In this document: piece after piece, positions 1-64,000 of the stretch
Numbering within the stretch: the stretch's first letter is position 1
How the letters are laid out: every line of letters starts with the position of its first letter
Origin: Synechococcus sp. PCC 7335
Lineage (GTDB): Bacteria > Cyanobacteriota > Cyanobacteriia > Phormidesmidales > Phormidesmidaceae
Direction: 5' to 3'
Assembly (NCBI RefSeq): GCF_000155595.1
Contig: NZ_DS989904.1
Coordinates: 814,477 to 878,476, forward strand
DNA: 64,000 bases
Notes under the pieces: model-generated
What the model was told of the DNA's origin: nothing
Databases searched by the model: none
Seen by the model: the letters and a program-made list of their open reading frames with translations, nothing else
Position numbers and translations under genes: made by a program

Positions 1-1323
1 TTCATCGGCGCTCGCTATGACAGCCGCATCGATCTAACCGACGGTCAACTGTTGACGCTCTCTCCTGCATCCCAAGAAGTCGTACGAAATCTAGAGACTC
101 CCACTCAAGTTTTGATCTTTAGCTCGAACGCAGACATAAGAGACCAGCGGCTATTGGAAAACTATCGCCGCTACAACAGCGATCTGAGCTACGAGTATAT
201 CGATCCTTTTGCCAATCCAGAGCAAGCCCAGGCGCTTGGTGTCACGACAGAAGGCGAAGTATATGTTCAAGCAGAACCGACTACTGAAGGCACTTTAGGG
301 AATGTCGAAGAGAATGCCGAAGAAACTATCGAAGCAGAGCCCGATAGTCGAGCCCTTCTGGTTCAAACAGTTGACTTGCAAGAACGGCTAAGCGAAAGAC
401 AGCTAACGAGCAAACTAGCGCAGCTCAGTCAGAATGAATCGCCCACCGCCTATTTTTTACAAGGGCACGATGAGTATGTGATTGATGGTTCGAGGCCTGG
501 TTTGTTTGAGGCTGCTAGTCGATTGGAAAGTGAAAACTTTACCGTGGCACCGCTAAATCTAGCTGAGACTGACCAAGTGCCAGACGACGCTGATGTGCTC
601 GTTGTAGCAGGGCCACAGCAGGAACTGTTTGAGACTGAAGTGATCATTGTGCAAGACTATCTAGACTCTGGTGGAAGTCTGCTAGTGATGATCGATCCGC
701 GAGTGGAGACAGGACTAGAAGCGCTGATGAACCAGTGGGGCGTAGTGCCAGAAGAAACGGTTGTGATCGATACCTCAGGTGGTGGACAGCTAGTCGGGTT
801 GGGACCAGCAGCGCCTTTGGTCACTGACTATGGCGATCATCCTATTACCGAGCCTTTCGAGCAGGGGCGCTCTTTCTTTCCAGTAGCCAGGCCATTACAG
901 ATTAGAGAAATCCCAGACATAGAAGGGACTCCTTTGTTATTTACAAACCAAAACAGTCACACGCAGCCGCTAGCTGATGATGACGAACTATCGATCGATC
1001 CTAACCAGCCACCAGCGGGGCCGTTCGCTTTAGGCGTAGCCCTCTTGGGCCCTAACGATGCGCGGATGGTCGTGATTGGCAATTCTAGCTTTGCGACCGA
1101 TGGATTGTTCAACCAGCAGCTCAATGGCGATGTATTTTTGAATGCTGTGAGCTGGCTAAGCAAGGTAGAGAATCCAACGCTGGAGATTCGACCGAAGGAG
1201 GTAACTGACAGACGGTTGAATATGACGGTTCGACAGCAGATTATGCTGACAGTATTAGCGCTGGTCGTCTTGCCGTTAGCTGGGTTAATCGGCGCTGGAT
1301 CGCTATGGCTAAAACGCCGATAG
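1..1323 (+). CDS. GldG-like ABC-associated membrane protein (5' end outside window)
   Basis: The reading frame is open from base 1, so this is the C-terminal part of a larger protein; the first in-frame start-like codon (TTG, 52) is not the real start. The opening residues RYDSRIDLTDGQLLTLSPAS match the segment after the first membrane helix in the GldG / DUF4350-like family of auxiliary ABC-transporter proteins. A long soluble domain follows, and a hydrophobic helix ending in LWLKRR closes the protein (last ~25 residues). The family usually sits in an operon with an ABC ATPase, a permease and a DUF4340 protein, and a DUF4340 gene does follow 27 bp later. Role inferred: periplasm-facing component of an uncharacterised ABC system. 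The family call is fairly sure; the substrate is unknown. Confidence 0.8.
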   Translation, partial: FIGARYDSRIDLTDGQLLTLSPASQEVVRNLETPTQVLIFSSNADIRDQRLLENYRRYNSDLSYEYIDPFANPEQAQALGVTTEGEVYVQAEPTTEGTLGNVEENAEETIEAEPDSRALLVQTVDLQERLSERQLTSKLAQLSQNESPTAYFLQGHDEYVIDGSRPGLFEAASRLESENFTVAPLNLAETDQVPDDADVLVVAGPQQELFETEVIIVQDYLDSGGSLLVMIDPRVETGLEALMNQWGVVPEETVVIDTSGGGQLVGLGPAAPLVTDYGDHPITEPFEQGRSFFPVARPLQIREIPDIEGTPLLFTNQNSHTQPLADDDELSIDPNQPPAGPFALGVALLGPNDARMVVIGNSSFATDGLFNQQLNGDVFLNAVSWLSKVENPTLEIRPKEVTDRRLNMTVRQQIMLTVLALVVLPLAGLIGAGSLWLKRR

Positions 1324-1350
1324 GAGAGATCGGATTAGGAGAAATGATCT

Positions 1351-2040
1351 ATGTTGAATCGCGGAACGCTGTTGTTGTTGTTGATTGCGATCACGCTTGG
1401 CGGTGGTGTTTTACTATTTGAAAACAGTGATAGTGCAGAGCGCGCTAGGAATGCAGATGAAACCGTAGGTGAAGCGCAAGGCAAACCGCTGCTGCCATTT
1501 GAAGAAAGTGCGATCACGCGGTTCACGCTGAGCCGTTCTAACCAGAGCGATTTGGCTTTCGTAAAAGATGAGTCGGGTGTCTGGCAGATGAGCGCACCCG
1601 AAGAAACAATAGCAGAAGGGGGGGCGATCGCCTTTCTCCTCAGCCAGATCACCCGTCCATCCAATCGAGTTATAACCGCCGAAAGCAACAACCTCGTCGA
1701 TTTCGGCCTAGAAGATCCAGAAGCTACCATCACCCTAGAAGCAACCGCCTCAGAAGCAGAGAAGCATACCTATCAGCTGCTGCTAGGCGGAGCTGACTTC
1801 GGTGGAGACCAGCGATATGTACAGGTTATTGAGCTGATGGGCCAAGCAGATGCCACTAGCAGTGATGAAAATAGCAGCAATGAGGAAGTAGATTCCGCCA
1901 ACTTAGTTGAAGCTGAAGAGTCTAGTGAGATGGAAATTCATCTTGTTTCTGGTGGAATCGCCAACGCGATCGAACGCCCTGTCCCTGACTGGATATCTAA
2001 TGAAGAAGGCGAAGCAACAGATTCAACTACTCAGCCTTGA
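1351..2040 (+). CDS. DUF4340 domain protein, membrane anchored
   Basis: Protein of 229 residues. An N-terminal hydrophobic helix (about residues 3-24) anchors an extracytoplasmic domain whose pattern (ITRFTLSR, W-x-M, FGLEDPEATITL) is that of DUF4340. An AGGAGA ribosome site precedes the ATG. The gene lies 27 bp after the GldG-like gene on the same strand, the usual family pairing, so the two are almost certainly cotranscribed. The C-terminus is acidic and low in complexity (Ser/Glu rich, about residues 170-190). Molecular function is not known for the family; it is inferred to work with the GldG-like subunit in an ABC-type membrane complex. Confidence 0.75.
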   Translation: MLNRGTLLLLLIAITLGGGVLLFENSDSAERARNADETVGEAQGKPLLPFEESAITRFTLSRSNQSDLAFVKDESGVWQMSAPEETIAEGGAIAFLLSQITRPSNRVITAESNNLVDFGLEDPEATITLEATASEAEKHTYQLLLGGADFGGDQRYVQVIELMGQADATSSDENSSNEEVDSANLVEAEESSEMEIHLVSGGIANAIERPVPDWISNEEGEATDSTTQP

Positions 2041-2123
2041 GAACTAGACAGACGCTAGAATGTTCGTCAATACGTCGCGTTGAGCCCACCCCAAAAAATT
2101 CTAACTGTCTAAACTTCTGTAGC

Positions 2124-3228
2124 TCATTTACCACCAGCAAGTAGCAGATATTTGGCTTTGAATGCCTCTGCAACTTCTTCAGATGTGGGTGGCTCACCAT
2201 TATTTTGGATAAATAACATATCTAATGCGGCAATATATGCTTCACCAAAAGCAGTGGTAAGCCCTGCTGCTGTAGCTGCTGCAATTGTTCCACCGACTAC
2301 AGAACCTGCACCAGGAATCATTTTGAGCAGACCAGATACAATAGAGCGTCCTGCAAGTGTCCCACCTGCTCCGGTAATGATGCTCCCGACTATAGTGCTC
2401 AGAAAACTTTTGTCAATCGACAGACCAAATGTTGCTGAAATACCAGCCAGCATGCCAACTTGAATTGGTACAATACCGGCCGCATCAGAAAATGGAACTG
2501 GCACAAGCCGCAATTCCTGCGGCACTAGTCGCTGCGCCCGTAACGATTACATGAGACTGTGTTTTTTTTAACTCAATATCTACTTTCTGAGCTGCCGTAA
2601 AAGCCCTTTTCAATCCTTCTGGGACAACCTGCATAGTCAAATCCACAAGATCTTTCAACCCCATAGCAGGAAGAACAATGCCTTCATCTAATTCTTCATC
2701 AATAGCACGAACCCTAACAGCATTGCTTACAGGTAGCAATATTCGTAGGACCTCAGCACGAAAACCTTTATCGGATCTCGATTTTGTAATTACAGCAATG
2801 ACAGGTATATTACGGTCCACCAGCATTTTTACCAGTTCTTCCTCTGCTGGTTCAACACGTCTGGAATCTTCCGCTATACAAATCCAGGCAACGTGAATGT
2901 GTTGGTTTGAGTCGGTATTTCTTGAACGCTGATTAATCAAAGACTTCAACGCATCTAATGTTTCAGAGAAATCTGCCATTTCAAGACCGCGAGTATCGAA
3001 AATAGAAAGTGGAATCCCTTCTTTTTTGATTTCTCTTGTGTTCTGCGTGACAGGACGACCCTGACCAGTAGTAGCAAAGTTTCCCTGAAAGACCGAATTG
3101 ATAAGAGTACTCTTACCTACTCCGGTTCGTCCGGCGATTAGAACATTGACATGACCACGTTCCCTTAGAGCTTCGTGTAAAGCAGCTTTGACTGTAGCCT
3201 CAAAGTTGAAATCTTCCGCAACCGTCAT
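2124..3228 (-). pseudogene. DUF697-type P-loop GTPase, broken by a frameshift
   Basis: The first part (start 3228) encodes an Era/TrmE-like GTPase domain: P-loop GRTGVGKSTLINS (about residues 32-44), DTRG switch II, and TKSRSD in place of the NKxD box. The frame ends in TGA (2485-2487) just after the motif AACASSI. The next frame continues without a gap as PFSDAAGIVPIQVGMLAGIS, the hallmark of the hydrophobic DUF697 domain, and runs to 2124. One gene has therefore been split near 2490-2500. The local sequence would be restored by one extra copy of a 5-base repeat (attcc), suggesting a slippage deletion; that detail is inference. A gene order with two overlapping proteins is possible but unlikely, because the GTPase and DUF697 parts belong to one polypeptide in the family. 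Confidence 0.75.
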
Positions 3229-3458
3229 TGTTTAACCTCTAACAATCGCTCTAAATTGCCTAAAAAATATTCACGACTTGTGCTAGTATTCCCCGAATTA
3301 AGCTAAAAATCACAAACCCTCAGTGACCAAACCAAATTCTCAAGCTTCACCCAACTAAATTTGGGGAGCCAGTTAACAGTGAAGTTATGCTGCGTAGGTA
3401 ACCTTAAACTCTTACTGATACCACTCATTTCGTCCGCACTAACGCGGTATTAGGCGGT

Positions 3459-3840
3459 TCAGCGGCTATAGTGTTGCTCCAACCTTAAGCCCGGAATGAT
3501 TCGGTAGTGTTTCACATTGAACGCACAGAGAGTCGCATTTTGTCCAGCGGCACAAGCGGCTATCAACGCATCAATAAAGCCACCCTTATGAGACAAATGA
3601 TAAGCCGTAAAGTCCGACAGAGCATAAGCACAGTCAGTTTCAGTAGGCCAAAAGATTAGGATGGAGCCACCGTTTGTAGGACTTTATGAATCTGTTCCTT
3701 ATTCTGAGCATCCTGAATCAGTTCCATGACAATGAAGTTAGGAATGTTGGGCAGTTCTGAGGCAGAGGCAAACTAGGCAAGCACAGGGGCATAACCTCAC
3801 TGGATGTCAATCATGACATCAGTATCTACGACGCATTCGC
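3459..3840 (-). pseudogene. Decayed VapC-like PIN toxin remnant
   Basis: Conceptual translation on the minus strand gives a recognisable PIN protein: V-V-D-T-D-V-M-I-D near 3834, then ELPNIPNFIVMELIQ, then FWPTETDCAYALSDFTAY, then GGFIDALIAACAAGQNATL, and CAFNVKHYRIIPGL before a stop at 3459-3461. The acidic PIN residues (D in DTDVMID, E in MELIQ, D in FIDALIAA) are in the expected order. Two in-frame stops (TGA and TAG shortly after the start) and one frame change near 3650 destroy it. It directly follows the antitoxin-like remnant at 3841-4104. It is dead as a coding gene. Confidence 0.7.
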
Positions 3841-4104
3841 TACCTAAACCTGCTCGCGGTACTCAGCTTGGTTGCGCAACCTGTGTGCATATTCCTGACT
3901 ATCAGTAATATCAGGTCAGGAGCCAACTATCCCAATATCTTCCCGTTAAGCCACAAGTTTTACACCCGTTCTATGAGGATTTAGGAGAAAAGGGCGGAAT
4001 GCAAGCACACGCACAATATACTCTGCTAGAGGCAATTTAGGCTGACAAGCCTCTGTAGACAACTCATTTTCCAGCTCCGACGGAAGGTCAAGGCTAATTA
4101 CCAT
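3841..4104 (-). pseudogene. Decayed VapB-type antitoxin remnant
   Basis: Starting at the ATG complementary to 4102-4104 the frame reads MVISLDLPSELENELSTEAC and continues with ribbon-helix-helix-like character (LPLAEYIVRVLAFRP). It then meets TAA after KLVA and a second stop soon after; the C-terminal pattern SQEYAHRLRNQAEYREQV is still visible. The arrangement (short antitoxin immediately before a PIN toxin) is that of a vapBC pair, and both members are broken. The antitoxin family assignment rests on position and general pattern only. Confidence 0.5.
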
Positions 4105-4620
4105 AGCGTTTTTTCTACGTTCTCATGTCCATGTTTGATCATATCAAATGTACCAAGAAGACAAACTGCACGACTTCCGACTAGCTTATCGTGGATAATG
4201 AGTGCTACCGACATAATCAAGAGACTTTATCGGTAATAAGAGGCCCAAAATGGCTTCAAGCCCTTACTCAGCATTCATTTGAGGTCTTTTTTGTAAATCC
4301 GTGAAAGCCTTATACAGCAAGGATTATACTATTTCCGAGAAAGTATAAGATACTGTTGGCGAACTCCGTTCAAGCGGCTCAAACCTAATAAGCTCGTGGT
4401 AGCCTCCTTTCCTAAATCAACGAAAACTCGTGGGTTCAGCCGTCGATATTTAGTTCGTCAACAGTATCGTATAAGGTATAGGCTAACAACTCATTAATTC
4501 GTCACTATTTCCAATAATATCTAGTGCATGGGTCAATAGTATTCGATCTTCTATATATCGATTTCTATGCATGCATTGGTTCTAGCCACTATATTTTCAG
4601 AAGTAAATCTCGCACAACTA
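4105..4620. other. Gene-poor stretch
   Basis: No convincing reading frame on either strand. It holds the imperfect inverted repeat at 4342-4473 and is otherwise unremarkable AT-richer spacer between the decayed toxin-antitoxin locus and the radical SAM gene. Confidence 0.5.
4342..4473. repeat. Imperfect inverted repeat, about 130 bp, MITE-like
   Basis: The left arm (4342-4364, containing atactgttggcgaac) and right arm (4453-4473, containing gttcgtcaacagtat) are inverted copies with one mismatch over the 15-base core. Complementarity continues inward with gaps (ggctcaaacc against gggttcagcc). There is no transposase frame inside. It could be a small non-autonomous mobile element or a long RNA hairpin. 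No other copy was noticed in this window. Confidence 0.5.
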
Positions 4621-5835
4621 CTATGTCCAGTACAAGATTTTCGCGTTGGTAAAATTCTGTTCTATCTTCTCTTCAAAGAAACTACGCAACGCCTGTGTGG
4701 TGTCTTTATCGTAAACATATTTGATGCCGCCAAATTTGTTGCGCTTTGTCGTTCGTGAGTCCATTTGCATGTCTAGCTCACTGTTGGGATACCATTCGTT
4801 TAGTACCTGCTTTGATTTAGCGGTAAATCGATGGGTGATTAGCTCAAACGTCAGATCGCACTCAAAATCTATAGCAGTAGCAATCTCTTCGAGTAGCTGA
4901 GTGTAGCTGTCTCTCCAATCTTCAAAGGCCATGATCGGCGCGATGACAAAACCGATAGGGTAGCCACCGCCGCCCTGCGATTTTGGTAGTGCCAAAGTTC
5001 TTAATGCTTGAATGCGATCGCTCACACTTGCTGTTCCACCTTCAAACCCCTTCGACACCGGATTAGCATTAATGCTTACGCGGCATCGAGTCCGCCCATT
5101 ATGTTCAATCTCTAGCAGCGGTTCGACATTGTTAAATTTCGAGACCCAGCGGAGGTGCTTGCGTGGCTGTGTACCAAAGTAACGAATACACTCTCCCAAA
5201 CTACCTGTTAGATGCTCTAGGCTCAGTGGGTCAGTGTAGCAGCTAACCTCAAAGCTCGTAGACGCGCTGTCTTCTTTGATAAAGCGGTCGGTATTTTCCA
5301 AGATAGCAGGAAGGTTGGCATAGACTCGAATCACCGGAGGCCCCGAAAGACTGCTGGCCAAATAGCAATATTGGCAGTGCGCCGGACAGCCTTCTGCTAG
5401 ATGAAATTGCCAGTCGGCGGAAGGCGGAATTGGCTGTAGCTTGAACTGTCCTGGTGGCGCAGTGACCACGGCCATTGTCTGCTTGGCTTTGGCGTAGGTT
5501 TCGCGTTCGTCTTTGCCCCGCAGCCCGGTAATTCGGTTGCTTTTCAGCTCGGTGATCGATAGGCCCAGATCGCTCACCCTTTGGTATATCTGCTGTCCCC
5601 ACGCTTCTTCCAAAGCAGCAGGGGTAAATAGCACCTGACGAGGCTTCCACAGACGGGCCTGACCCGATTGGCCACTCGCTTGCTGAGTATGTGAGGCGAA
5701 AGAGACAGCCTTCTGAAAGATCCCTTTCTGAGCAGTCCCTTCGTAGCTAGACGCTTTCGAATATATCTGCTGGTTGATAGCAAGATCTTGAACAGAGGCA
5801 GGCGTGATTAGAGCGCTGAGATCTTCGGACGACAT
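4621..5835 (-). CDS. SPL-family radical SAM protein
   Basis: Protein of 404 residues. The cluster-binding motif C-P-A-H-C-Q-Y-C (C150, C154, C157) has the CxxxCxxC spacing of radical SAM enzymes, and the surrounding LAEGCPAHCQYCYLA matches the spore photoproduct lyase (SPL)-like family. A 4Fe-4S cluster and S-adenosylmethionine are expected cofactors. Later segments (SFEVSCYTDPLSLEHLTG, RVSINANP, YPIGFVIAPIM) fit the barrel of that family. Cyanobacteria do not sporulate, so DNA photoproduct repair is not established; the substrate is unknown. The gene stands alone and is followed by spacer DNA. Confidence 0.75.
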   Translation of the reverse strand: MSSEDLSALITPASVQDLAINQQIYSKASSYEGTAQKGIFQKAVSFASHTQQASGQSGQARLWKPRQVLFTPAALEEAWGQQIYQRVSDLGLSITELKSNRITGLRGKDERETYAKAKQTMAVVTAPPGQFKLQPIPPSADWQFHLAEGCPAHCQYCYLASSLSGPPVIRVYANLPAILENTDRFIKEDSASTSFEVSCYTDPLSLEHLTGSLGECIRYFGTQPRKHLRWVSKFNNVEPLLEIEHNGRTRCRVSINANPVSKGFEGGTASVSDRIQALRTLALPKSQGGGGYPIGFVIAPIMAFEDWRDSYTQLLEEIATAIDFECDLTFELITHRFTAKSKQVLNEWYPNSELDMQMDSRTTKRNKFGGIKYVYDKDTTQALRSFFEEKIEQNFTNAKILYWT

Positions 5836-6000
5836 AATTACAGGTATGCAAACGTAGATAGGTACTGGAAAGGACCGGTTAATATCGTGACAAACCCGCT
5901 ATCTGCAATGGCACTCTCAGAAGGCTTAACTGTAGGCATGCCCAACTATGCACTTTGACGCACGCTGGCGCAGTTTGGCCTACGTTTAGTTGAGCGATCG

Positions 6001-6324
6001 CTAGACTGAGGTAAATAGTGTTGAAAGAGAGATTAAATTAATCACACCCATGATAATCATTAGTCCAGCGGGCATAAACTTACGTGTCTTGGCTAGCCGA
6101 ATAACGAAAACGATGACTAAGACCAAGCTAACCACGCCAGCTAGCAAAGGACCTGCTTGACTTCTGCCATAGAGTAGATAGGCTGCAATCAATAGCAGTA
6201 GCCCACTGATAAAGCCAGAGATAAGAGAGACCTGACTACCTGCTTGCTTGTATCCTATGGCGCCCCCTGCGATCGCAAGGATGCCATAGATCAATGTAAA
6301 CAAAGGTGCAAAAGTAAGATTCAT
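6001..6324 (-). CDS. TMEM14-family small membrane protein
   Basis: Protein of 107 residues, almost entirely hydrophobic, with four predicted helices separated by short loops (YGILAIAGGAIGYKQAGS, GLLLLIAAYLLYG, VVSLVLVIVFVIRLAKTRKF, PAGLMIIMGVINLISL). The Gly-rich first helix, the RLAKTRKFMPAG turn and the length match the TMEM14 / FAX1-like family, whose plant members take part in plastid fatty-acid export. That function is not shown for cyanobacterial members. Single gene between the radical SAM gene and the divergently placed ATPase gene. Confidence 0.75.
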   Translation of the reverse strand: MNLTFAPLFTLIYGILAIAGGAIGYKQAGSQVSLISGFISGLLLLIAAYLLYGRSQAGPLLAGVVSLVLVIVFVIRLAKTRKFMPAGLMIIMGVINLISLSTLFTSV

Positions 6325-6580
6325 AATGCTGTCTTAATTCATAATGCGGCTATGCATAGGAATTATACGGCGAGATGAGGGAGCGCGATATTTGCCGATG
6401 CCAAGCAATGTTGGGAGACACACGTTCTATCAGATATGAGCTTGAAGATAAGCCCGAGAAATCTTGTCGGCGGGTGCCTGTGCCTTCTCTTTAGAACTCA
6501 CTGCAGAGAACTTAGTTGGTGAGCTAACACAATGAAAGACTACTAGTAAGCAGACCAGTCACTCGCAAATTAAATCAGCA

Positions 6581-8020
6581 ATGGAGCCAAACGTGACGGC
6601 CAACTCACTCCCTAAAGATGTTGCCAAAATTCAGAACTACTACCAGCAATCTGCCTCACTGTTACTCTATCAGTCAGTATTAAAGAGTAATGTTGGTCGA
6701 GCTTTTGTTCGACTACTCGAAACCTTACTATCGATCCAAATAGTTGATCTAAAGACAGACAACTTAGAAGCAAGCGTACTGACCGGTAAGACTACACCAG
6801 CTCTCAAAAATGCACGGATAGCCGCTTGTCGCCGGGCCTACGGGGAATGGTTCTTTGCACTAGCCGCGCGAACACAGAGCTGGCAGCAATACCTTATCCA
6901 ACAAATTCTAGCTGCTGATACTCCGTTTTCACAGCAGGCACAGCACCTATCTTCAATGACTGAAGGCCCTGCCGAAAGCGACTTATCAAATCACTTTAGC
7001 CCTAGCATCCTTGCTGCTGTTCATCACGATCTTGTCATCCTTCACAATCTCTATAGTCTGCCGACAGCGCAGATCAGTGAGTGGGTAAAAGTGACCTGTG
7101 ATAGTGCAAATGGTGACGCAGGTGGGGGCGTAGACTTGCCTGCTGCTCAATCTGGGTTGGAAGCAAAGCTTCCGGTTGAGTTTCCCTACGAACCAGAATG
7201 GACAGGTGCCATACGAGAACTCACTGTCTACTATCGTGCTAAAGGCGTTGGTCTGTTCGGACAATTTAGTGCATTCCGATGGAAATCTGCAATCGGTCAG
7301 CTTGTTGGTATTTCAACGCCAGATCCTATCCGACTCTCTGAGCTTGTTGGCTACGACCATCCAAAGCAACAGCTGATTCAGAACACAGAGTTTCTATTGC
7401 GAGGTTACACTGCTCAAAATGTATTGTTGTACGGTAGTCGTGGAGCAGGTAAGTCTTCTTTAGTTAAGGCACTGCTCAATGAGTATAGCGATCGCGGTTT
7501 GCGTTTAATCGAGGTGCCCAAAGTTGATTTGCCCAACCTGCCTCAGATTCTAGAACCGCTTAGTCAGGCTCCACAGAAGTTCATCATTTTTGTGGACGAT
7601 TTGTCCTTCGAGGATGATGACGAGAACTTCAAAGCGCTCAAAGTTGTGCTTGAAGGGGGGGTTACGGTCAGACCTCAAAACGTGGTTGTATATGCAACAT
7701 CGAATCGCCGCCATCTTATTCGTGAGTTCTTCGATGAGCGACCTCGGCCCAAAGATGCCGACGAAATTCAAGCTTGGGATACCGTACAAGAGAAACTTTC
7801 GTTTAGCGATCGCTTTGGGCTGACTTTGACCTTTTCTCCTGCCGACCAGCCGACCTACCTGACAATCGTTCGCGAACTTGCCAAACAAGCGGGCTTAGAA
7901 ATAGAGGCTGGGAACCTAGACTGGCGGGCTCGGCAGTGGGCCACCAGAAACAATGGCCGTTCGGGTCGCACCGCCAGGCAGTTTGTCGACTTCTTAATTG
8001 CAGAGCAAGCTATGCAATAA
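6581..8020 (+). CDS. DUF815 AAA-type ATPase
   Basis: Protein of 479 residues. The C-terminal half is a P-loop ATPase: VGYDHPKQQLIQNTE, then Walker A LLYGSRGAGKSSLVKALLNE (about residues 281-300), Walker B KFIIFVDDLSFEDDDENFKA (about 329-348) and sensor-like VVVYATSNRRHLIREFF. This order is characteristic of DUF815 proteins. The N-terminal ~230 residues are less conserved and alpha-helical. Substrate and partners are unknown; the family is widespread in bacteria. It is likely monocistronic, since about 200 bp separate it from the CTDH gene downstream. Confidence 0.8.
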   Translation: MEPNVTANSLPKDVAKIQNYYQQSASLLLYQSVLKSNVGRAFVRLLETLLSIQIVDLKTDNLEASVLTGKTTPALKNARIAACRRAYGEWFFALAARTQSWQQYLIQQILAADTPFSQQAQHLSSMTEGPAESDLSNHFSPSILAAVHHDLVILHNLYSLPTAQISEWVKVTCDSANGDAGGGVDLPAAQSGLEAKLPVEFPYEPEWTGAIRELTVYYRAKGVGLFGQFSAFRWKSAIGQLVGISTPDPIRLSELVGYDHPKQQLIQNTEFLLRGYTAQNVLLYGSRGAGKSSLVKALLNEYSDRGLRLIEVPKVDLPNLPQILEPLSQAPQKFIIFVDDLSFEDDDENFKALKVVLEGGVTVRPQNVVVYATSNRRHLIREFFDERPRPKDADEIQAWDTVQEKLSFSDRFGLTLTFSPADQPTYLTIVRELAKQAGLEIEAGNLDWRARQWATRNNGRSGRTARQFVDFLIAEQAMQ

Positions 8021-8225
8021 GCACTTTTGGGGCGATTTTATCCAGTCTAAGGGGGATTCTGACCTACGGTAGAGGAAAGACCAAGACGCTCTATCGTTTG
8101 ATTAAAGGGCGTTTGATTACAAGGCATCTAGAATTCGTACCCGCGTTATCTTTCACAGATATGAATTCACAAACGCAAACGTATGGATACAAATTTACCA
8201 GCACAAATTCATCACAACTAGAGCT

Positions 8226-8702
8226 ATGGCAGAGCCCTCCACTTCACCAAACTCCCATCCAATGGCAGAGTTAGTTTTACCCAGTCCGATTCGACGATAT
8301 TTCGAAACTGCGAACGCGGGTGAGTTTGGGCAGATGGCAGGTTTATTTGTAGAAGAGGGACAGCTCATACCACCTTTTGAGAAGCCTATTGTAGGGAGAA
8401 AGGCGATCGCTCAGTATCTAACTTCCGAAGCGACTGGGATGAGATTTACACCTTTAGACTATGAAGCCCTTGGTCGTGACACCTTTGACCACGAAACTCT
8501 CGATTTAGAAGAGTCTAAGACTGACACTTCAGGATCATCTCAGCAATTATCCCCACACTCTCTCGTCAGAGGAAAAGTTAAAACACCACTTTTTGTAGTC
8601 AACGTCGCTTGGGAATTTGTGCTTAATGAGACTCAACAGATAGTGAGTGTAAAGGTCAAGCTCCTAGCAAAACTGAACGAACTGCTAAAACTAAGATCAT
8701 AG
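8226..8702 (+). CDS. CTDH: C-terminal-domain homologue of orange carotenoid protein
   Basis: Protein of 158 residues (152 residues from a second in-frame ATG at 8262 would not change the alternative by much: 146). It is an NTF2-like fold protein matching the regulatory domain of OCP: IRRYFETANAGEFGQMAGLF, then PPFEKPIVGRKAIAQYL, and NVAWEFVLN near the end, followed by VKVKLLAKLNELLKL. The Tyr in RRYFET and the Trp in NVAW occupy places where OCP has its carotenoid-contacting Tyr and Trp (my alignment). CTDHs bind and transfer carotenoid. Oddities: it contains no cysteine, whereas characterised CTDHs can form Cys-linked dimers, and it has a longer Ser/Glu-rich loop (about residues 85-110) than OCP. 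The HCP gene lies 348 bp downstream. Confidence 0.85.
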   Translation: MAEPSTSPNSHPMAELVLPSPIRRYFETANAGEFGQMAGLFVEEGQLIPPFEKPIVGRKAIAQYLTSEATGMRFTPLDYEALGRDTFDHETLDLEESKTDTSGSSQQLSPHSLVRGKVKTPLFVVNVAWEFVLNETQQIVSVKVKLLAKLNELLKLRS

Positions 8703-8908
8703 CGACGAGAAGATCAACTGTAATAGCAGTCCTAAAGGTACAATCTGGCTACTTCAGACGTAAGAGATTATTGGTATTCTTGTTCTATCTTCAGAAGGTC
8801 GTATTCAGACGATGCGATTCACTACATTAAGGACAAGCGAGCAATTCTTAAGTACTTCTTATAAGAGGCTTCTCACAAAACATATTGTTCTCATAAAGTG
8901 CGTTGAAA

Positions 8909-8935
8909 GACCTGTCCTAGAGATGAGAGGTTTTT
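8909..8935 (+). terminator. Possible weak terminator after the CTDH gene
   Basis: The sequence acctgtc-ctagagat-gagaggt followed by ttttt can form a 7-bp stem with one internal mismatch and a T run. It lies 207 bp after the CTDH stop and 115 bp before the HCP start, so it may separate the two transcription units. The stem is short and the call is weak. The rest of 8703-9050 holds no gene that I can support. Confidence 0.3.
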
Positions 8936-9050
8936 AGCAACTGTTTGAAGTGCAAACAATTAGAATGAGAAAAATCAAAGCAAGAAGAAAGTTGAGCGCG
9001 TTTAGCTTACCAAATTAAGTTTGCAAATACGTTTGCAAGGAGATAATTCT

Positions 9051-9503
9051 ATGGCCACTGCTGCCGACTACACAACATCACAGAAAGAACAAAAGCAACG
9101 GTTTGACGCGCTAAGCGCCGACGAGAAGCTAGCGACTCTGTGGTACGTATATGAAGGGTTAGGCGAAGAGAGACTTGAAAACCCTGATGATAATAAGGAG
9201 TCAGACAGCTCTAGCGATCTGTACAACCAGATTAAAGAGAAGTCTAAAGAAGAACAGCTTCAATTCATGCGCGATGTCCTCTCTGGTGAGGGGAATGATT
9301 TAACCAATGCGTACAACAATTTAAGCAATACTACAAAGATCGCGCTTTGGTATCGTTTAGGACAGGGTATGGCAAAAGGATCTGTTATTCAAGTTCCTGG
9401 CGATTATAGTCTATCCAACGATGCCCAACAGCTAGTTAGCGCCATCAACGAGATGAGCTTTGAGCAGAGTTATCTCTTCGTTCGTGATGCTATCGTTGGC
9501 TGA
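9051..9503 (+). CDS. HCP: helical carotenoid protein (OCP N-terminal-domain paralogue)
   Basis: Protein of 150 residues. The start is the ATG at 9051, preceded by the ribosome site AAGGAGA (9038-9044) at a good distance; an upstream TTG frame extension is rejected. It is a helical domain matching the OCP N-terminal carotenoid-binding domain: RFDALSADEKLATLWYVYEG at the front, and NTTKIALWYRLGQGMAKGSV plus VPGDYSLSNDAQQLVSAINE in the second subdomain. The W-Y-R-L-G signature of the family is present. HCPs bind a keto-carotenoid and act in singlet-oxygen quenching or photoprotection; this one has no attached regulatory domain. With the CTDH upstream it forms the split equivalent of OCP, in reversed order. 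Which HCP clade it belongs to needs a tree. Confidence 0.85.
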   Translation: MATAADYTTSQKEQKQRFDALSADEKLATLWYVYEGLGEERLENPDDNKESDSSSDLYNQIKEKSKEEQLQFMRDVLSGEGNDLTNAYNNLSNTTKIALWYRLGQGMAKGSVIQVPGDYSLSNDAQQLVSAINEMSFEQSYLFVRDAIVG

Positions 9504-9545
9504 CCCTTAGCCAGTACTAGAGCGCTTTCTTCAATTCGCCTTTCG

Positions 9546-9635
9546 TTGGTTACCGCTACGTAGATTTTATCTCATGTTCGTTACCCTGCTGAGACACGGT
9601 AATAGCAGGTGTAGTATCTACGCAGTGGTAGCCAA
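9546..9635. repeat. 90-bp imperfect palindrome downstream of HCP
   Basis: The arms ttggttaccgctacgtagat (9546-9565) and atctacgcagtggtagccaa (9616-9635) pair at 17 of 20 positions. A second inner pair, cctgct (9585-9590) and agcagg (9604-9609), extends the fold. No T run follows, so it is not a textbook terminator. It may be an mRNA 3'-stabilising hairpin or a small palindromic element. The rest of 9504-9860 shows nothing codable. Confidence 0.55.
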
Positions 9636-9860
9636 AGGTTTAGACGACTATAGAACTTGACACTTTGCCTCTAAACTTAGCCTTCAACAAGTTCATTCTT
9701 TAGCAAGTTCACTATCTTGCTAATAAGGCGAGCCGCCTATAGCTTATAACTGACAGGAGGATGTAGAAGAAGCTAATGCGACCAGCGTTTATGGACAACC
9801 TATACAGATAAAGAAAAAAAGTGATAAGCTCAGAGCGTCCATTATCAGAGGTTATAACTG

Positions 9861-10628
9861 ATGCTGCTACCCTCTGTGATGACTATAAACGCTCTTGTCG
9901 TTGGTGCAACTCAGGGAATTGGTCTAGCTTTTACTCAACAGCTGTTATTAGACAATCGAGTGAAGCATTTATTTGCCACTTATCGCTCAAAACAGACCGC
10001 AGAAAGCCTGCTAACACTAGCCAGTCAGCATCCTAATCGCTTGCATCTAATTAAGCTAGACATTGTTGATGAAGAACAGATCGAAAGTGGTCTTGCAGCA
10101 GTGAAGTTGATAGCCCCCAATCTTCATGTTGCTATCAACTGCGTAGGATTGTTGCATAATCAGCAGCAACAGCCTGAGAAGGCGCTCAGACAGCTGAATT
10201 CAAAGAATCTTCTAACTTATTTTCAAATTAATAGCATTGGTCCAGTGTTGCTAGCAAAGCACTTACTGGGTTTGTTTAAGCACGCAGAACTAAGTATATT
10301 TGCCACTATTTCAGCCAAGATTGGCAGTATTGGTGATAATCGTATTGGTGGATGGTACGGATATAGAGCTTCTAAAGCAGCACTAAATATGTTTCTCAAG
10401 ACCTCTGCAATTGAATACAGCCGGCGTAGTCCGAAAACAATACTGGTGATGCTACATCCTGGAACAACAGATACCGGGCTTTCGAAGCCTTTTCAAAGGG
10501 GAGTTGCGCCTGAGAAACTGTTCTCCACCGAAAGGACGGTTACTCAACTATTAAGTGTTTTAGAGAACGTAACGATTAAAGATAGTGGAGCATTTTTCTC
10601 CTGGGATGGCAGTCGATTACCGTGGTAG
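9861..10628 (+). CDS. Short-chain dehydrogenase/reductase (C-factor-like SDR)
   Basis: Protein of 255 residues. The Rossmann nucleotide motif is GATQGIG (about residues 14-20), the structural NNAG-like segment reads INCVG, and the catalytic pair is in YRASK (Tyr and Lys about 170 residues in) preceded by a serine-containing strand (FATISAKIG). The overall pattern, with MLHPGTTDTGLSKPF after the catalytic region, is that of C-factor-like SDRs. An NAD(P)-dependent oxidoreductase is expected; the substrate is unknown. AGAGG lies 9 bases before the ATG at 9861; a second ATG at 9879 is a possible start. Confidence 0.8.
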   Translation: MLLPSVMTINALVVGATQGIGLAFTQQLLLDNRVKHLFATYRSKQTAESLLTLASQHPNRLHLIKLDIVDEEQIESGLAAVKLIAPNLHVAINCVGLLHNQQQQPEKALRQLNSKNLLTYFQINSIGPVLLAKHLLGLFKHAELSIFATISAKIGSIGDNRIGGWYGYRASKAALNMFLKTSAIEYSRRSPKTILVMLHPGTTDTGLSKPFQRGVAPEKLFSTERTVTQLLSVLENVTIKDSGAFFSWDGSRLPW

Positions 10629-10758
10629 TAGCCGGTGGCCCCACTCAATCCATTCTTAATATATAATATATTCGTCTTGGCTAGAACATATGATCTATAG
10701 TAGCTTTGGAGTATAGTGCTTTTGAATGAGTACTTGAAGCTAATCTCTGTGGTCTAAC

Positions 10759-13218
10759 GTGTCAGAAACCTCTATCGAAACGGCACTCGCTGGTGGGGAG
10801 CTGGCGCTGCCTAGTCCAGGGCCGTCGCCTAAATCGCATCCCAAATCGCCGGCATCATTTCCAGCGCAGCGGTGGCAAATTTTCCCTGCGCAGAAATCTC
10901 AAGCTGATCACATTGCGGCGGTAACGGCACTATCACCACTGCTGGCCCAGGTTCTAATCAACAGAGGCATCTACACACCAGAGCAATCATGGGAGTTTTT
11001 AGATCCTGAAACGATCCAATTACCTTCGCCCTTATGTGAATTTCCAGACTTAGAGAAAAGCTTGGAGCTACTAGAGCAGGCGATCACCCTAGAAGAAAAA
11101 ATATTGATCTGTGGTGATTATGACGCTGATGGCATGACTAGCACAGCGTTATTGATGCGATCGCTTCGATACCTAGGCGCTCAGGTAGCCTATGCCATCC
11201 CCAGTCGCATGCATGAAGGCTACGGCATTAATCAGCGCATGGTTGAAGACTTTCACGCTGCTGGTGGCAACCTTATACTCACGGTAGACAACGGCATTAC
11301 TGCCTACGCGCCCATTTCCCGGGCCAAAGAACTGGGTCTTACTATCATCCTTACAGACCATCACGATCTTCCTGAGCAGCTACCACCAGCCGATGCTATT
11401 CTCAATCCTAAGCTGATCCGCGAAAGCTCACCCTACCGTGGGGTAGCAGGTGTCGGTGTGGCCTATGTTTTGGCCGTCTGTCTGGCTCAACGTCTAAACA
11501 AACAGCAAGATCTCACAGCTACCCTGCTAGCACTATTCACATTAGGCACTATCGCCGATCTTGCTCCGCTTACAGGTGTCAACCGTCGTTGGGTAAAAAG
11601 AGGGCTAAAACTACTTCCAAAGTCACTGATTCCAGGTGTGCAGGCGCTGATTGAAGTCGCTGGACTTAGCAAAGAGACTGCGCTTAGGCCAGAAGCGATC
11701 GGCTTTCGATTAGGCCCTAGAATCAACGCCGTCGGACGCATTGCCGATCCACAAATCGTAATTGATCTACTAACGACGGATGATGTCGGTGTGGCGCTTC
11801 AGCAAGCAATGCAGTGCGAAGAAGCGAATTTGCTGCGTCGTGAAATGTGTCAGATCATTGAGAAGCAGGCAATAGAATGGTGCGATGCTCAGATTGAATC
11901 CGGTTTAATCAACCTCCAAAAAGAACGGGTGCTCGTTGTCGTGCAGCCCGATTGGCATCACGGCGTCATCGGTATCGTGGCCTCTAGGCTAGTAGAGCGC
12001 TATGGCGTACCTGTTTTTATTGGTACATACGAAGACGAAAACAAAAAAGAAATTCGCGGCTCAGCTCGGAGCATTCCAGAATTCAACGTATTCGAGGCGT
12101 TGACGTTTTGCGATGACCTGATGAATAAATACGGCGGCCATCAGGCAGCAGGCGGCTTTTCCTTTAGATCTAATAAGCTTAGACAAGTCAAGTCTCGGCT
12201 CAGCAACTTTGCTCGAAAGCATCTACAGCCGGATCATCTAAAGCCACTAATCAAAGTAGATGTTCATGCCCCCTTAGAAGAGGTGACCCTGGATCTCTAC
12301 CAGCAGCTCGATCAGATTCATCCCTGCGGTATTAAGAATCCCGATCCGGTATTTTGGACTGCTGCTGTTACGATTGTCGAACAAAAGGTGATCGGAAAGA
12401 ACAGTGATCATCTGAAACTGACGATGGCTCATAAGGCTAGCGATGACGCCCAGAAGGTAGTGATGAAAGCGATCGCCTGGCGTTGGGCAGAATACTATCC
12501 GCTTCCAAGAATTTTAGATATTGCCTACAAGCTACGTCTGAATGAATGGAAAGGTCATCGTACCGTAGAACTTGATTTAGTCGGCGTTCGCCCTTCTAAG
12601 CCAGCGCCTCAGACAAAGGCAGGTATCCACCCTTGGTCAGGTAGCCAAGGAGAAGCAAAGATAGCCACACCATCACCATACCCTAATAAAAATATCCAGC
12701 TAATTGACTCTTCACCATCAGCTGACCTCGCAAAAGAACAGCCTGCTGATTCATCCGATCTTTCCTTAGTAGCTGAACAGAGCCACTTAAGAGCACAGAC
12801 CCAGCTAGCGAACTATAGCTCTGAGTGCTATAGCGTCTTAGAAAGCGTTGCCCGCCTCGACATCGAGTTCTATCACAGCAAGCGGCTCTACAAAGGCACC
12901 CTAGAGACGAATGACGACGAGAAACAGCTTACAATTGAGAATGGAGAAGGGCATCTGTTAGTTGTGCAAATGAGCCAGCAGAAAGGATTTTTATACCTTT
13001 CAGCAGAAACTCCGCAGGCCGTAGATGTTGCAGAGTTACCCTATTCCAACCTCATTCGTGCTGGGCTAAGCGCGCTAGAAATCAAGCAGAAAACGCATCT
13101 GCTAGCTAAGTATGAAGAGCTACTTGCGAAAAAAGACGGCCAAATCGATGCGATGAAAGCCCAGATAGAGCTGCTAAAAGAAAAGATTGCGCAGCTCTCT
13201 AGTAAACAGCAATCCTAA
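10759..13218 (+). CDS. recJ: Single-stranded-DNA-specific 5'-3' exonuclease RecJ
   Basis: Protein of 819 residues with a GTG start. RecJ degrades single-stranded DNA 5' to 3' in recombination and mismatch repair. The DHH phosphoesterase motifs are clear: ICGDYDADGMTSTALL (about residues 117-132, metal-binding Asp residues), LTVDNG, and ILTDHHDLPEQLPPAD (about 197-212). The DHHA1-type region shows WHHGVIGIVASRLVERYG and KYGGHQAAGGFSF. It is longer than E. coli RecJ (577 residues) because of an N-terminal ~45-residue Pro/Ser-rich lead and a C-terminal extension ending in a coiled coil (about residues 780-816), as is common in cyanobacteria. No clear ribosome site precedes the GTG. Confidence 0.92.
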   Translation: MSETSIETALAGGELALPSPGPSPKSHPKSPASFPAQRWQIFPAQKSQADHIAAVTALSPLLAQVLINRGIYTPEQSWEFLDPETIQLPSPLCEFPDLEKSLELLEQAITLEEKILICGDYDADGMTSTALLMRSLRYLGAQVAYAIPSRMHEGYGINQRMVEDFHAAGGNLILTVDNGITAYAPISRAKELGLTIILTDHHDLPEQLPPADAILNPKLIRESSPYRGVAGVGVAYVLAVCLAQRLNKQQDLTATLLALFTLGTIADLAPLTGVNRRWVKRGLKLLPKSLIPGVQALIEVAGLSKETALRPEAIGFRLGPRINAVGRIADPQIVIDLLTTDDVGVALQQAMQCEEANLLRREMCQIIEKQAIEWCDAQIESGLINLQKERVLVVVQPDWHHGVIGIVASRLVERYGVPVFIGTYEDENKKEIRGSARSIPEFNVFEALTFCDDLMNKYGGHQAAGGFSFRSNKLRQVKSRLSNFARKHLQPDHLKPLIKVDVHAPLEEVTLDLYQQLDQIHPCGIKNPDPVFWTAAVTIVEQKVIGKNSDHLKLTMAHKASDDAQKVVMKAIAWRWAEYYPLPRILDIAYKLRLNEWKGHRTVELDLVGVRPSKPAPQTKAGIHPWSGSQGEAKIATPSPYPNKNIQLIDSSPSADLAKEQPADSSDLSLVAEQSHLRAQTQLANYSSECYSVLESVARLDIEFYHSKRLYKGTLETNDDEKQLTIENGEGHLLVVQMSQQKGFLYLSAETPQAVDVAELPYSNLIRAGLSALEIKQKTHLLAKYEELLAKKDGQIDAMKAQIELLKEKIAQLSSKQQS

Positions 13219-13315
13219 AGCTAGAGAAAAGCACACTGTTCCTAGCTGGTTCAAATTGGCAGCTCCGCATTACAGCGGTGCGTGAGACTAGATCTTATGA
13301 CTGTTTTGAGAGAGT

Positions 13316-13498
13316 TGTGGAAAACTTACACCACCGACCAGCTCAGTATTTACACGGATCTGTATCTGAGTTAACAATATCTCAACCGTTGTCCTTAGGC
13401 ACTTACAGCACTGTTGACAGACTTTGTCTCTTCTGAAATATTTAAGGTTTTGATAAACTCGTCTCTTCAATCCAAAGTTTTCCACAGAGTTTTCCACA
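13316..13498. other. Cluster of three DnaA-box-like nonamers
   Basis: TTTTCCACA occurs at 13478-13486 and 13490-13498 (12-bp phase, same strand) and once inverted at 13316-13324. TTTTCCACA is a close relative of the DnaA box TTATCCACA and is a form I associate with cyanobacterial origins. The stretch 13219-13719 has no supportable gene. It could be an origin-related or DnaA-titration/regulatory site. The neighbours are recJ and a DUF4349 gene, not dnaN or dnaA, which argues against a simple oriC call. Confidence 0.4.
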
Positions 13499-13719
13499 GG
13501 TCTTTCCTCAGATAGTTCAGTCGTGAGGCACGCGCTGATTAGCCCGTATGTTCAGCCTAAGCGTTCCGTCGAGTGAATCACAGTAAAACCTGCTCAACCT
13601 TTTTGAGAGGATGTAGTCATCTATCGCGATCGCGCGTTACATCGGGAGTGTCATCTCCGATAGTGCCCTTCTAATAGTGCCCCGAGGAATTCTACAGAAG
13701 TAGTAGGAATTCATACCCT

Positions 13720-14595
13720 CTAGCTGCGATCAGCTAATCTAACTTTTTTGACTATCGCTGCCCCGCAAAGTAAAACTACCAAATACGGACTATAGGCGAA
13801 GAGCCAGAGACCAATCTGCAAAAGATTAGTAGTGAAGCTGCCTACAGAATGGGTCGCCAATTGCCAAGAATTAGCAAGCTGGCGAGAGAGTGCAGGTTGA
13901 TCTGACGTTATGGTGATCGCGCTCTCCAGTTCAAGGGTAATCGTCGAGTAGCGCACTTTAGTCTGAAGGTTCTGCTGCTGGGCCGCCATCTGTTCAATTG
14001 TTTGGCGGACGTTGCTTAGCTCCTTGGAGACTTCGAGTATATCTGAAATTTCTCCAGTGCGTCCCATCAGTTCTAGTAATGCTTCTTCTGACTTTCGCGC
14101 ATTTTTCAGCCTTGCCTGCAGATCCACTATCTGACTAGATACGTCTTCTGTGCTGATTGATCGGCCGCGAACCTCACCTAAGACCGTAAAGTCGTCTAGC
14201 GTCGCATCGAGCCTTTCTTGAGGTACCCGTAGCTCAAGGCTAAGAGAGCGCTGACGGTCACTGCTGTCTTGTAAGGAAAGCAAATCGCCTTGCTGCTTTT
14301 GAATAATCTGGCGGACTTGCCCAAAGCTATCTTCTATTGAAGTTACCCCTAGGGTTAGATAGGCTCGCTTGGTCAGCTGAGGTCTAGTCGTTTGAGGTCG
14401 TTCTCCTGGTAACTCGCTCGCTTGTTCTACCTCTAGAGCAGTCGGTACCTGATCAATGTCTGGTGCAACGTCACTTTCGACTGCTGCTGGTTCTGTAAAG
14501 TCTACCTGACTCTCGTTAGGTGATTGAGCACAACTACTAAAGCTAGATGTTGCTAAAGCAGATCCGATCAACAAAAGCGTCCAAGAGCGTTTCAT
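13720..14595 (-). CDS. DUF4349 lipoprotein-like membrane protein
   Basis: Protein of 291 residues. The N-terminus is a signal sequence with a cysteine (FSSC, about residue 22) resembling a loose lipobox. An acidic linker follows, then the DUF4349 core: KRAYLTLGVTSIEDSFGQVR, LSLELRVPQERLDATLDDF, a coiled-coil segment around VDLQARLKNARKSEEALLEL and VRYSTITLELE. A C-terminal membrane helix (about residues 255-280) ends in a basic tail. This architecture is typical of DUF4349 envelope proteins; function is unknown. The gene is monocistronic in appearance. Confidence 0.75.
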   Translation of the reverse strand: MKRSWTLLLIGSALATSSFSSCAQSPNESQVDFTEPAAVESDVAPDIDQVPTALEVEQASELPGERPQTTRPQLTKRAYLTLGVTSIEDSFGQVRQIIQKQQGDLLSLQDSSDRQRSLSLELRVPQERLDATLDDFTVLGEVRGRSISTEDVSSQIVDLQARLKNARKSEEALLELMGRTGEISDILEVSKELSNVRQTIEQMAAQQQNLQTKVRYSTITLELESAITITSDQPALSRQLANSWQLATHSVGSFTTNLLQIGLWLFAYSPYLVVLLCGAAIVKKVRLADRS

Positions 14596-15242
14596 AAACC
14601 GTCGGTTTGAGTGATGTTCTTAGTCGTAACATCAACAGCCTGACCCACTTTCCAGACAAGCACGGGTTCGTTTCAGGTTTTGAAACCCGCCCGAAATCTG
14701 CTTAAGACCCGCAGACGGTATCTCGTGGCGCCACTTCTAGCACTTTTCGAAGAAGCGGACGAGCATATGCTTGGTTCATACAGTTAGAGTCTATGTGGTG
14801 AAAAGAGATTTTCACCCTGGAATGTGAGGTTGCGCTATTGGCTTCCAATGACTGACTGGCAAATTTAAGCGTTGTACAATTCTCGCGAACTGTGCAAATA
14901 ACATCAGTGATACTCGACTTCATTTGCTAGCAGGAAAAACTGCATCGAATATCCTAATTATGTTGTGCCTAAACCTTCGGAGAAAGGACTGCAGGTCTCT
15001 ATTCATCAACGGATCCTACTGGATTCAAACCTGTGACCAACCGCTTAGAAGACGGTGGACATTCGCCTGTAAGCCCCTTTGTGTATAGGCTTTGTAGAGA
15101 TTGGATTTAGCATCTTCCCTAGATGCTGTAACCATGCGGCCATTCAGTGGAAAATTCAGGTCGAAATTTGCCCCATATCCAACATACTACCTGCTGCTAT
15201 TTTCTACTTCATTGAGTGCCATGAGCCTGATTTTTTAGGGCA
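14596..15242. other. Spacer with island left end and coding debris
   Basis: A 73-codon minus-strand frame at 14702-14923 has no recognisable motif and is not called as a gene. The tRNA fragment at 15005-15056 lies here. Between it and the DUF5615 gene, the minus strand reads as a fragment of coding character (GYGANFDLNFPLNGRMVTAS and onward, about 15060-15190) without a start, probably a decayed gene of unknown family. Confidence 0.4.
15005..15056 (-). repeat. tRNA-Arg 3' fragment: left direct repeat of the island (att-like)
   Basis: These 52 bases match 27849-27900 at 48 positions. The right copy is the 3' part of the intact tRNA-Arg(UCU) gene, from the anticodon stem through the T arm and acceptor. 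The left copy lacks the 5' half, so it cannot make a tRNA. A duplicated tRNA 3' end at the far side of accessory DNA is the classic footprint of tyrosine-recombinase integration. The four substitutions suggest an old event. Confidence 0.75.
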
Positions 15243-15599
15243 TCATTCACGCCATTGATTGAGCCAGAGGACTTGACTTCGCCAGTCCTCACTCTGAGTC
15301 TCGGTGAACACCCGATCAATAGCGCGGATTAAGTCTGACAAAGACCAACTTCTTTGTGCCGCGAGTAAAATGCCACTGTGCTCGGGAATTTGAGCTGATA
15401 ATACGATGAAATCCTTGATATTGAAGGTAAATATGCATCGCTTATGCTCACTAGCTCCCAACAATTGGGCTTTATCGCTAGCATCTTCCGGCATCCAATT
15501 ATTTGGTGTTCGCGTGACATCATGTCCGCGCTCTATCAATGCTTTATGCAGGGCTTTGATAGATGTATCGGCATCCAAGTGCAGCTTTAAACTAGGCAT
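15243..15599 (-). CDS. DUF5615 PIN-like protein (putative toxin)
   Basis: Protein of 118 residues. It matches the DUF5615 PIN-like family: an N-terminal LHLDADTS (first acidic residues of the PIN fold), RGHDV, DKAQLLGASEHKRCIFTFNI with K-D-F and SGILLAAQRSW. Members are predicted ribonuclease toxins. It overlaps the upstream DUF433 gene by 8 bp, the usual antitoxin-toxin order and coupling. The expected TFNxxDF pattern is present as TFNIKDF, so the gene looks intact. Confidence 0.8.
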   Translation of the reverse strand: MPSLKLHLDADTSIKALHKALIERGHDVTRTPNNWMPEDASDKAQLLGASEHKRCIFTFNIKDFIVLSAQIPEHSGILLAAQRSWSLSDLIRAIDRVFTETQSEDWRSQVLWLNQWRE

Positions 15600-15978
15600 A
15601 GGAAGCTGCTTCTAGTGCTGCTTCGGATGCGATCGCATCATCTATCTCTGCTTTATGAGCCTCATAAAAGCTCAAAGCTTCTGCAACTTGAGCTGTGGAC
15701 AGGTTATATTCATCCGCAATTTTACTCACGTCCCAGCCCCAGTCAGCTTTCGCAATGACCATAGTCTGTATTCTAATACCAGTGCCCTTAATGCTCGCAC
15801 TGGCTTGTCCGCTTGTGCCCACGCGATATTGAATCTGAGGAAAAGCCTGCTCGTGCTCTAAAGATAATCCCGAGCCTATCGTTTCTTGCTGGATCGAACC
15901 TAACAACTGCTGAACCAGTTGCCAGCGCTCCTTTAAGGGTAACTGTAATACTTGAGCTTGAAGCTCTTGCAATGTCAC
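15592..15978 (-). CDS. DUF433 antitoxin-like protein
   Basis: Protein of 128 residues. The N-terminal helix (LQELQAQVLQLPLKERWQLV) resembles the short addiction-module segment often joined to DUF433. The C-terminal DUF433 HTH domain is GTGIRIQTMVIAKADWGWDV followed by IADEYNLSTAQVAEALSFYE. DUF433 proteins pair with DUF5615 PIN-like toxins as antitoxin and probable autorepressor. It overlaps the downstream toxin start by 8 bp. Confidence 0.8.
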   Translation of the reverse strand: MTLQELQAQVLQLPLKERWQLVQQLLGSIQQETIGSGLSLEHEQAFPQIQYRVGTSGQASASIKGTGIRIQTMVIAKADWGWDVSKIADEYNLSTAQVAEALSFYEAHKAEIDDAIASEAALEAASYA

Positions 15979-16229
15979 AGAGCACCTCCCTAGCTACGAT
16001 ACAAACGCTTGAATATTATCTACCCTACAACCAATATTTTACCTGACTTATTTCTAGATGTCCTTGGACACAGCACATTGACTGTGTTGGGCTCCGACCC
16101 AACATATTCCCAACAACAGCCAACACCACAATCAGAAAACGATAGGCCGTGAGCAGGTCTTAAAAACACTCGTATCAAGATGGTTTCATTGCGTATAAAT
16201 ACGCATTAGGCTAGTTGGGCGTAACATTT

Positions 16230-16937
16230 ATGACCTCCACCTATGAGCAACTAGATATTCGTAATGTGGCAACTTATCCGGTTGCTGATGCTGCTCGCTA
16301 CTTGGCTATTCCAGCGGGGACATTGCGATCGTGGTTGCATGGGCGGACGTATCCGACTGCAAATGGAAATAAGTATTTTGAGCCGTTGATTCACTTGCCA
16401 GATGGCAATAGTCCCCAGCTTTCGTTCACTAACCTGGTTGAAGCTCATGTGCTGAGGGTGATTAGGCAAAACCACAAGGTGCGTTTGGACAAGGTGCGTA
16501 CGGCGCTGGATTACGTAGAGCAAAAGTTTGGGTTGCCTCACCCGCTGGCGCGAGCCCAATTTCAGACGGACGGTGTGGATTTGTTTGTGGAGTCTGTAGG
16601 TCAGCTGATTAATGCGTCTAGAGATGGTCAGCTGGCTATGAAAAAGACCTTACAGCAGTTCCTCCAGCGTATTGAATGGGATGAGGAAGGGCACCCGCAA
16701 CGGCTATTTCCACTGATTCAGCTACAGCAGGCAGATGAGCCTCGTGTATTGGAGATTAACCCACGGTTATCATTTGGACGGCCTGTGGTGGTCAATACAG
16801 GGATTCCTGCGAATATGATTATTGACCGTTTCCGGGCAGGCGAAAGCTTGGAATCGTTGGCTGACGATTATGACTTAAGCCGTCAGCAGCTTGAAGAAAT
16901 TCTTCGGTTTGAGATGGTTTTGTCTAAGGCTGCGTGA
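16230..16937 (+). CDS. DUF433 / HTH antitoxin-like protein without partner
   Basis: Protein of 235 residues from the ATG at 16230; an upstream TTG (16215) is less likely. The N-terminal MerR-like HTH reads YPVADAARYLAIPAGTLRSW, followed by a middle domain and a C-terminal DUF433 helix-turn-helix (FGRPVVVNTGIPANMIIDRF, then LADDYDLSRQQLEEILRFEM). Proteins of this architecture normally precede a PIN-like toxin on the same strand. Here the next gene is on the opposite strand, so the toxin appears lost. It is likely a DNA-binding regulator. Confidence 0.75.
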   Translation: MTSTYEQLDIRNVATYPVADAARYLAIPAGTLRSWLHGRTYPTANGNKYFEPLIHLPDGNSPQLSFTNLVEAHVLRVIRQNHKVRLDKVRTALDYVEQKFGLPHPLARAQFQTDGVDLFVESVGQLINASRDGQLAMKKTLQQFLQRIEWDEEGHPQRLFPLIQLQQADEPRVLEINPRLSFGRPVVVNTGIPANMIIDRFRAGESLESLADDYDLSRQQLEEILRFEMVLSKAA

Positions 16938-16953
16938 CCCATGCGCTATTGGA

Positions 16954-17271
16954 TTAGCCTGCTTTTTTAGATCGCTTCTGTTGTAGATACTCTGCAAAAT
17001 CTCGAACTTCTGCCAATAGGTCTTCAGGTAAATAGTTCAGTAGTTCGATGACCTGGGCCTGAATCGTTGTTCTATCTAGCTGGATATCAGATTTTTCTAA
17101 GGTCAGTACACTAGAGTTTTCTCCAGTATCATCCATAAATTCGACTTCAAAGCCTTGCGTGTCGCTATAGCAATGCACCACTGCGCCCCGGCTGCCTTTC
17201 GGAACGACCTTTCCGGAGCCCTGCTCTTTGATATCGCGTGTGAGGGTGATGACGTCGAGTTCCTTAATCAT
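16954..17271 (-). CDS. DUF4926-DUF2281 fusion, antitoxin-like
   Basis: Protein of 105 residues. The N-terminal DUF4926 beta domain (ELDVITLTRDIKEQGSGKVV, GSRGAVVHCYSDTQGFEVEF) is joined to a C-terminal DUF2281-type helix (VIELLNYLPEDLLAEVRDFAEYL, split here for length: VIELLNYLPEDLLAE then VRDFAEYLQQKR). It lies 21 bp after the DUF6883 gene on the same strand; DUF4926 and DUF6883 proteins commonly form a two-gene unit suspected of being a toxin-antitoxin system. Biochemical proof is not known to me. Compare the broken paralogue at 17935. Confidence 0.7.
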   Translation of the reverse strand: MIKELDVITLTRDIKEQGSGKVVPKGSRGAVVHCYSDTQGFEVEFMDDTGENSSVLTLEKSDIQLDRTTIQAQVIELLNYLPEDLLAEVRDFAEYLQQKRSKKAG

Positions 17272-17292
17272 GAATCAGTAAATCCTTCGCCT

Positions 17293-17634
17293 CTAGCTGT
17301 CTTTATAAGGTCGAGCCGTAATAAATCGGGGGGAGTCTTCTCCATTATCAATAATCCAGACTGTCAAGATGGTAACTGTTTTATCTGAAGGGGTTTTGAT
17401 AGGGCCAATGATGACGTATTTTGTTCCATGAATGGTCTCGATAACTTCATGGACGCCTTGAGTTTTAGTCAGGTTGAGCAGTGCTTGCTCCAGTGGCGTT
17501 GGGTTTGTGTGGCTGAAGCCTACTCCGAGAAAAAACTTAGCTTTTGCTTTACCGATATCATGGGTCTGAGATAAGAGGTAACCTGTTAGTTTATTGGGCT
17601 GGATGTAGGCCTGGGAGCAATTAGGGAGTTGCAA
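17293..17634 (-). CDS. DUF6883 protein (partner of DUF4926)
   Basis: Protein of 113 residues. The pattern YIQPNKLTGYLLSQTHDIGK, AKFFLGVGFS, YVIIGPIKTP and VTILTVWIIDNGEDSPRFIT is that of DUF6883. It is the upstream member of the DUF6883-DUF4926 pair. Suspected toxin-like partner; no catalytic residues can be named with confidence. Length is normal and no lesions are seen. Confidence 0.7.
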   Translation of the reverse strand: MQLPNCSQAYIQPNKLTGYLLSQTHDIGKAKAKFFLGVGFSHTNPTPLEQALLNLTKTQGVHEVIETIHGTKYVIIGPIKTPSDKTVTILTVWIIDNGEDSPRFITARPYKDS

Positions 17635-17934
17635 CCTGAGGGGCTCCTAGGACATTGATTCCTTGCTACTTCATTTTAGCTGATGGTTCCAGTGGTTCCA
17701 GGAGAATTGCTCTAAGATACCTGTCCCAGTGCAATCAGTGTCAGAAAATTGTGTCCAAGTGGCAGATTATATTTTCCTTATCAGAATCAGTATGGAGAGC
17801 AACATTAGTCCGTAGAGTAGATTCAAGGGCTTTCTGGTATTGGTTGGTGGGTGAGAACTGGATGGATTTACGCTTTGGTGAGACACAACGGCTAGATTTG
17901 TAACCGCTATCCCAGAAAGGTCGCAGAGGTGAAA
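17635..17934. other. Spacer without supportable gene
   Basis: About 300 bp between the divergent DUF6883 and DUF4926-like genes. The only open frames lack motifs. It presumably holds promoters for both directions, but no clear box is seen. Confidence 0.4.
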
Positions 17935-18387
17935 ATGGAGCAGTTCAACCTATTAGAGCAAGTGCGGTTATTAGAGCCGATTGCATTGGCGAGCGATTCT
18001 AGTAATGCTTTAACGGCTCAAAATGAGGCTCCTATTGGGACGACGGGCACTATCGCGGAGGTTCTGGAGCCGGGGCAGGTGTTCTTAGTAGAGCTTTTTG
18101 ATGGCTGGGTGAAGTTGGAAGGGGCGGAGGGTTTGCGGCGAGCACAGGCTTCTAAGGAAGGCGCTTTTCAGGAAACATTGGGGGTTGAGGTTGTGCGAGT
18201 CTCCACGGGAGAGGCTTTGCGATCGCAGCAAATGACGCTTCTCAAGCCTTCTAATGTGGTGAAAGTTGGTTGATTTCGACTACTGGATGAAATGCCAGAA
18301 GAGCTACTCGAAGAGGTTCAAACGTTTGCGGAGTTTCTGCGTTATCGACGTCAGGGAATGGGTGAGCCGGTGGAGCCGACAGCATAA
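17935..18387 (+). pseudogene. DUF4926-like gene with in-frame TGA before a DUF2281 tail
   Basis: AGAGG (17925-17929) precedes the ATG at 17935. The first part (112 residues) shows the DUF4926-like pattern NLLEQVRLLEPI, then PIGTTGTIAEVLEPGQVFLV. It stops at TGA (18271-18273). The same frame continues as LLDEMPEELLEEVQTFAEFL up to TAA at 18385-18387, which is a DUF2281-type helix like that fused to DUF4926 at 16954-17271. The simplest reading is one nonsense mutation in a fusion gene. A free-standing short DUF2281 peptide starting at the internal ATG (18291) is an alternative. Confidence 0.55.
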
Positions 18388-18419
18388 TCGGCTCCGTTAT
18401 CGGGTTCTATTGCACCTTG

Positions 18420-18677
18420 CTATTGACTCTCTAGCCTGATCCGCCTGGTCAAAATAGCCATGACTTCATTGGGTCTGCCGGTGGAAATAAGCTGGCTCCA
18501 GTCGTTTGGTTCGGCGTAGCCCCGCTTGTATAGGAGCCGGATGGTGAACTGTACGGCGCTGAGGCTGCCGAATAGCAGGTGGCGTACGGTTTCAGTGTCG
18601 TTGATTAGTGGTGGCGTAGTACTCGCGATAGGTGAAGCTGTGGACGCTGAGGCGTCCTGAACGGAAGGGATAAACAT
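18420..18677 (-). CDS. Small conserved cyanobacterial hypothetical protein
   Basis: Protein of 85 residues. After a variable N-terminus the segment VRHLLFGSLSAVQFTIRLLY and KRGYAEPNDWSQL...EVMAILTRRIRLE resembles a family of short proteins I have seen only in cyanobacteria; no function is known. It may act in no pathway linked to its neighbours. The start at 18677 is the first in-frame ATG. Confidence 0.5.
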   Translation of the reverse strand: MFIPSVQDASASTASPIASTTPPLINDTETVRHLLFGSLSAVQFTIRLLYKRGYAEPNDWSQLISTGRPNEVMAILTRRIRLESQ

Positions 18678-18885
18678 GAGATCTGGTCTCCAGATATGGG
18701 TTTGGGAGGAAACCAGAACTCAACTAAACCTAGCCACCCCACGAAGATGTAGTGCAAATCGGGGTGGCTGGGGTAGAGTAACCCTAGCGTCCGGGATTGC
18801 CTGTGAATCCTGGGGGTTAGCCGTCGGCTAGGTGTTGGTAGCACCTGCCGATGGCGCTAAGAAAAATTGAGTTCTAAGGAACGAC

Positions 18886-18901
18886 TGTGACAGATATCAC
18901 A
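18886..18901. promoter_or_regulatory. Perfect CRP-type palindrome
   Basis: TGTGA-cagata-TCACA matches the CRP / SyCRP1 consensus TGTGA-N6-TCACA at all ten fixed positions. It lies about 210 bp from the start of the genes on either side (18677 minus strand, 19097 plus strand). The rest of 18678-19096 contains no supportable gene. Confidence 0.5.
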
Positions 18902-19096
18902 GCCTTGGTTTTGACGATAGATCGAATTTTCCCTGTAGTCAAGCCATGATGGATTGACTGCCCCGGTTAAGCACTCTGCTTCTAGGTTTGGGTAATTGAG
19001 TGTCTGTGCGATCGCACAAATCCGTCTCTTCGCGATTGCATTTGTGGTTAAGGTCGTTCCATCTGACTTGGGTATCTTCCTAGCGTAAGGATAGCC

Positions 19097-19588
19097 ATGA
19101 GGGAAAACCCAATGAATCTTGAACGGTTGGAATATATTTAAAATGTCAGCTATTTAGAAAGTGGTAAATGGGCCTACGAAGAATACGGTAAGGGTTCTTA
19201 TTTTCCCTTAAATTTTAGAGAAGGAAAAGGCGTTGAAACAAATGCCATGAATCTAGAGAAGGGAGATTTAATTATTTTGTCTCAAAACTATAGGGCAGAA
19301 AAATCTCGAAATGCTGAGGGGAAACGTTATCTATCTCATGTGGTCGAAGTCGTCAATGAGCCTTCTGAAGACAGACCACAGTGGAATAATTCAGAGTGGG
19401 GAATTATTCGTTGGGTGAAGGTTATTTGGGCCAATGCCGATCCTGAACATGCACCTTTAGATGCAGAACTAGAGAGGGATTGGGGCTGGCAAAATACCCA
19501 AGTAAAATCGCTCAATAGCCCTAGTCTTATGGAACGTTGGAAGCCGCTAGATGCTCTGAAAGCTCATTTAAGGACAATCTTGGTTTAA
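19097..19588 (+). pseudogene. Unknown protein gene interrupted by in-frame TAA
   Basis: From the ATG at 19097 the frame reads MRENPMNLERLEYI and then TAA (19139-19141). It continues in frame as NVSYLESGKWAYEEYGKGSY into a clean open stretch that contains a later ATG at 19247 (MNLEKGDLIILSQNYRAE) and ends at 19588. One nonsense change explains the pattern. A protein of 113 residues could still start at 19247. The family is not recognised; the beta-rich GDLIILSQNY segment and aromatic content hint at a small-domain fold, no more. Confidence 0.5.
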
Positions 19589-20085
19589 CTCGATATGGAA
19601 TTGACTATATCGAGATCATCTAGAAACTCTGAAGCTGGTTCCATGCCTGTGATCAATAGCTGATCGCGGGCACGGGTGCAGGCGACATAAAGTAAATGGC
19701 GTTCGGTACTATAAACCTCTTCAAGATCTGCTTCGTCTGAAATGTTTTCGATGCGGGTTTGGGAAGGAATGACTTCATCGTCGCAGGCCATAACGACGAC
19801 AGCACGAAACTCTAAACCTTTGGCTAGGTGCATGGTGCTTACGGCAATGCATCCTTTAGACGGCATTACCTGATCGTCTAGCTCGGTGGGGGTGGCTCCT
19901 GATGATTGGATGGCTGCGATCGCTCTATCCAAACTCTGCTGAAGATCGCACAAACACCCCTATCTCATCCGGCTGCAATCCTTCTGCCAAACGTGCTGAA
20001 ATCCAGTCGCTCACGATTTTATTTTCTGCCTCTGTATCATCGCAAATAGAGATATCGGGAATGGGGCCAGCCGTGTCTCAATAGA
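19585..20085 (-). pseudogene. UvrD/Rep-type helicase C-terminal fragment, frameshifted
   Basis: The final 122 codons (from 19953) carry superfamily 1 helicase motif V (VSTMHLAKGLEFRAVVVMAC) and motif VI (HLLYVACTRARDQLLIT). Upstream sequence continues in another frame as DWISARLAEGLQPDEIGVFV, the segment expected just before, up to about 20085. A frameshift lies near 19950, and the N-terminal ATPase part with Walker A is missing. This is a truncated remnant of a DNA helicase, possibly of the island's defence or transfer cargo. Confidence 0.75.
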
Positions 20086-20107
20086 ACTAAAGTATGCTTG
20101 AAAGACT

Positions 20108-20338
20108 TTAAGCGGCATACTGTAGTTTCGTTTTTAGCTCTTTTCTTATGGCTGAGAAGTGTTTGTAGTTACCCGACCATTCAGCAAACACTTCATTATC
20201 ACCCAGTTCTCCTCGATTGTACTTTTCGAAAAACTCAGCAGAATCCATATGATGTTCAGTTTCGTAGGCATATAGCTTTTTGACTAGAGCGATCAAAGTA
20301 TCTACAGGTGAAGCATATTCAATGATTTGTTTGCTCAT
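20108..20338 (-). CDS. Small hypothetical protein
   Basis: Protein of 76 residues, mixed charge, with the segment VDTLIALVKKLYAYETEHHM and ELGDNEVFAEWSGNYKHFSA. The composition is that of short helical cyanobacterial proteins often found next to toxin-like genes; I do not recognise a named family. The ATG at 20338 opens the frame and no lesion is visible. It could be an antitoxin, but no toxin partner is adjacent. Confidence 0.5.
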   Translation of the reverse strand: MSKQIIEYASPVDTLIALVKKLYAYETEHHMDSAEFFEKYNRGELGDNEVFAEWSGNYKHFSAIRKELKTKLQYAA

Positions 20339-20405
20339 GAGTCCTCTCTAGTCGAAAAGCTAGCGTTTTCTGATGTAGCGGTTAGCGGAAGGATATGACC
20401 TGATT

Positions 20406-20935
20406 TTATATGCTATCTACGCTAAAGACTTTCATAACCTCATCGCTCAAGTGGTTAATCACTTCCACTGCGATACGGCCAGATTTTGGCTTATCAAAGG
20501 AACATAAGGTCTCGCTGTCGAAGCTTGGCAAGCTTCGACAGCAACTTCAGCTTTTGGCGTAGTTTCGATTAGCTCATATGGATAGATAGCCCCCAGGAAG
20601 TAAGCATAACGGACGAAGACGCTTAGTCGGTCTCAATGAACCAGCGACGATTTCGTCGGTGCTGCTGGCAGGGACTTCGCCAGATTGCGGATGGACTATG
20701 TCTACGCCATAAATGGTGACTTGGATTTGGCCGTTGTCTACTTCGTCGATGCTAAGGTTGGGTTCTACAAAGCTTAAGTGCTTAGCTTTGTAGAACAGGG
20801 GTTGCAGCCTTGCGTAGTGGCGTAAGCTAAGTGGTCAAAGCTATATAGACCAGGAGGTTGGCTTCATCTGTTGCTTTGAGGACGGTGGCAATGTGGAAGT
20901 CGGCGTTATGAATACAGGCAGTTTTTTGTAGTTTA
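20406..20935 (-). pseudogene. C-terminal remnant of type III DNA methyltransferase (mod)
   Basis: Translation in shifting minus-strand frames gives TACIHNADFHIATVLKATDE, then HYARLQPLFYKAKHLSFVEP, then NLSIDEVDNGQIQVTIYGVD, then FDKPKSGRIAVEVINHLSDE ending in VMKVFSVDSI and TAA (20406-20408). This is the C-terminal part of the cyanobacterial site-specific DNA methyltransferases that accompany type III Res subunits. Several frame changes and stops interrupt it. It abuts the stop codon of the HNH gene; the N-terminal remnant lies on the other side of that gene (21872-22207). Confidence 0.65.
20514..20542. repeat. Perfect 13-bp-arm hairpin
   Basis: gctgtcgaagctt (20514-20526), a 3-base loop ggc, and aagcttcgacagc (20530-20542) form a perfect hairpin inside the mod remnant. 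A second hairpin lies at about 20762-20797 (gttctacaaagc paired with gctttgtagaac), but that one overlaps sequence still readable as Mod protein. The first may be a small palindromic insertion that helped break the gene. Confidence 0.5.
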
Positions 20936-20936
20936 C

Positions 20937-21875
20937 TTATCCGTAAAACCTTTGGTTGTGCCATTCAATATACTCTCGTGCAGGCAAATCATTTGGGTCA
21001 TTTGGTGTAACAGCTAGCTTTTTCCCATGCAGCTTGTAGTAGTCTTTGCCATTCTGATACTCTTCGTGAATGCGCTTGCTGACTTCGATTTTAAGGTCTG
21101 GCGTGATTGTAATGTATTGTCTATCAAACAACTTATGTAAATCTGCCCGTAGAAGAAGTCCATTCTTAATACTATGAGGGCCAAACTCTGCATATGACTT
21201 AATATGTGCTGCTTCCAACACAGGTAAGGTTCTTTCACCAGTCATCGCGCAACGTCTGCTGTATGCATTTGTGATTAGCGCTCTAAAAGATCCTTGACCT
21301 AGTCTTAGACGAGTTATACATTCTGCTCCATATCTTTCAGTAGAAAGTTCGCTCGTTCTCGGTGAGGTATCTTGCTTCGGTAGTGCAATGCTTTGCGAAG
21401 ATAAGCGCAATTGCACGTCTTCAAACAGCTTCTTGCCGATATCTGTTTGCGTATCGTATGTCCTGCCTCGAACGATATTAGATTTCCAATCCTCTGGAAT
21501 CGAAATCCAATCTTCTCTTTTAAAGAAGAAAGGCTGCGCCAAAACACTGCATCCAATTTCGGGGTCAAGAGTCTTGGTTCTTCCCCGAGATTCTCTATAT
21601 TTGCTGATAATTTCTTTTAATTGCAAATAACTCTGCACACCGTTCTTTTCTCCGAAAGTCTCCCACGCTATTGAGATAGGCAAAGAAGTGTATGTGACAA
21701 AGTACCCGCCACCGGCAATGTAGTTTAGTGGACTATGGAGCTTGAAGAGAAAAAGCTCAAGCCGTTTCTTAAAGGGTGGCGTACCGCTTGGCTGCCAGAA
21801 GTTCACTTCGTCTGGTTGCCGCTCAGAAAGAAAACTGTACCAGTTGTTATCTGTTACTCCAACCCAAAACTTCAT
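20937..21875 (-). CDS. HNH endonuclease with EVE-like N-terminal domain
   Basis: Protein of 312 residues. The C-terminal HNH nuclease reads AYSRRCAMTGERTLPVLEAA, H-I-K-S-Y, then NGLLLRADLHKLFDRQYITI, giving the AHI / N / HKLFD metal-and-catalysis pattern of restriction-like HNH enzymes. The N-terminus (FWVGVTDNNWYSFLS, VNFWQPS) resembles the modified-base reading or EVE-like domain found in such enzymes; this part is less certain. The gene starts with ATGA overlapping the stop of the mod N-terminal remnant and ends where the mod C-terminal remnant begins. It therefore occupies the place of the lost methyltransferase core. It appears intact. Confidence 0.8.
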   Translation of the reverse strand: MKFWVGVTDNNWYSFLSERQPDEVNFWQPSGTPPFKKRLELFLFKLHSPLNYIAGGGYFVTYTSLPISIAWETFGEKNGVQSYLQLKEIISKYRESRGRTKTLDPEIGCSVLAQPFFFKREDWISIPEDWKSNIVRGRTYDTQTDIGKKLFEDVQLRLSSQSIALPKQDTSPRTSELSTERYGAECITRLRLGQGSFRALITNAYSRRCAMTGERTLPVLEAAHIKSYAEFGPHSIKNGLLLRADLHKLFDRQYITITPDLKIEVSKRIHEEYQNGKDYYKLHGKKLAVTPNDPNDLPAREYIEWHNQRFYG

Positions 21876-22207
21876 AGCTGCTTTCCAGAGATATTAAATG
21901 TCCGCATCTGGTGCTGCCGTAGCAAATCATCCACCGTCAGCACATTCGGAGACACCTTCGCCTGAATGTATAGCGGCGGCGCACTCACCACCAAATCACT
22001 CACATCCTGCTCATCCTTTCCCCGCCACCCCGACTGCGGGTCTAAGTCCCTATTGCGCCGCTCATACGCCACCTGCACAGGACTCTTCTCATCCTCAGCC
22101 ATCACCGACTGATACTCCGCCGTCGGAATATTCTTGCGCGTGGCCTCATCATGTTTGAGGGCGTCCACCTTCTTCGGCAGCTTAGACTTAGAATTGCGGG
22201 ATGCCAT
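21872..22207 (-). pseudogene. N-terminal remnant of type III DNA methyltransferase (mod)
   Basis: Frame of 111 codons: a basic start (MASRNSKSKLPKKVDALKHD) followed by EATRKNIPTAEYQSVMAEDE, SPVQVAYERRNRDLDPQSGW and RGKDEQDVSDLVVSAPPLYI. The KNIPTAE block is the conserved entry to this Mod family. The frame ends after DDLLRQHQMRTF and a few non-family residues. The SAM-binding and DPPY-type catalytic motifs are absent from both remnants. A short peptide may still be made and its stop overlaps the HNH start (ATGA), so the two could be translationally coupled. Confidence 0.65.
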
Positions 22208-22253
22208 AGAAACTAAAAGTAAGAGAAATAAATAAAGAACGAAAAACTGTTGA

Positions 22254-22661
22254 TTACACCATCAAACAATCTTTCAATTCGTCATACCGTGAGAACACAC
22301 TATCAACACTCGCTAGCTTGGACCCATGACTCAAAGCTGTAGCGATAATCATTCGATCAAACGGGTCTCTATGAGCATCAGATAAGGCTACTGCCCTAGA
22401 AGCTATTTCAGCAGTTAACGGAAAAAGCTCTATCCCCGCAGGTTCCAACGCTGCTTCAAACCATTTATTAGCTGGATAGGGTAACTCCAATCGGCCTTTC
22501 TTGTTAGCTAGCGCAATTTCATAGCAAGATACAGGCGATATACCTAAGCGATCTTCAGACTCAAAGACTGCTGGCCAGTGTGACGGAAACCGATCAAAGT
22601 TCGCGTTGATCTGCCAGAGCCAAATGTGAGTATCTAGGATAATCACTTTAGGCACTCCCAA
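22254..22661 (-). CDS. VapC-type PIN toxin
   Basis: Protein of 135 residues. PIN ribonuclease signature: ILDTHIWLW (first Asp), SCYEIALANKKGRLELP (Glu), and DAHRDPFDRMIIATALSHGS (paired Asp residues), ending with a conserved SVDSVFSRYD. These are the VapC catalytic residues; VapC toxins cleave RNA, often tRNA. It overlaps the preceding antitoxin gene by 19 bp. The pair is wedged between mod remnants and res, a common cargo position. No lesions are seen. Confidence 0.85.
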   Translation of the reverse strand: MGVPKVIILDTHIWLWQINANFDRFPSHWPAVFESEDRLGISPVSCYEIALANKKGRLELPYPANKWFEAALEPAGIELFPLTAEIASRAVALSDAHRDPFDRMIIATALSHGSKLASVDSVFSRYDELKDCLMV

Positions 22662-22888
22662 TCTTCCTCATCTACAATCGGACTGACAATGTCGCCTAAA
22701 ATCTTCACCTGCCCAGCTAATTCTGTCGGGAAAGTACGTCGCTTAGGCTTAACCTGTTCATCTGTAGTCGTAGACACTTGAAATTCTTCCAATACAGTCA
22801 CAATGATTCGAGCAGAAGCTGCCACTGGCTGCTCATTTAGCCACTTCACCTGTCCATTCTCATAAATCGCTTCATAGCTTTTTAGCAT
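22643..22888 (-). CDS. VapB-like antitoxin
   Basis: Protein of 81 residues. The N-terminal strand-rich segment YEAIYENGQVKWLNEQPVAA with ARIIVTVLEE is the pattern of cyanobacterial antitoxins that precede VapC genes. The C-terminus (PIVDEEDWECLK) is acidic, as expected for toxin binding. It overlaps the vapC start by 19 bp, supporting coupled translation. The family assignment is partly from context. Confidence 0.7.
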   Translation of the reverse strand: MLKSYEAIYENGQVKWLNEQPVAASARIIVTVLEEFQVSTTTDEQVKPKRRTFPTELAGQVKILGDIVSPIVDEEDWECLK

Positions 22889-22900
22889 CTTGCCAACTCC

Positions 22901-25900
22901 CTATTTAACGTGAGTGTCCATCACTGCTTTGAATTGTGCCTCAACCACCTGTGCAAAATCAGTCTCAATCTCGTAGATCTCCTTAAACTCTGCAAAAGCC
23001 CAGCGCCCGTAGCCGCCCAGGTTATTCACCCCCGGCACCCAATAGGTGCGCATTGTATTCGCCTTATCTTTCGCGTCTTCTCCTCTATATCCCTTTATTT
23101 CTACAATCAGATTCAGCAAGTCTTCCTGACCATCATCCACCTGCACAACAAAATCCGGCAGATACTTTCGCTGGGTAGACCCCATCAAATACGGCACTTC
23201 CAAGCCCAAGTTTTGATTCTTCACATACGCCCTTACCCTAGGGCGCGCCTCCGCTACCCGGCAGAACTCTGCCTCCCAGTCGCTATCGCACACCACCCAG
23301 TTCACATGGCACCGCCGCGAATCTGTTTGCCACAGCGTTTGCTTAGAGGTAGTAAAGTTTCACATGCACCGTAGACCCCACCGGATTATAAGCATCCAAA
23401 ATCGCTTTCACCGGCTTATCATCGCCCGTCGCTTCCGTAATCGCATTCTTAATCCGCTCACAGGCCATATCCGCAATTTCCTTGTAGCAAAGCTGGGCCG
23501 GATACGTCCCTCCAATGCAGCGCAAATACCCCTTCATCCACTGACGAGTCACCCGCTTAAACTGTCCAAACAGGTTCAGCTTAGGCTCTTCTCCCACTTC
23601 CCGGTACTGGTTATAAATCAAATGCTTCGTCAGCTCAAATAGCACCGTAGACTCTCGCATCTCCTTCAGATGCTCCACCGTGAGGTCCACCCCTTTACCA
23701 ATAATCCCCTCATTGCGCGTCGTCGAAGGCCCTACCAAGTTCGGCGTTAGCTCCAGCACCGAATCCTCACTAAAGCTCGCCGTAATCCGAGTATCTGGTA
23801 GCTCCACCCGGTACCCTTCCACCCGAGGGAACCGAATCTCTAACCCATCGCGATCAGGCCGCACTGCCTTCACCGCCACCGTTTGCCTGGGCGGCACTGG
23901 CTTTGCCACCATAGGCTTCGCTGTAAAGTCAAACGGAATGCCCAACACATCGGCATACTCCACATGGAACTTACCCTCCTCATTCAGCTCATAAGACTGC
24001 CGCCGCAACGCCCGGCCAATCACCTGCTCACACAGTAATTGAGTACCAAAAGCCCGCACACCCAGCACATGGGTCACCGTATTACAGTCCCATCCTTCGG
24101 TGAGCATCGACACTGACACCACACAGCGAATCGACTCACCCAGCTTGCCTTTCTCACCAACGGTGTTCATCACCTCCCGCAGCAGATCCTGATCCGTAAT
24201 CTTCGCTGCCGCAACCCCGCCATCCCGCTGCCCAATCTCGTAGCGAAATCGGTCAATCTCGTCCGCAGCCATCGCCCGAAAGCCCTTATCCAAAGACTCC
24301 CCCGACTCCAACTGCTCGCTGTCAATCAGCAGCGTGCGGGGCCGTGCCAGTCGCTCACCATACTCGTCATAATTGCGAAACAGTTCTAACCTACCTGCAT
24401 TAAACGTACGGCTCTCATCCTCTCCTTCTTGGAAAAAGCCCGCAATATAGTCGTGCACCAGCTTAGAAGTGGACGTGTTATTGCACACCACAATAAACAC
24501 AGGCGGAATGCCAATATTCTGTTCTTTCCATATCTGATAGGTTTTCTCATAGTGACCATACAGTGCATCCAGCGCCGTTTGCAGCTCAGTCGGTAAGCTC
24601 AACGGGTCCAACACCTTAGCCTTACCCCGTCCCTTCTTCGGCATGCGCTTGCTAATGTGCTTCCACAGCTCGCGAAACTTGGGCATCTCACCGCCAGGAA
24701 TGTTGTCGGCTACTGGCACCCGAGGCAGCTTCACAATGCCACACTCAATCGCATCCATCAGCGAAAAGTCACTCACCGTCCAAGGAAACAACGTTCCTTC
24801 CGCATAGCCAGAACCGCGCAAGAAAAAAGGCGTTGCCGACAAGTCGTATACCTTCTGCACCCCGATCTTGCGTTTAATAATTTCAATGCCAGAAATCCAC
24901 AGCCGAGCTGCCTCGTTGTTCTTTTTTGCCTCTTTCTTATCGTCTCCCTTGAGGCTATTTTCATCGTCCGTATCTGGCTTTTCGCGATAGCAATGGTGCG
25001 CCTCATCATTTAACACCAGAATGTTCTTCATCCCCATCAGCTCCGGCATCACCCGCTGAAGCATCTGGCCTTCTGTCTCTAGCGTATTCAGCTCCGGGCC
25101 TCGCCCCTGTATCAGCTTGCGAGTACCCGAGGCCAGCTTTACGCGCTCACGCAGTTTAAAGGCGTGATAGTTCGTAATGACAATCTTGGCCTTTTGCAAA
25201 TCTGCCAGCATGTCGTTGGGCACTAGCTCCCGCTCGGCATAGTAGCTGTTGGGGTCGTTGGGCTGAAGGACACGGAGGCGATCGCGAATCGTAATTCCCG
25301 GAGCCACAATCAAAAAACCACGGGTATACCGACTGCTCTGTGGATGCCGTACCGCATTCACCACCTGCCAAGCAATCAGCATCGACATCACCGTCGTCTT
25401 CCCTGCTCCCGTCGCCAGCTTCAGCGCCACCCGCAGCAGCTCCGGATTCGCCGCCTGGTTGACGGTCACAACATGCTCTAAAAACGCCTTTTCCTTCTTG
25501 CCGCTACTGGACGCAACCTCCGCCAACCAAATCGCCGTTTCCACCGCCTCCACCTGACAAAAGAAAGGCCGTTTCGACTGAAACTTATGGTGCCGCCAAT
25601 GCTGAAGCAGCCTAGCCGTCTCCGGTGTCACCTTCCAGTCCACTGGATTCGGCAACCTGCGCCACGCATTCACCTTCTCCCGCACGCTGTTAATAAATAG
25701 GGACAAATCGTACTTCTGCTGCTCATCCGAAATACCTGCCGTATCGTAGGGCGCGAGTGTCTGTTGCTCGTCATCTTGGCCTTGTCTGCGCTTTTTTGGC
25801 TTCGGTATTGGCGCAACTAGCGAGACAAACTCAGCGGGTCGCCGTTGCTGCAAGATCTTTTGTGTCGGTTGACCTTTCTCATCTAACTCCCAATGCTGGC

Positions 25901-25955
25901 TTGGATAGTCATAGGGCGAATTGAGAATTGGCTTTTCGAAGAATTGATCCGTCAT
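22901..25955 (-). pseudogene. Type III restriction enzyme Res subunit, frameshifted before nuclease domain
   Basis: The first 870 codons (from 25955) encode the superfamily 2 helicase/translocase: KLATGAGKTTVMSMLIAW (Walker A), VLNDEAHHCY (DEAH), VVSVSMLTEGWDCNTVTHV and EQVIGRALRR (motifs V and VI). The frame ends at TAA just after STVHVKLYYL. One base to the side, the sequence continues in another frame as NFTTSKQTLWQTDSRRCHVN and then the nuclease domain (WEAEFCRVAEA, RKYLPDFVVQVDDG, LIVEIKGYRGEDAK), a PD-(D/E)XK site, ending at 22901. One extra T in the run 23358-23360 explains the break. The translocase part may still be made without a nuclease. Confidence 0.8.
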
Positions 25956-26270
25956 AAAGTCCTGAAAACTGAGAAATAGGCAATTTACTGCCCAAACAAC
26001 TGATTTTTTAGAGTTTTTCTCAACTTACAAAATACAGCCATTCAAATATAGATGTATTTGGCAGCAACCTCGATTTCACTACTAAAAGTTCAACCAAAAT
26101 TGATTTTTCTTTTTAGTCTTAAGGATGCTTGGCCAAATGTCCTGCGTAGTGCTTTCAGCGCTGTATCTAAACAGGGTTTTTCGTACGTAGAATTACTTGC
26201 CTTTAAATAGGTGTTGTACTCATTCAGCACAATGCCTCTATGTCTCTGTATTCAGTGCTTTTCTACATTT
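25956..26270. other. Spacer without gene
   Basis: About 315 bp upstream of res and downstream of the relaxase remnant. Nothing codable or structured is recognised; it presumably holds the res promoter. Confidence 0.4.
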
Positions 26271-27629
26271 CTAATTGTCCTGTTTGCTCACTTTCTGGTA
26301 GCCGCTCTGCCGGTGCAAATGTTTAACCGTTTGCTGCATATAAAGCATGACTTGTTTTCTGTTCGTCTCTCGATAGAGGCTCCTTACATAGGGACTTCCA
26401 GCTATCAACATGAGTACGATGTCTCTACGAGCTAGGCCAGTACGAAAAGCTCTAGCTGCGACTTGAATATCTAACGAACAAGGATTTTTTACTTGAACGC
26501 CTTGGCTGTGTTTTTTCCATAACTTCTGATAGTGGTGTTTCCTATTCAATCGGCCTGCGACAATGGCTGATTTAAGTCGGATAAATCCTTCGCTAACTCG
26601 TGTTGATAACCGCTGTTGTTGTCCAACTTGATATGTAAGACGGTCAACCCCTTTTCCAATTGCATTAAGCATTGCTGTAGCTTGTCTAAACTGTTGCCAA
26701 TGTCGTTGTCGCTTTTCGATGGCTCTGATAATTTGGCTAGGGTTTGATTCAATTGCGTTTGCTGAATAAGTAAGGTTAGAACCTGCTCGCTCAAGGTTTT
26801 CAGAAAGGCTTGTGTATCTGATTGTGCTGCTTGCTGCTTGATACTCTCTTGCCTGAGCGATGCTATCTCTCCATAGAGAGGCTGTAAGCCTTTCAGCAAT
26901 GCGGCTTCCAATACACTCCCCGACATCTCGACGGTCATGAGTGTAGTCAAGGGTTGAGTCGTTTTCTTTCTGGGTCTGGGCATGGCTATTTACCACCTGG
27001 AATAAAGGGATGTAGTCACTGGCATTTTCTTTCGCTCGTGATCGCCGAACTTTCTGAGCCAGCTCAGCGACGTCTGCGGTGTAGATGCTGAGATGATGCT
27101 TGGCACGAGAAGCCGCCACATCAAACGATTCCTGGCTAGTGGTGCTATCCATCAGGGCCAACACTCGGTCGGCAGTTTTGCCTTGGCTGCTGTAGGTAGT
27201 GCTCACCAAGGCATAGTCAATGTATTGCTGTCCTTGTAGATTGATGTAAGAGCAGTTGCCACGGTCATCCACAATCTGGGCATTGCCGCTGCTATCAACG
27301 CCAGCCACGGTGAATCGCTGACCATTGCGGATTTTTGCAGCTCGGTTATTGCGCGTCTATCGCAGGTGATCGCCCTTCGCAACCGCAATCTCCTGCACCG
27401 CATACACCGTCTTCCGCTGACACCGAGCCGGGTTAATCATCATAAGTTGACCATCAGGCGTTTCCACCGTCAATCGGTTCGCCTCTGCGTCACACTCAAC
27501 CACCCGATACTGCTGATATTTCTCCAACCCCTGACGCTTGTAGTCCTGGCTTGACCCGACGGCTGCCCGGTTTAGGTGGCAGTGTGGCCCGAAGATACAA
27601 TGCTTCACCTTGGCAACGAATAGTGACAC
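26271..27629 (-). pseudogene. MobF/TraA-type relaxase-helicase C-terminal remnant with amber codon
   Basis: The frame from about 27580 reads DYKRQGLEKYQQYRVVECDA and QEIAVAKGDHLR, then TAG (27357-27359), and goes on in the same frame as TRNNRAAKIRNGQRFTVAGV, then YALVSTTYSSQGKTADRVLA and ESFDVAASRAKHHLSIYTAD. The last two are RecD/TraI-like helicase motifs of conjugative relaxases. A single W-to-stop change (TGG to TAG) fits the family pattern LRWTRNN. The relaxase domain itself and Walker A are missing; upstream sequence is instead an integrase start. A 345-codon part (27308-26271) remains open after the stop. It is the transfer gene of a dead conjugative element. Confidence 0.7.
26546..26983 (-). 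CDS. Nested coiled-coil ORF overlapping the relaxase remnant
   Basis: An open frame of 145 codons lies wholly inside the relaxase remnant in a different minus-strand frame. The product starts MPRPRKKTTQPLTTLMTVEM (basic) and goes on as helical, heptad-like sequence (QVLTLLIQQTQLNQTLAKLS, LDKLQQCLMQLEKGLTVLHI) with few rare features. It looks more like a coiled-coil protein than a random shadow. Small mobilisation proteins nested in relaxase genes are known in ColE1-type plasmids (mbeB/mbeD within mbeA). Alternative: a chance frame made open by the codon bias of the helical relaxase tail. No similarity claim can be made without a search. Confidence 0.45.
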   Translation of the reverse strand: MPRPRKKTTQPLTTLMTVEMSGSVLEAALLKGLQPLYGEIASLRQESIKQQAAQSDTQAFLKTLSEQVLTLLIQQTQLNQTLAKLSEPSKSDNDIGNSLDKLQQCLMQLEKGLTVLHIKLDNNSGYQHELAKDLSDLNQPLSQAD

Positions 27630-27696
27630 GAATTCTGGCGGCTTTTAGTCGAGCGTTTGCATCCGCAAGTAGCTGCTCATCTACATGACTTTTCAT
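27562..27696 (-). pseudogene. Tyrosine-integrase N-terminal stub
   Basis: From the ATG at 27696 the protein starts MKSHVDEQLLADANARLKAA, RIRVTIRCQGEALYLRATLP and PKPGS, the N-terminal (arm-binding) segment of integrases common in cyanobacterial mobile DNA. After about residue 45 similarity stops and the DNA becomes relaxase-like sequence in another frame. A deletion has probably fused the two genes. The stub starts about 150 bp from the tRNA-Arg gene, where an island integrase is expected. The catalytic R-H-R-Y domain is missing. Confidence 0.55.
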
Positions 27697-28084
<388 letters not shown>

Positions 28085-28747
28085 ATGCCTATGCTCACCC
28101 TTGATAATGTCGAAATGAGCAGCGTTCAGCATCCCAAACGGTCTAAGCGGGTGCCGATCTTATCTTATCAAGACAAAACATTTCGTCTGTTGGGTGTGTT
28201 TCAAGTTCATCAGCAAGTAGAAGCTCAAGCCTCTTGGCAAGATTTGACTAGCAATGAAGGGAAGGTATGCATACTACTAACAGAACCGCACCAATTGAGC
28301 CTGTGGCGACATATTCGGATTGAGAAGGAACTGCTGAGCTTTGTATTACCCTCAGCACACACAAAGGCTTGCCTTTTGCTAGTTCAGGCTCTGCACGGCG
28401 ACGTAGAGCAGTTTTTGGGCAGCAAGCAGGCGAAAGCTTTCGGCACTGATCTTTTGGAGCAGGCGCCGGTGCCAATCCAGAAGGTAGGGGGCCTAGGCGC
28501 ATTGCTCAAACTGAACCCATTGATAGAGACGTTACCTGACTGGGACGAAAACGACTTGTGCACGCTACTGATAAAGCTGCATCAGCTAGGAAGTCAGTTT
28601 TTTGGGCGATCGCAATTTGCACCCCGCACCCTCTCAGCCCTCGATGTCTTACTGGGTAATGAAAAGACCATTTTTCTAAACTGGCTGCAGTTGTCTTTTC
28701 TAGGCAGTCTCTGGCTGTCCCGTAAAGACAGAAGTACATACAGCTAG
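28085..28747 (+). CDS. Conserved cyanobacterial protein (Npun_F0813-like)
   Basis: Protein of 220 residues. The segment VPILSYQDKTFRLLGVFQVH followed by ASWQDLTSNEGKVCILLTEP resembles a cyanobacteria-restricted family that I recall as Npun_F0813; function unknown. The remainder is alternating helical and hydrophobic with no catalytic motif. No membrane segment or signal. It is monocistronic, just outside the island. Confidence 0.55.
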   Translation: MPMLTLDNVEMSSVQHPKRSKRVPILSYQDKTFRLLGVFQVHQQVEAQASWQDLTSNEGKVCILLTEPHQLSLWRHIRIEKELLSFVLPSAHTKACLLLVQALHGDVEQFLGSKQAKAFGTDLLEQAPVPIQKVGGLGALLKLNPLIETLPDWDENDLCTLLIKLHQLGSQFFGRSQFAPRTLSALDVLLGNEKTIFLNWLQLSFLGSLWLSRKDRSTYS

Positions 28748-28898
28748 CTGGCATCATCAGTCTGGGCGCTGAAGAAAGATGCAGCGTTCATTAGAGATGA
28801 TCCGCAGTTTCATACCTGGCAAAACTAGCGTTAATGTATCAGGCTTAACTTTCCAAAAACTGCCATACTAGAAAGGCATTTGTAAGGATACCGGCAGC

Positions 28899-29948
28899 AT
28901 GGCTCCTCGAAAACTGTCTGACTCAGATAAGAGCGACATTGTTGATCTATACAAACAGCCAGAGCAGACCACCTCTACTTTGGCTGAACAGTTTGGCGTC
29001 AGCAACAGCACGATCAGTCGAATTCTTAAGACAGCGCTGCCCTCAGACGAATATAGCGAGCTAATTGCTCACAAGCGGATGTCCTCAGGAACGGCATCAA
29101 AGACACAAGCATCTAGTAAGCGTAGTGCGACTTCCAAACGGTCTGCATCAAAAGCCAGTTCAAAAGCTAGCTCAAAAGCAGACGTTGATACCGCTCGTGA
29201 GTCATCTGATGTTGATCAGTCTGGCACGCCAGTAGAGCCACCGAAGCTAAAGAAGGAAACTGCTAAAGAATCTACCGATACCATTTCATCTGTGCCGCGT
29301 CGACGGCGTAGCCGTAAAAAAGATGCTGATGACGGTCAGCTACCTTTACTTGATCAAGGCTCAACCCAAGAGCAAGATGACGTAGAAGAGGATATGTCTA
29401 CCTCAGTGACCGAGGAGGTAAAAGATAAGAAGGTAGTTGCACCCCCAGTATTAGTTGTGAAGTCGAGTTCTGATGAGGATGACGACGACGAGGACGATTT
29501 GGAAGGGCTAGACGAGACGATAGGCGATGACTTTGGTGATGACGATGATGATCTAGAGGAAGACGAAGACGATCTGGACGACGATGATGAGTTTGAAGTC
29601 CCTCCACCAAAGCTTCAGACTAAGGAGTCGGTAGAGATTATGCCGTTGGGTACGGCGAAGATACCGAAGCCTTGCTATCTAGTGGTAGATATGCGCGCTG
29701 AGCTGATCACCTGTCCGCTAAGTGAGTTTGGACATTTGGGTCGGATTCCTAGTGATGAGGAGAAGTCCACTACGCTACCTGTATTTGACAACCATAGAGT
29801 GGCAAGACGGTTTTCTCGTAATAAGCAGCGGGTGATTAAAGTGCCTGATGGGAACTTGATCACGCGGACAAGGCCCTATCTACAAGCAAAGGGAATTACT
29901 CGGCTGCTAGTAAATGGGCAGGTGTTTGATCTTGTCAGTGCCGAATAG
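28899..29948 (+). CDS. HTH protein with long acidic low-complexity region
   Basis: Protein of 349 residues. The N-terminal helix-turn-helix (LSDSDKSDIVDLYKQPEQTT, LAEQFGVSNSTISRILKTAL) resembles transposase or Hin-type DNA-binding domains. A Ser/Lys-rich linker (about 62-95), a basic patch RRRRSRKK and a run of Asp/Glu (about 190-235) follow. A conserved C-terminal domain (KPCYLVVDMRAELITCPLSE, YLQAKGITRLLVNGQVFDLV) ends the protein. This layout is a conserved cyanobacterial protein often labelled transposase, but no catalytic transposase domain is present. It overlaps nothing; the creatininase gene begins 46 bp downstream. Inferred role: nucleoid or transcription-associated DNA-binding protein. 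Confidence 0.7.
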   Translation: MAPRKLSDSDKSDIVDLYKQPEQTTSTLAEQFGVSNSTISRILKTALPSDEYSELIAHKRMSSGTASKTQASSKRSATSKRSASKASSKASSKADVDTARESSDVDQSGTPVEPPKLKKETAKESTDTISSVPRRRRSRKKDADDGQLPLLDQGSTQEQDDVEEDMSTSVTEEVKDKKVVAPPVLVVKSSSDEDDDDEDDLEGLDETIGDDFGDDDDDLEEDEDDLDDDDEFEVPPPKLQTKESVEIMPLGTAKIPKPCYLVVDMRAELITCPLSEFGHLGRIPSDEEKSTTLPVFDNHRVARRFSRNKQRVIKVPDGNLITRTRPYLQAKGITRLLVNGQVFDLVSAE

Positions 29949-29994
29949 AGTTTTGCTGAATAAGCACGGAAACAACTATAGGACGAAGAAGCTA

Positions 29995-30744
29995 ATGCTG
30001 CTGCATCTATCTACTTGGCTAGAGGTGGAAGAGTATCTAACGCAATCGCGCGGCATCATTTTTCCTATTGGTTCGACCGAGCAACATGGTCCAACTGGGC
30101 TGATTGGCACGGATGCTATCTGCGCTGAAGCGGTGGCTAAAGGGGTAGGCGAGGCGACTGGCGCCCTAGTTGGCCCGACGATTAACGTCGGCATGGCCCT
30201 TCACCATTTAGCCTTTCCAGGCAGCGTCAGCCTACGCCCTAGCACGCTCATTGCTCTGATTCAAGACTATGTGAAGCCGTTAGCTAGGCACGGATTCGAG
30301 CGGTTTTACTTCGTCAATGGGCATGGCGGCAATGTAGCTTCTATGAAAGCGGCTTTTTCCGAAACGTACGCTGTGATCGCAGATGCTAACTTGCCGAATG
30401 CAGGACGTATCCGCTGTAAAATTGCCAACTGGTACGGCAGTAAGGCCATTGCTGCTTTGTCCGAACAGCTTTATGGCAACCAAGAAGGCTCTCATGCAAC
30501 CCCTAGTGAAGTTGCGCTCACTCAGTTTGTTTACCCTAACGATATTAAACAAGCCTCGCTTTCGCCTGCGATCGCCCCTTCTGGTCGCTCTATCTACAAC
30601 CCAACAGACTTTAGAGCATTTTACCCGGACGGACGCATGGGCTCTAATCCTAAGCTAGCTACGCCAGAGCATGGCAAGCAGTTTTACGAAGTCGCTGTAA
30701 AGGATTTGACTAATGGCTATCTAAGCTTTTTACAAGAGTCCTAG
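29995..30744 (+). CDS. Creatininase-family amidohydrolase
   Basis: Protein of 249 residues from the ATG at 29995 (MLLHLSTWLEVEEYL). An upstream in-frame ATG (29914) lies inside the preceding gene and is less likely. The metal-binding patterns are clear: FPIGSTEQHGPTGLIGTDAI (Glu and His), VGMALHHLAFPGSVSL, YFVNGHGGNVASMKAAFSE (His/Asn), and GSHATPSEVALTQF (Glu). Family members hydrolyse cyclic amides such as creatinine or formylated intermediates; the substrate here is unknown. Probably cotranscribed with the acidic HTH gene. A strong terminator follows. Confidence 0.85.
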   Translation: MLLHLSTWLEVEEYLTQSRGIIFPIGSTEQHGPTGLIGTDAICAEAVAKGVGEATGALVGPTINVGMALHHLAFPGSVSLRPSTLIALIQDYVKPLARHGFERFYFVNGHGGNVASMKAAFSETYAVIADANLPNAGRIRCKIANWYGSKAIAALSEQLYGNQEGSHATPSEVALTQFVYPNDIKQASLSPAIAPSGRSIYNPTDFRAFYPDGRMGSNPKLATPEHGKQFYEVAVKDLTNGYLSFLQES

Positions 30745-30807
30745 ATAATCGAGTTGTGAACTTAAAGAAAGAATCCGTACGTTTCCAACAACTTCATACA
30801 TACACAC

Positions 30808-30850
30808 AAACCAGTCCAACAACAGACAATACATGTTGTTGGACTGGTTT
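30808..30850 (+). terminator. Long perfect-arm hairpin after the creatininase gene
   Basis: The arms aaaccagtccaacaaca (30808-30824) and tgttgttggactggttt (30834-30850) pair over 17 of 17 bases with a 9-base loop. The tail continues tatgttgt, so it is T-rich but not a clean T run. It lies 64 bp after the creatininase stop and could terminate either direction. Confidence 0.7.
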
Positions 30851-30924
30851 TATGTTGTCCTAGCTTTTACATCTTTTACATATTGTTGTACAGGAGTGAT
30901 GAAGGCACGGAACACTTTAGCGGT

Positions 30925-30963
30925 CGTGACGAATATCACAGCAACCAAGTGATAAATATCACA
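30925..30963. promoter_or_regulatory. Two tandem CRP-like sites
   Basis: Site one is CGTGA-cgaata-TCACA (30925-30940) and site two AGTGA-taaata-TCACA (30948-30963). Each matches nine of the ten fixed positions of TGTGA-N6-TCACA, and their centres are 23 bp apart, close to two helical turns. They lie about 270-310 bp upstream of the outer-membrane-like gene at 31236. No other gene is seen in 30745-31235. Confidence 0.45.
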
Positions 30964-31235
30964 GGGAATTCAAGCTATTTCTGCTAGGCGATTACACGCA
31001 TCTAGCTAGATACGAGAAACATGAATATGGCACTAGCTGCTCTATACAGGCATGTAGATGTTCATATAAATGTTGGCCCCGTGAAGATCTAGCGTTTTCT
31101 CGGTGGACGGGTTGTAGTTGTCAAATTGACTTAAGTAGAATCTCGAATACCAGGGCAAAATTCTCTCCTCAGGCCTTGGTTTCTCAGTGTTTCTACTTAG
31201 AAATTTGCACTTATAAATCCTGAAATATCACACCA

Positions 31236-34181
31236 ATGGCTTTAACATCGTCTCTATCTGAGTCCTGTTTCAAATTCTTTCGTCCGACAGCTTCTATCAA
31301 GTCTGTACTGCTTCATTTAGCAGTCATCAGCGCAATAGGGAGCATCGATGCCAATGCGCAATCAGCCCTAGCCCAGTCCGCACCACGCAATGTTCCTATT
31401 CGCAGCGATGACGGATCAGTTTGGGTCAACAACAATGCTCGCGAGATCCGGACAGGGCCCTTGCGCAATAGCTCAAATACGCCATTGCCCGCAAGTCTAC
31501 CTACAAGCACTGCCGAAGGGGTAGCGGTAGATGTCGACATGACCCGACTAGCACCCAACAGCATTGAAATTAGACCCGATGTTTCATATATCGAAGAGAC
31601 TTTCAATCAGGTTGTCAATGAGTCAGGAGGAGGCCTAGAAGCGCGCTACAACATCCTACGAGATTCACTACAGATAACAACAACTTTTGAGCTAAGGCAA
31701 GCGCCAGGGCATCATGGCTACGGGGAGGGTATCCAAGTAACAGTCATCAGCCCAGACGGTAGCAGAAGTGTCCCTCAGACTGTATATGTGCGGGGTCAGA
31801 ATGTGAAAAGAGGACCCGATGGTAGCCGTCTAGGGACCATGGCATCAGTAGAGGTCGCCTACGGCGCAGATGATGTTGTTGAACTGCGAGTACTGAATAT
31901 CAGACGTAACTTTGCAGAACCGACTGAGTCAGCAATTTACTTTACTAGCAATTTTTCCGATGATGGGAAAGTTGGAGAATTTGTTGTTGAAGATATGCAA
32001 GATGGTGGTGATTTAGACTTCGATGACGGTGAGTATGTACAAGGACCAACAGGGGTAGGCAGTGCGATCGCCACCAGACAAATCAATAATCTAACCGTGA
32101 CCACGCGCACTGAGCGAATAGAGCTTCCTGACCTTATCGAGCAAACAATGACCTTATCTGATGTGTTGGTCGAAGGTGAGCCACAAACCACTGTTGAAGA
32201 GATAGAGATAGCGACAGAACGAGGCCAGATTGAAATTGACGACCAGACAACATCAAACTTGTTGGGCCATGCGAGAGGTGTCCGCACAGATGAAGGGGAA
32301 CAGCTAGTATACAGTCGCTATGCCAACGCTATCGAAGCGCGTTTAGGTAGCGATGGTTTGAGTGTCACTGGCCAGACGCGGCCATTGATCAACAACCCTA
32401 GTGCGCCGCCGACGCTGCTGACAGGCCAGCTACGTTTCGATCCTTTTGCGAACAACAATCAAGCAGGGCTGGTGACCACAGTAGGGCTCACCCAGTATCT
32501 GACGCCGACTCACCGCCGAGCGGAAGATGTCTTTGGCAATCGTTTGGGCTTGGCAGACGCAGAAGCGTCTAATCTACTTGTACCTACTGGCCTATTCAAT
32601 AATCGCCGGATAGTTGGCTATGTGCCTGCCGTCCCAGCATCTACGCAGGCGCTGCCGATCGCTTCTACAGACGGCATCTTTGCGCTGCCAGCAGATCAAG
32701 CTGTTGTGATCGCACCACCTAATCCACAGCAAGTAGGTCGAGGCAATTCTGCCTACACAGACAATGTCGGCGGCCTACTGATTGAAAGCGCTGAGGGTAC
32801 GCTCTCCTTCGTACCGCAGTGGACGAAAGATGGCTATATAGAGTCGCCAACGACGTTAGCAGCAGGTAAAGCTACTCGAATTATGTACGCGTTAGTGCCT
32901 CAGCAATCTGGGCAAAACCTGCAGCTAGGCCAAACATACGCAGTAACTAGAGGAGCGCCGCAGCACCTAATTACTGACGGCGAGTTTAGAATTATTTCAG
33001 CCGACTTACAGCCTCAAGACTTCGTTCAAGAGATGACGGAAGTTTACGCTGTAGAAGATACGGTAGCGACTGGGAACGCGGTAACTGAGGAGTTTAATGG
33101 CGTTCAGGGCGTCTATGCTGAGGTCTTTGGCGGTGAGCGGGTGTCGACTGTTGATGTCTCTGTAGCAGCCGAAGTCGATGCCAGGCTAGGCAATGCGTTA
33201 GATGCGATCGCCCCTGAGCCCGTGTCTGAACTCGAAGCATTAGGGCAGCCGGGTTATGTCAACGTCACAAGGGCAGGTGGGCTTTATCTAGGAGGTAGTT
33301 TGAGCGGTGGTCTAGGGAACCAGGAAGATACGATCTTCCTGTCGCGAACCACGACAGTTAGCGCGGTTGATCAGCTGTTGCAGCGGCGGACCATCGAGAC
33401 GTTCTCCTCATCTCAGTCGCATATGGACACAATTAGCACAGAGCATGGCACAACCGAGGAAAACATAGGCAGGGCTTCTTTTATGATCAACGAGGCAGGT
33501 GAGCTGACCGATATTGAATTCACTCCCGGCCTCGATACAATCACAGTGGCAGAAAGCTATAGAGAAACTCATCAGATTGGCGACGTAGAAGTAGGTCCGA
33601 GGACGCAAATAGATGTTGCTGAAGACATCTCTGCGGTTACTCAACCCGTTAGAGAAATCTCACGCAAGCAAGAATCATTCCTTCAGCAAGAAAGCTATCC
33701 CAACTTTTCAGCTGTCCAGGGTGAGCTGACTTTTGGCGGTGTCTATAACTTTGGCAACACACCTTAAACAGCCGCCGCTAATACGGTACGAACCGAAGTG
33801 TTTTACAGAGATACGGTGTTTGGCAACGACGCTGATCGCTCAGGGGTAGGTATCAGAGGCGAGCTGGTTTTTCATCCGTTCGGTGAGGTCAAGCAGGATA
33901 GCTATCAGGTTGATCTAGCAGGTAACGCAATTCCTGTCTACCAAACTGAGCCGTTGCTAGATGATAGTGGGAATCCAGTCGTCGAGATCGTCACAGACGA
34001 GAATGGAGAGTCTTGGGCGATCGCAGTCAATCAGTTTGTGCTAGACGAAAATGGCGATCCGATACCTCAGCGCGTAGGTACGGACCAATCTAAGGGTCCT
34101 GGTGCCTACTTGCAAATTGAGAACGTATTTGGTGGCGACGACGGCGTTGAGGTCGCAGGCGGTATTCGGCTATCGTTTTAG
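31236..34181 (+). pseudogene. Outer-membrane-like beta protein with an in-frame TAA
   Basis: From the ATG at 31236 the frame encodes a signal-like N-terminus (hydrophobic about residues 24-36, then ANAQSALAQSAPR), then a long beta-rich acidic protein of 843 residues. The frame hits TAA at 33765-33767 within ...YNFGNTP. The same frame stays open for 138 more codons (TAAANTVRTEVFYRDTVFGN and on) and ends in GIRLSF, an aromatic-ending strand as in outer-membrane barrels. The seamless continuation suggests one nonsense change or readthrough. The family is not recognised by name; it looks like a large exported cyanobacterial protein. A second start (GTG 33798) could give only a fragment. Confidence 0.55.
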
Positions 34182-34206
34182 AAAGCATTAAGAAGCGGAG
34201 TCGAAA

Positions 34207-34689
34207 CTACGCTTCCTCAACCCGACAGCGACTTTCATTTAGTTGTTCAATCTTGGCCTGCCGCTCGGCAATCACCTGATCCAAAGCAGGCCGTCCTGTC
34301 ACTGCCAGCCGCCAGTCAGCCCATATGTCATACAGCTTGTCTATCACCGGGCCAATAACTGGCCACTTGGTCGGTGCATACATCCAGCCGATGCCAAGCG
34401 CGTCATACACTTCTTGAAAAACAGCCACGTTTTTGACAACGGTACCGTCAGCGCGAACCGCATGAATACGGCCCATTGCCGTTTCAAAATCGACACCACC
34501 ATTTTCTTCGGGGCTGTAGTCCAAATCCGCAATATCTGTAAATTTGACAATACCGCGTCCAGCGTCCTTTTTTTGTAGAAAGTTGACTTCTCTCACGCAT
34601 AGCGGACAAGCACCGTCGTAGAGTAGATTAAGTTTCCAGTCACTGGTATCTGGGGTTTGGCGGCTAGATTTTGTAGCTGAGAGCGTCAT
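34207..34689 (-). CDS. DCC-family (DUF393) thiol-disulfide oxidoreductase-like protein
   Basis: Protein of 160 residues. The diagnostic N-terminal motif is LLYDGACPLCVREVNFL, with the CPLC pair in place of a thioredoxin CxxC. Later conserved parts are KFTDIADLDYSP, MGRIHAVRADGTVVKNVAVF and YAPTKWPVIGPVIDKLYDIW. DCC proteins are presumed redox-active; no substrate is known. It is a single gene, convergent with the preceding outer-membrane-like gene. Confidence 0.85.
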   Translation of the reverse strand: MTLSATKSSRQTPDTSDWKLNLLYDGACPLCVREVNFLQKKDAGRGIVKFTDIADLDYSPEENGGVDFETAMGRIHAVRADGTVVKNVAVFQEVYDALGIGWMYAPTKWPVIGPVIDKLYDIWADWRLAVTGRPALDQVIAERQAKIEQLNESRCRVEEA

Positions 34690-34784
34690 ATGAAAGGGTT
34701 AAGAGAGTTCTTCTTAAGTCTAACTGGTTTAGTATTTAGCCTTGGCTAGAAGCAGAATACTGCCAGATCAACCAGTCAATCGTA

Positions 34785-35387
34785 TTAGCCAAAGCACGAT
34801 TGCACAGTGATACTGCATTCCGGGAAAGCCAAAAGGTTAGCTGACTGCTGACCTTTCAGTATCATCTGCCTTTGATATCCGTCTGCCTGGGGCTGTCTAA
34901 AGATATGAAGCTGCTGTGCCTGCACATTGAGCACCCAATAGTCTGCAACGCCTACCGCTGCGTAAAGATCTGCTTTGAATCCCAAGTCACGCTCTATAGT
35001 AGAGTCTGCAATTTCAACAATCAGATAAATCTCGTTCGGTGTGGGATGGTGATCCACGTAAAAGCTAGCGTTAGGATGGGCAACGACAATATCGGGCTCA
35101 GGCTCTGAATAGAGATCTAGCTGTATCGGATCTTGCAGCCGAACCAGTACCTTATCTCCTAAAAGCCGCTCGATTAGTTTTTCTATCCGCTTACAAAGCG
35201 CGCTATGACGAGGCCCTTTTGGCATCTTTTGAATAATTTGTCCGGCAATCAGCTCCACCCGCTCATCTGGGGACAAGATACCAACTTCCGCCATGCGGTG
35301 ATACTCGTTTGTCGTGATCAGACGTAGTTTAGTGGGCGCTGGGATAGTTGCGGTCATAGTTGGAAGACCAGCTTTAGTGATAGGCAT
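34785..35387 (-). CDS. Uma2-family (DUF820) endonuclease-like protein
   Basis: Protein of 200 residues. It has the PD-(D/E)XK-like pattern of Uma2 proteins: ITTNEYHRMAEVGILSPDER, VELIAGQIIQKMP, EPEPDIVVAHPN (Asp), IYLIVEIADSTIERDLGFKA (Glu and Lys region), YAAVGVADYWVLNVQAQQLH. The family is greatly expanded in cyanobacteria and its role is unknown. No lesions. Confidence 0.85.
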   Translation of the reverse strand: MPITKAGLPTMTATIPAPTKLRLITTNEYHRMAEVGILSPDERVELIAGQIIQKMPKGPRHSALCKRIEKLIERLLGDKVLVRLQDPIQLDLYSEPEPDIVVAHPNASFYVDHHPTPNEIYLIVEIADSTIERDLGFKADLYAAVGVADYWVLNVQAQQLHIFRQPQADGYQRQMILKGQQSANLLAFPECSITVQSCFG

Positions 35388-35420
35388 ATTATAGAACCGA
35401 AGCCTTAGCTCATCTTATTG

Positions 35421-36065
35421 CTATGCCTGAAGCTTGTGGCATCTGCCAACTGATAACGTACCGGTAGAACATTCACTTAGACAGGATTGAGTCATCACTT
35501 CGTCTTCATCAGCGGCTGGTGGCACCCGACCAAACACCATCTCGCAGCTTAGATCTTCAAAATTTGGAATCATTGTCAAAGGAATACCAAACTTCTCGGT
35601 GAAAAAGGTTTGGGTAGGTAGTTTGCACATGTTGACGCACATGCCGACGCACTGACTTTCCTCTAGATAGCGGCACTTTTTGATGTGGACGGCGCTGGGT
35701 TGCGATCGCACCTCTCCATCCAACCCTTTCACCTCTGCCTGCGCTACTTCACACGGTCCGACTAGCCACTCAAACATCTGCGTCGCAAACCAGGCATTTA
35801 GGACGCACACCAGTCGAGTTGGCGAGAAAACAGTACGAATTACCCATAGTACCGGAGCCGGAACCAGAGATTGCAGCACCCTTGCAACAGCGGCCTGCTG
35901 CTCTTGAGCATTGCGTCCCTGCATAATCTGTTTAGAAAGATCAACAAATCCTTCGTAGCCTGTGGCCGCTGTTGTTGAACCGATAGCGTTGGCCATTTTT
36001 CGAGAAAACAGCCAAATAAACAGCCGATCCAACAGATTGTCTTTATGTGCTTCAACCGTATGCAT
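35421..36065 (-). CDS. D27-like beta-carotene isomerase domain protein (DUF4033)
   Basis: Protein of 214 residues. The C-terminal DUF4033 signature is very clear: KKCRYLEESQCVGMCVNMCK, LPTQTFFTEKFGIPLTMIPN, FEDLSCEMVFGR. These cysteines and the N-F-E-D-x-S-C-E block match plant DWARF27, an iron-containing all-trans to 9-cis beta-carotene isomerase. Related bacterial proteins act on carotenoids, but the substrate here is not proven. The N-terminal part is helical (FIWLFSRKMANAIG). It is the only obvious carotenoid enzyme in the window besides the carotenoid-binding HCP/CTDH pair. Confidence 0.85.
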   Translation of the reverse strand: MHTVEAHKDNLLDRLFIWLFSRKMANAIGSTTAATGYEGFVDLSKQIMQGRNAQEQQAAVARVLQSLVPAPVLWVIRTVFSPTRLVCVLNAWFATQMFEWLVGPCEVAQAEVKGLDGEVRSQPSAVHIKKCRYLEESQCVGMCVNMCKLPTQTFFTEKFGIPLTMIPNFEDLSCEMVFGRVPPAADEDEVMTQSCLSECSTGTLSVGRCHKLQA

Positions 36066-36130
36066 GGATATCTCGTAGTTGTCTTGCCTTTGTTGAATAA
36101 ACAGGTTGAACCTGTATAGCGACTGGCCGC

Positions 36131-36844
36131 CTAGCGCTTGCGAAGCACCAGAAAAGAAATCGCGCCAATCACTACCCCACCTAAAAGTAAAATCAAGAGA
36201 GGTCGCTGCCCAGCATCTGATACATTATCGCTTGCAACCGCATCGGGCGGTGCTGTTGCGTCCGATACAGCTGTATCTGAAGTAGATACGTCATCTAGAG
36301 CAGATCCGCCTGACGCTGCTTCTGAACTATCCTGCGGTGGAGCCGCAGCAGAATCGGCGGGTGATTCAGACGGAGACGCTCCGGCGGCAACCGTCACATC
36401 AAAGGCTAGCTCAAAAGGAGAAAAGTCATCTGATTGCTTGGGACTGCCGCTGACGGCAATCGTGTATAAACCCACGGTCGGGAAAGTTAGATTAGCTCCG
36501 GGGATACCCTGATAGCCTTCGCTGGCCACGGCACTAAGCGAAGGCGATAGAATCGGCTCTGAGCTCGGTTGTCTAGGCTGGGTGTAAACAGTCATTTGGC
36601 AGTCGCACTCGGCTAGCTGAATGGTCTCGCCGCCTCGCCTAGTCAGCGCGACCCAAGCTAATACCTCCTCTCCGGCCCGGGGAGTGTCGTCAGGTTCTAT
36701 ATGCAACGTGCCACCGACTTCATTGGAAATTTCTACCTGGTGAGCGGTGGCTAGCTGAGAAAAAGGCACTGGAACTGTGTTAAGGCAAACTGTCGCAGCA
36801 GTCATTAGAGCTAGAGCGAACGCTCTGGATTTTAGGTGGGGCAT
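36131..36844 (-). CDS. Exported protein with C-terminal anchor, next to SafE gene
   Basis: Protein of 237 residues. The start at 36844 is preceded by AAGGAGAA on the minus strand. An N-terminal signal helix (FALALMTAATVCLNTVPV) precedes an extracytoplasmic beta domain (HQVEISNEVGGTLHIEPDDT, VLAWVALTRRGG, GLYTIAVSGSPKQ). A long Ser/Ala/Asp-rich linker (about 155-205) leads to a C-terminal helix (LLILLLGGVVIGAISFLVLR) with basic tail. It overlaps the end of the SafE-like gene by 65 bp, so the two are coupled. The binding domain may sense or carry a metal or other ligand; this is inference from context. Confidence 0.65.
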   Translation of the reverse strand: MPHLKSRAFALALMTAATVCLNTVPVPFSQLATAHQVEISNEVGGTLHIEPDDTPRAGEEVLAWVALTRRGGETIQLAECDCQMTVYTQPRQPSSEPILSPSLSAVASEGYQGIPGANLTFPTVGLYTIAVSGSPKQSDDFSPFELAFDVTVAAGASPSESPADSAAAPPQDSSEAASGGSALDDVSTSDTAVSDATAPPDAVASDNVSDAGQRPLLILLLGGVVIGAISFLVLRKR

Positions 36845-38150
36845 AATTTTCTCCTTGAGAGAGCAGATTCCAGGCTAAGCGCGATCGCACTAACAAAACC
36901 AACAATACAACCCCCGTCAGCCCGCCAACCATAGCCTGATTTTGCCAAGTTAGAGCCAGCGCCCCCCAGTAGTGAGAGCCGACAAGGATCGCATGGCCTG
37001 CGGCTAACAGCAAAGCAGGAAGACTTAGCAGATGCAGCTTTCGCCAGCGACTACCTAACGTGATCTGAGCTTTATTAAAACTCGTAATCGCAGCGGGCAG
37101 CATAAGTAGAATAGCAACTAGACCCAGTACCACACCTGTCTGATGCTGCGGCAGCATAAACTGCACCGCTTGCCAGTTCCACTGCCAGGCATGACTTACC
37201 ATATGCAACACATGCAATAGGCTGAGCGCAAATGCCCCGACCCCCAGCAGTCGCCGATAGTGCAAGAGTCCGGACCAGAGACGACTTATCGGTCTAGCGA
37301 TCAGCGCTAAGGTCAAGCAGACAATCGCCACATGCCCACTGTAGTCAGTCGTCATGTCACCCGTTCGCAGCAGCAGTAAGATGCCAATGACTACGGTAAT
37401 CCAGCCACCCAAACGAAAGAGCTGCGATCGGCGATCTTGACTTAGCCGAGACGCTGTTAGGCCCACTGCCACCATCGCCGGCAATGTACCTAGCCCAAAA
37501 GCTAGCATCACCGCCGCGCCTCCAAGCGCATTCTGGGTAGCCGCTGCACGAAGTTGACCTGTGTACAGAAATCCACAGGGAATTAGCCCCCAAAGCAATC
37601 CCAGAGTAAGCGGCATAATCGCCTGATGCCAGCGAGCAACTCGGTTCATAGACGCATTAATTTGCTGGTGTAGCCGCTGCTGTTTAGCCGGATGCAAAAG
37701 CGGCAGACTTGGCAAGAAGCCCGGACGCGCCTGAGTCAGACCAAACCAGATCAGCAAAATACCCGTTGCTAAAGAAACCAGCCGCCTAAGCGTAGAGCCC
37801 ACCCCAGCAATCTGCCCGCCTGCGGACAGCACAGAGCCAAGTGCCCCAATTCCCATGCCTACTAAGGCATAGCTTAACAGCCGACCTAGATTGAGTAAGA
37901 GGTGAAAAGCCACCTGCTGGCGCCAGCTGCTAGAAAGCGCTTTAGCAGTCAAGTCAGCGCTTGAGCCAGCAGTCTTCTGTCCATTCGTTTTCAGTCCATT
38001 CGCTGAGGACGAACTTGATGAACTCCCTGACGAAGTCCTTACAGACAGAGCAAAGGCAGTGGCCACCGGGCCGCACATACCGACACAGTGCCCAAAGCTT
38101 CCAAAAAAGCCTATGGCCGCAGTCAACCATAGATCTAAAGAAGTTGGCAT
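36780..38150 (-). CDS. SafE/UreH-like transporter fused to ferric-reductase-like domain
   Basis: Protein of 456 residues with about 11-12 membrane helices. The first half has the GHCVGMCGPVATAFALS motif (about residues 21-37), typical of the sulfite exporter TauE/SafE and UreH-like family that includes copper-related proteins. The second half (after about residue 290) has the paired-His pattern of ferric-reductase-like transmembrane domains: LLHVLHMVSHAW and ALLLAAGHAILVGSHYWG. A fused transporter plus heme-binding reductase suggests reduction-coupled metal handling. It is followed, overlapping by 65 bp, by an exported anchored protein and preceded by a His-rich lipoprotein. Cu or Fe as substrate is inference. 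Confidence 0.7.
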   Translation of the reverse strand: MPTSLDLWLTAAIGFFGSFGHCVGMCGPVATAFALSVRTSSGSSSSSSSANGLKTNGQKTAGSSADLTAKALSSSWRQQVAFHLLLNLGRLLSYALVGMGIGALGSVLSAGGQIAGVGSTLRRLVSLATGILLIWFGLTQARPGFLPSLPLLHPAKQQRLHQQINASMNRVARWHQAIMPLTLGLLWGLIPCGFLYTGQLRAAATQNALGGAAVMLAFGLGTLPAMVAVGLTASRLSQDRRSQLFRLGGWITVVIGILLLLRTGDMTTDYSGHVAIVCLTLALIARPISRLWSGLLHYRRLLGVGAFALSLLHVLHMVSHAWQWNWQAVQFMLPQHQTGVVLGLVAILLMLPAAITSFNKAQITLGSRWRKLHLLSLPALLLAAGHAILVGSHYWGALALTWQNQAMVGGLTGVVLLVLLVRSRLAWNLLSQGENYAPPKIQSVRSSSNDCCDSLP

Positions 38151-38190
38151 GCTAAATAGAGAGAGCTCAAAATCAGTTTAATCAGTCGAT

Positions 38191-38784
38191 TTAGTTTGAA
38201 TCGGGGCCATAGATCTCGATAGTAACGCTATCTTCAATCTGACTTCCCTGAGTGGTTAAAACTTCATGGCCGTTAGCATTGAGCGTGACTCGAATTTCAT
38301 TCGTGCCGCTGGGCAGCTCGGGTAGATGCGTCCACGGGCCATAGATGCGCTGTATAGATTTGTTGTTGATATATAGGTGGGCATGGCCTTCGGTAGGGCT
38401 ACTTTCGTCATTAACTTTCTCGGGGGCAAAGTCAAAATTCGTCGTGCCTACATACAGGTTCCAGCCGCGTACAGGATCTTCTTTGACCTGGATAGTGAGC
38501 GCCGGTACTGGCGTTCGGGCAGGGATTTCGATTGCTTTGGAATGGGAACTATGGTTGGTATCTCCCTTACCGTGACTATGCGAGTCTCCACCAGCGGCGT
38601 CTATGCTTTCTGATGATACGGTGGGCTGAGCGATCGCTTGCTCTTGATCGATTAGGTCGGTTGAGTGATTCTCACTTTTTGGTGTGGAATGGCTGCAGCC
38701 AATAGCTAAAAGGGTTAAGCCTATGATTACAGTTCTTTGAAGGCTTGTTTTGTGGGTTGTTTTATAGTGACGATAGTTGACCAT
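38191..38784 (-). CDS. His-rich lipoprotein of the SafE cluster
   Basis: Protein of 197 residues from the ATG at 38784. Longer upstream frames overlap the divergent gene and lack signal character. The N-terminus is a clear lipoprotein signal: TVIIGLTLLAIGCSHS, lipobox LAIGC (about residues 26-30). A His-rich stretch (about 65-80, DSHSHGKGDTNHSSHS) could bind metal ions. A beta domain follows (WNLYVGTTNFDFAPE, GHAHLYINNKSIQRIYGPWT, NEIRVTLNANGHEVLTTQG). It lies 41 bp upstream of the SafE-like gene on the same strand. A periplasmic or outer-membrane metal-binding lipoprotein is inferred. Confidence 0.7.
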   Translation of the reverse strand: MVNYRHYKTTHKTSLQRTVIIGLTLLAIGCSHSTPKSENHSTDLIDQEQAIAQPTVSSESIDAAGGDSHSHGKGDTNHSSHSKAIEIPARTPVPALTIQVKEDPVRGWNLYVGTTNFDFAPEKVNDESSPTEGHAHLYINNKSIQRIYGPWTHLPELPSGTNEIRVTLNANGHEVLTTQGSQIEDSVTIEIYGPDSN

Positions 38785-39019
38785 GAAGTCGCGGAGGAAC
38801 GAAACTGCGTAGCCTTTTATAGTGCAGACAAATAGACAGGGAGTCAAAAGACAGGCAGTCGTGAAAGTTTGCGCATAGCTATTAGCGGATAGACTATGCG
38901 GAAGTGGGTACTGTGAGAGGGTAGGTATAGATGGGTAGAAATAGCGGGGCTTGCTTTCGACTAGGTTTCCACCTAATTTTTGTAGAGGTTTCAAACAGGG
39001 GAGTTTTGTAACAAAGCTG

Positions 39020-39883
39020 ATGAATAAGAAAGCCTGGTTAGGTATTGGTATTGTGGGGGCGATCGCGCTAGTCGTTGGCGGAAAGCTCTGGGTCTCCCGG
39101 TCGGCTGCCAAAGAAGTAGACAAAGCCATTGCCGACGTTTCAGACTATGTCGATGTTGACTATCGAAAAGTAGACGTATCTTTGCTAGGTCGGGGCACTA
39201 CGCTCAAAGATGTAGTGGTTACACCGATTGCTTCTGGCAACGCGATTAGGGTGGACGAGATGACCCTATATAGATACGAAGATGAAGATCAAGTTCCGAC
39301 CTATTTAAACATGGCTATCAGAGGCATTGAGCTAGATGAGACTGCGCTAGGAGAAAATGCTGAGATGTTCTCTGAGCTGGGGTATGGCAAGGAAATCTCA
39401 GCTACTGTCATCACCGAGTACGAGTACGAAGCAGACGATAGAACAGTAGAGCTAAAGCAGCTGAAACTAGGGGCTGACCAGGTTGGTGATATGGAAATGA
39501 CCCTTGAGCTGGGCAACATTGCGCTAGATCAATCAACCCTCAATAGTTTGCCTTTCTCTTTGTTTGGAGCGCAGTTTGAAGGCGCAAAAATCACCTACGA
39601 AGATGACTCTTTCGTCAAAAGGCTGTTTGAAACGACGGCAGCTGCAGAAGGCATCAGTGTAGAAGAAGTTAAGGCAGAGGCGATCGCAGGGCTAGAAAGC
39701 GAAGTCGCCAACGGTAATACGCTTTCCCCCGAATTTATAGAAGAGATGAAAGACTTCATCAACGACCCCGACAGCTTTGCGATTACCTTTGCGCCAGAAG
39801 AGCCCGTGCCGCTGAGCGCATTCATCACAATCAGCGGACCTGAGGATCTTATAGAGCTATTGAATGTTCAATTTGAATCTTAG
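39020..39883 (+). CDS. Single-helix anchored protein of unknown family
   Basis: Protein of 287 residues from the ATG at 39020 (MNKKAWLGIGIVGAIALVVG); the earlier ATG (38951) gives an unlikely extension. One N-terminal membrane helix anchors a soluble beta-rich domain (VDVDYRKVDVSLLGRGTTLK, VVVTPIASGNAIRVDEMTLY, GDMEMTLELGNIALDQ). The alternating strands are reminiscent of AsmA/DUF945-like bridge proteins, but no firm family can be given. It is divergent from the His-rich lipoprotein gene. Confidence 0.5.
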   Translation: MNKKAWLGIGIVGAIALVVGGKLWVSRSAAKEVDKAIADVSDYVDVDYRKVDVSLLGRGTTLKDVVVTPIASGNAIRVDEMTLYRYEDEDQVPTYLNMAIRGIELDETALGENAEMFSELGYGKEISATVITEYEYEADDRTVELKQLKLGADQVGDMEMTLELGNIALDQSTLNSLPFSLFGAQFEGAKITYEDDSFVKRLFETTAAAEGISVEEVKAEAIAGLESEVANGNTLSPEFIEEMKDFINDPDSFAITFAPEEPVPLSAFITISGPEDLIELLNVQFES

Positions 39884-40149
39884 CTTCTATTTGAAAGCCT
39901 ACATCACTCTGCCTTCTGAACTGCGCCGATAGATATCTATCAGTTGTTCTGAAGATTGCTTATGAGAAGATCGCTCACGTCCTGATGGTTCAACCAGCTC
40001 AAAGTTGGCTCCGTGGTATCGCATCTTGAGAAGAAACCTAGAGTCGTATTTGAAAGACGAACATCTAGGCAGATTAAGAGCACAGATAGATACATTGCCT
40101 ATCCCATATTACAGAAGGCCAAGGCTTGAACTTATTCAACTGCAAGGTC
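39884..40149. other. Spacer before the siderophore locus
   Basis: About 265 bp with no open frame of note and no clear T-run terminator for the siderophore operon, which should end here. Confidence 0.4.
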
Positions 40150-40971
40150 CTATTGAGTAGGTTTATAGCCAACAACCGTAAATCCGGTAATGGCACTGAA
40201 AAACATTCCTTCCTTATCCGCCTGCTGAAGATCGCTTAGCCAAGCTGAAATTTGAGCGCTCAGCTGTGGCATCTGTTCTTTTGCTCGGGTGGCAGCAGGC
40301 CCTAATCCATAAAGCTGATTGGCCGTCGAGAAGTCTGTTAGCAGCAGGGTGGAGGTATCTGCGACGGTGATATTTTCGAGCCCAGCATGGTGAAAGAGTC
40401 GGTATAGCTCTCCGCCTGTAAAGGTATGACGTATTGCTTGATCAAAATGAGGATTGAGAATTTTTCGAGTGAGCGCCCGATTAGGATGATCAACAATCAG
40501 CGTATCCCAGTCTGGCTCTCTAACCAAAACCCGCCCTTTGGGTCGAGTGACCCTAACCATCTCGGCTAGAGCTTGCTGACGGTCTTCTATATGCATAAAT
40601 AGTCGGTCAGCACGGCAGCCGTCAAAACTGTTGTCTAGCATATCTAAATGATGCACATCTCCAACTTGAAACGTCAGCGAGAGGTCACCTGCTCTAATAC
40701 GATGACGAGCTTCCTTGATTAGGGCAGCGCTACAGTCTAGACCGACAACTCGACCATCCGGGCCTACCCGCTCAGCTAGGACGGCGGCATCTTCTCCAGT
40801 GCCGCAGCCAACGTCTAGGAGAAACGCCCCTGGCGCTGCGCCGAGTAGATCATACGACTTGCGCTTGTATCGCTGCATTTCAGATTGTGCTGTTGCGGTG
40901 TCTAGATAATCGATGAAGGATGCTGGTTTGTCTGCATCAATCTGACTCCAATTAAGTGATGTGGAATTCAT
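40150..40971 (-). CDS. SAM-dependent methyltransferase at the end of the siderophore operon
   Basis: Protein of 273 residues. Class I methyltransferase fold: LLDVGCGTGEDAAVLAERVG (motif I, SAM binding), GRVVGLDCSAALIKEARHR, FQVGDVHHLDMLDNSFDGC and KGRVLVREPDW. It lies 61 bp downstream of the NRPS gene on the same strand. It may be a tailoring enzyme (for example O- or N-methylation of the catecholate) or an unrelated passenger. The motif call is sure; the substrate is unknown. Confidence 0.8.
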   Translation of the reverse strand: MNSTSLNWSQIDADKPASFIDYLDTATAQSEMQRYKRKSYDLLGAAPGAFLLDVGCGTGEDAAVLAERVGPDGRVVGLDCSAALIKEARHRIRAGDLSLTFQVGDVHHLDMLDNSFDGCRADRLFMHIEDRQQALAEMVRVTRPKGRVLVREPDWDTLIVDHPNRALTRKILNPHFDQAIRHTFTGGELYRLFHHAGLENITVADTSTLLLTDFSTANQLYGLGPAATRAKEQMPQLSAQISAWLSDLQQADKEGMFFSAITGFTVVGYKPTQ

Positions 40972-41032
40972 GTGTACGTTCTAGGTAGAGTTAACGGTAT
41001 TTTTTTTGAGAGCGCTAATGTGTTCTTGAAAC

Positions 41033-44000
41033 TTAAGCCTCTAGATGGGCTGCGATCGCTCGGGCTATTATTTGCGAATACTCTCCTGTCAGTAGCTGCC
41101 CATGGGTCGTATCAATGTTGTAATTTTTGATCGAGCCGGTGACAAAGGGCTGCCATTGTCTATGAGTGAGAGTGGCATCTGTTCGGCCGTGGCTGGCTGT
41201 GAAGAAGATAAGATTGCCGTTGTATGGATCGGGCGTGGGTGCTTGTTGAGCCATTTGAATGTTGTATCGGGTGATATCTAATAAGGTGTTTTGCCTAAGC
41301 AGATCAAGGTGAGATCCTAGGTTGCTTTGCAGTTGTTGAGGTCGGTTATTATCCTCTTTGCCGGCTATCTGCTTTGAGGGCAACGAGGCTTGTCCGGTTG
41401 CCTGACGGAGAAGCTCTAGGACTTCTTGTTCGGAGTGGCGATCGCGCCTTTTGATGCAGTGTCCAGGATATGCATCTAGTAAAATTAACTGCTCAATGTT
41501 GTTGCCTTGCTGCTGTAGTTGGGTTGCGATCGCCTGAGCAACCATCCCGCCAAAAGACCATCCTAATAAGCGATACGAACCTTCTGGTTGAACCTGACGA
41601 ATCATTGCCAGATATCTCTCCATCATCTGTTCCCAACTGTCTTTAGAGATGCCTTGCGAGAGAGATTCTAAAGCCAGCGCCCCAGCATCCAAGTAAGGAG
41701 ACTGTAAGCCATACAGGGAATGCTGAGCTCCCAGATGTTTGGCTAAACTCATGTAGCACCAGCTAATGCCAGCAGCAGGGTGTATGCAAAATAGAGGTTG
41801 ATTGCCTTCGGTAATAGGAAACAAAGGAGAGAATAAGGTATCGCCAGTGCTTGAGCCAGTAGAGAGAAACTGACGACCACCAGCGCCCTCAACCTCCGAA
41901 CTGCTAATGTCTGAATTCAACGCCTTCGCTAGGGCTGCGGCTGTAGGATGGCGGAAAATAGTTGAAACTGAGATTTCACGATCTAGCTTTGTGCTAAGCC
42001 AGTTGGTCGCTTGGATGGTCTGTAATGACTGGCCGCCCAATTCAAAGAAATCATCTTGTACAGTGAGTCCCTGCTGCCCCAAAATGTCTTCCCAAGTACG
42101 AAGAATTACAGCTTCTAAAGAGGATGCGGCGTTTTCGCGCTGTGTGATCCATTTGGGTGAGCAGCTGTGTAGTGCGGTTCGATCTACTTTCCCTGACAAT
42201 GTTTTAGGTAGGGCCTCTAGAAAGTTGAATCCGGCTGGGATAACTGCCGCAGGTAACCTTTCACTCAGATGCTGCCGCAGCGTTCGAACGGGTGGATGAG
42301 GCGCTTTAGCAACCAGATAGGCACAGAGGCGCTTGATCCCTTCTGGCAGGTGATGACCAACCACAGCCGCTTCTCGGATACCTGGTATTGTCAACAGCAC
42401 AGACTCAATCTCAGCCGGGTTGATTCGATGCCCACTGATCTTGAATTCCGCATCAAGACGACCCGTAAAAACGAGCTGACCATCCGGGCGGATAAACACC
42501 TGATCGCCAGTCCGATAGGCTCTAGGTTTACCTGGAAGCTGATGCAAGCAGACAAAGCAATCTGCGGTTAGCTGAGATTTTCCTAAGTATTCTTTTGCCA
42601 GCGTCGGCCCTAATATACACAGCTCACCTCGCTGTCCCGGAGTTGCTGGATATCCAGCGGCATTGATCACCGCAATGTCTATGCCCGGTAGGGGGCGACC
42701 AATAGGGACCTTGCCCTGATCGACGCATCCAGGCTCTAGCGTAGCTACAGTTGCAACAACGGTGGCTTCACTTGGGCCATAAGTATTGAGCAGCCTCACC
42801 TCATTGCCCACAACTGAGTGCCACTGCTTAATCCGCTCAGACTGGGCTGCTTCTCCACCAATGATCACCATTCGTAAGCTGGTAGGCAAGCTTTCCTGAT
42901 GGTTACTCAAACAAAACGCTAGCTCATGCCAAAAGGCGGTAGGAAGGTCGAGAATGCTAATGTCTTTTTGTTGACAGACCTTTAGAAAATGAGGAAGAGA
43001 TTGGAGCATTGATTCCTCACGCAGCACCAGGGTAGCGCCGCTACAAAGGGTCAAGAAAATCTCTTCTACGCTGGCATCGAAGTGTAGCGAAGCGAATTGC
43101 AAAACCCGATCTTCAGGCTGAATCTTATATCGCTGTAAGGCTCCACTGACAAAATTAGACAGCGCCCGATGATCGATCACCAGGCCTTTAGGTACTCCCG
43201 TAGAGCCGGAGGTATACACGACATAGGCGGGGCTATTTTGAGCTGGAATCGTTGAAAGATCAGAGGTTACAACCTCTGCCATTGAAAGGTCTGTTGTTGG
43301 CAAATATTCTAAAGGATTCAACAGAATGGTAGGCGGCAACCCTGAAATAGAGTGAGGTTGATACTCTGATGTGGTGATCAATAGAGCAGGCTGTGCATCT
43401 TTGAGTAGATGACTATTGCGGGCGACAGGGGCTGTCGGATCAAGAGCTAGATAACCCGCACCAGAAAACAATACGCCTAGAATGGTGATGATCGCTTCCC
43501 AGCTACGGGGTAGATAAATCGCTACGATCTGACCTGGTTTGACGCCTGCATTCGTCAGCCTCACGGCTAAATTGTGAGCCGCTGCTAACAGCTCGCAATA
43601 AGACATACTCACTTCACTGGCTACTATAGCTGTGGAATGAGGCCGTAAGGAAACCTGTTCTATCAATCTGGTGAGTACAGGCTGGGGCGTTGATAAGAGT
43701 GGCTCACCCCTGATTATGTTTCTCTGAGAAATTATGCTTCTTTGGGAACTGTCTCTCTGAGAATTGTGTAATTCCGTATTGTGTAGTTCCGTGGCGTTCA
43801 GTGCTGTAATGCCTGTTCTTGTAACGAGTTGGGCGGCTGAAATCACCTGTTTTGGATGATTAAGTACTGAGTGTAGCGTTGCTAGCCAGTTCTGTTGATG
43901 TTGAGTGAGTTCATTAAGAGAATAACAGTCTGGATTAGCGTCTAGCTCAAGTGTGAGCCTCTTTCCCCCAGCTTGGGCGCGAAAATTGATAGCGATATCT

Positions 44001-45169
44001 TCTACTGGCCCTGCAGAAATGTTATGCACAATGCCTGCTGTCTCGCCAAAGTGGATGGCATAGTCAAAAGGCATAATATTTACAATCGGGCCGAAAAGTC
44101 GGCGTCCTCCACCTACCCGCTTCAGATCGCGCCGTAGCTGCTCATAACGGTAGCGGCTGTGAGGGCGAATACTTCGAAGCTGTTGCCTGATTGGTTCTAC
44201 CAGTTCTAAAAAGCAAATGTCAGGACTGATCAATACTCGCAGCGGCACAATATTCATCACCATGGCTGGAACTCTTAGGGACGCTGATCCTAGCCGGCCC
44301 ATCATCGGGACGCCGAGGGTGAGATCGTCAGCGCTTGTGGCCTGATGTAGATATACAGCGGTAACCGCTAGCAGCAGATCCGACCAGGCAGCGCCGTTCT
44401 GTTGTGCAACTGTTTTCAATTGTTGAAATACCTCAGATGGCAGCGCGCTTTTCTGGCGGAGGCACACGTCGCTGGCAGGCATGGGTTTACAGCTCAAGCT
44501 GACGGGCTCAGGTGCGCCTTCTAAAGCCTGTAGCCAGAAGCTGCGATCGCGCGCTTTCTGTTCAGACTTTTGATAGACAATATCTTCTTCTATCACAGCC
44601 CGTAAGCTGGCAAAAGGAGAAAGAGAAACCGGCTGCCGCTGCTTTAGGCGCGTGTAAATTTCGGCGGCTCGCCGCAAGAGTAGAGAAGACCCGTAGCCAT
44701 CTATTGCAATATGGTGAATACGTTGATACCAGAAGTGGCGATCGCTCGCTACTCGGATGAGGGCCTGAGCAAAGAGGGGGTTTGCGCCGAGATGAGTCTG
44801 CTGGCTCAGGTCTTGTCTCATCCAGTTCCAAGCTGCCTGCTCAGCATGATCATCACCACTTAGATCGAGATGTGTCAGCCTCCACTTTAAATTTTCAGCA
44901 ACAGACTGAACTGGGCTCTGGTCTGCAACGGTAAAGCATAGGTTAAGGGTTTCGGCTTCTGCCACCATTTGGCGCACCGCTCGCTCAAATAAAACAGGAT
45001 CGAGATCTCCTATAAGTTCTAAGCACTCTGCAGTGTTGTAAATAGCACTTTGTGGATTGAGCTGCTGCCCTAGCCAAATTCCTTTTTGAGCAGCAGATAG
45101 GGGCCAGTTGAGTTGATTTTCTTTAGCTGTATTTTTCTTAGCTATATTTTTCTCAGCTACATCGGTCAT
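41033..45169 (-). CDS. Catecholate siderophore NRPS, one module C-A-T-TE
   Basis: Protein of 1378 residues resembling EntF/DhbF in layout. Condensation domain with HHIAIDG (about 152-158). Adenylation domain about 490-990 with [11 protein letters not shown] (about 651-661), NTYGPSE and the A10 lysine in TLSGKVDR. Carrier domain with GGQS (Ser about 1048). Thioesterase with GWSFGG (Ser about 1205), LLDAYPG and a late His in THGQLLTG. Specificity residues aligned to GrsA read D-A-E-D-I-G-T-V-V-K, unlike EntF serine (D-V-W-H-F-S-L-V-D-K). The acidic E/D pair suggests a basic amino acid, probably lysine. The N-terminus and the C-A linker (about 460-495) carry short tandem repeats ([11 protein letters not shown]). 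It should join DHB from EntB to its amino acid. Confidence 0.88.
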
Positions 45170-45232
45170 AGTGAGTCTTCCTGGTAAATGCGATCGCGAT
45201 CGTTCGATTACGGATGGCTGAATGGTTGTTGC

Positions 45233-46156
45233 CTACTTTCGAGACAGGAGCTGACTCCAGGCTGAGATTGTTGGTTGCTCTGCAAGGTCGGCAAAGCTGA
45301 CCTCAGCGCCCTTACGTCGCCAGTCTTCTACCAAGCTCATCAGGCGAATAGAATCTAACCCCGAATCCAACAGATTCTCTTCAGTACTCACCTGCAGCGG
45401 CGGCAGCTGTAATAATTCACCAAGCTGCTGCCTCAAGACCTGAGTGACTGAAACGGGAGAGAGCAACTCAGATAGTGGCATTTCTGCACTGTTTAATCCT
45501 GTATGATTAGCACTTACAGAATTCGACAGCATTTCAATCACCGTTTGGTTCGGTAACGTAATGCCACAGCGCTGAGCGACATAATTCATCGCCATATGGT
45601 GATAGTCCACAGAAAAGTCAGCAATAGCATCTCCTACCAAGAAGGGTTGAATATCATTCATAAATGCATCACAAGCCGTTGCTAGACAACCGATATGACC
45701 GTAAACCCCGCAGATGATCAGCTGGTCTCGGCCCTCTTGCTGCAGCAACGTTTGCAGCTGTGTCCGCTGAAAGGCGCTGTATCGCCATTTTGTTAAGACG
45801 CGATCGCCGCCGCTGGGCATCAGTACTTCTGCAATAGCCTCTTGTCCAGGATGGGCACTCAATCCAGGCCCCCAAACATCAGTCAGCAACCCGCGATCTT
45901 CCTCAGATTGTTCTACTATCTGAGCGGTATAGAAAACTGGAATTCCTAATGACTGGCAGCATGCCTTTAAAACAACAATATTTTGAAGCAGTTCTGTAAT
46001 CGGAGATTGCTGGGCATCAAAGAAATTTAGAAAATAGTCCTGCATGTCATGAATGAGCAGTGCTGCCCTGGGAGCCTGAGCTTCCCAGCTCGCACGGCTT
46101 GAGGGGAACTCTGTCGCTGTAGGCATGCGGTAAGCAGGAAGTTGAGGAATGGTCAT
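45233..46156 (-). CDS. entB: Isochorismatase / aryl carrier protein (EntB/DhbB)
   Basis: Protein of 307 residues, two domains as in EntB (285) and DhbB (312). The isochorismatase domain (about 1-215) shows RAALLIHDMQDYFLNFF (Asp), TKWRYSAFQRTQLQTLL (Lys), and GVYGHIGCLATACDAFMNDI, with a Gly at the catalytic-Cys neighbourhood as in EntB-type enzymes (not the Cys hydrolase form). The C-terminal aryl carrier domain has ENLLDSGLDSIRLMSLVEDW with the phosphopantetheine Ser (about 269). It makes 2,3-dihydro-DHB from isochorismate and carries DHB for the NRPS. It sits 63 bp upstream of the NRPS gene, same strand. Confidence 0.9.
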   Translation of the reverse strand: MTIPQLPAYRMPTATEFPSSRASWEAQAPRAALLIHDMQDYFLNFFDAQQSPITELLQNIVVLKACCQSLGIPVFYTAQIVEQSEEDRGLLTDVWGPGLSAHPGQEAIAEVLMPSGGDRVLTKWRYSAFQRTQLQTLLQQEGRDQLIICGVYGHIGCLATACDAFMNDIQPFLVGDAIADFSVDYHHMAMNYVAQRCGITLPNQTVIEMLSNSVSANHTGLNSAEMPLSELLSPVSVTQVLRQQLGELLQLPPLQVSTEENLLDSGLDSIRLMSLVEDWRRKGAEVSFADLAEQPTISAWSQLLSRK

Positions 46157-46255
46157 CAGATGTCTCCTGAAAGAAATGGGTTGAAGCCTGTAAACGTGAA
46201 AGTGGTCTAATGTAGGTTCTGCACTTTGCTAGAACTTTGCTACAAGCAAGCTTTG

Positions 46256-47914
46256 CTATAACCGAGCCCTTAGCGCTTTCTTATCGACTTTGCCTGCGCC
46301 AGTTTTGGGTAGGGCCGCGAGCCATTCTAGCTGGTCTGGAATCTTGTAATGGGCTAAGCCGCGATCGCGCAAAAAAGCTTTCACCTGGTCGATCTCAATG
46401 CTGTTGTCTCCTATCGAATCATTTGAAGAAACATCGTTTTGCGCGACTACAAAAGCGCCAATACGCTCTCCTAAAAAGGGATCTGGCATGCTGACAACAG
46501 CCGCAGCGCAAATATTGGGATGAGTCAACAGATGCTGTTCAATCTCTTTACTGCTGATCTTTTCGCCGCCTTTGTTGATTTGCTCCTTGGCACGGCCCTC
46601 TACAATGATCTGCCCAGACGGGCTTAGCCGGACAAGATCGCCCGTTCGATAAAATCCATCCGGTGTAAATGCCCTTTTGTTGTGTTCAGGGGCTTGGTAG
46701 TAGCCCCGGATGGTGTAAGGGCCTCGGGTCAACAAATTCCCAGTTTCTCCAGGAGAAACCGGCTGATCTAGATTGTCCACAATCAGAATCTCATCGGCGG
46801 GAGAAATCGGTAGACCTTGAGTATGCAAAATCACCTCTTCTGTATCGTCAAGCCGCGTGTAGCACACTAGCCCTTCTGCCATGCCAAATACCTGTTGCAA
46901 TCGACAGCCCAGAATAGGTGAAATACGTCTGGCAACTTCTGGAGCAAGCGGGGCTCCTCCAACCTGCAATATCTGCAAACTTGAGAGATCGTGACTGCGG
47001 GTGGCGGTAGCATCTAGCCAGATAGGAACCAGCGGCGGAACCAACGCGGTGATAGTGACTTGTTCACGCGCAATTAGTGCAAAAGTTTCGTCAGGATTGG
47101 GGTGATGAGCGAGGACGACGCTTCCTCCAGCGTAAAGTGTACCAAGACTACCTGGAGAGCTCAGTGGAAAATTGTGGGACACTGGCAAAGCCGCTAGATA
47201 GACGCTCTCAGGCGCTAGCGCACAGATTTTGGCGCTAGCTCTGACGCTGTATAGATAGTCGGCGTGGGTTCTGGGAATGAGTTTGGGCGTACCGGTGCTG
47301 CCGCCTGAGAGCTGAAAAAAAGCAACAGCTTCAGCTTTGGGCTCAGATAGAGCAAGCGGCTGTAGGTAGAGTTGATCGAGGGCCACAAATTCCTGTTCCT
47401 GACCAACAACGATAATGTGTTGTAAACTACCGTGCTCAGGCATCAGGGTACGCGCCAGAGCTCGATAGTCAAAGTGTCCATCGCTATCAGCAATAATGTA
47501 AGCAGCCGCCTCAGTTTTTAATAGAAAGCTGTGAATTTCTGTGCGACGATGGGCCGGCAGTGCTAGGACGGGCAGTGCCCCTAAGCGGGTGAGCGCAAAG
47601 AACACGGCAAAGAATTCTGGAATATTGGGGAGTTGAACAATGACGCGATCGCCTGCCGTAATTCCCAAAGATTGTAACCCCGCCGCCAGCTGATCGGCCC
47701 GCTGATTCAGGTCTGCGTAGCTCCAGCGGTCGTTTCCACTGACTAGGGCCGTCCGCTGAGCATAGCGCTGTGACTGCTGCCGTAGCATTTGGCCAAACGT
47801 CTGAGGCTGCCAATAGCCTAAATTGCGGTAGCGATCGGCATATGCTTTGGGCCAGCGCGGACAGTCTGCCTGCAAACCCTCTTTCTGTAAGGGTTGAAAA
47901 AGTTGTTCAATCAC
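46256..47914 (-). CDS. entE: 2,3-Dihydroxybenzoate-AMP ligase (EntE/DhbE)
   Basis: Protein of 552 residues. Adenylate-forming enzyme: [20 protein letters not shown] (phosphate loop), [16 protein letters not shown] (the His-Asn motif of aryl-acid ligases, contacting the DHB hydroxyl), [15 protein letters not shown] and [11 protein letters not shown] (catalytic lysine). Length and motifs match EntE/DhbE. It activates DHB and loads it on the EntB carrier domain. Its start overlaps the end of entC by 4 bp. Confidence 0.92.
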
Positions 47915-49296
47915 AGTCTTGCCTCCAACAGATGCTCTAGGTCCAGCGCTTTGAGCATGGTGCGAAATTTAGCAGACGTTTCAGCCAGCTCCTTTGCAGC
48001 GGTCGATCCAGCTACGATACCGGCCCCTGCATATAGCCGCAGATGGCGACCTTCCGCCTCGCCACAGCGAATGGTCACAGCCCACTCGCCATCACCCTGA
48101 CTATCAACCCAGCCCACAAGACCCGTGAAGTAACGCCGCGCAAACGGTTCAATCGCGTGAATGGCCGAATAGGCACATTGGGTAGGCGCACCGCAGATGG
48201 CAGGCGTCGGGTGTAAGGCCAGGGCCAGAGAAAGGGCACAAGTCTCTGAGTTTTTCAATGTGCCTTGCAGATAGGTAGACAGATGGATCATGCTGTCGGT
48301 CTGGAGAATGTCAGGGGTTGGGGGCACTGCTAGGTCATGACAAAACGGGCGCAGTGCCTCTGCCATCGCCTCAACCACCACCGCATGTTCGCGCCGATCT
48401 TTATCAGAGTTCATGAGCGCTTCAGCCCGCTGTTGATCAATGATTGGATCACCACTACGAGGCGCTGAACCCGCTAATGGATTGGCTTCTACCTGCATTC
48501 CCCGCCGCCGAACTAACAGTTCAGGGCTAGCACCAACCAAGTGATGGCGCGAGTGCTGAAGAAAAGAGTGTGTATTTTTAGAATCAAGCTGTTTTACGAA
48601 TGCAGATTGCTTTTCTGGAGCCAGCGTCTTCTCTGATGCGAGCTGTTTCTCTGATATAAACGACTGCTTTGGCGCAGACTGCTGGCAGCGGGCTAAATTA
48701 ACAAGATAGGTGTAGCCGTAGCGGTTAGAGCGAGCTAGTCCGTTTAATAATTCGCCTAGATGAGGCATTTGAGCAAATGACAATTCAAGCGAACGAGATA
48801 GAACAATCTTAAGTAGCTCCGATTGCTGAATGTACTCCAGCGCTTGTTCAACCCCCTCCATGTAGCTAGCAGGCTCTGGGAGCATCTGTAATCTACAAGC
48901 GTTAGAGGCCGATGCTTTAGGTTTAGGAGCAACACTCATATTTCTGTCATTTCTCAGCGGGCCTGCTCGGTGAAGACGATCGGGCATAAACAGGTGAACG
49001 TTGGCACTGTCATCAAAGGGAATCGCCCCCACTAATGGCAGCTTTGATAACCCGCGCTGAGATTGCCGATCGAACAGTGCGACCGCCTGCTTCGGTAGAT
49101 CAGGGTAAGCCAACGCTCCTTTTTGAGCGGGTAAAATGTCTCGAATACCTTGGGCCAACATAGTTTGGTGAGGTGTCGCCAAGAAAAACGATGTCTCGTG
49201 GTCGGAGGCCTCTAGCAGCGCTGTGGCACTGTTTAGCTGGCTTTGTGACTGGCTTTGCGGCTGATTGGGGAAAATCTTTTGGGCAGTATTTTTCAT
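47911..49296 (-). CDS. entC: Isochorismate synthase (EntC/DhbC)
   Basis: Protein of about 461 residues from the ATG at 49296 ([11 protein letters not shown]), which has AAGAG 6 bases ahead; earlier starts (ATG 49323, TTG 49356) are possible. Chorismate-utilising enzyme signature in order: [99 protein letters not shown] and [20 protein letters not shown]. It converts chorismate to isochorismate. Odd: an insertion of about 40 residues rich in E-K-x-x and Ser (around [20 protein letters not shown]), made of degenerate short repeats. It overlaps entE by 4 bp. Confidence 0.92.
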
Positions 49297-49366
49297 CAGA
49301 ATCTCTTGTAAGGGCCTTAGCATATTCTTTGGAGGGTGATGGATAGGTTGTTGCAAAAAATGAGTA

Positions 49367-50149
49367 TCAAGCGCCTAATGTCGCTCCGCCATCTACTCGC
49401 AAATCGTGCATCGTAATATGACAAGCCTGTTCAGAAAGCAAAAACAAAATGCCTTCTGCAATATCTTTGGGACTGGCTATTTTCCCTAAAGGGATACCTG
49501 TTCTAAATGTGTTTAGCGATCCTTTTATGACAGCGTCCTTAGCGGTGTCGTCAGTCCAGAACATGTGCTGCATAGGCGTATCTGTAGAGCCAGGAGAAAC
49601 GACATTACAGCGGATACCAGAGCTAGCAAGTTCTAAGCCTAGACACCGGGTAAAGTGAGTCGCAGCCGCTTTAGACGCAGCATAGGCAGACATCTCTTGG
49701 CGGGGTACACTAGCCGCGTTGGAGCCAACGGTTACAATTGCACCGTTTTTACGAGGAATCATGGCCTGTGCGACACTGCGAGAAATGTTAAAGACGCCTG
49801 TTGTATTCACCGCAAAGGTGCGGCTCCAATCTGTGTCAGTCAAGGAAACAACAGGCTTTGGCACAAGAACGCCTGCTACATTCACCAGTCCGGCAATGGC
49901 TCCTATATTTTTCTCGATATGATCAACAATCTTCTTTACCGCTAGGCTATCGCTAACGTCAACTGGGTAGGGCTCAAACTGCGGCGAAGCTAATTCTATT
50001 CTCAAGGATTCCAGCTTTTCGGGCTGGATGTCGAGTCCGATAACGGTTGCGCCAGCTTGGAGGAGCGATCGCACAACCGCCGCACCAATGCCCTGAGCTG
50101 CCCCCGTTACTACAATGAGTTTGTCAGTAAAGTCAAACATATATTTCAC
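49367..50149 (-). CDS. entA: 2,3-Dihydro-2,3-dihydroxybenzoate dehydrogenase (EntA)
   Basis: Protein of 260 residues, a classical SDR: MFDFTDKLIVVTGAAQGIGA (nucleotide motif GAAQGIG), NVAGV, VTVGSNAASVPRQEMSAYAA and YAASK (Tyr-Lys pair), and VSPGSTDTPMQHMFW near the C-terminus, the usual EntA/DhbA pattern. It oxidises 2,3-dihydro-DHB to DHB with NAD+. It lies 12 bp downstream of the DUF2470 gene and 10 bp before the entC extended frame. Start could also be the second Met (residue 4). Confidence 0.9.
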   Translation of the reverse strand: MKYMFDFTDKLIVVTGAAQGIGAAVVRSLLQAGATVIGLDIQPEKLESLRIELASPQFEPYPVDVSDSLAVKKIVDHIEKNIGAIAGLVNVAGVLVPKPVVSLTDTDWSRTFAVNTTGVFNISRSVAQAMIPRKNGAIVTVGSNAASVPRQEMSAYAASKAAATHFTRCLGLELASSGIRCNVVSPGSTDTPMQHMFWTDDTAKDAVIKGSLNTFRTGIPLGKIASPKDIAEGILFLLSEQACHITMHDLRVDGGATLGA

Positions 50150-50161
50150 GAGTCATCTATT

Positions 50162-50572
50162 TTATGAGTCATCTATTGCCGCGCTCCACCCTAGCTGGGC
50201 GCGACTTTCCGTAATCATTTCAGCCAACAGACACCGCAGAGACAGCACGCCTTGAGCCGGTTCTAAAAAATCAATTCGTAAGGACTGGCTCTGGTTAGGT
50301 CCTGTGACCTCAAGCGTCATCCCAGCGGCATCTAACTGAGCAATGCTTGCCTGTTCTGCCCAATCCATTGCCCGATCTTTGGGAGGCACAGCCTTGGCGC
50401 AGGCCAATATGTCCTCAAGGTGATCTTGGTTTAAATGCCGGGTGATTGCCAGCAGTAATTTATCAGTTAGGGGAGCGCCATTTCGCTGGCGATCCGTCTT
50501 TGAAGTTGCCGGCTTTGAATTTGCTGGCTTTGAGGTTGCCGTCTTTGAGGTTGCCAGCTTTGAATCTGTCAA
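50162..50572 (-). CDS. DUF2470 protein in the siderophore operon
   Basis: Protein of 136 residues. The start is TTG at 50572: GGAGG (50579-50583) lies 6 bases ahead and a stop codon closes the frame just upstream. The N-terminal 25 residues are five repeats of S-K-x-A-T (15-bp DNA repeats). The DUF2470 domain follows: LLAITRHLNQDHLEDILACA, LDAAGMTLEVTGPNQSQSLR, IDFLEPAQGVLSLRCLLAEM. DUF2470 is also the C-terminal part of HugZ-like heme proteins. Position between entA and the MFS gene suggests iron-linked function; the role is unknown. Confidence 0.8.
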   Translation of the reverse strand: MTDSKLATSKTATSKPANSKPATSKTDRQRNGAPLTDKLLLAITRHLNQDHLEDILACAKAVPPKDRAMDWAEQASIAQLDAAGMTLEVTGPNQSQSLRIDFLEPAQGVLSLRCLLAEMITESRAQLGWSAAIDDS

Positions 50573-50573
50573 G
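50499..50573. repeat. Five 15-bp tandem repeats in the DUF2470 gene
   Basis: Units of the form tttgaRgttgccRgc repeat five times in frame (50499-50513, 50514-50528, 50529-50543, 50544-50558, 50559-50573), with one to four changes per unit. They encode the N-terminal S-K-x-A-T repeats. Since the period is a multiple of three, copy-number change would keep the frame. Confidence 0.85.
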
Positions 50574-50578
50574 GGTTA

Positions 50579-50583
50579 CCTCC
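50579..50583 (-). promoter_or_regulatory. Ribosome-binding site deciding a TTG start
   Basis: GGAGG on the minus strand, 6 bases upstream of the TTG at 50572 and the only good site for the DUF2470 gene, whose frame has no ATG before its repeats. Confidence 0.7.
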
Positions 50584-50637
50584 ATAGCAGTCTAGCTGCC
50601 GTATTGTGTGATTTGTATTGCGTGACGATGCTCGCTA

Positions 50638-51981
50638 TTACTGTTCTTTAGTGCTTACTTTCAGGCGTTCTAAATCTTGGGAATGCTCGATTTCAGGGGT
50701 TAGATCTGGGCTAAAAATCACTTTTGTTGCCAACCAAACACTCGCTAGGCAAACAACAAAACCAATGAGAAAGACGCCAACATAGCCTAGGGCGGCGGCA
50801 ATAAATCCACTGAATGCAGGCACCCCAACATGGTGACCCAGCACGTACACCGACGATTGCAGCGTATAATCGCTCCCTGCTGTTGCTGGGCGGCTTTTGT
50901 CCATCATCACGGTGAATAGCGCTGTACTGGCAACACTGCGAGCAAACACTTCTCCAGTACTAACGGTATAGAGCACAAGCGGATCGCGAATACCGATTGC
51001 AGGCAGGGTGAGTGCAGCAACTGCGATCGCCTGCAATAGCCCGAACAAAATCAGCGCGCGTCTACGACCCAACGGTTCAATCAGTACGCCTGCTAGTAGC
51101 GAACCGATAATAGCCGCACCCGATCCTACAATCCCAGTCATCCAGCCGATATCCGCCATCGACAGGCCCAGATCTACCAGCAATGGACGAAACATAGTTG
51201 CGGCCATACTGCTACCGGTGGCATAGAGCAAGATAAAGAACAACCACAACAGTGACTGCGGTCGCCTCACAAAACTCAGCAGCGTCTTGAAATAGTCCAA
51301 AACAGATTTTCTCGCACTGAGGAATCGACCAGAACGGGCAATACCTGCTGTTCTCTCTAGCGGTCGGGCTCTGGTCGGCTCCCGATAGGACAGCAGGGGC
51401 AGCAGTGCCAGCAAAACGCCCCCCGCCAACAGCCATACGCTGACCTGCCAGCCCAGCTGATTCAAGGTGAGGAGCAAAACGCCGCCGCCCAAGATCCCTC
51501 CCATGGCTCGCCCGGCGCTTTGAATACCGTTCCCCCAGCCTCGTTCATGGGGATCTAGCAGTCCGATGGCCAAAGCATCAGTGGCAATATCTTGAGTGGC
51601 AGCTAGCGTTACCACTAAAAACACGCCCTGGAAGAGTAAAACCTCATTGTTGTTTAAAGTGTCGAGGGAGGCACAGGCAACTAGTGTGAGAGCAAGCAGA
51701 ATCTGAGTGCCTATAATCCAAGATTTATAGTGTCCCCATCTTCGAGAGCCGTAGCGGTCTACCAGTGGAGCCCAAAGAAATTTTAGAATCCAGGGTAGGG
51801 TAAGCAATCCCATCAAGCCAATGACCTGTAGTGACGCGCCCTGCTGGCGTAAGAAAATAGGTAAGGCTCGAAAGAAAAAAGCAGCGGGTAAAAACTGAGA
51901 GGTATAAAGACAGCTCAACAACACAAACTTTCTGCGTGGAGAAAGAGTCTCTTTAGCTTTTAATTGAACACTTGGGGCCAT
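50638..51981 (-). CDS. MFS transporter, RhtX/FptX- or AmpG-like, siderophore export or import
   Basis: Protein of 447 residues, about 12 helices. The N-terminal region LPIFLRQQGASLQVIGLMGL and PWILKFLWAPLVDRYGSRRW, followed by ATQDIATDALAIGLLDPHER, is the pattern of the AmpG / RhtX-FptX branch of MFS. RhtX and FptX import ferric siderophores, while EntS exports enterobactin; direction cannot be settled from motifs. Located between the receptor gene (109 bp upstream) and the DUF2470 gene, same strand. It fits transport of the siderophore made here. Confidence 0.8.
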   Translation of the reverse strand: MAPSVQLKAKETLSPRRKFVLLSCLYTSQFLPAAFFFRALPIFLRQQGASLQVIGLMGLLTLPWILKFLWAPLVDRYGSRRWGHYKSWIIGTQILLALTLVACASLDTLNNNEVLLFQGVFLVVTLAATQDIATDALAIGLLDPHERGWGNGIQSAGRAMGGILGGGVLLLTLNQLGWQVSVWLLAGGVLLALLPLLSYREPTRARPLERTAGIARSGRFLSARKSVLDYFKTLLSFVRRPQSLLWLFFILLYATGSSMAATMFRPLLVDLGLSMADIGWMTGIVGSGAAIIGSLLAGVLIEPLGRRRALILFGLLQAIAVAALTLPAIGIRDPLVLYTVSTGEVFARSVASTALFTVMMDKSRPATAGSDYTLQSSVYVLGHHVGVPAFSGFIAAALGYVGVFLIGFVVCLASVWLATKVIFSPDLTPEIEHSQDLERLKVSTKEQ

Positions 51982-52090
51982 GAGTTAAAGTAGGGCTAAG
52001 TTTTTAGAGGGCTTGTCAGGCTTATGGGTTTAGGTAAAGCTGTTGTAAAAAGATTTTGTTTGTTGCGATAAAGCTTGATTATCAAAGCGA

Positions 52091-54823
52091 TCAAAACTCG
52101 TAGCTAACCGAGCCAAGCACCGTAAAGGGATCGCCGGGCTCAATGCCTCTGGTTCGAGTGCGCGGTGTACCCTCAATAAAGCTCACATCGAACAGGTTCT
52201 GAAAATTGAGGCCAAATTTCCAACGATTTCGCTCGTAGGAGACAGCGGCGTTGGTCAAAAAGTAACTATCTAGATCAAAGCTGTTGCTCAAATCGCCTTG
52301 GCGCTCGCCGACCCAGTTCAGCCCGAGGCCAAAGCCTAAGCCTGTCAGGTCTCCTGATTGAATTTCATAGTTTGTCCATAGGCTGGCGCTGTGTTCTGGC
52401 ACACCTGGCAATGGGTTGCCTGTCTCAATGGAACTGTCTTCTGTTAGCGCTGAATCAATGTAGGCGTAGGACGCAACGACATTCCAGGCTGGTGAAATTT
52501 CTCCGATCACATCTAGCTCAATGCCTTGGCTCTGTTGCTCTCCTGTCGCTACCGAAAATCTGGGATCGTTTAGATCGGTCGTAGCAACATTTTGTTTGGT
52601 CAGATTAAAGTAAGCGAGAGTCGCGAGCAGATTGCCCTCAAACAGTTCTGTTTTGAGACCCACCTCAAACCCCTCGCCTTCTTCGGCTGCTAGCGGTTCG
52701 CCATCAACCGTGACGGCTGCACTAGGAAAAAAAGAACGAGAGTAGTTTGCATAGAGAGAAAGATTTTCAATCGGCTGATAAACCAGCCCTATTCTGGGGC
52801 TAAAGGCATCTTCGGTTAGATCTACCTCGGTAGTAACACCTCGACTAGTAGTTACTGTTGTTTGCTCCACCGTTTCGTAACTAAAGCCTGCCACCAAGAT
52901 CAGATTGTCTAGCAGGTCAATTTGGTCTTGTGCATAGATCTGCAGACTATTGGTATCAATGCGATCGCTTCTAGTGGGTACATCACCGCGCTCGGGTCGA
53001 GGTGGCGTCCCATAGACAGGATCAAAGATATTAATCGGCGTTCTTGACGGTCCTGGCGAAAAATCAGTAAAAGAATCTGAATCCAAGCTGTAACGAGCTA
53101 AATCAACCCCAACTAGCAAAGTGTGATCAACCGGCCCAGTAGAAAATTCACCCACCACATTAGTCTGCAGGGCCAATGTTTTGTTATTGACATCTTGCTC
53201 GGCAAAGACCCGATTAAGATCGCCTGTGGCCTCATCGAGTCCGCCAATAAAGGGGAAACTCAAGGTGGCGCTAATGTCATCACTTTGGTTGAGATAGCGA
53301 AACGCATTGCGGATTTTCCACGTGTCGCTAAAGCGATGTTCTAGATCGTAGCCGACGTTAGAAAACTCACTCGAAATGCTGTCGTCGGGTTCACCGAGGA
53401 TGCGATCGCGAGGAATATCGGCAACCTCATCGCCCAAGGCTACCAGCCCTGGATTGAAGGGGCGATCGTCATTCAGATACTCTAGCTGGAGATTGAGATC
53501 GGTGCGATCATTAATTCGCCAGGCTAGATCTGGCGCTACAAAGAAACGCTCAGATCTCTCATCAAAATCTTGAAATTCATTTTCATTTTGATAGACGGCA
53601 TTGAGTCGATAAAGTAGACGGTTGTCTTCTGTGAGAGGGCCTGAGATATCAATCTGGGGACGCACTGAGCCGCGACTATCGGTTTGCAGCCCGATCTCGT
53701 AAAACGGTTGCTCCAAAGGCGCTTTAGAAACAATATTGAGGATGCCGCCTGGCTCACTTTGGCCAAATAGAACTGAAGCAGGCCCCCTTAGCACCTCAAT
53801 GCGTTCGATATTGGCAATCTCTGGAAATCCTTGCCCAGCCGCATCTCCGTTGTCATTAGGGCTATACAGCCGAAACCCATCTCGATACACAGAGACCCCG
53901 TTAAACCCTCTCAGACTGATCTGAAAGCCTCTACCCTCAGTCGAATTAACCGATGCCCCGCTGAGATTACGCAAGGCATCTCCTAGATCCCTCACCTGCT
54001 GATCCTCTAATACCTGCCGAGGAATCACCTGAACTGAAGCAGGCGTTTCTAGAATAGGCGTATCGGTGCGGGTGGCGCTGCTAGCATTGGGGACAAAGTA
54101 ATTATCTTGTACTTGCCCGCCCGTCACGATAATTTGGATAGCGTCATCTGATCCTGAACTGCCTGGGACTGGGTCACCTGCGATCGCATCTTCGCTAGGA
54201 TCTGGCATAGGTTCTGGCATAGGATCTGGCATGGAATCTTGAGCGGTAGAGGCTCTAGCAATCGCCCTGACTGTCAGCATCGTTGCAACCGTTGTCACAG
54301 ACAGGGTGGGCGGCGCTTCAGTCCCTGTGATGGCAATGCGTACCTGGTTATCAGGTCGATTGTTGATATCAATGAAGGCAATATCTGCATTGGGCGCACT
54401 GATAGCAAAGCGCTCCGCCTCAGGCAGGTTCAAGATGGCATTGGGAATATCTAGAATTGCCGCATTGCCTGCCACAGACAGCTCGGGCGTGATTAGTTCG
54501 CCCGTCGTTTCTAGCTGTAGCGCGATTCCTGCTGCGGTCTCTTCTAGCTGAATATCTGTTATTTCCACGACTTCAGCGGCTGGCTCAGCTAGATCAGACT
54601 GCGTTAGCCATCTCTCTCGTAGCCATCTATCTGTTGTAACCGTTGGGGTACTGGCCTCATCTGGCTTCGCATCTGACACTGTCATATCCATCGCTGAAGC
54701 ATTTTCTTTGAGTACGCTTTCACTTGCGATCGCGGCTGGTCCTAGCAGCAGCCCACAACCCGCCATCAGTTGGACTAACCAACCACCCCATCTCATCCGC
54801 GTCGCAGTCATGCTTACTTTCAT
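52091..54823 (-). CDS. AMIN-domain TonB-dependent siderophore receptor
   Basis: Protein of 910 residues. Signal peptide (MAGCGLLLGPAAIASES), then an AMIN domain (ITDIQLEETAAGIALQLETT to about residue 200), a Met/Pro repeat linker (PDPMPEPMPDP), a TonB-box-like AIQIIVTGG, and a plug (ETPASVQVIPRQVLEDQQVR, LSGASVNSTEGRGFQISLRG, IERIEVLRGPASVLFGQSEP). A 22-strand barrel follows and ends in the aromatic SVSYEF. The AMIN-plug-barrel layout is typical of cyanobacterial siderophore receptors and imports the ferric siderophore with TonB. A Fur-like box and a 22-bp direct repeat lie just upstream. Confidence 0.92.
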   Translation of the reverse strand: MKVSMTATRMRWGGWLVQLMAGCGLLLGPAAIASESVLKENASAMDMTVSDAKPDEASTPTVTTDRWLRERWLTQSDLAEPAAEVVEITDIQLEETAAGIALQLETTGELITPELSVAGNAAILDIPNAILNLPEAERFAISAPNADIAFIDINNRPDNQVRIAITGTEAPPTLSVTTVATMLTVRAIARASTAQDSMPDPMPEPMPDPSEDAIAGDPVPGSSGSDDAIQIIVTGGQVQDNYFVPNASSATRTDTPILETPASVQVIPRQVLEDQQVRDLGDALRNLSGASVNSTEGRGFQISLRGFNGVSVYRDGFRLYSPNDNGDAAGQGFPEIANIERIEVLRGPASVLFGQSEPGGILNIVSKAPLEQPFYEIGLQTDSRGSVRPQIDISGPLTEDNRLLYRLNAVYQNENEFQDFDERSERFFVAPDLAWRINDRTDLNLQLEYLNDDRPFNPGLVALGDEVADIPRDRILGEPDDSISSEFSNVGYDLEHRFSDTWKIRNAFRYLNQSDDISATLSFPFIGGLDEATGDLNRVFAEQDVNNKTLALQTNVVGEFSTGPVDHTLLVGVDLARYSLDSDSFTDFSPGPSRTPINIFDPVYGTPPRPERGDVPTRSDRIDTNSLQIYAQDQIDLLDNLILVAGFSYETVEQTTVTTSRGVTTEVDLTEDAFSPRIGLVYQPIENLSLYANYSRSFFPSAAVTVDGEPLAAEEGEGFEVGLKTELFEGNLLATLAYFNLTKQNVATTDLNDPRFSVATGEQQSQGIELDVIGEISPAWNVVASYAYIDSALTEDSSIETGNPLPGVPEHSASLWTNYEIQSGDLTGLGFGLGLNWVGERQGDLSNSFDLDSYFLTNAAVSYERNRWKFGLNFQNLFDVSFIEGTPRTRTRGIEPGDPFTVLGSVSYEF

Positions 54824-54832
54824 CGCAACAAA

Positions 54833-54847
54833 TGGGATTCATTCTCA
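54833..54847 (-). promoter_or_regulatory. Fur-like box before the TonB receptor
   Basis: On the minus strand TGAGAAT-g-AATCCCA matches TGATAAT-N-ATTATCA at 10 of 14 fixed positions (left half 6 of 7). It is 10-24 bp upstream of the start at 54823, where repression would block initiation. It is weaker than the box at 56365-56379. Confidence 0.4.
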
Positions 54848-54890
54848 ATAATCTAGACAAGAAGATAGTAGCCGATGGGTTCTGTTGTTT

Positions 54891-54934
54891 TCTGTCTCAA
54901 GCGGACTTTTTTTCTGTCTCAGGCGGACTTTTTA
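54891..54934. promoter_or_regulatory. 22-bp direct repeat, candidate AraC-type operator
   Basis: Copies tctgtctcaagcggactttttt (54891-54912, quoted in part: tctgtctcaagcggactt) and tctgtctcaggcggactt (54913-54930 and onward) agree at 20 of 22 positions and are exactly adjacent. The period is two helical turns. They lie 68-111 bp upstream of the receptor start, where an AraC-family activator such as the neighbour gene would bind. Confidence 0.6.
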
Positions 54935-55021
54935 GATAGCCAACAGCCGGATGCAGCTGCACGCAGAAGGCTAACGCCTGCGGCTGTTTGTTTTGATGGG
55001 CTCGCCTCTGGGCCTAGATAT

Positions 55022-55133
55022 AGCAATGGCCGGATGCATTCGGTCATTGCTGACCACTTAGCTCTATGTGCAACAAGGGTTCTACCTGTTGGAAATGTGT
55101 AGAGCTAAGTGGCGAAGGCTATAGACCAGACGG
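55022..55133. repeat. Two stem-loops, partly similar to a site in the island
   Basis: Arms agcaatggccg (55022-55032) and cggtcattgct (55041-55051) form one hairpin. ccacttagctcta (55054-55066) and tagagctaagtgg (55100-55112) form a second, longer one. The segment agctaagtggcgaaggctat with agaccag (55103-55130) resembles 20829-20866 (agctaagtggtcaaagctat, agaccag), suggesting a dispersed repeat. It lies just downstream of the AraC gene stop (55134) and may also help end that transcript. 54824-55133 has no gene. Confidence 0.5.
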
Positions 55134-56183
55134 TTAACGCTGCTGCATTTGATAGGCTTTAGGGCTGATTCCAAAGGTACGCCGAAAGGCCACACTAAAC
55201 GCTTCGGGGCTGGTATAGCCAACGCGCTGAGAAACACTCGCAATCGTGGCTTTAGGCAACAACAACAGCTGATGAGCCTGCTGCATTCGATAGATGTGTA
55301 AGTAACCAAATACAGTAGTTCCAAATACCTGACGAAACCCCTGCTTTAGCTTGCGGTCATTAATACCAACTTGATGAGCCAACTCCATGAGCTTTGGCGG
55401 ATTAGCGGCCTGGCTGAGCAAAATATCCCTGGCATAGAAGATTCGATCGACTTCCTCTTCTCTTAAGCCGGAAGCTAGATCAGGTGAAAGATCAGACGAC
55501 GCTGTCCGATAATGATGGTTCGACAATATTTGATCAAAATATAGACTGATCAACTCAGTGGCTTTGCCCTCAAGATATAGGCGCTGAGGTAGCCCACGAT
55601 ACGGACAGTTCAAGAGCTGTTGTACGGTCGCACTCATTACCGTAGTCATGGTGTGCGTTTGAAAGTAATCCGCTGAATCGCACTTGGCGATCGCTCTACC
55701 TAAAGGTCTCGGCAGTTGTTTCATCATCTCCCGGTCGGCCAAGCCAATGGCTTCAGGCTGAATATGCAGGTGAACCAGCAGCAGACGTTTGGCGGCATAT
55801 TCTATCGTCCGATCCGCGCTGCGTAATATTCCTAAACTTGCTTGCCCGGCCTGAAGCTGAATCGCTTGTTTAGCATTGGAACTGCGCCCCCGAATTTTCC
55901 CTTCAACGCAAAAACTCATTCCCAATGTGGTGGTACTACCCGAGGTTTTTTGGCTAACAACAGCTTTTTCTCGAAATTTTAAATCGTGAACCATTAGACT
56001 TAGCCCAGGACGCAGTTGCCAACGTTGGCTGAGGCCATCGCAAACTTGATTAGGCAACTTAGAAATTTCAGTGCAGTTAGAATCTCTTACCGACTGAACA
56101 TTATTGAGACTGTACTGTGGCGCTTCGTGCTTCAGAACCTGCAAGGATCCGCCAGTAGATTGAGCGAGATTATTTGACTGCAT
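55134..56183 (-). CDS. AraC-family regulator, PchR-like
   Basis: Protein of 349 residues. The C-terminal double HTH of the AraC/XylS family is clear: LMELAHQVGINDRKLKQGFR, QVFGTTVFGYLHIYRMQQAH and ASVSQRVGYTSPEAFSVAFR, RTFGISPKAYQ. The N-terminal ~230 residues form a sensor domain like PchR, which binds ferric siderophore and activates its uptake genes. Placed immediately upstream of the receptor gene (its start 1.36 kb before), in the same direction. A strong Fur-like box precedes it, so it is probably iron-repressed, and the direct repeat before the receptor is a good target for it. Confidence 0.85.
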   Translation of the reverse strand: MQSNNLAQSTGGSLQVLKHEAPQYSLNNVQSVRDSNCTEISKLPNQVCDGLSQRWQLRPGLSLMVHDLKFREKAVVSQKTSGSTTTLGMSFCVEGKIRGRSSNAKQAIQLQAGQASLGILRSADRTIEYAAKRLLLVHLHIQPEAIGLADREMMKQLPRPLGRAIAKCDSADYFQTHTMTTVMSATVQQLLNCPYRGLPQRLYLEGKATELISLYFDQILSNHHYRTASSDLSPDLASGLREEEVDRIFYARDILLSQAANPPKLMELAHQVGINDRKLKQGFRQVFGTTVFGYLHIYRMQQAHQLLLLPKATIASVSQRVGYTSPEAFSVAFRRTFGISPKAYQMQQR

Positions 56184-56474
56184 AAGTCAATACGAGTATT
56201 CCGCGTTATCGTTTCGTCAGCCTGTATTGTTATCGGCGAGTCTGAACTATCTCCTATTTTTTGCTGACTCGGTTGGGTAAAGTCGCTTGAGGCGACTATA
56301 CCTTTATCGATGGAAATATCATCGCTATCTCGAGAGACAGCGATACACTACATCCAACCATAAATGAGAATAAATATCAATAGAAGATGGTGAGCATAGG
56401 GACCAGCGTGAAACAGTCATTACACACTGGTCGTTTGGCCTGTTAAAGCTTTTAGACTGTGAATCGTGGGCCTA
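56184..56474. promoter_or_regulatory. AraC-gene upstream region with palindrome
   Basis: It contains the near-palindrome atcgctatctcgagagacag plus cgat (56321-56344; 10 of 11 arm pairs), the Fur-like box at 56365-56379 and a small hairpin agtcgc/gcgact (about 56281-56297). No gene. Confidence 0.45.
56365..56379. promoter_or_regulatory. Strong Fur-like box upstream of the AraC regulator
   Basis: TGAGAAT-a-AATATCA matches the 7-1-7 Fur consensus TGATAAT-N-ATTATCA at 12 of 14 fixed positions. It lies 182-196 bp upstream of the AraC gene start and about 95 bp beyond the stop of the RND gene. Confidence 0.55.
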
Positions 56475-59400
56475 CTACTTCGCGACGCCCTCATTCAAGT
56501 CAGGTAAGTTAGGTTTTGATTCACCCAGCAAGGTTCCAGAAAATTCCCCATCATCGTTCCCGCCACCGTTCCCGCTGGCATCTATTTGAGCCTTCTTATC
56601 GACGGTAAAGCCTTTGATCACGATATAGAGAACTGGAACGATGAATAGGCTGAGGAAAGTCGCCACTAGCATCCCGCCGAAAACCGCCGTGCCTAGCGAC
56701 TGGCGACTGCCCGCGCCCGCACCCGTCGCAATCACCAGCGGGAAGATACTGCTCAGCGTAGAGATCGCCGTCATTAAAATTGGTCGCATTCTCTGCTGGG
56801 CTGCTTCTAGCGCTGCTTCTGTGATAGAGCGACCCTGGCAGCGCAGCTGGTTGGCAAACTCCACAATCAGGATCGAGTTTTTACTGGCTAGGCCAATCAG
56901 CATCACCAGTCCGATTTGGCAGTAGACATCGTTGGGCAAGCCGCGGATGGTCTGAGCAATCAGCGCCCCAAATACAGCTAGCGGCACCGCAAAGAGGATG
57001 ATCACCGGATCGACATAGCTTTCGTATTGAGCAGCCAACACTAGAAAGACTAAGGCAATACCTAGTCCAAAGATAATAGGGGCTTGATTGCCGCCTTCGA
57101 TCTCTTCTAACGCGGTTCCTGACCACTCATAGCCAAAGCCGGCAGGCAGCACCTGGTCGGCAACGTTTTCCATGGCGGTAATTGCCGCACCAGAGCTAAC
57201 CCCTGGCGCTGGGGCGCCGTTGATAGCGATCGAACGGAAGAGGTTGTAGTGGTTGATGGTCTGGGCACCCGTGGTAGCGGTAGTAGAAACCAGATTGCTC
57301 ATTGGTATTAGGTTACCGGTTTGCGATCGCACATACAGGTTGTTAATATCACTTGGCGTCGATCGATACTGCTGGTCGGCTTGTACATAGACTCGGTACG
57401 TCCGGCCCTGCAAATTGAAGTCATTCACATAGCGCGATCCTAGGTTGGTCTGAAGCGTGCTGAAGATGTCGCTAATGCTGACGTTGAGGGCTTTAGCTTG
57501 GTCGCGGTTGACATCGATAGCAATCTGCGGCGTGCTAGCAGCGTAGGTACTAAAGACATTTTGCAGCTGTGGATTTTGGTTAGCAGCACCCATAATGGCG
57601 CCCATACTATTGACCAAATCATTCAGCTCAGCATTACCGCGCCTGTCTTGAAGCTGAAATTCGAAGCCACCAAAGCTACTTAGGCCTTGGATAGCCGGTG
57701 GGTTCACTGGCAGGAGACGGGCCTTGGTACTGCTCATTAACGGTCCACGCACCCGGTCGATGATTTCGAAGGCGCTGGCATCCCGCTCTCCCCAAGGATT
57801 TAGCGTAGTAAAGATAACGCCGCTGTTGGCAGTATTACCACTAAAACCAAAGCCGCCAACTGCGAAGGTCGCTCTCACCTCTGGCTGAGCGAGCAGAATT
57901 TCTTCGGCTTCTGCCATGACTTCGCTGGTGTAGTTGAGCGAAACGCCCTCTGGGCCGCCAATAATGGTAATGAAGTAACCTTGGTCTTCATCTGGCAAGA
58001 ACGCCGAAGGGACAGTGGTATACAGCCATGCAGTCAGGACCAGTGAGGCGACAAAGGCAGCAATCACAACGGGCTTAAACTTGGTCAGCTTTTGTAGGGC
58101 GTTGCCGTAGCGATCACGTAGCCAATCGAGCGCATCGTTAAACGGGTTAAACAGCTTGGCTCGCCAGCCAGTCGGCTCTGATCTTGTGCGGAACAGTAGG
58201 CCAGAAAGCGTTGGGGTAAGGGTTAGTGCATTGAACGTGGAAATGGCGATCGCAAAGGCAATCGTCAGCGCAAACTGTCGGTACAGCGCGCCGGTTGTGC
58301 CTGGGAAGAAAGCAACCGGCACAAAAACCGCCATCAGCACTAGCGAAGTCGCAATCACCGCGCCCGTCAGCTCTCTCATCGCCTCGATTGCCGCCTCAAC
58401 CGGATTCAACCCGCGCTGATTAATCTTCGCGCTAATGTCTTCAACCACAACGATGGCATCGTCGACCACCATCCCGGTTGCTAACGTCAAGCCAAACAGC
58501 GTCAGGCTATTAATCGAAAAGCCAAACAGCTTCACGATTGCAAACGTCGCTACTAGAGAGACTGGAATAGTAATCGCTGGGACCACCGTCGTTCGCCAGT
58601 CCTGCAAGAAGATATAGATCACTAGTACGACCAGCCCAACGGCCTGAATCAGTGTCCACAGGACGCTTAGTAAAGACTGCTCTACGAACTCAGTCGTATC
58701 AAACCCAATGCCGTACTCCATCCCCGGCGGAAAGTCTGATGCTAGCTCGGCCATTCGCGCCTTCACACCTTGGGCTACCGCGAGGGCATTACTTCCTGGG
58801 AGCTGAAAGATACCTAGACCAATCGCTTCTTGCCCACGGAAGCGCAAGAACGAACTGTAGCGCTCGGCTCCGAGTTCTGCTCTACCGACATCTCGCAGCC
58901 GAATCAATTGGCCCGCCTCACCCGTTTGCAGCACCAGATCCTCAAATTCTTCTGGTGTTCGCAATCGACTTTCAGCTCGCAGGTCAATTTGAAAGTCTTG
59001 ATCGCTAGCGACAGGCGGTTGACCAATTTGACCGGCGCCGACCTGAATGTTTTGCTCTTGCAGGGCCAAGACTACATCATCCGCCGTTAAGCCTCGCCCT
59101 GCTAATTCTTGTGGATCGAGCCAGATCCGCATAGCATAGGTGCGCTCACCAAAGATCACAACGTTACCCACACCTGGCACCCTCTGTAGCGCATCTGCGA
59201 CGTACAGATCGGCGTAGTTACTTAAGAACGTGTCGTCGTACTGGTCGTCTTCGGTGTACAAGCTCATTGCCAGCAGAATATTGCTGGTCTCTTTAGAGAC
59301 GGTTACGCCTGTTTGATTAACAGTCTCTGGAAGCTGGGGTTCTGCAAGAGAGACTCGGTTTTGGACATCGACAGCAGCGATATCTTTATCGCGAGTTGAA

Positions 59401-59687
59401 TCAAAGGTAACGACGATGTTGCTAATACCGTCATTACTGCTATTAGAGGTCATGTATCGCATGCCCTCTACACCATTGATCTGTCGTTCAATGATGGAAG
59501 TTACCCCCCGTTCAACGGTTTCTGCATCTGCGCCGATGTAGTTCGCAGTGACATTGACCTGCGTCGGACTGATATCCGGGTACTGGGCAATGGGCAAGGT
59601 GGGAATACTGACCGCCCCCGCTAATAGCAAAATTAAGGCACAGACAGTAGCGAATACGGGCCGCTTAATAAAGTAGTTGACGAACAT
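56475..59687 (-). CDS. RND efflux pump, HAE1 family (AcrB-like)
   Basis: Protein of 1070 residues, the normal RND length, with a start helix MFVNYFIKRPVFATVCALIL. The transmembrane proton relay is present: GMVVDDAIVVVEDISAKINQ (Asp pair of TM4) and IGLASKNSILIVEFANQL (Lys of TM10). Porter loops are usual (TVSKETSNILLAMSLYTEDD, TAMENVADQVLPAGFGYEWS). It pumps small amphipathic molecules to an outer-membrane channel (TolC-like, not in this window). The MFP gene is 62 bp upstream in the same operon. Its position after the siderophore regulator allows siderophore export, but drug efflux is equally likely. Confidence 0.92.
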   Translation of the reverse strand: MFVNYFIKRPVFATVCALILLLAGAVSIPTLPIAQYPDISPTQVNVTANYIGADAETVERGVTSIIERQINGVEGMRYMTSNSSNDGISNIVVTFDSTRDKDIAAVDVQNRVSLAEPQLPETVNQTGVTVSKETSNILLAMSLYTEDDQYDDTFLSNYADLYVADALQRVPGVGNVVIFGERTYAMRIWLDPQELAGRGLTADDVVLALQEQNIQVGAGQIGQPPVASDQDFQIDLRAESRLRTPEEFEDLVLQTGEAGQLIRLRDVGRAELGAERYSSFLRFRGQEAIGLGIFQLPGSNALAVAQGVKARMAELASDFPPGMEYGIGFDTTEFVEQSLLSVLWTLIQAVGLVVLVIYIFLQDWRTTVVPAITIPVSLVATFAIVKLFGFSINSLTLFGLTLATGMVVDDAIVVVEDISAKINQRGLNPVEAAIEAMRELTGAVIATSLVLMAVFVPVAFFPGTTGALYRQFALTIAFAIAISTFNALTLTPTLSGLLFRTRSEPTGWRAKLFNPFNDALDWLRDRYGNALQKLTKFKPVVIAAFVASLVLTAWLYTTVPSAFLPDEDQGYFITIIGGPEGVSLNYTSEVMAEAEEILLAQPEVRATFAVGGFGFSGNTANSGVIFTTLNPWGERDASAFEIIDRVRGPLMSSTKARLLPVNPPAIQGLSSFGGFEFQLQDRRGNAELNDLVNSMGAIMGAANQNPQLQNVFSTYAASTPQIAIDVNRDQAKALNVSISDIFSTLQTNLGSRYVNDFNLQGRTYRVYVQADQQYRSTPSDINNLYVRSQTGNLIPMSNLVSTTATTGAQTINHYNLFRSIAINGAPAPGVSSGAAITAMENVADQVLPAGFGYEWSGTALEEIEGGNQAPIIFGLGIALVFLVLAAQYESYVDPVIILFAVPLAVFGALIAQTIRGLPNDVYCQIGLVMLIGLASKNSILIVEFANQLRCQGRSITEAALEAAQQRMRPILMTAISTLSSIFPLVIATGAGAGSRQSLGTAVFGGMLVATFLSLFIVPVLYIVIKGFTVDKKAQIDASGNGGGNDDGEFSGTLLGESKPNLPDLNEGVAK

Positions 59688-59749
59688 GAAAACGCCGAGG
59701 AGAGGAGAGGAAAAAAGCTAATACGCCAAGCAGATTGTAAAGCCGGGCC

Positions 59750-61108
59750 TTAACCCTCCGGCGGACTGCTACCACCGCTAGTGTCGATAGGCACGCCGTC
59801 ACGAAGGTTCAATATGCCTTCTGTGATAATGGTGTCGCCGGCTTCTAGGCCTTCTAGCACCTGATATTCGTTGCCCTGCAGGCTGCCTAGCTCTACGGGC
59901 ATCAGCTTTGCTACGGTAGGTGGGGGACCATCTGCTTGCCCTCCGGCTTGTCCAGGCGGTGGACCGCTATCCTCGCCTTCTTCAGGAGGATCGGGTTCAC
60001 CTGGAACAAACACAAAAGTCTCCCCGCCCAATCTCGTGATGGCAGTGGAAGGGATCAAGATACCTGGACGCTCATCCCAAATGACCCGAACCTCTAGGCG
60101 CTGATCGTCTTGAAGCGGCTGACGCGGGGTGGAAAATCGGGCCTCGGCGAGAACGGTTTGAGTATCGGTATCAGTAGTCGGCGAAATGAAGTTAATCGCA
60201 CCCGTTGCAATAGTATCGTCACTGCCAAACAAGCTCAGTTCGACTGGCAGTCCTGTTCGCAGCCGATCTGCTTCGTTGATCGGAATCGCGATTTCCAAAT
60301 CAAGATCTTGATTTTGAGTGATGGTTGCTAACTGGTCACCCGCTTGTACATAGTCACCTAAGTTCACAGGGATATCGCCAACGATGCCTGCTATTGGGGC
60401 AGTAACTGTCTTGTCTAAAAGATCTTGCTGGGTTGCTGCGGCGTTAGCGTTAGCTTGTTCGAGGGTGGCTTCTGCTCCTGTCAGACTCGCTTCTAGAGCG
60501 GCGATTTCTTCTCTAGACGAGGCTAGGGCGGACTCAGCAACGGTACGATCGCGAACCACTTCATCTAATTGATTCTGGGGCAATGCGCCTTGTGCCACTA
60601 GCGCCGCTGTCCGATCATAGTCGTTATTCCGTAGCTCTAAATCCGCGAGCAGCTCGGTTTGCCTAGCTCTAGCCGCACGCAATTGAGCCCTAGCCGTATC
60701 GCGACTAGAGCGGGCAGCACTCACGCTTGCTAGCGCCGCATTGTAGTCAGATTGCGATCGCTGCGAGCTTAGCTGCATAATCGGTGCACCTGCCGCAACA
60801 GTATTACCCGAATCCACAAAAATTTGGACGATACGACCGTCTGCTTCTGGCTGCAAACTAACGCCAGCTTGAGCATCTAGGATACCGACGAACTCAGCGC
60901 TGTCTTGCAAAGACTCTGATTCTAACCGCTCTACTTCGACAGCAACCGGGGGCGGCCCTTGCATCCCTGGGTTTCCTCTACTCGCAAAAACACGCCAGAA
61001 CAAAAAGCCCAGTCCGCCTGCTAATAGCAGGAGGCCTAGCCAGGCAATCCATTTACGAGACGGTCGCCGTTTAAGAGAGCCGATCACAGAATCAGAAGTG
61101 GTCGCCAT
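59750..61108 (-). CDS. Membrane fusion protein (HlyD/AcrA-like) of RND pump
   Basis: Protein of 452 residues from the ATG at 61108 (MATTSDSVIGSLKRRPSRKW); an upstream extension to 61252 is less likely. One N-terminal membrane helix (AWLGLLLLAGGLGFLFWRVF). Lipoyl half-domains (VGILDAQAGVSLQPEADGRI, TVTAPIAGIVGDIPVNLGDY), a long coiled-coil hairpin with Ala/Arg/Gln repeats (about 130-235), and a beta-barrel domain (PVELSLFGSDDTIATGAINF). A Pro/Glu/Gly-rich insert (about 375-400) is unusual. It bridges the pump to an outer channel. First gene of the two-gene operon. Confidence 0.9.
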   Translation of the reverse strand: MATTSDSVIGSLKRRPSRKWIAWLGLLLLAGGLGFLFWRVFASRGNPGMQGPPPVAVEVERLESESLQDSAEFVGILDAQAGVSLQPEADGRIVQIFVDSGNTVAAGAPIMQLSSQRSQSDYNAALASVSAARSSRDTARAQLRAARARQTELLADLELRNNDYDRTAALVAQGALPQNQLDEVVRDRTVAESALASSREEIAALEASLTGAEATLEQANANAAATQQDLLDKTVTAPIAGIVGDIPVNLGDYVQAGDQLATITQNQDLDLEIAIPINEADRLRTGLPVELSLFGSDDTIATGAINFISPTTDTDTQTVLAEARFSTPRQPLQDDQRLEVRVIWDERPGILIPSTAITRLGGETFVFVPGEPDPPEEGEDSGPPPGQAGGQADGPPPTVAKLMPVELGSLQGNEYQVLEGLEAGDTIITEGILNLRDGVPIDTSGGSSPPEG

Positions 61109-61253
61109 TATGGAATGCCTGAGAAGTTTTCGTGCTAGGGGCCTTATGTGAGTATATCTAAACTGGTCGGTTTGGTTTAGTTTTATTGAAAGGAAAACGC
61201 TAGCGAATGGTCGCTCTACCTGTGTGGCTCTAGAATCTCGGTGACGCTGCAAT

Positions 61254-61289
61254 TGTGGATAGCTCTAATACTTGATGCATCTATCCACA
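61254..61289. promoter_or_regulatory. Inverted repeat upstream of the efflux operon
   Basis: TGTGGATAG (61254-61262) and CTATCCACA (61281-61289) are exact inverted copies 18 bp apart. They lie 146-181 bp upstream of the MFP start, where a TetR/MarR-type repressor site or promoter hairpin could be. Each half also resembles TTATCCACA in 8 of 9, so chance DnaA-box likeness is noted. Confidence 0.4.
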
Positions 61290-61416
61290 GTCAGACTAGC
61301 GCAAGACCTAATCAGCTGGGTGAGATGAGTTCTGTAACGATCAACGCTTAATTCTAGCAAGCGCTATTGATAGCGTTTATACTTCGAAATACCTTGCGAA
61401 GGTTACTATATCTGGT

Positions 61417-61473
61417 GGGGGAATCGGTCATCTATCAATGGGGAATCGGTCGATAGGGAATCAGTTAGGGAAT
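61417..61473. repeat. GGGAAT tandem-like repeats before dnaE
   Basis: ggggaatcggtc occurs at 61417-61428 and 61440-61451, then gggaatcagt at 61456-61465 and gggaat at 61468-61473. The last three have a period near 12-16. They lie about 170-225 bp upstream of dnaE. The rest of 61109-61641 has no gene. Confidence 0.6.
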
Positions 61474-61641
61474 AAATACTTTTCGCGTCCATCAGCTCTA
61501 CTTTTAATGGATTTTAATGAGAGTTTAATGAGATAGTTAGCAGTAGGGTAGTAGGTTTGTACTTTACATCTAGTACTTCATTGACTGACTACTCGTCTGA
61601 GTATTCGATCCACAGCGTCCTCGTCTTTTGGAGAAGTTGGT

Positions 61642-64000
61642 ATGTCTTTTGTTGGTTTGCACATTCATAGCGACTACAGCCTGCTAGACGGTGCTAGCCA
61701 TATTGATCCGTTAGTCGACAGAGCGCTAGAGTTGGGGATGGATGCGATCGCTCTAACAGACCATGGCGTCATGTACGGTGCGATTGAGCTGCTAAAGGTA
61801 TGCCGCAAAAAAGGCATTAAGCCAATAATCGGCAACGAGATGTACGTGATCAACGGTGACATCACCAAGCAAGAAAAGCGGCCAAAATATCACCAGCTCG
61901 TCCTCGCCAAGAACGACATCGGCTACAAAAATTTAGTCAAGCTCACTACCGTTTCTCACTTAGAAGGTGTTCAGGGCAAGGGGCTTTTTTCCCGCCCCTG
62001 TATTAACAAAGATTTGTTAGAGCAGTATCACGAAGGGCTAATTATCACTAGCGCCTGCTTAGGGGGAGAAATTCCCCAAGCCATTCTTAAAAAGCGGCTA
62101 GATGTCGCTCGTAGAGTTGCCCAGTGGTATAAAGATTTGCTCGGCGATGATTTCTACTTAGAAATTCAAGATCACGGTTCACCAGAAGATCGAATCGTGA
62201 ATGTAGAGATTGTTCGAATTGCTCAAGAACTCGACATTAAAATTGTTGCTACTAACGATTCTCACTTTATTTCTTGTGTTGATGTAGAAGCCCATGACGC
62301 GCTGCTGTGCATTCAAACTGGCAAGCTGATTTCAGAAGATAAGAGACTACGCTACAGCGGTACGGAATATCTGAAGTCAGAAGCAGAGATGCGCCGCTTA
62401 TTTCGTGACCACATAGCGCCTGAGATCATTGAAGATGCGGTCTCAAGAACTCAAGAGGTAGCTGACAAAGTTGAAGAATACAACATCCTGGGAAATCCTC
62501 AGATTCCTAATTTCCCAATTCCAGAGGGTCATACCAAAGAAAGCTACATGGAAAAGGTGGCTTGGGATGGCTTGCTAGAACGGATGCGTCTAAGCAACCG
62601 AGAGGCGCTGACAGATGAGTATCGTGATCGCATGGCCTACGAAGTCGCAATGATGCACCAAATGGGCTTTGCCACTTACTTTCTGGTCGTATGGGACTAT
62701 ATCAAATTTGCACGTGATCACAACATCTCAGTCGGACCGGGGCGCGGTTCGGCCGCAGGTTCACTCGTTGCTTACGCCATGGGCATCACCAACATCGACC
62801 CGGTTCATCATGGACTGTTGTTTGAGCGGTTCTTAAACCCCGAGCGTAAATCCATGCCGGATGTTGATACAGATTTCTGTATCGAAAAGCGTGAAAAAGT
62901 GATCGAATACGTCACCGAAAAATACGGCACCGACCACGTTGCCCAAATCATCACCTTCAACCGCATGACCTCCAAGGCGGTGCTCAAAGACGTGGCCCGC
63001 GTGCTCGATATCCCTTACAACGAGTCCGACAAACTCGCCAAGCTCATTCCTGTTTCACGCGGAAAGCCAACCAAGCTCAACGTCATGATTTCCGATAAAA
63101 CGCCCGATGCGACGTTCAAGGAAAAGTACGATAGCGGCGAACTGATCCCTGGAACTAACGTTACCTTTCAGCGCTGGATTGATACAGCCATCACGATCGA
63201 AGGGACCAACAAGACCTTTGGGATGCACGCCGCCGGTGTGGTGATCTCCGAGCATCCCCTAGATACCATTGTGCCTTTGCAACGCAACAACGATGGCTCT
63301 GTAATTACGCAGTACTACATGGAAGATGTAGAGGCAATCGGTCTGCTGAAGATGGATTTCTTGGGTCTCCGGAACCTGACCATGATTCAAAAGGCGGTGG
63401 ATCATATTGAATCAAGGCACAATATCGAAATCGATCTAGATGCGCTACCGCTAGACGATCCAAAGACCTACGAACTGCTCGCAGGTGGAGAACTCGCAGG
63501 CGTATTTCAGCTAGAATCTTCCGGAATGCGACAGATTGTCAAAGAGCTAAAACCCTCAGGCCTAGAAGATATCTCTTCTGTGCTAGCGCTTTATCGGCCT
63601 GGTCCACTAGACGCGGGGCTAATTCCTAAATTCATCGATCGTAAGCACGGCCGAGAAAAGATCGACTATGCTCACAAGATTCTAGAGCCGATCCTAAGAG
63701 AGACTTACGGCATCATGGTCTATCAAGAACAGATCATGAAAATTGCTCAAGACCTTGCCGGATACTCGCTAGGGCGAGCCGATCTGTTGCGTAGGGCGAT
63801 GGGTAAAAAGAAAATAAAAGAGATGGAGCTGCACCGGGAGGAATTCATTGAAGGAGCGAGGAAAAATGAGTTTCCCCGGAAGAACGCCAACGATCTGTTC
63901 GATCAGATGGTGCTGTTCGCAGAGTATTGTTTCAACAAGTCTCACTCTACGGCTTACGGATTTGTTACGTTTCAAACCGCCTATTTGAAGGCAAATTATC
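61642..64000 (+). CDS. dnaE: DNA polymerase III alpha subunit (3' end outside window)
   Basis: An open frame of 786 codons to the window end. The start at 61642 has GGAG about 10 bases ahead. The PHP domain opens [20 protein letters not shown] with [10 protein letters not shown]. The polymerase core shows [38 protein letters not shown] (catalytic Asp pair) and [16 protein letters not shown]. At residue 763 the sequence [17 protein letters not shown] runs without interruption; this is the site where many cyanobacteria carry the DnaE split intein, so intein and gene break are absent here. It is the replicative polymerase. The C-terminal part is not in the window. Confidence 0.97.

Follow-up and report, generated by a model that had tools for sequence, protein, structure and literature searches.

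Within the window, by which we mean the whole 64,000-nucleotide stretch of DNA analyzed, a CTDH gene (8226..8702, + strand; 158-aa ORF) is followed on the same strand by an HCP gene (9051..9503; 150 aa), with 348 bp between the CTDH stop and the HCP ATG. The first encodes a one-domain protein with the NTF2 fold, homologous to the C-terminal domain of OCP, and the second a stand-alone homolog of the OCP N-terminal domain, on two separate ORFs and not in one chain as in OCP. A sequence-only reading had proposed two genes matching the OCP domains in reversed order at this spacing, and sequence, fold and contact residues all bore this out. Had they been NTF2-like and helical proteins of some other kind, the reading would have failed; the best PDB sequence and structure matches were instead CTDH and HCP, and we regard the identification of both as secure.

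The CTDH, the HCP and the DNA between them

For the CTDH, the top PDB match in phmmer was Anabaena CTDH (6s5l; E 6e-20), ahead of all OCPs. Generic Pfam NTF2/SnoaL models scored just below their cut-offs, so that Pfam alone would not be sufficient to name the protein. The AlphaFold model (pLDDT 83.7) had Anabaena CTDH for all of its best PDB structure matches, and sequence, model and structure comparison thus agreed on a stand-alone homolog of the OCP C-terminal domain. By alignment, Tyr25 (8298..8300) and Trp129 (8610..8612) correspond to OCP Tyr201, a contact of the carotenoid carbonyl, and OCP Trp288, and both positions were invariant in the CTDHs compared (Y in 165/165 and W in 165/165, window CTDH included). 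The carotenoid-contact roles of these two residues are described in the part of PMC6123778 consulted here, which also gives a four-residue shortening relative to OCP as a CTDH feature; the window CTDH is likewise shorter than OCP by four residues beyond position 103 (F-VVNVA-W versus F-GAAVGMNIA-W).

The loop before the core strands was said in the sequence-only reading to be longer, which held when lengths were compared between two fixed alignment points: 40 aa in the window CTDH, 44 in Cf. Phormidesmis sp. LEGE 11477 and 31 in Phormidesmis priestleyi Ana, the three longest of the set (median 19 aa), the window CTDH ranking second. The lengthened segment (residues about 83-110; 8472..8555, + strand) is acidic and Ser-rich, and it is probably flexible, given the low AlphaFold confidence across it.

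Cysteine is absent from all 158 residues, as had been claimed, and Phe123 (8592..8594) aligns with the disulfide-forming Cys103 of Anabaena CTDH. Its value as a distinguishing mark was overstated, however. Across 165 CTDHs, position 103 was occupied by Phe in 126 cases and by Cys in 37, with Val and Leu seen once each, and 77 of 166 CTDHs were free of cysteine over the compared stretch. The split is also already published (PMC7512017 and PMC6123778): CCP1, or clade 1, carries Phe (at 105), and CCP2, or clade 2, carries Cys. A clade-1 CTDH of T. elongatus without Cys103 is described in the latter. A cysteine-free CTDH was therefore ruled out as a novelty, and since Phe103 is both common and the mark of a known class, the missing cysteine is ordinary and does not set the locus apart. 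The window CTDH has the Phe at 103/105 of CCP1/clade 1, a placement by residue state, and lacks the Cys103 disulfide of CCP2/clade 2. It shares with clade-1 CTDHs such as that of T. elongatus the Phe in place of Cys103, the four missing residues and the Tyr/Trp contacts, but its loop is about 20 residues longer.

The HCP matched Pfam Carot_N (PF09150; E 3e-35, 121.6 bits against a cut-off of 25) as a stand-alone domain. A good AAGGAG ribosome-binding site (9037..9042, + strand; read from the sequence) precedes the ATG at 9051 in a region conserved in LEGE 11477, and an alternative, longer reading would start from a TTG at 9021. The best PDB sequence matches were HCP1 (5fcx; E 6e-25) and HCP4 (8qx5; E 1e-24), and the best structure matches of the AlphaFold model (pLDDT 80.5) were HCP4, HCP1 and HCP2, also OCP. 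The all-helical fold of the OCP N-terminal domain is kept, along with Leu37, Trp41, Tyr44, Trp110, Tyr111, Met117, Pro126, Tyr129 and Arg155 (OCP numbering, anchored on the Trp41 motif), residues at carotenoid-contact positions. Where HCPs and OCP normally carry PAAPGA, the window HCP has ENPDDNKESDSS (9177..9212, + strand; alignment columns 53-57), with ENPDDN in the position of that segment, and the protein stops before Met161; the carotenoid pocket may therefore differ. Anabaena HCP1 (PDB 5fcx/5fcy), the best PDB sequence match, has a similar fold and similar aromatic contacts, but it is about 33% identical and retains the PAAPGA motif and the C-terminal end that the window HCP lacks. Fremyella HCP2 (PDB 6mcj) resembles it in fold (TM 0.85) and in having an altered PAAPGA, but is 29% identical and lies on a separate tree branch.

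Compared with LEGE 11477, dN/dS was about 0.17 for the CTDH (0.24/1.35) and about 0.03 for the HCP (0.068/2.06), figures which are rough because dS is saturated, yet far below 1, and both genes look to be under purifying selection.

The 348-bp gap suggests separate transcripts for the two genes. Part of it is conserved with LEGE 11477 (8740..8865 in the alignment, with the blastn match extending to 8857) and may serve the HCP gene as promoter or leader. Between CTDH and HCP, no Rfam match was obtained up to E 0.1, no terminator was found, promoter-like matches were at chance level and ORFs were only 22-41 aa. The corresponding intergenic region of P. priestleyi Ana has a short accaaccgaccgag-like tandem repeat (L072, 4600-4660).

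The nearest named relatives at the locus were LEGE 11477, Leptolyngbya sp. BC1307 and P. priestleyi Ana. Pairs in the same order were present in three Phormidesmis-group genomes, namely the window, LEGE 11477 and P. priestleyi Ana. LEGE 11477 also shares a DUF815 gene upstream, and none of six other window genes sought in the 4-kb flanks of the P. priestleyi pair was found there; the linkage of the pair has apparently been kept in differing surroundings. Within the genus, Leptolyngbya sp. BC1307 has a CTDH with no HCP neighbor, in L. foveolarum an HCP4-like gene precedes the CTDH in the ordinary way, and in one further genome (G005) the CTDH lies near a contig end, with its downstream side out of view.

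Partner type, gene order and HCP lineage

Gene order was surveyed in a census of 166 distinct, untruncated CTDHs, chosen for their resemblance to the window CTDH or, in part, to two other CTDHs with non-HCP4-like partners; among the matches listed, those given a locus or fetched were taken. As the loci were picked by similarity, the proportions are not population frequencies. No HCP was seen in the flank at 96 loci, where flanks were mostly 1.5-2 kb (nine of these 96 have <600 bp on one side); the HCP was upstream on the same strand at 58, divergent at 7 and downstream at 4, and one locus was a broken OCP (L219), which was omitted from the residue comparison of 165. Among the 69 CTDHs with an HCP neighbor, the order sorted with partner type: every HCP4-like, and hence OCP-related, partner was upstream and co-directional (58/58), compared with none of the other partners (0/11). 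All partners at these 11 loci, the window included and here called second-kind, scored best as the group holding HCP1 and HCP2; seven of them were HCP1-like, and all 11 second-kind CTDHs had Phe103. Because order sorts with partner type, the reversed order of the window pair is informative. Three of the four downstream loci belong to the window, LEGE 11477 and P. priestleyi Ana; the fourth (L180) comes from a genome in a different family (G212).

At the divergent CTDH/HCP1-like loci (L107/L223, L149, L171, L188, L206, L246 and L247) the gaps were 71-222 bp, and the two genes might share a two-way promoter. For T. elongatus, an order of CTDH before HCP was considered and set aside, as two loci from what look like members of that genus (L150 and L151, for which the genus label is a guess) show HCP before CTDH.

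In the first profile scoring, the window HCP and its two relatives, together with L107, were inside the training set of the HCP1/HCP2-holding group (gB), and the scoring was rerun without them, with unchanged outcome. With the leave-out profiles, the seven divergent partners scored 251–271 bits for HCP1 versus 176–188 for HCP4-like, and the downstream partner L180 scored 206 bits for the whole HCP1/HCP2 group versus 182. For the window HCP and its two relatives, the whole group gave 125–154 bits (with or without two neighboring sequences, L118 and L119) versus 109–113 for HCP4-like. The window HCP itself scored 148-154 bits on the HCP1/HCP2 side, 113 for HCP4-like, 123 for HCP1 and 132 for HCP2. 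The window pair belongs to the rarer arrangement, and its HCP is probably not of the usual antenna-quenching type.

The clades of HCPs are reportedly those defined by Melnicki 2016. Near-identical rows were dropped before trees were built, leaving 77 of 104 for the first HCP tree, 124 of 167 for the first CTDH tree and 69 for the second CTDH tree. For the second HCP tree, the OCPs were cut to 3 and the HCP4-like rows to 7, and one long row was omitted; the third also went without the long-branched rows L058, L066, L064 and L065. The window, LEGE 11477 and P. priestleyi HCPs formed one clade (support 100/98–99) with L118 and L119 as nearest relatives (98–99/96–97), and this trio fell within the HCP1/HCP2 side in all three trees (100/100, 85/87 and 99/100). 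AU tests did not reject grouping the window lineage with HCP4-like proteins (p 0.095), with HCP4-like proteins plus OCP (p 0.24) or with HCP1 (p 0.10). Given the long branch and these unrejected alternatives, the lineage receives no HCP class label; the window HCP and its two relatives make up a divergent, long-branched lineage, for which the trees favor the HCP1/HCP2 side. In a class search of 388 genomes, no HCP with >43% identity was found outside the three genomes with the pair, among the matches listed.

A single clade of second-kind CTDHs was rejected (p-AU 0.008), and a single clade of second-kind HCPs likewise gave p-AU 0.022 (9 rows). Mapped on the CTDH trees, partner type required 4 parsimony changes in the first and 5 in the second. 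Since second-kind CTDHs are not one clade and their partner changed 4 to 5 times, second-kind pairs seem, on these trees, to have arisen several times. The window CTDH itself was near second-kind CTDHs of family f24 in one tree (92/89) and near the HCP4-paired CTDHs of its own family in another (90/89).

Proposed carotenoid transfer and its alternatives

Comparable pairs of adjoining HCP and CTDH genes, in which the CTDH loads the HCP, are HCP4-CTDH of Anabaena PCC 7120 and HCP5-CTDH1 of Euhalothece (ezr2074-ezr2075; PMC6971039). Both have an HCP4/5-like HCP, which the gene numbers place upstream, whereas the window HCP follows its CTDH and falls, by tree, on the HCP1/HCP2 side; Anabaena CTDH furthermore carries Cys103 where the window CTDH has Phe. 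The Anabaena CTDH is All4940 (PDB), and its HCP4 presumably bears the tag All4941.

We consider it reasonably probable that the window CTDH acts as loader and the neighboring HCP as acceptor of a ketocarotenoid, in a second-kind pair without a redox lock. The CTDH would draw ketocarotenoid from the membrane and hand it to the HCP of the next gene; with Phe103 in place of the cysteine, no disulfide would lock the transfer, and the loaded HCP would hold the pigment as a soluble quencher or carrier, though probably not as an HCP4/5-type phycobilisome quencher. This reading draws on the folds, contact residues, linkage, low dN/dS and partner sorting given above, on published CTDH and HCP behavior and on expression classes in Fremyella. 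According to PMC6123778, Anabaena CTDH pulls canthaxanthin out of membranes and supplies it to HCP1 and HCP4, which are unable to extract carotenoid unaided; the Cys103 disulfide blocks transfer, and the T. elongatus CTDH without Cys103 forms a dimer only with carotenoid present. HCP4 and HCP5 are described as quenching phycobilisomes, HCP2 and HCP3 are reported as oxidant quenchers and HCP1 is proposed as a carrier (PMC12059629, PMC6971039 and PMC6123778, from the parts used), and in Fremyella hcp1–3 and ccp2 are placed in one expression class (PMC8739951, likewise in part). From these sources we infer carotenoid binding, the direction of transfer and the physiological role of the pair, and transfer is the function with the best support. 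Counting against it are the 348-bp gap, the altered PAAPGA segment and missing Met161 end of the HCP, and the alternative groupings left standing by the AU tests.

Traffic could instead run in reverse or both ways, with the HCP as a soluble carrier able to return pigment to the CTDH. HCP1, alone among Anabaena HCP1–4, returns carotenoid in vitro to CTDH-C103F, a Phe103 protein like the window CTDH (PMC6123778, in the section consulted), and this would suit a set of second-kind loci in which most partners are HCP1-like and every CTDH carries Phe103. The window HCP is not clearly an HCP1, however, either in the tree or by its profile scores, which are higher for HCP2 than for HCP1, and we consider this alternative unlikely.

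About equally improbable, in our judgment, is that the genes are neighbors by descent only, an unpaired CTDH beside a lineage-specific HCP with no shared work. Such a view fits the width of the gap, which has no operon signal, the different rates at which CTDH and HCP evolve, and related CTDHs in the genus for which no HCP neighbor was seen (L071/L012, and L014, which is near a contig edge). It fits less well with a linkage kept in three genomes, apparently in different surroundings, and with the recurrence of second-kind pairs over 5 parsimony changes.

The sequence-only reading spoke of a split OCP pair, a name that fits loosely at best. Both domain homologs are there, but the OCP-like partner is the HCP4/5 type, an identity that the three trees and the profiles did not favor for the window HCP. 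An OCP-like heterodimer acting as a light switch, with a single carotenoid shared between CTDH and HCP, is the least probable of the alternatives: although heterodimers can form from isolated OCP domains (PMC12059629, in the part used), CTDH with HCP is reported as full transfer and not sharing (PMC6123778), the window CTDH is without four residues present in OCP just beyond position 103, and the host already carries three OCPs and two FRPs. Its 6.0-Mb genome has one CTDH and five Carot_N matches, these being the three OCPs, one HCP4-like HCP without a CTDH neighbor (C1:601735) and the window HCP, and each FRP gene is close to an OCP. Two tandem OCPs are followed by an FRP, and the third OCP lies beside the second FRP on another contig (G000:C2:564761-568048 and C1:417761-419168; L001-L003, L221 and L222).

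Returning to transfer from a loader CTDH, a wider picture can be put forward tentatively, as a possibility that we hold to be somewhat doubtful. Cyanobacteria may have two CTDH-HCP systems: one with an upstream HCP4/5 for phycobilisome quenching, and a repeatedly assembled one with a Phe103 CTDH and a downstream or divergent HCP1-side HCP, which would carry carotenoid or quench oxidants with no redox gate and of which the Phormidesmis version would combine a new HCP lineage with a CTDH bearing a lengthened acidic loop. CTDH is said to be needed for HCP loading, yet discussion of gene pairs has usually centered on HCP4/5 with CTDH; a second pairing that recurs gives a hint as to the HCP that each CTDH serves, and the HCP1-like divergent pairs and the Phormidesmis pair are ready material for tests of the direction of transfer. 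In the literature searched, we found no account of an HCP1-side HCP lying downstream of a CTDH, or divergent from it, as its partner, although Melnicki 2016 and Muzzopappa 2017 may hold one.

Other genes in the window

The D27-like gene that had been noted elsewhere in the window was confirmed (35424-36065, - strand; Pfam D27-like_C, E 4e-39). A link to the pair was discarded, the gene being 26 kb away with no evidence of a connection. Its product, possibly a carotenoid isomerase, is encoded near a gene for a DCC1-like thiol-disulfide oxidoreductase (34210-34689). At 4621-5835 (- strand) there is a gene for a protein of the spore photoproduct lyase family (320 bits to Pfam SPL); cyanobacteria are not known to form spores of the kind this enzyme family serves. 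Finally, the ORFs at 41033-61252 (- strand), read by eye, look like a catecholate siderophore cluster, with candidate genes for an NRPS, isochorismatase-like, DHB-AMP ligase-like and isochorismate synthase-like proteins, a dehydrogenase, an exporter, a TonB receptor, an AraC-type regulator and an RND pump.

Follow-up and report, generated by a model that had tools for sequence, protein, structure and literature searches.

A cyanobacterial gene cluster predicted to make a lysine-based bis-catecholate siderophore, with a conserved methyltransferase beside its synthetase

Which siderophore is made by a cluster that sets a nonribosomal peptide synthetase (NRPS) of a single module beside the genes for 2,3-dihydroxybenzoate (DHB)? 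The question is raised by a locus of Synechococcus sp. PCC 7335, analysed here within a 64,000-nucleotide stretch of the genome (the window; coordinates are positions in it unless stated otherwise). Judging from its sequence, the cluster most probably makes a lysine-based bis-catecholate, either bis-DHB-lysine acid or an amine-released form of it, and not enterobactin. Its features are given below; identities are to the syntenic cluster of Acaryochloris sp. 'Moss Beach'.

55134..56183, minus strand: AraC-family regulator (HTH_18; 53% identity)
54892..54931, minus strand: candidate AraC-regulator site, two tandem 22-bp repeats AAAGTCCGNNTGAGACAG, 5' of the receptor gene
52091..54823, minus strand: TonB-dependent siderophore receptor with an N-terminal AMIN domain (TIGR01783, 455 bits; 61% identity)
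50638..51981, minus strand: MFS transporter, AmpG / RhtX-FptX-like (profile matches; 71% identity)
50162..50572, minus strand: DUF2470 protein (PF10615; 55% identity)
49367..50149, minus strand: EntA-like 2,3-dihydro-2,3-dihydroxybenzoate dehydrogenase (TIGR04316, 353.9 bits, cut-off 300)
47911..49356, minus strand: EntC/DhbC-like isochorismate synthase (TIGR00543, 266 bits, cut-off 224.75)
46256..47914, minus strand: EntE-like (2,3-dihydroxybenzoyl)adenylate synthase (TIGR02275, 740 bits, cut-off 723.55)
45233..46156, minus strand: EntB-like isochorismatase with a C-terminal aryl carrier domain (Isochorismatase and PP-binding; 66% identity)
41033..45169, minus strand: single-module NRPS, C-A-T-TE, with a lysine code (Pfam, NCBIfam, code, catalytic motifs)
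40150..40971, minus strand: class I SAM-dependent methyltransferase (Pfam Methyltransf_31/11/25)

The DHB pathway and the DHB-AMP ligase are complete beside the NRPS, all four DHB genes being recognised with Pfam and NCBIfam, and for each of EntE, EntC and EntA one or more specific NCBIfam models score above their curated cut-offs. The entB, entE, entC and entA homologues share the strand of the NRPS gene, which comes after them; the DUF2470, MFS transporter, AMIN-containing TonB receptor and AraC regulator genes are located farther upstream. The whole genome holds one condensation domain and one phosphopantetheinyl transferase match. The base composition of the cluster is that of its surroundings and so does not point to recent transfer.

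About 2 kb from the siderophore cluster, 36780-38150 codes for a protein that combines a ferric-reductase-like domain with a membrane region resembling DsbD, which might tie it to iron reduction. Genes for an RND efflux pump and a membrane-fusion protein (56475-61252) adjoin the cluster on the same strand and could export the siderophore; no RND pump genes are found in the annotated stretch of the Acaryochloris cluster. Two ORFs without a Pfam match (31236-33767 and 33798-34181) lie in one frame with a short gap between them and could be a single interrupted gene.

Tandem AAAGTCCGNNTGAGACAG repeats are located about 70 bp 5' of the TonB receptor gene and are the sole exact matches in the genome, a statistic biased by the choice of the motif by eye after viewing the promoters of both the window and Acaryochloris clusters. 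In Acaryochloris, one exact and one degenerate copy are found at the same place. The repeats fit a candidate AraC-type activator site. A Fur-box scan of the window stayed at chance level (3 found vs 2.73 expected); one site with two mismatches is located upstream of the AraC gene and has no counterpart in Acaryochloris.

The NRPS gene begins with ATG and codes for 1378 amino acids. Pfam places Condensation at aa 21-451, AMP-binding at 504-862, AMP-binding_C at 920-994, PP-binding at 1021-1084 and Thioesterase (PF00975) at 1124-1372. This domain order bears out the original prediction, made from the DNA letters, of a single C-A-T module ending in a TE. The HHxxxDG motif of the C domain is intact, as is the Ser-Asp-His triad of the thioesterase, whose GWSFGG, Asp and His motifs align with those of EntF.

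The A-domain specificity code, read from a MAFFT alignment in GrsA numbering, is DAEDIGTVVK. In the GrsA fragment that set the numbering, the known GrsA code was recovered at the expected positions. The reading matches the one proposed earlier residue by residue, including the acidic Glu239 and Asp278 to which attention had been drawn. It is letter-for-letter the code of Myxococcus xanthus MxcG, and nine of its positions are the same in Acaryochloris, Skermanella stibiiresistens (L030), a Chloroflexales MAG and nearly all myxobacterial MxcG homologues found. Since A domains sharing these nine positions are only about 48-62% identical to the window A domain, the agreement is not due to chance. 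A text search of the literature for the ten-letter code matched no paper. The nine variable positions spell DVWHFSLVD in E. coli EntF and in the serine modules of Streptomyces aligned alongside, for EntF just as had been quoted beforehand.

The A-domain tree puts the NRPS inside the lysine clade, split from the serine (EntF), threonine and glycine types with an SH-aLRT of 100. The NCBIfam MxcG model scores 1372 bits against the NRPS (cut-off 2300, match confined to aa 19-1094), while the EntF model scores 578 bits, far under its cut-off of 2400. The identical MxcG code, the tree and the higher MxcG score all support a lysine-type code as originally proposed, and lysine specificity of the A domain is supported on the same evidence.

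From this gene set a pathway can be proposed. EntC, EntB and EntA would make DHB, which EntE would adenylate and then load onto the aryl carrier of EntB. The A domain would put L-lysine on the NRPS's own carrier, and the C domain would acylate both its alpha and epsilon amines with DHB, as MxcG does; we know of no sequence signature that proves double acylation. The thioesterase would free N2,N6-bis-DHB-lysine as an acid, or pass the product to an amine as in cepaciachelin, and the methyltransferase beside the NRPS would probably add one methyl to it. The MFS transporter, TonB receptor and AraC regulator presumably serve transport and control in iron uptake. The predicted bis-DHB-lysine acid (azotochelin type) is well supported by the MxcG code, the position in the lysine clade and the intact TE in place of a reductase. 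The product class first suggested for this cluster is thus probably right, and published cepaciachelin clusters (PMC4906002, PMC13251462) support the underlying idea that a lysine C-A-T-TE synthetase with DHB genes gives azotochelin-type products.

The methyltransferase gene starts 61 bp downstream of the NRPS gene and codes for the best conserved protein between the window and Acaryochloris (74% identity vs 58% for the NRPS). It is located directly downstream of the NRPS gene in Skermanella too, again with the higher identity (58% vs 42%). A tblastn search against all related loci collected found matches in Acaryochloris and Skermanella only; the myxochelin-type clusters compared had none, nor had the six betaproteobacterial lysine-TE ones, an absence that weighs less for some loci since contig ends cut their flanks. 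Since the pairing with the NRPS is kept in three distant genomes, this suggests that the methyltransferase acts on the siderophore, and because it is conserved beside the NRPS, better than the NRPS itself, the product may be a methylated azotochelin or cepaciachelin. Tentatively, and with slightly less than even confidence, we propose that the clusters of cyanobacteria and Skermanella are a subtype of their own, whose enzyme methylates bis-DHB-lysine, e.g., to a carboxyl methyl ester. If so, the siderophore would be neither azotochelin nor cepaciachelin, making it an unusual cyanobacterial DHB-lysine siderophore. Action of the methyltransferase on the product predicts a mass shift of +14.

By sequence, the methyltransferase matches a mixed set of PDB entries, most of them O- and N-methyltransferases of small molecules, from which no one substrate can be assigned. 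An AlphaFold model built from a two-row alignment had a mean pLDDT of 39.5 and was discarded. A relative with 43% identity is encoded on plasmid C of Trichormus variabilis (L120), inside a different, larger plasmid NRPS cluster.

The best surviving alternative concerns release: bis-DHB-lysine could be coupled to putrescine by the TE or a partner enzyme, with cepaciachelin, not azotochelin, as the main product. Cepaciachelin is the product of characterised lysine C-A-TE clusters, with azotochelin alongside in Methylophilus (PMC13251462), and in the TE tree the window TE groups weakly with those of betaproteobacterial lysine NRPSs (support 85/88). However, it sits there on a long branch with Acaryochloris alone beside it, the methyltransferase is absent from the betaproteobacterial clusters compared, and the gene set cannot separate the two. 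Trees of the C and A domains strongly pair the window protein with that of Acaryochloris and give poor support to any deeper placement among the MxcG and betaproteobacterial types. In place of the B. ambifaria and Azotobacter enzymes, the trees took in betaproteobacterial lysine-TE NRPSs and Eleftheria. Taken together, we regard cepaciachelin as a possible but rather unlikely main product.

Much less room is left for acylation of the alpha amine alone, after which the TE would link DHB-lysines through the epsilon amines left free, giving a cyclic trilactam that is the amide counterpart of enterobactin. EntF-type thioesterases can cyclo-oligomerise, and the sequence is formally compatible with such a product. 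However, MxcG, the closest reconstituted C domain, puts two DHB on both lysine amines, as seen when myxochelin biosynthesis was reconstituted in vitro (PMC9611931), and the known products of lysine C-A-TE clusters are doubly acylated lysine (PMC13251462); we consider the trilactam highly improbable.

An enterobactin-like serine trilactone, to which the C-A-T-TE order and DHB genes would also be suited, has almost no likelihood left and is rejected on the specificity code (DAEDIGTVVK vs DVWHFSLVDK in the EntF and Streptomyces serine types), with the A domain outside the serine clade and the EntF score equally against it, in agreement with the earlier statement that the product is not enterobactin. 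Myxochelin, formed by reductive release to an alcohol or amine, is just as implausible and is rejected on the terminal domain: MxcG is the closest C-A-T outside cyanobacteria, but the NRPS has a thioesterase in place of the NAD_binding_4 thioester reductase.

Bis-DHB-lysine thus stays the preferred product, and the same type of cluster is found elsewhere in cyanobacteria. Ten genes are syntenic on the plasmid pMB01 of Acaryochloris sp. 'Moss Beach' (53-74% identity). Its NRPS shares 58% identity with the window NRPS over nearly the full length (56% in the TE region), the C-A-T-TE order and the code, and both clusters contain the methyltransferase, adjacent to the NRPS, and DUF2470. The two clusters differ in location, a plasmid in Acaryochloris and a contig exceeding 4 Mb for the window cluster, and in the DUF2470 gene, which comes after the methyltransferase gene in Acaryochloris but separates entA from the MFS gene in the window. 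A 2022 paper described a siderophore cluster from several strains of A. marina, with paenibactin and myxochelin as the closest antiSMASH matches, no product named and homologues in an assembly of a stromatolite Leptolyngbya (PMC8949462). Set beside the pMB01 and window clusters by its description, it is probably of the same type. In our searches the NRPS appeared rare in cyanobacteria: 1 of 386 genomes sampled from the phylum and 1 of 65 from the family had a match (E <= 1e-180), each time the window's own, and the Acaryochloris match came from a plasmid collection.

psaA/psaB genes mark the genome as cyanobacterial, having matched Synechococcus alone in the control set. The genome has two such pairs, both outside the window (G000:C1:1644039-1648593 and 4451422-4455823), which may point to far-red light acclimation. 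Acaryochloris, with the same siderophore cluster, is also a far-red light dweller.

Among other known systems, MxcG shares the ten-residue code and is about 45-53% identical to the window NRPS in the C and A domains, but differs in its terminal reductase. Indeed, the MxcG homologues checked (L029, L033, L047) end in a NAD_binding_4 reductase, confirming for these what had been said of myxochelin synthetases, whereas the window, Skermanella and Eleftheria proteins have a thioesterase at the C-terminus. EntF resembles the NRPS in its C-A-T-TE layout but has a serine code and belongs to a separate A-domain clade. The Skermanella cluster shows the same order of entC, entE, entB, NRPS (C-A-T-TE) and methyltransferase genes and the same code, but includes ABC importer and siderophore-interacting protein genes, and its NRPS is merely 42% identical.

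Synthetases of the lysine C-A-T-TE kind are known from published cepaciachelin clusters of Burkholderia, Methylophilus and Chromobacterium. In Burkholderia ambifaria AMMD, which makes cepaciachelin, the DHB genes and a TonB receptor gene are accompanied by an A domain for DHB that stands alone and by a Cstarter-A-Te protein whose code is that of lysine (PMC4906002). Methylophilus and Chromobacterium ('chromobactin') homologues also make cepaciachelin, Methylophilus together with azotochelin and aminochelin (PMC13251462). With these clusters the window cluster shares the DHB genes, a separate DHB-AMP ligase and one lysine-code C-A-T-TE NRPS (PMC4906002, PMC13251462). The betaproteobacterial lysine-TE clusters that we compared, which are proxies and cepaciachelin-like by architecture only, differ from it in mostly having siderophore-interacting protein and FecCD-type ABC import genes, in the methyltransferase, which was not found in them, and in Ile at code position 331, Val in the window. 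By its gene content, the window cluster belongs to the azotochelin/cepaciachelin kind, as a cyanobacterial variant that has a conserved methyltransferase in addition. Anachelin was the only structurally characterised cyanobacterial catecholate according to a 2019 review (PMC6562677), and cyanobacteria were called understudied in a 2026 survey of peptide metallophores (PMC12971057). The cluster, common to a large contig and an Acaryochloris plasmid, offers a concrete structure prediction for a second kind of cyanobacterial catecholate.
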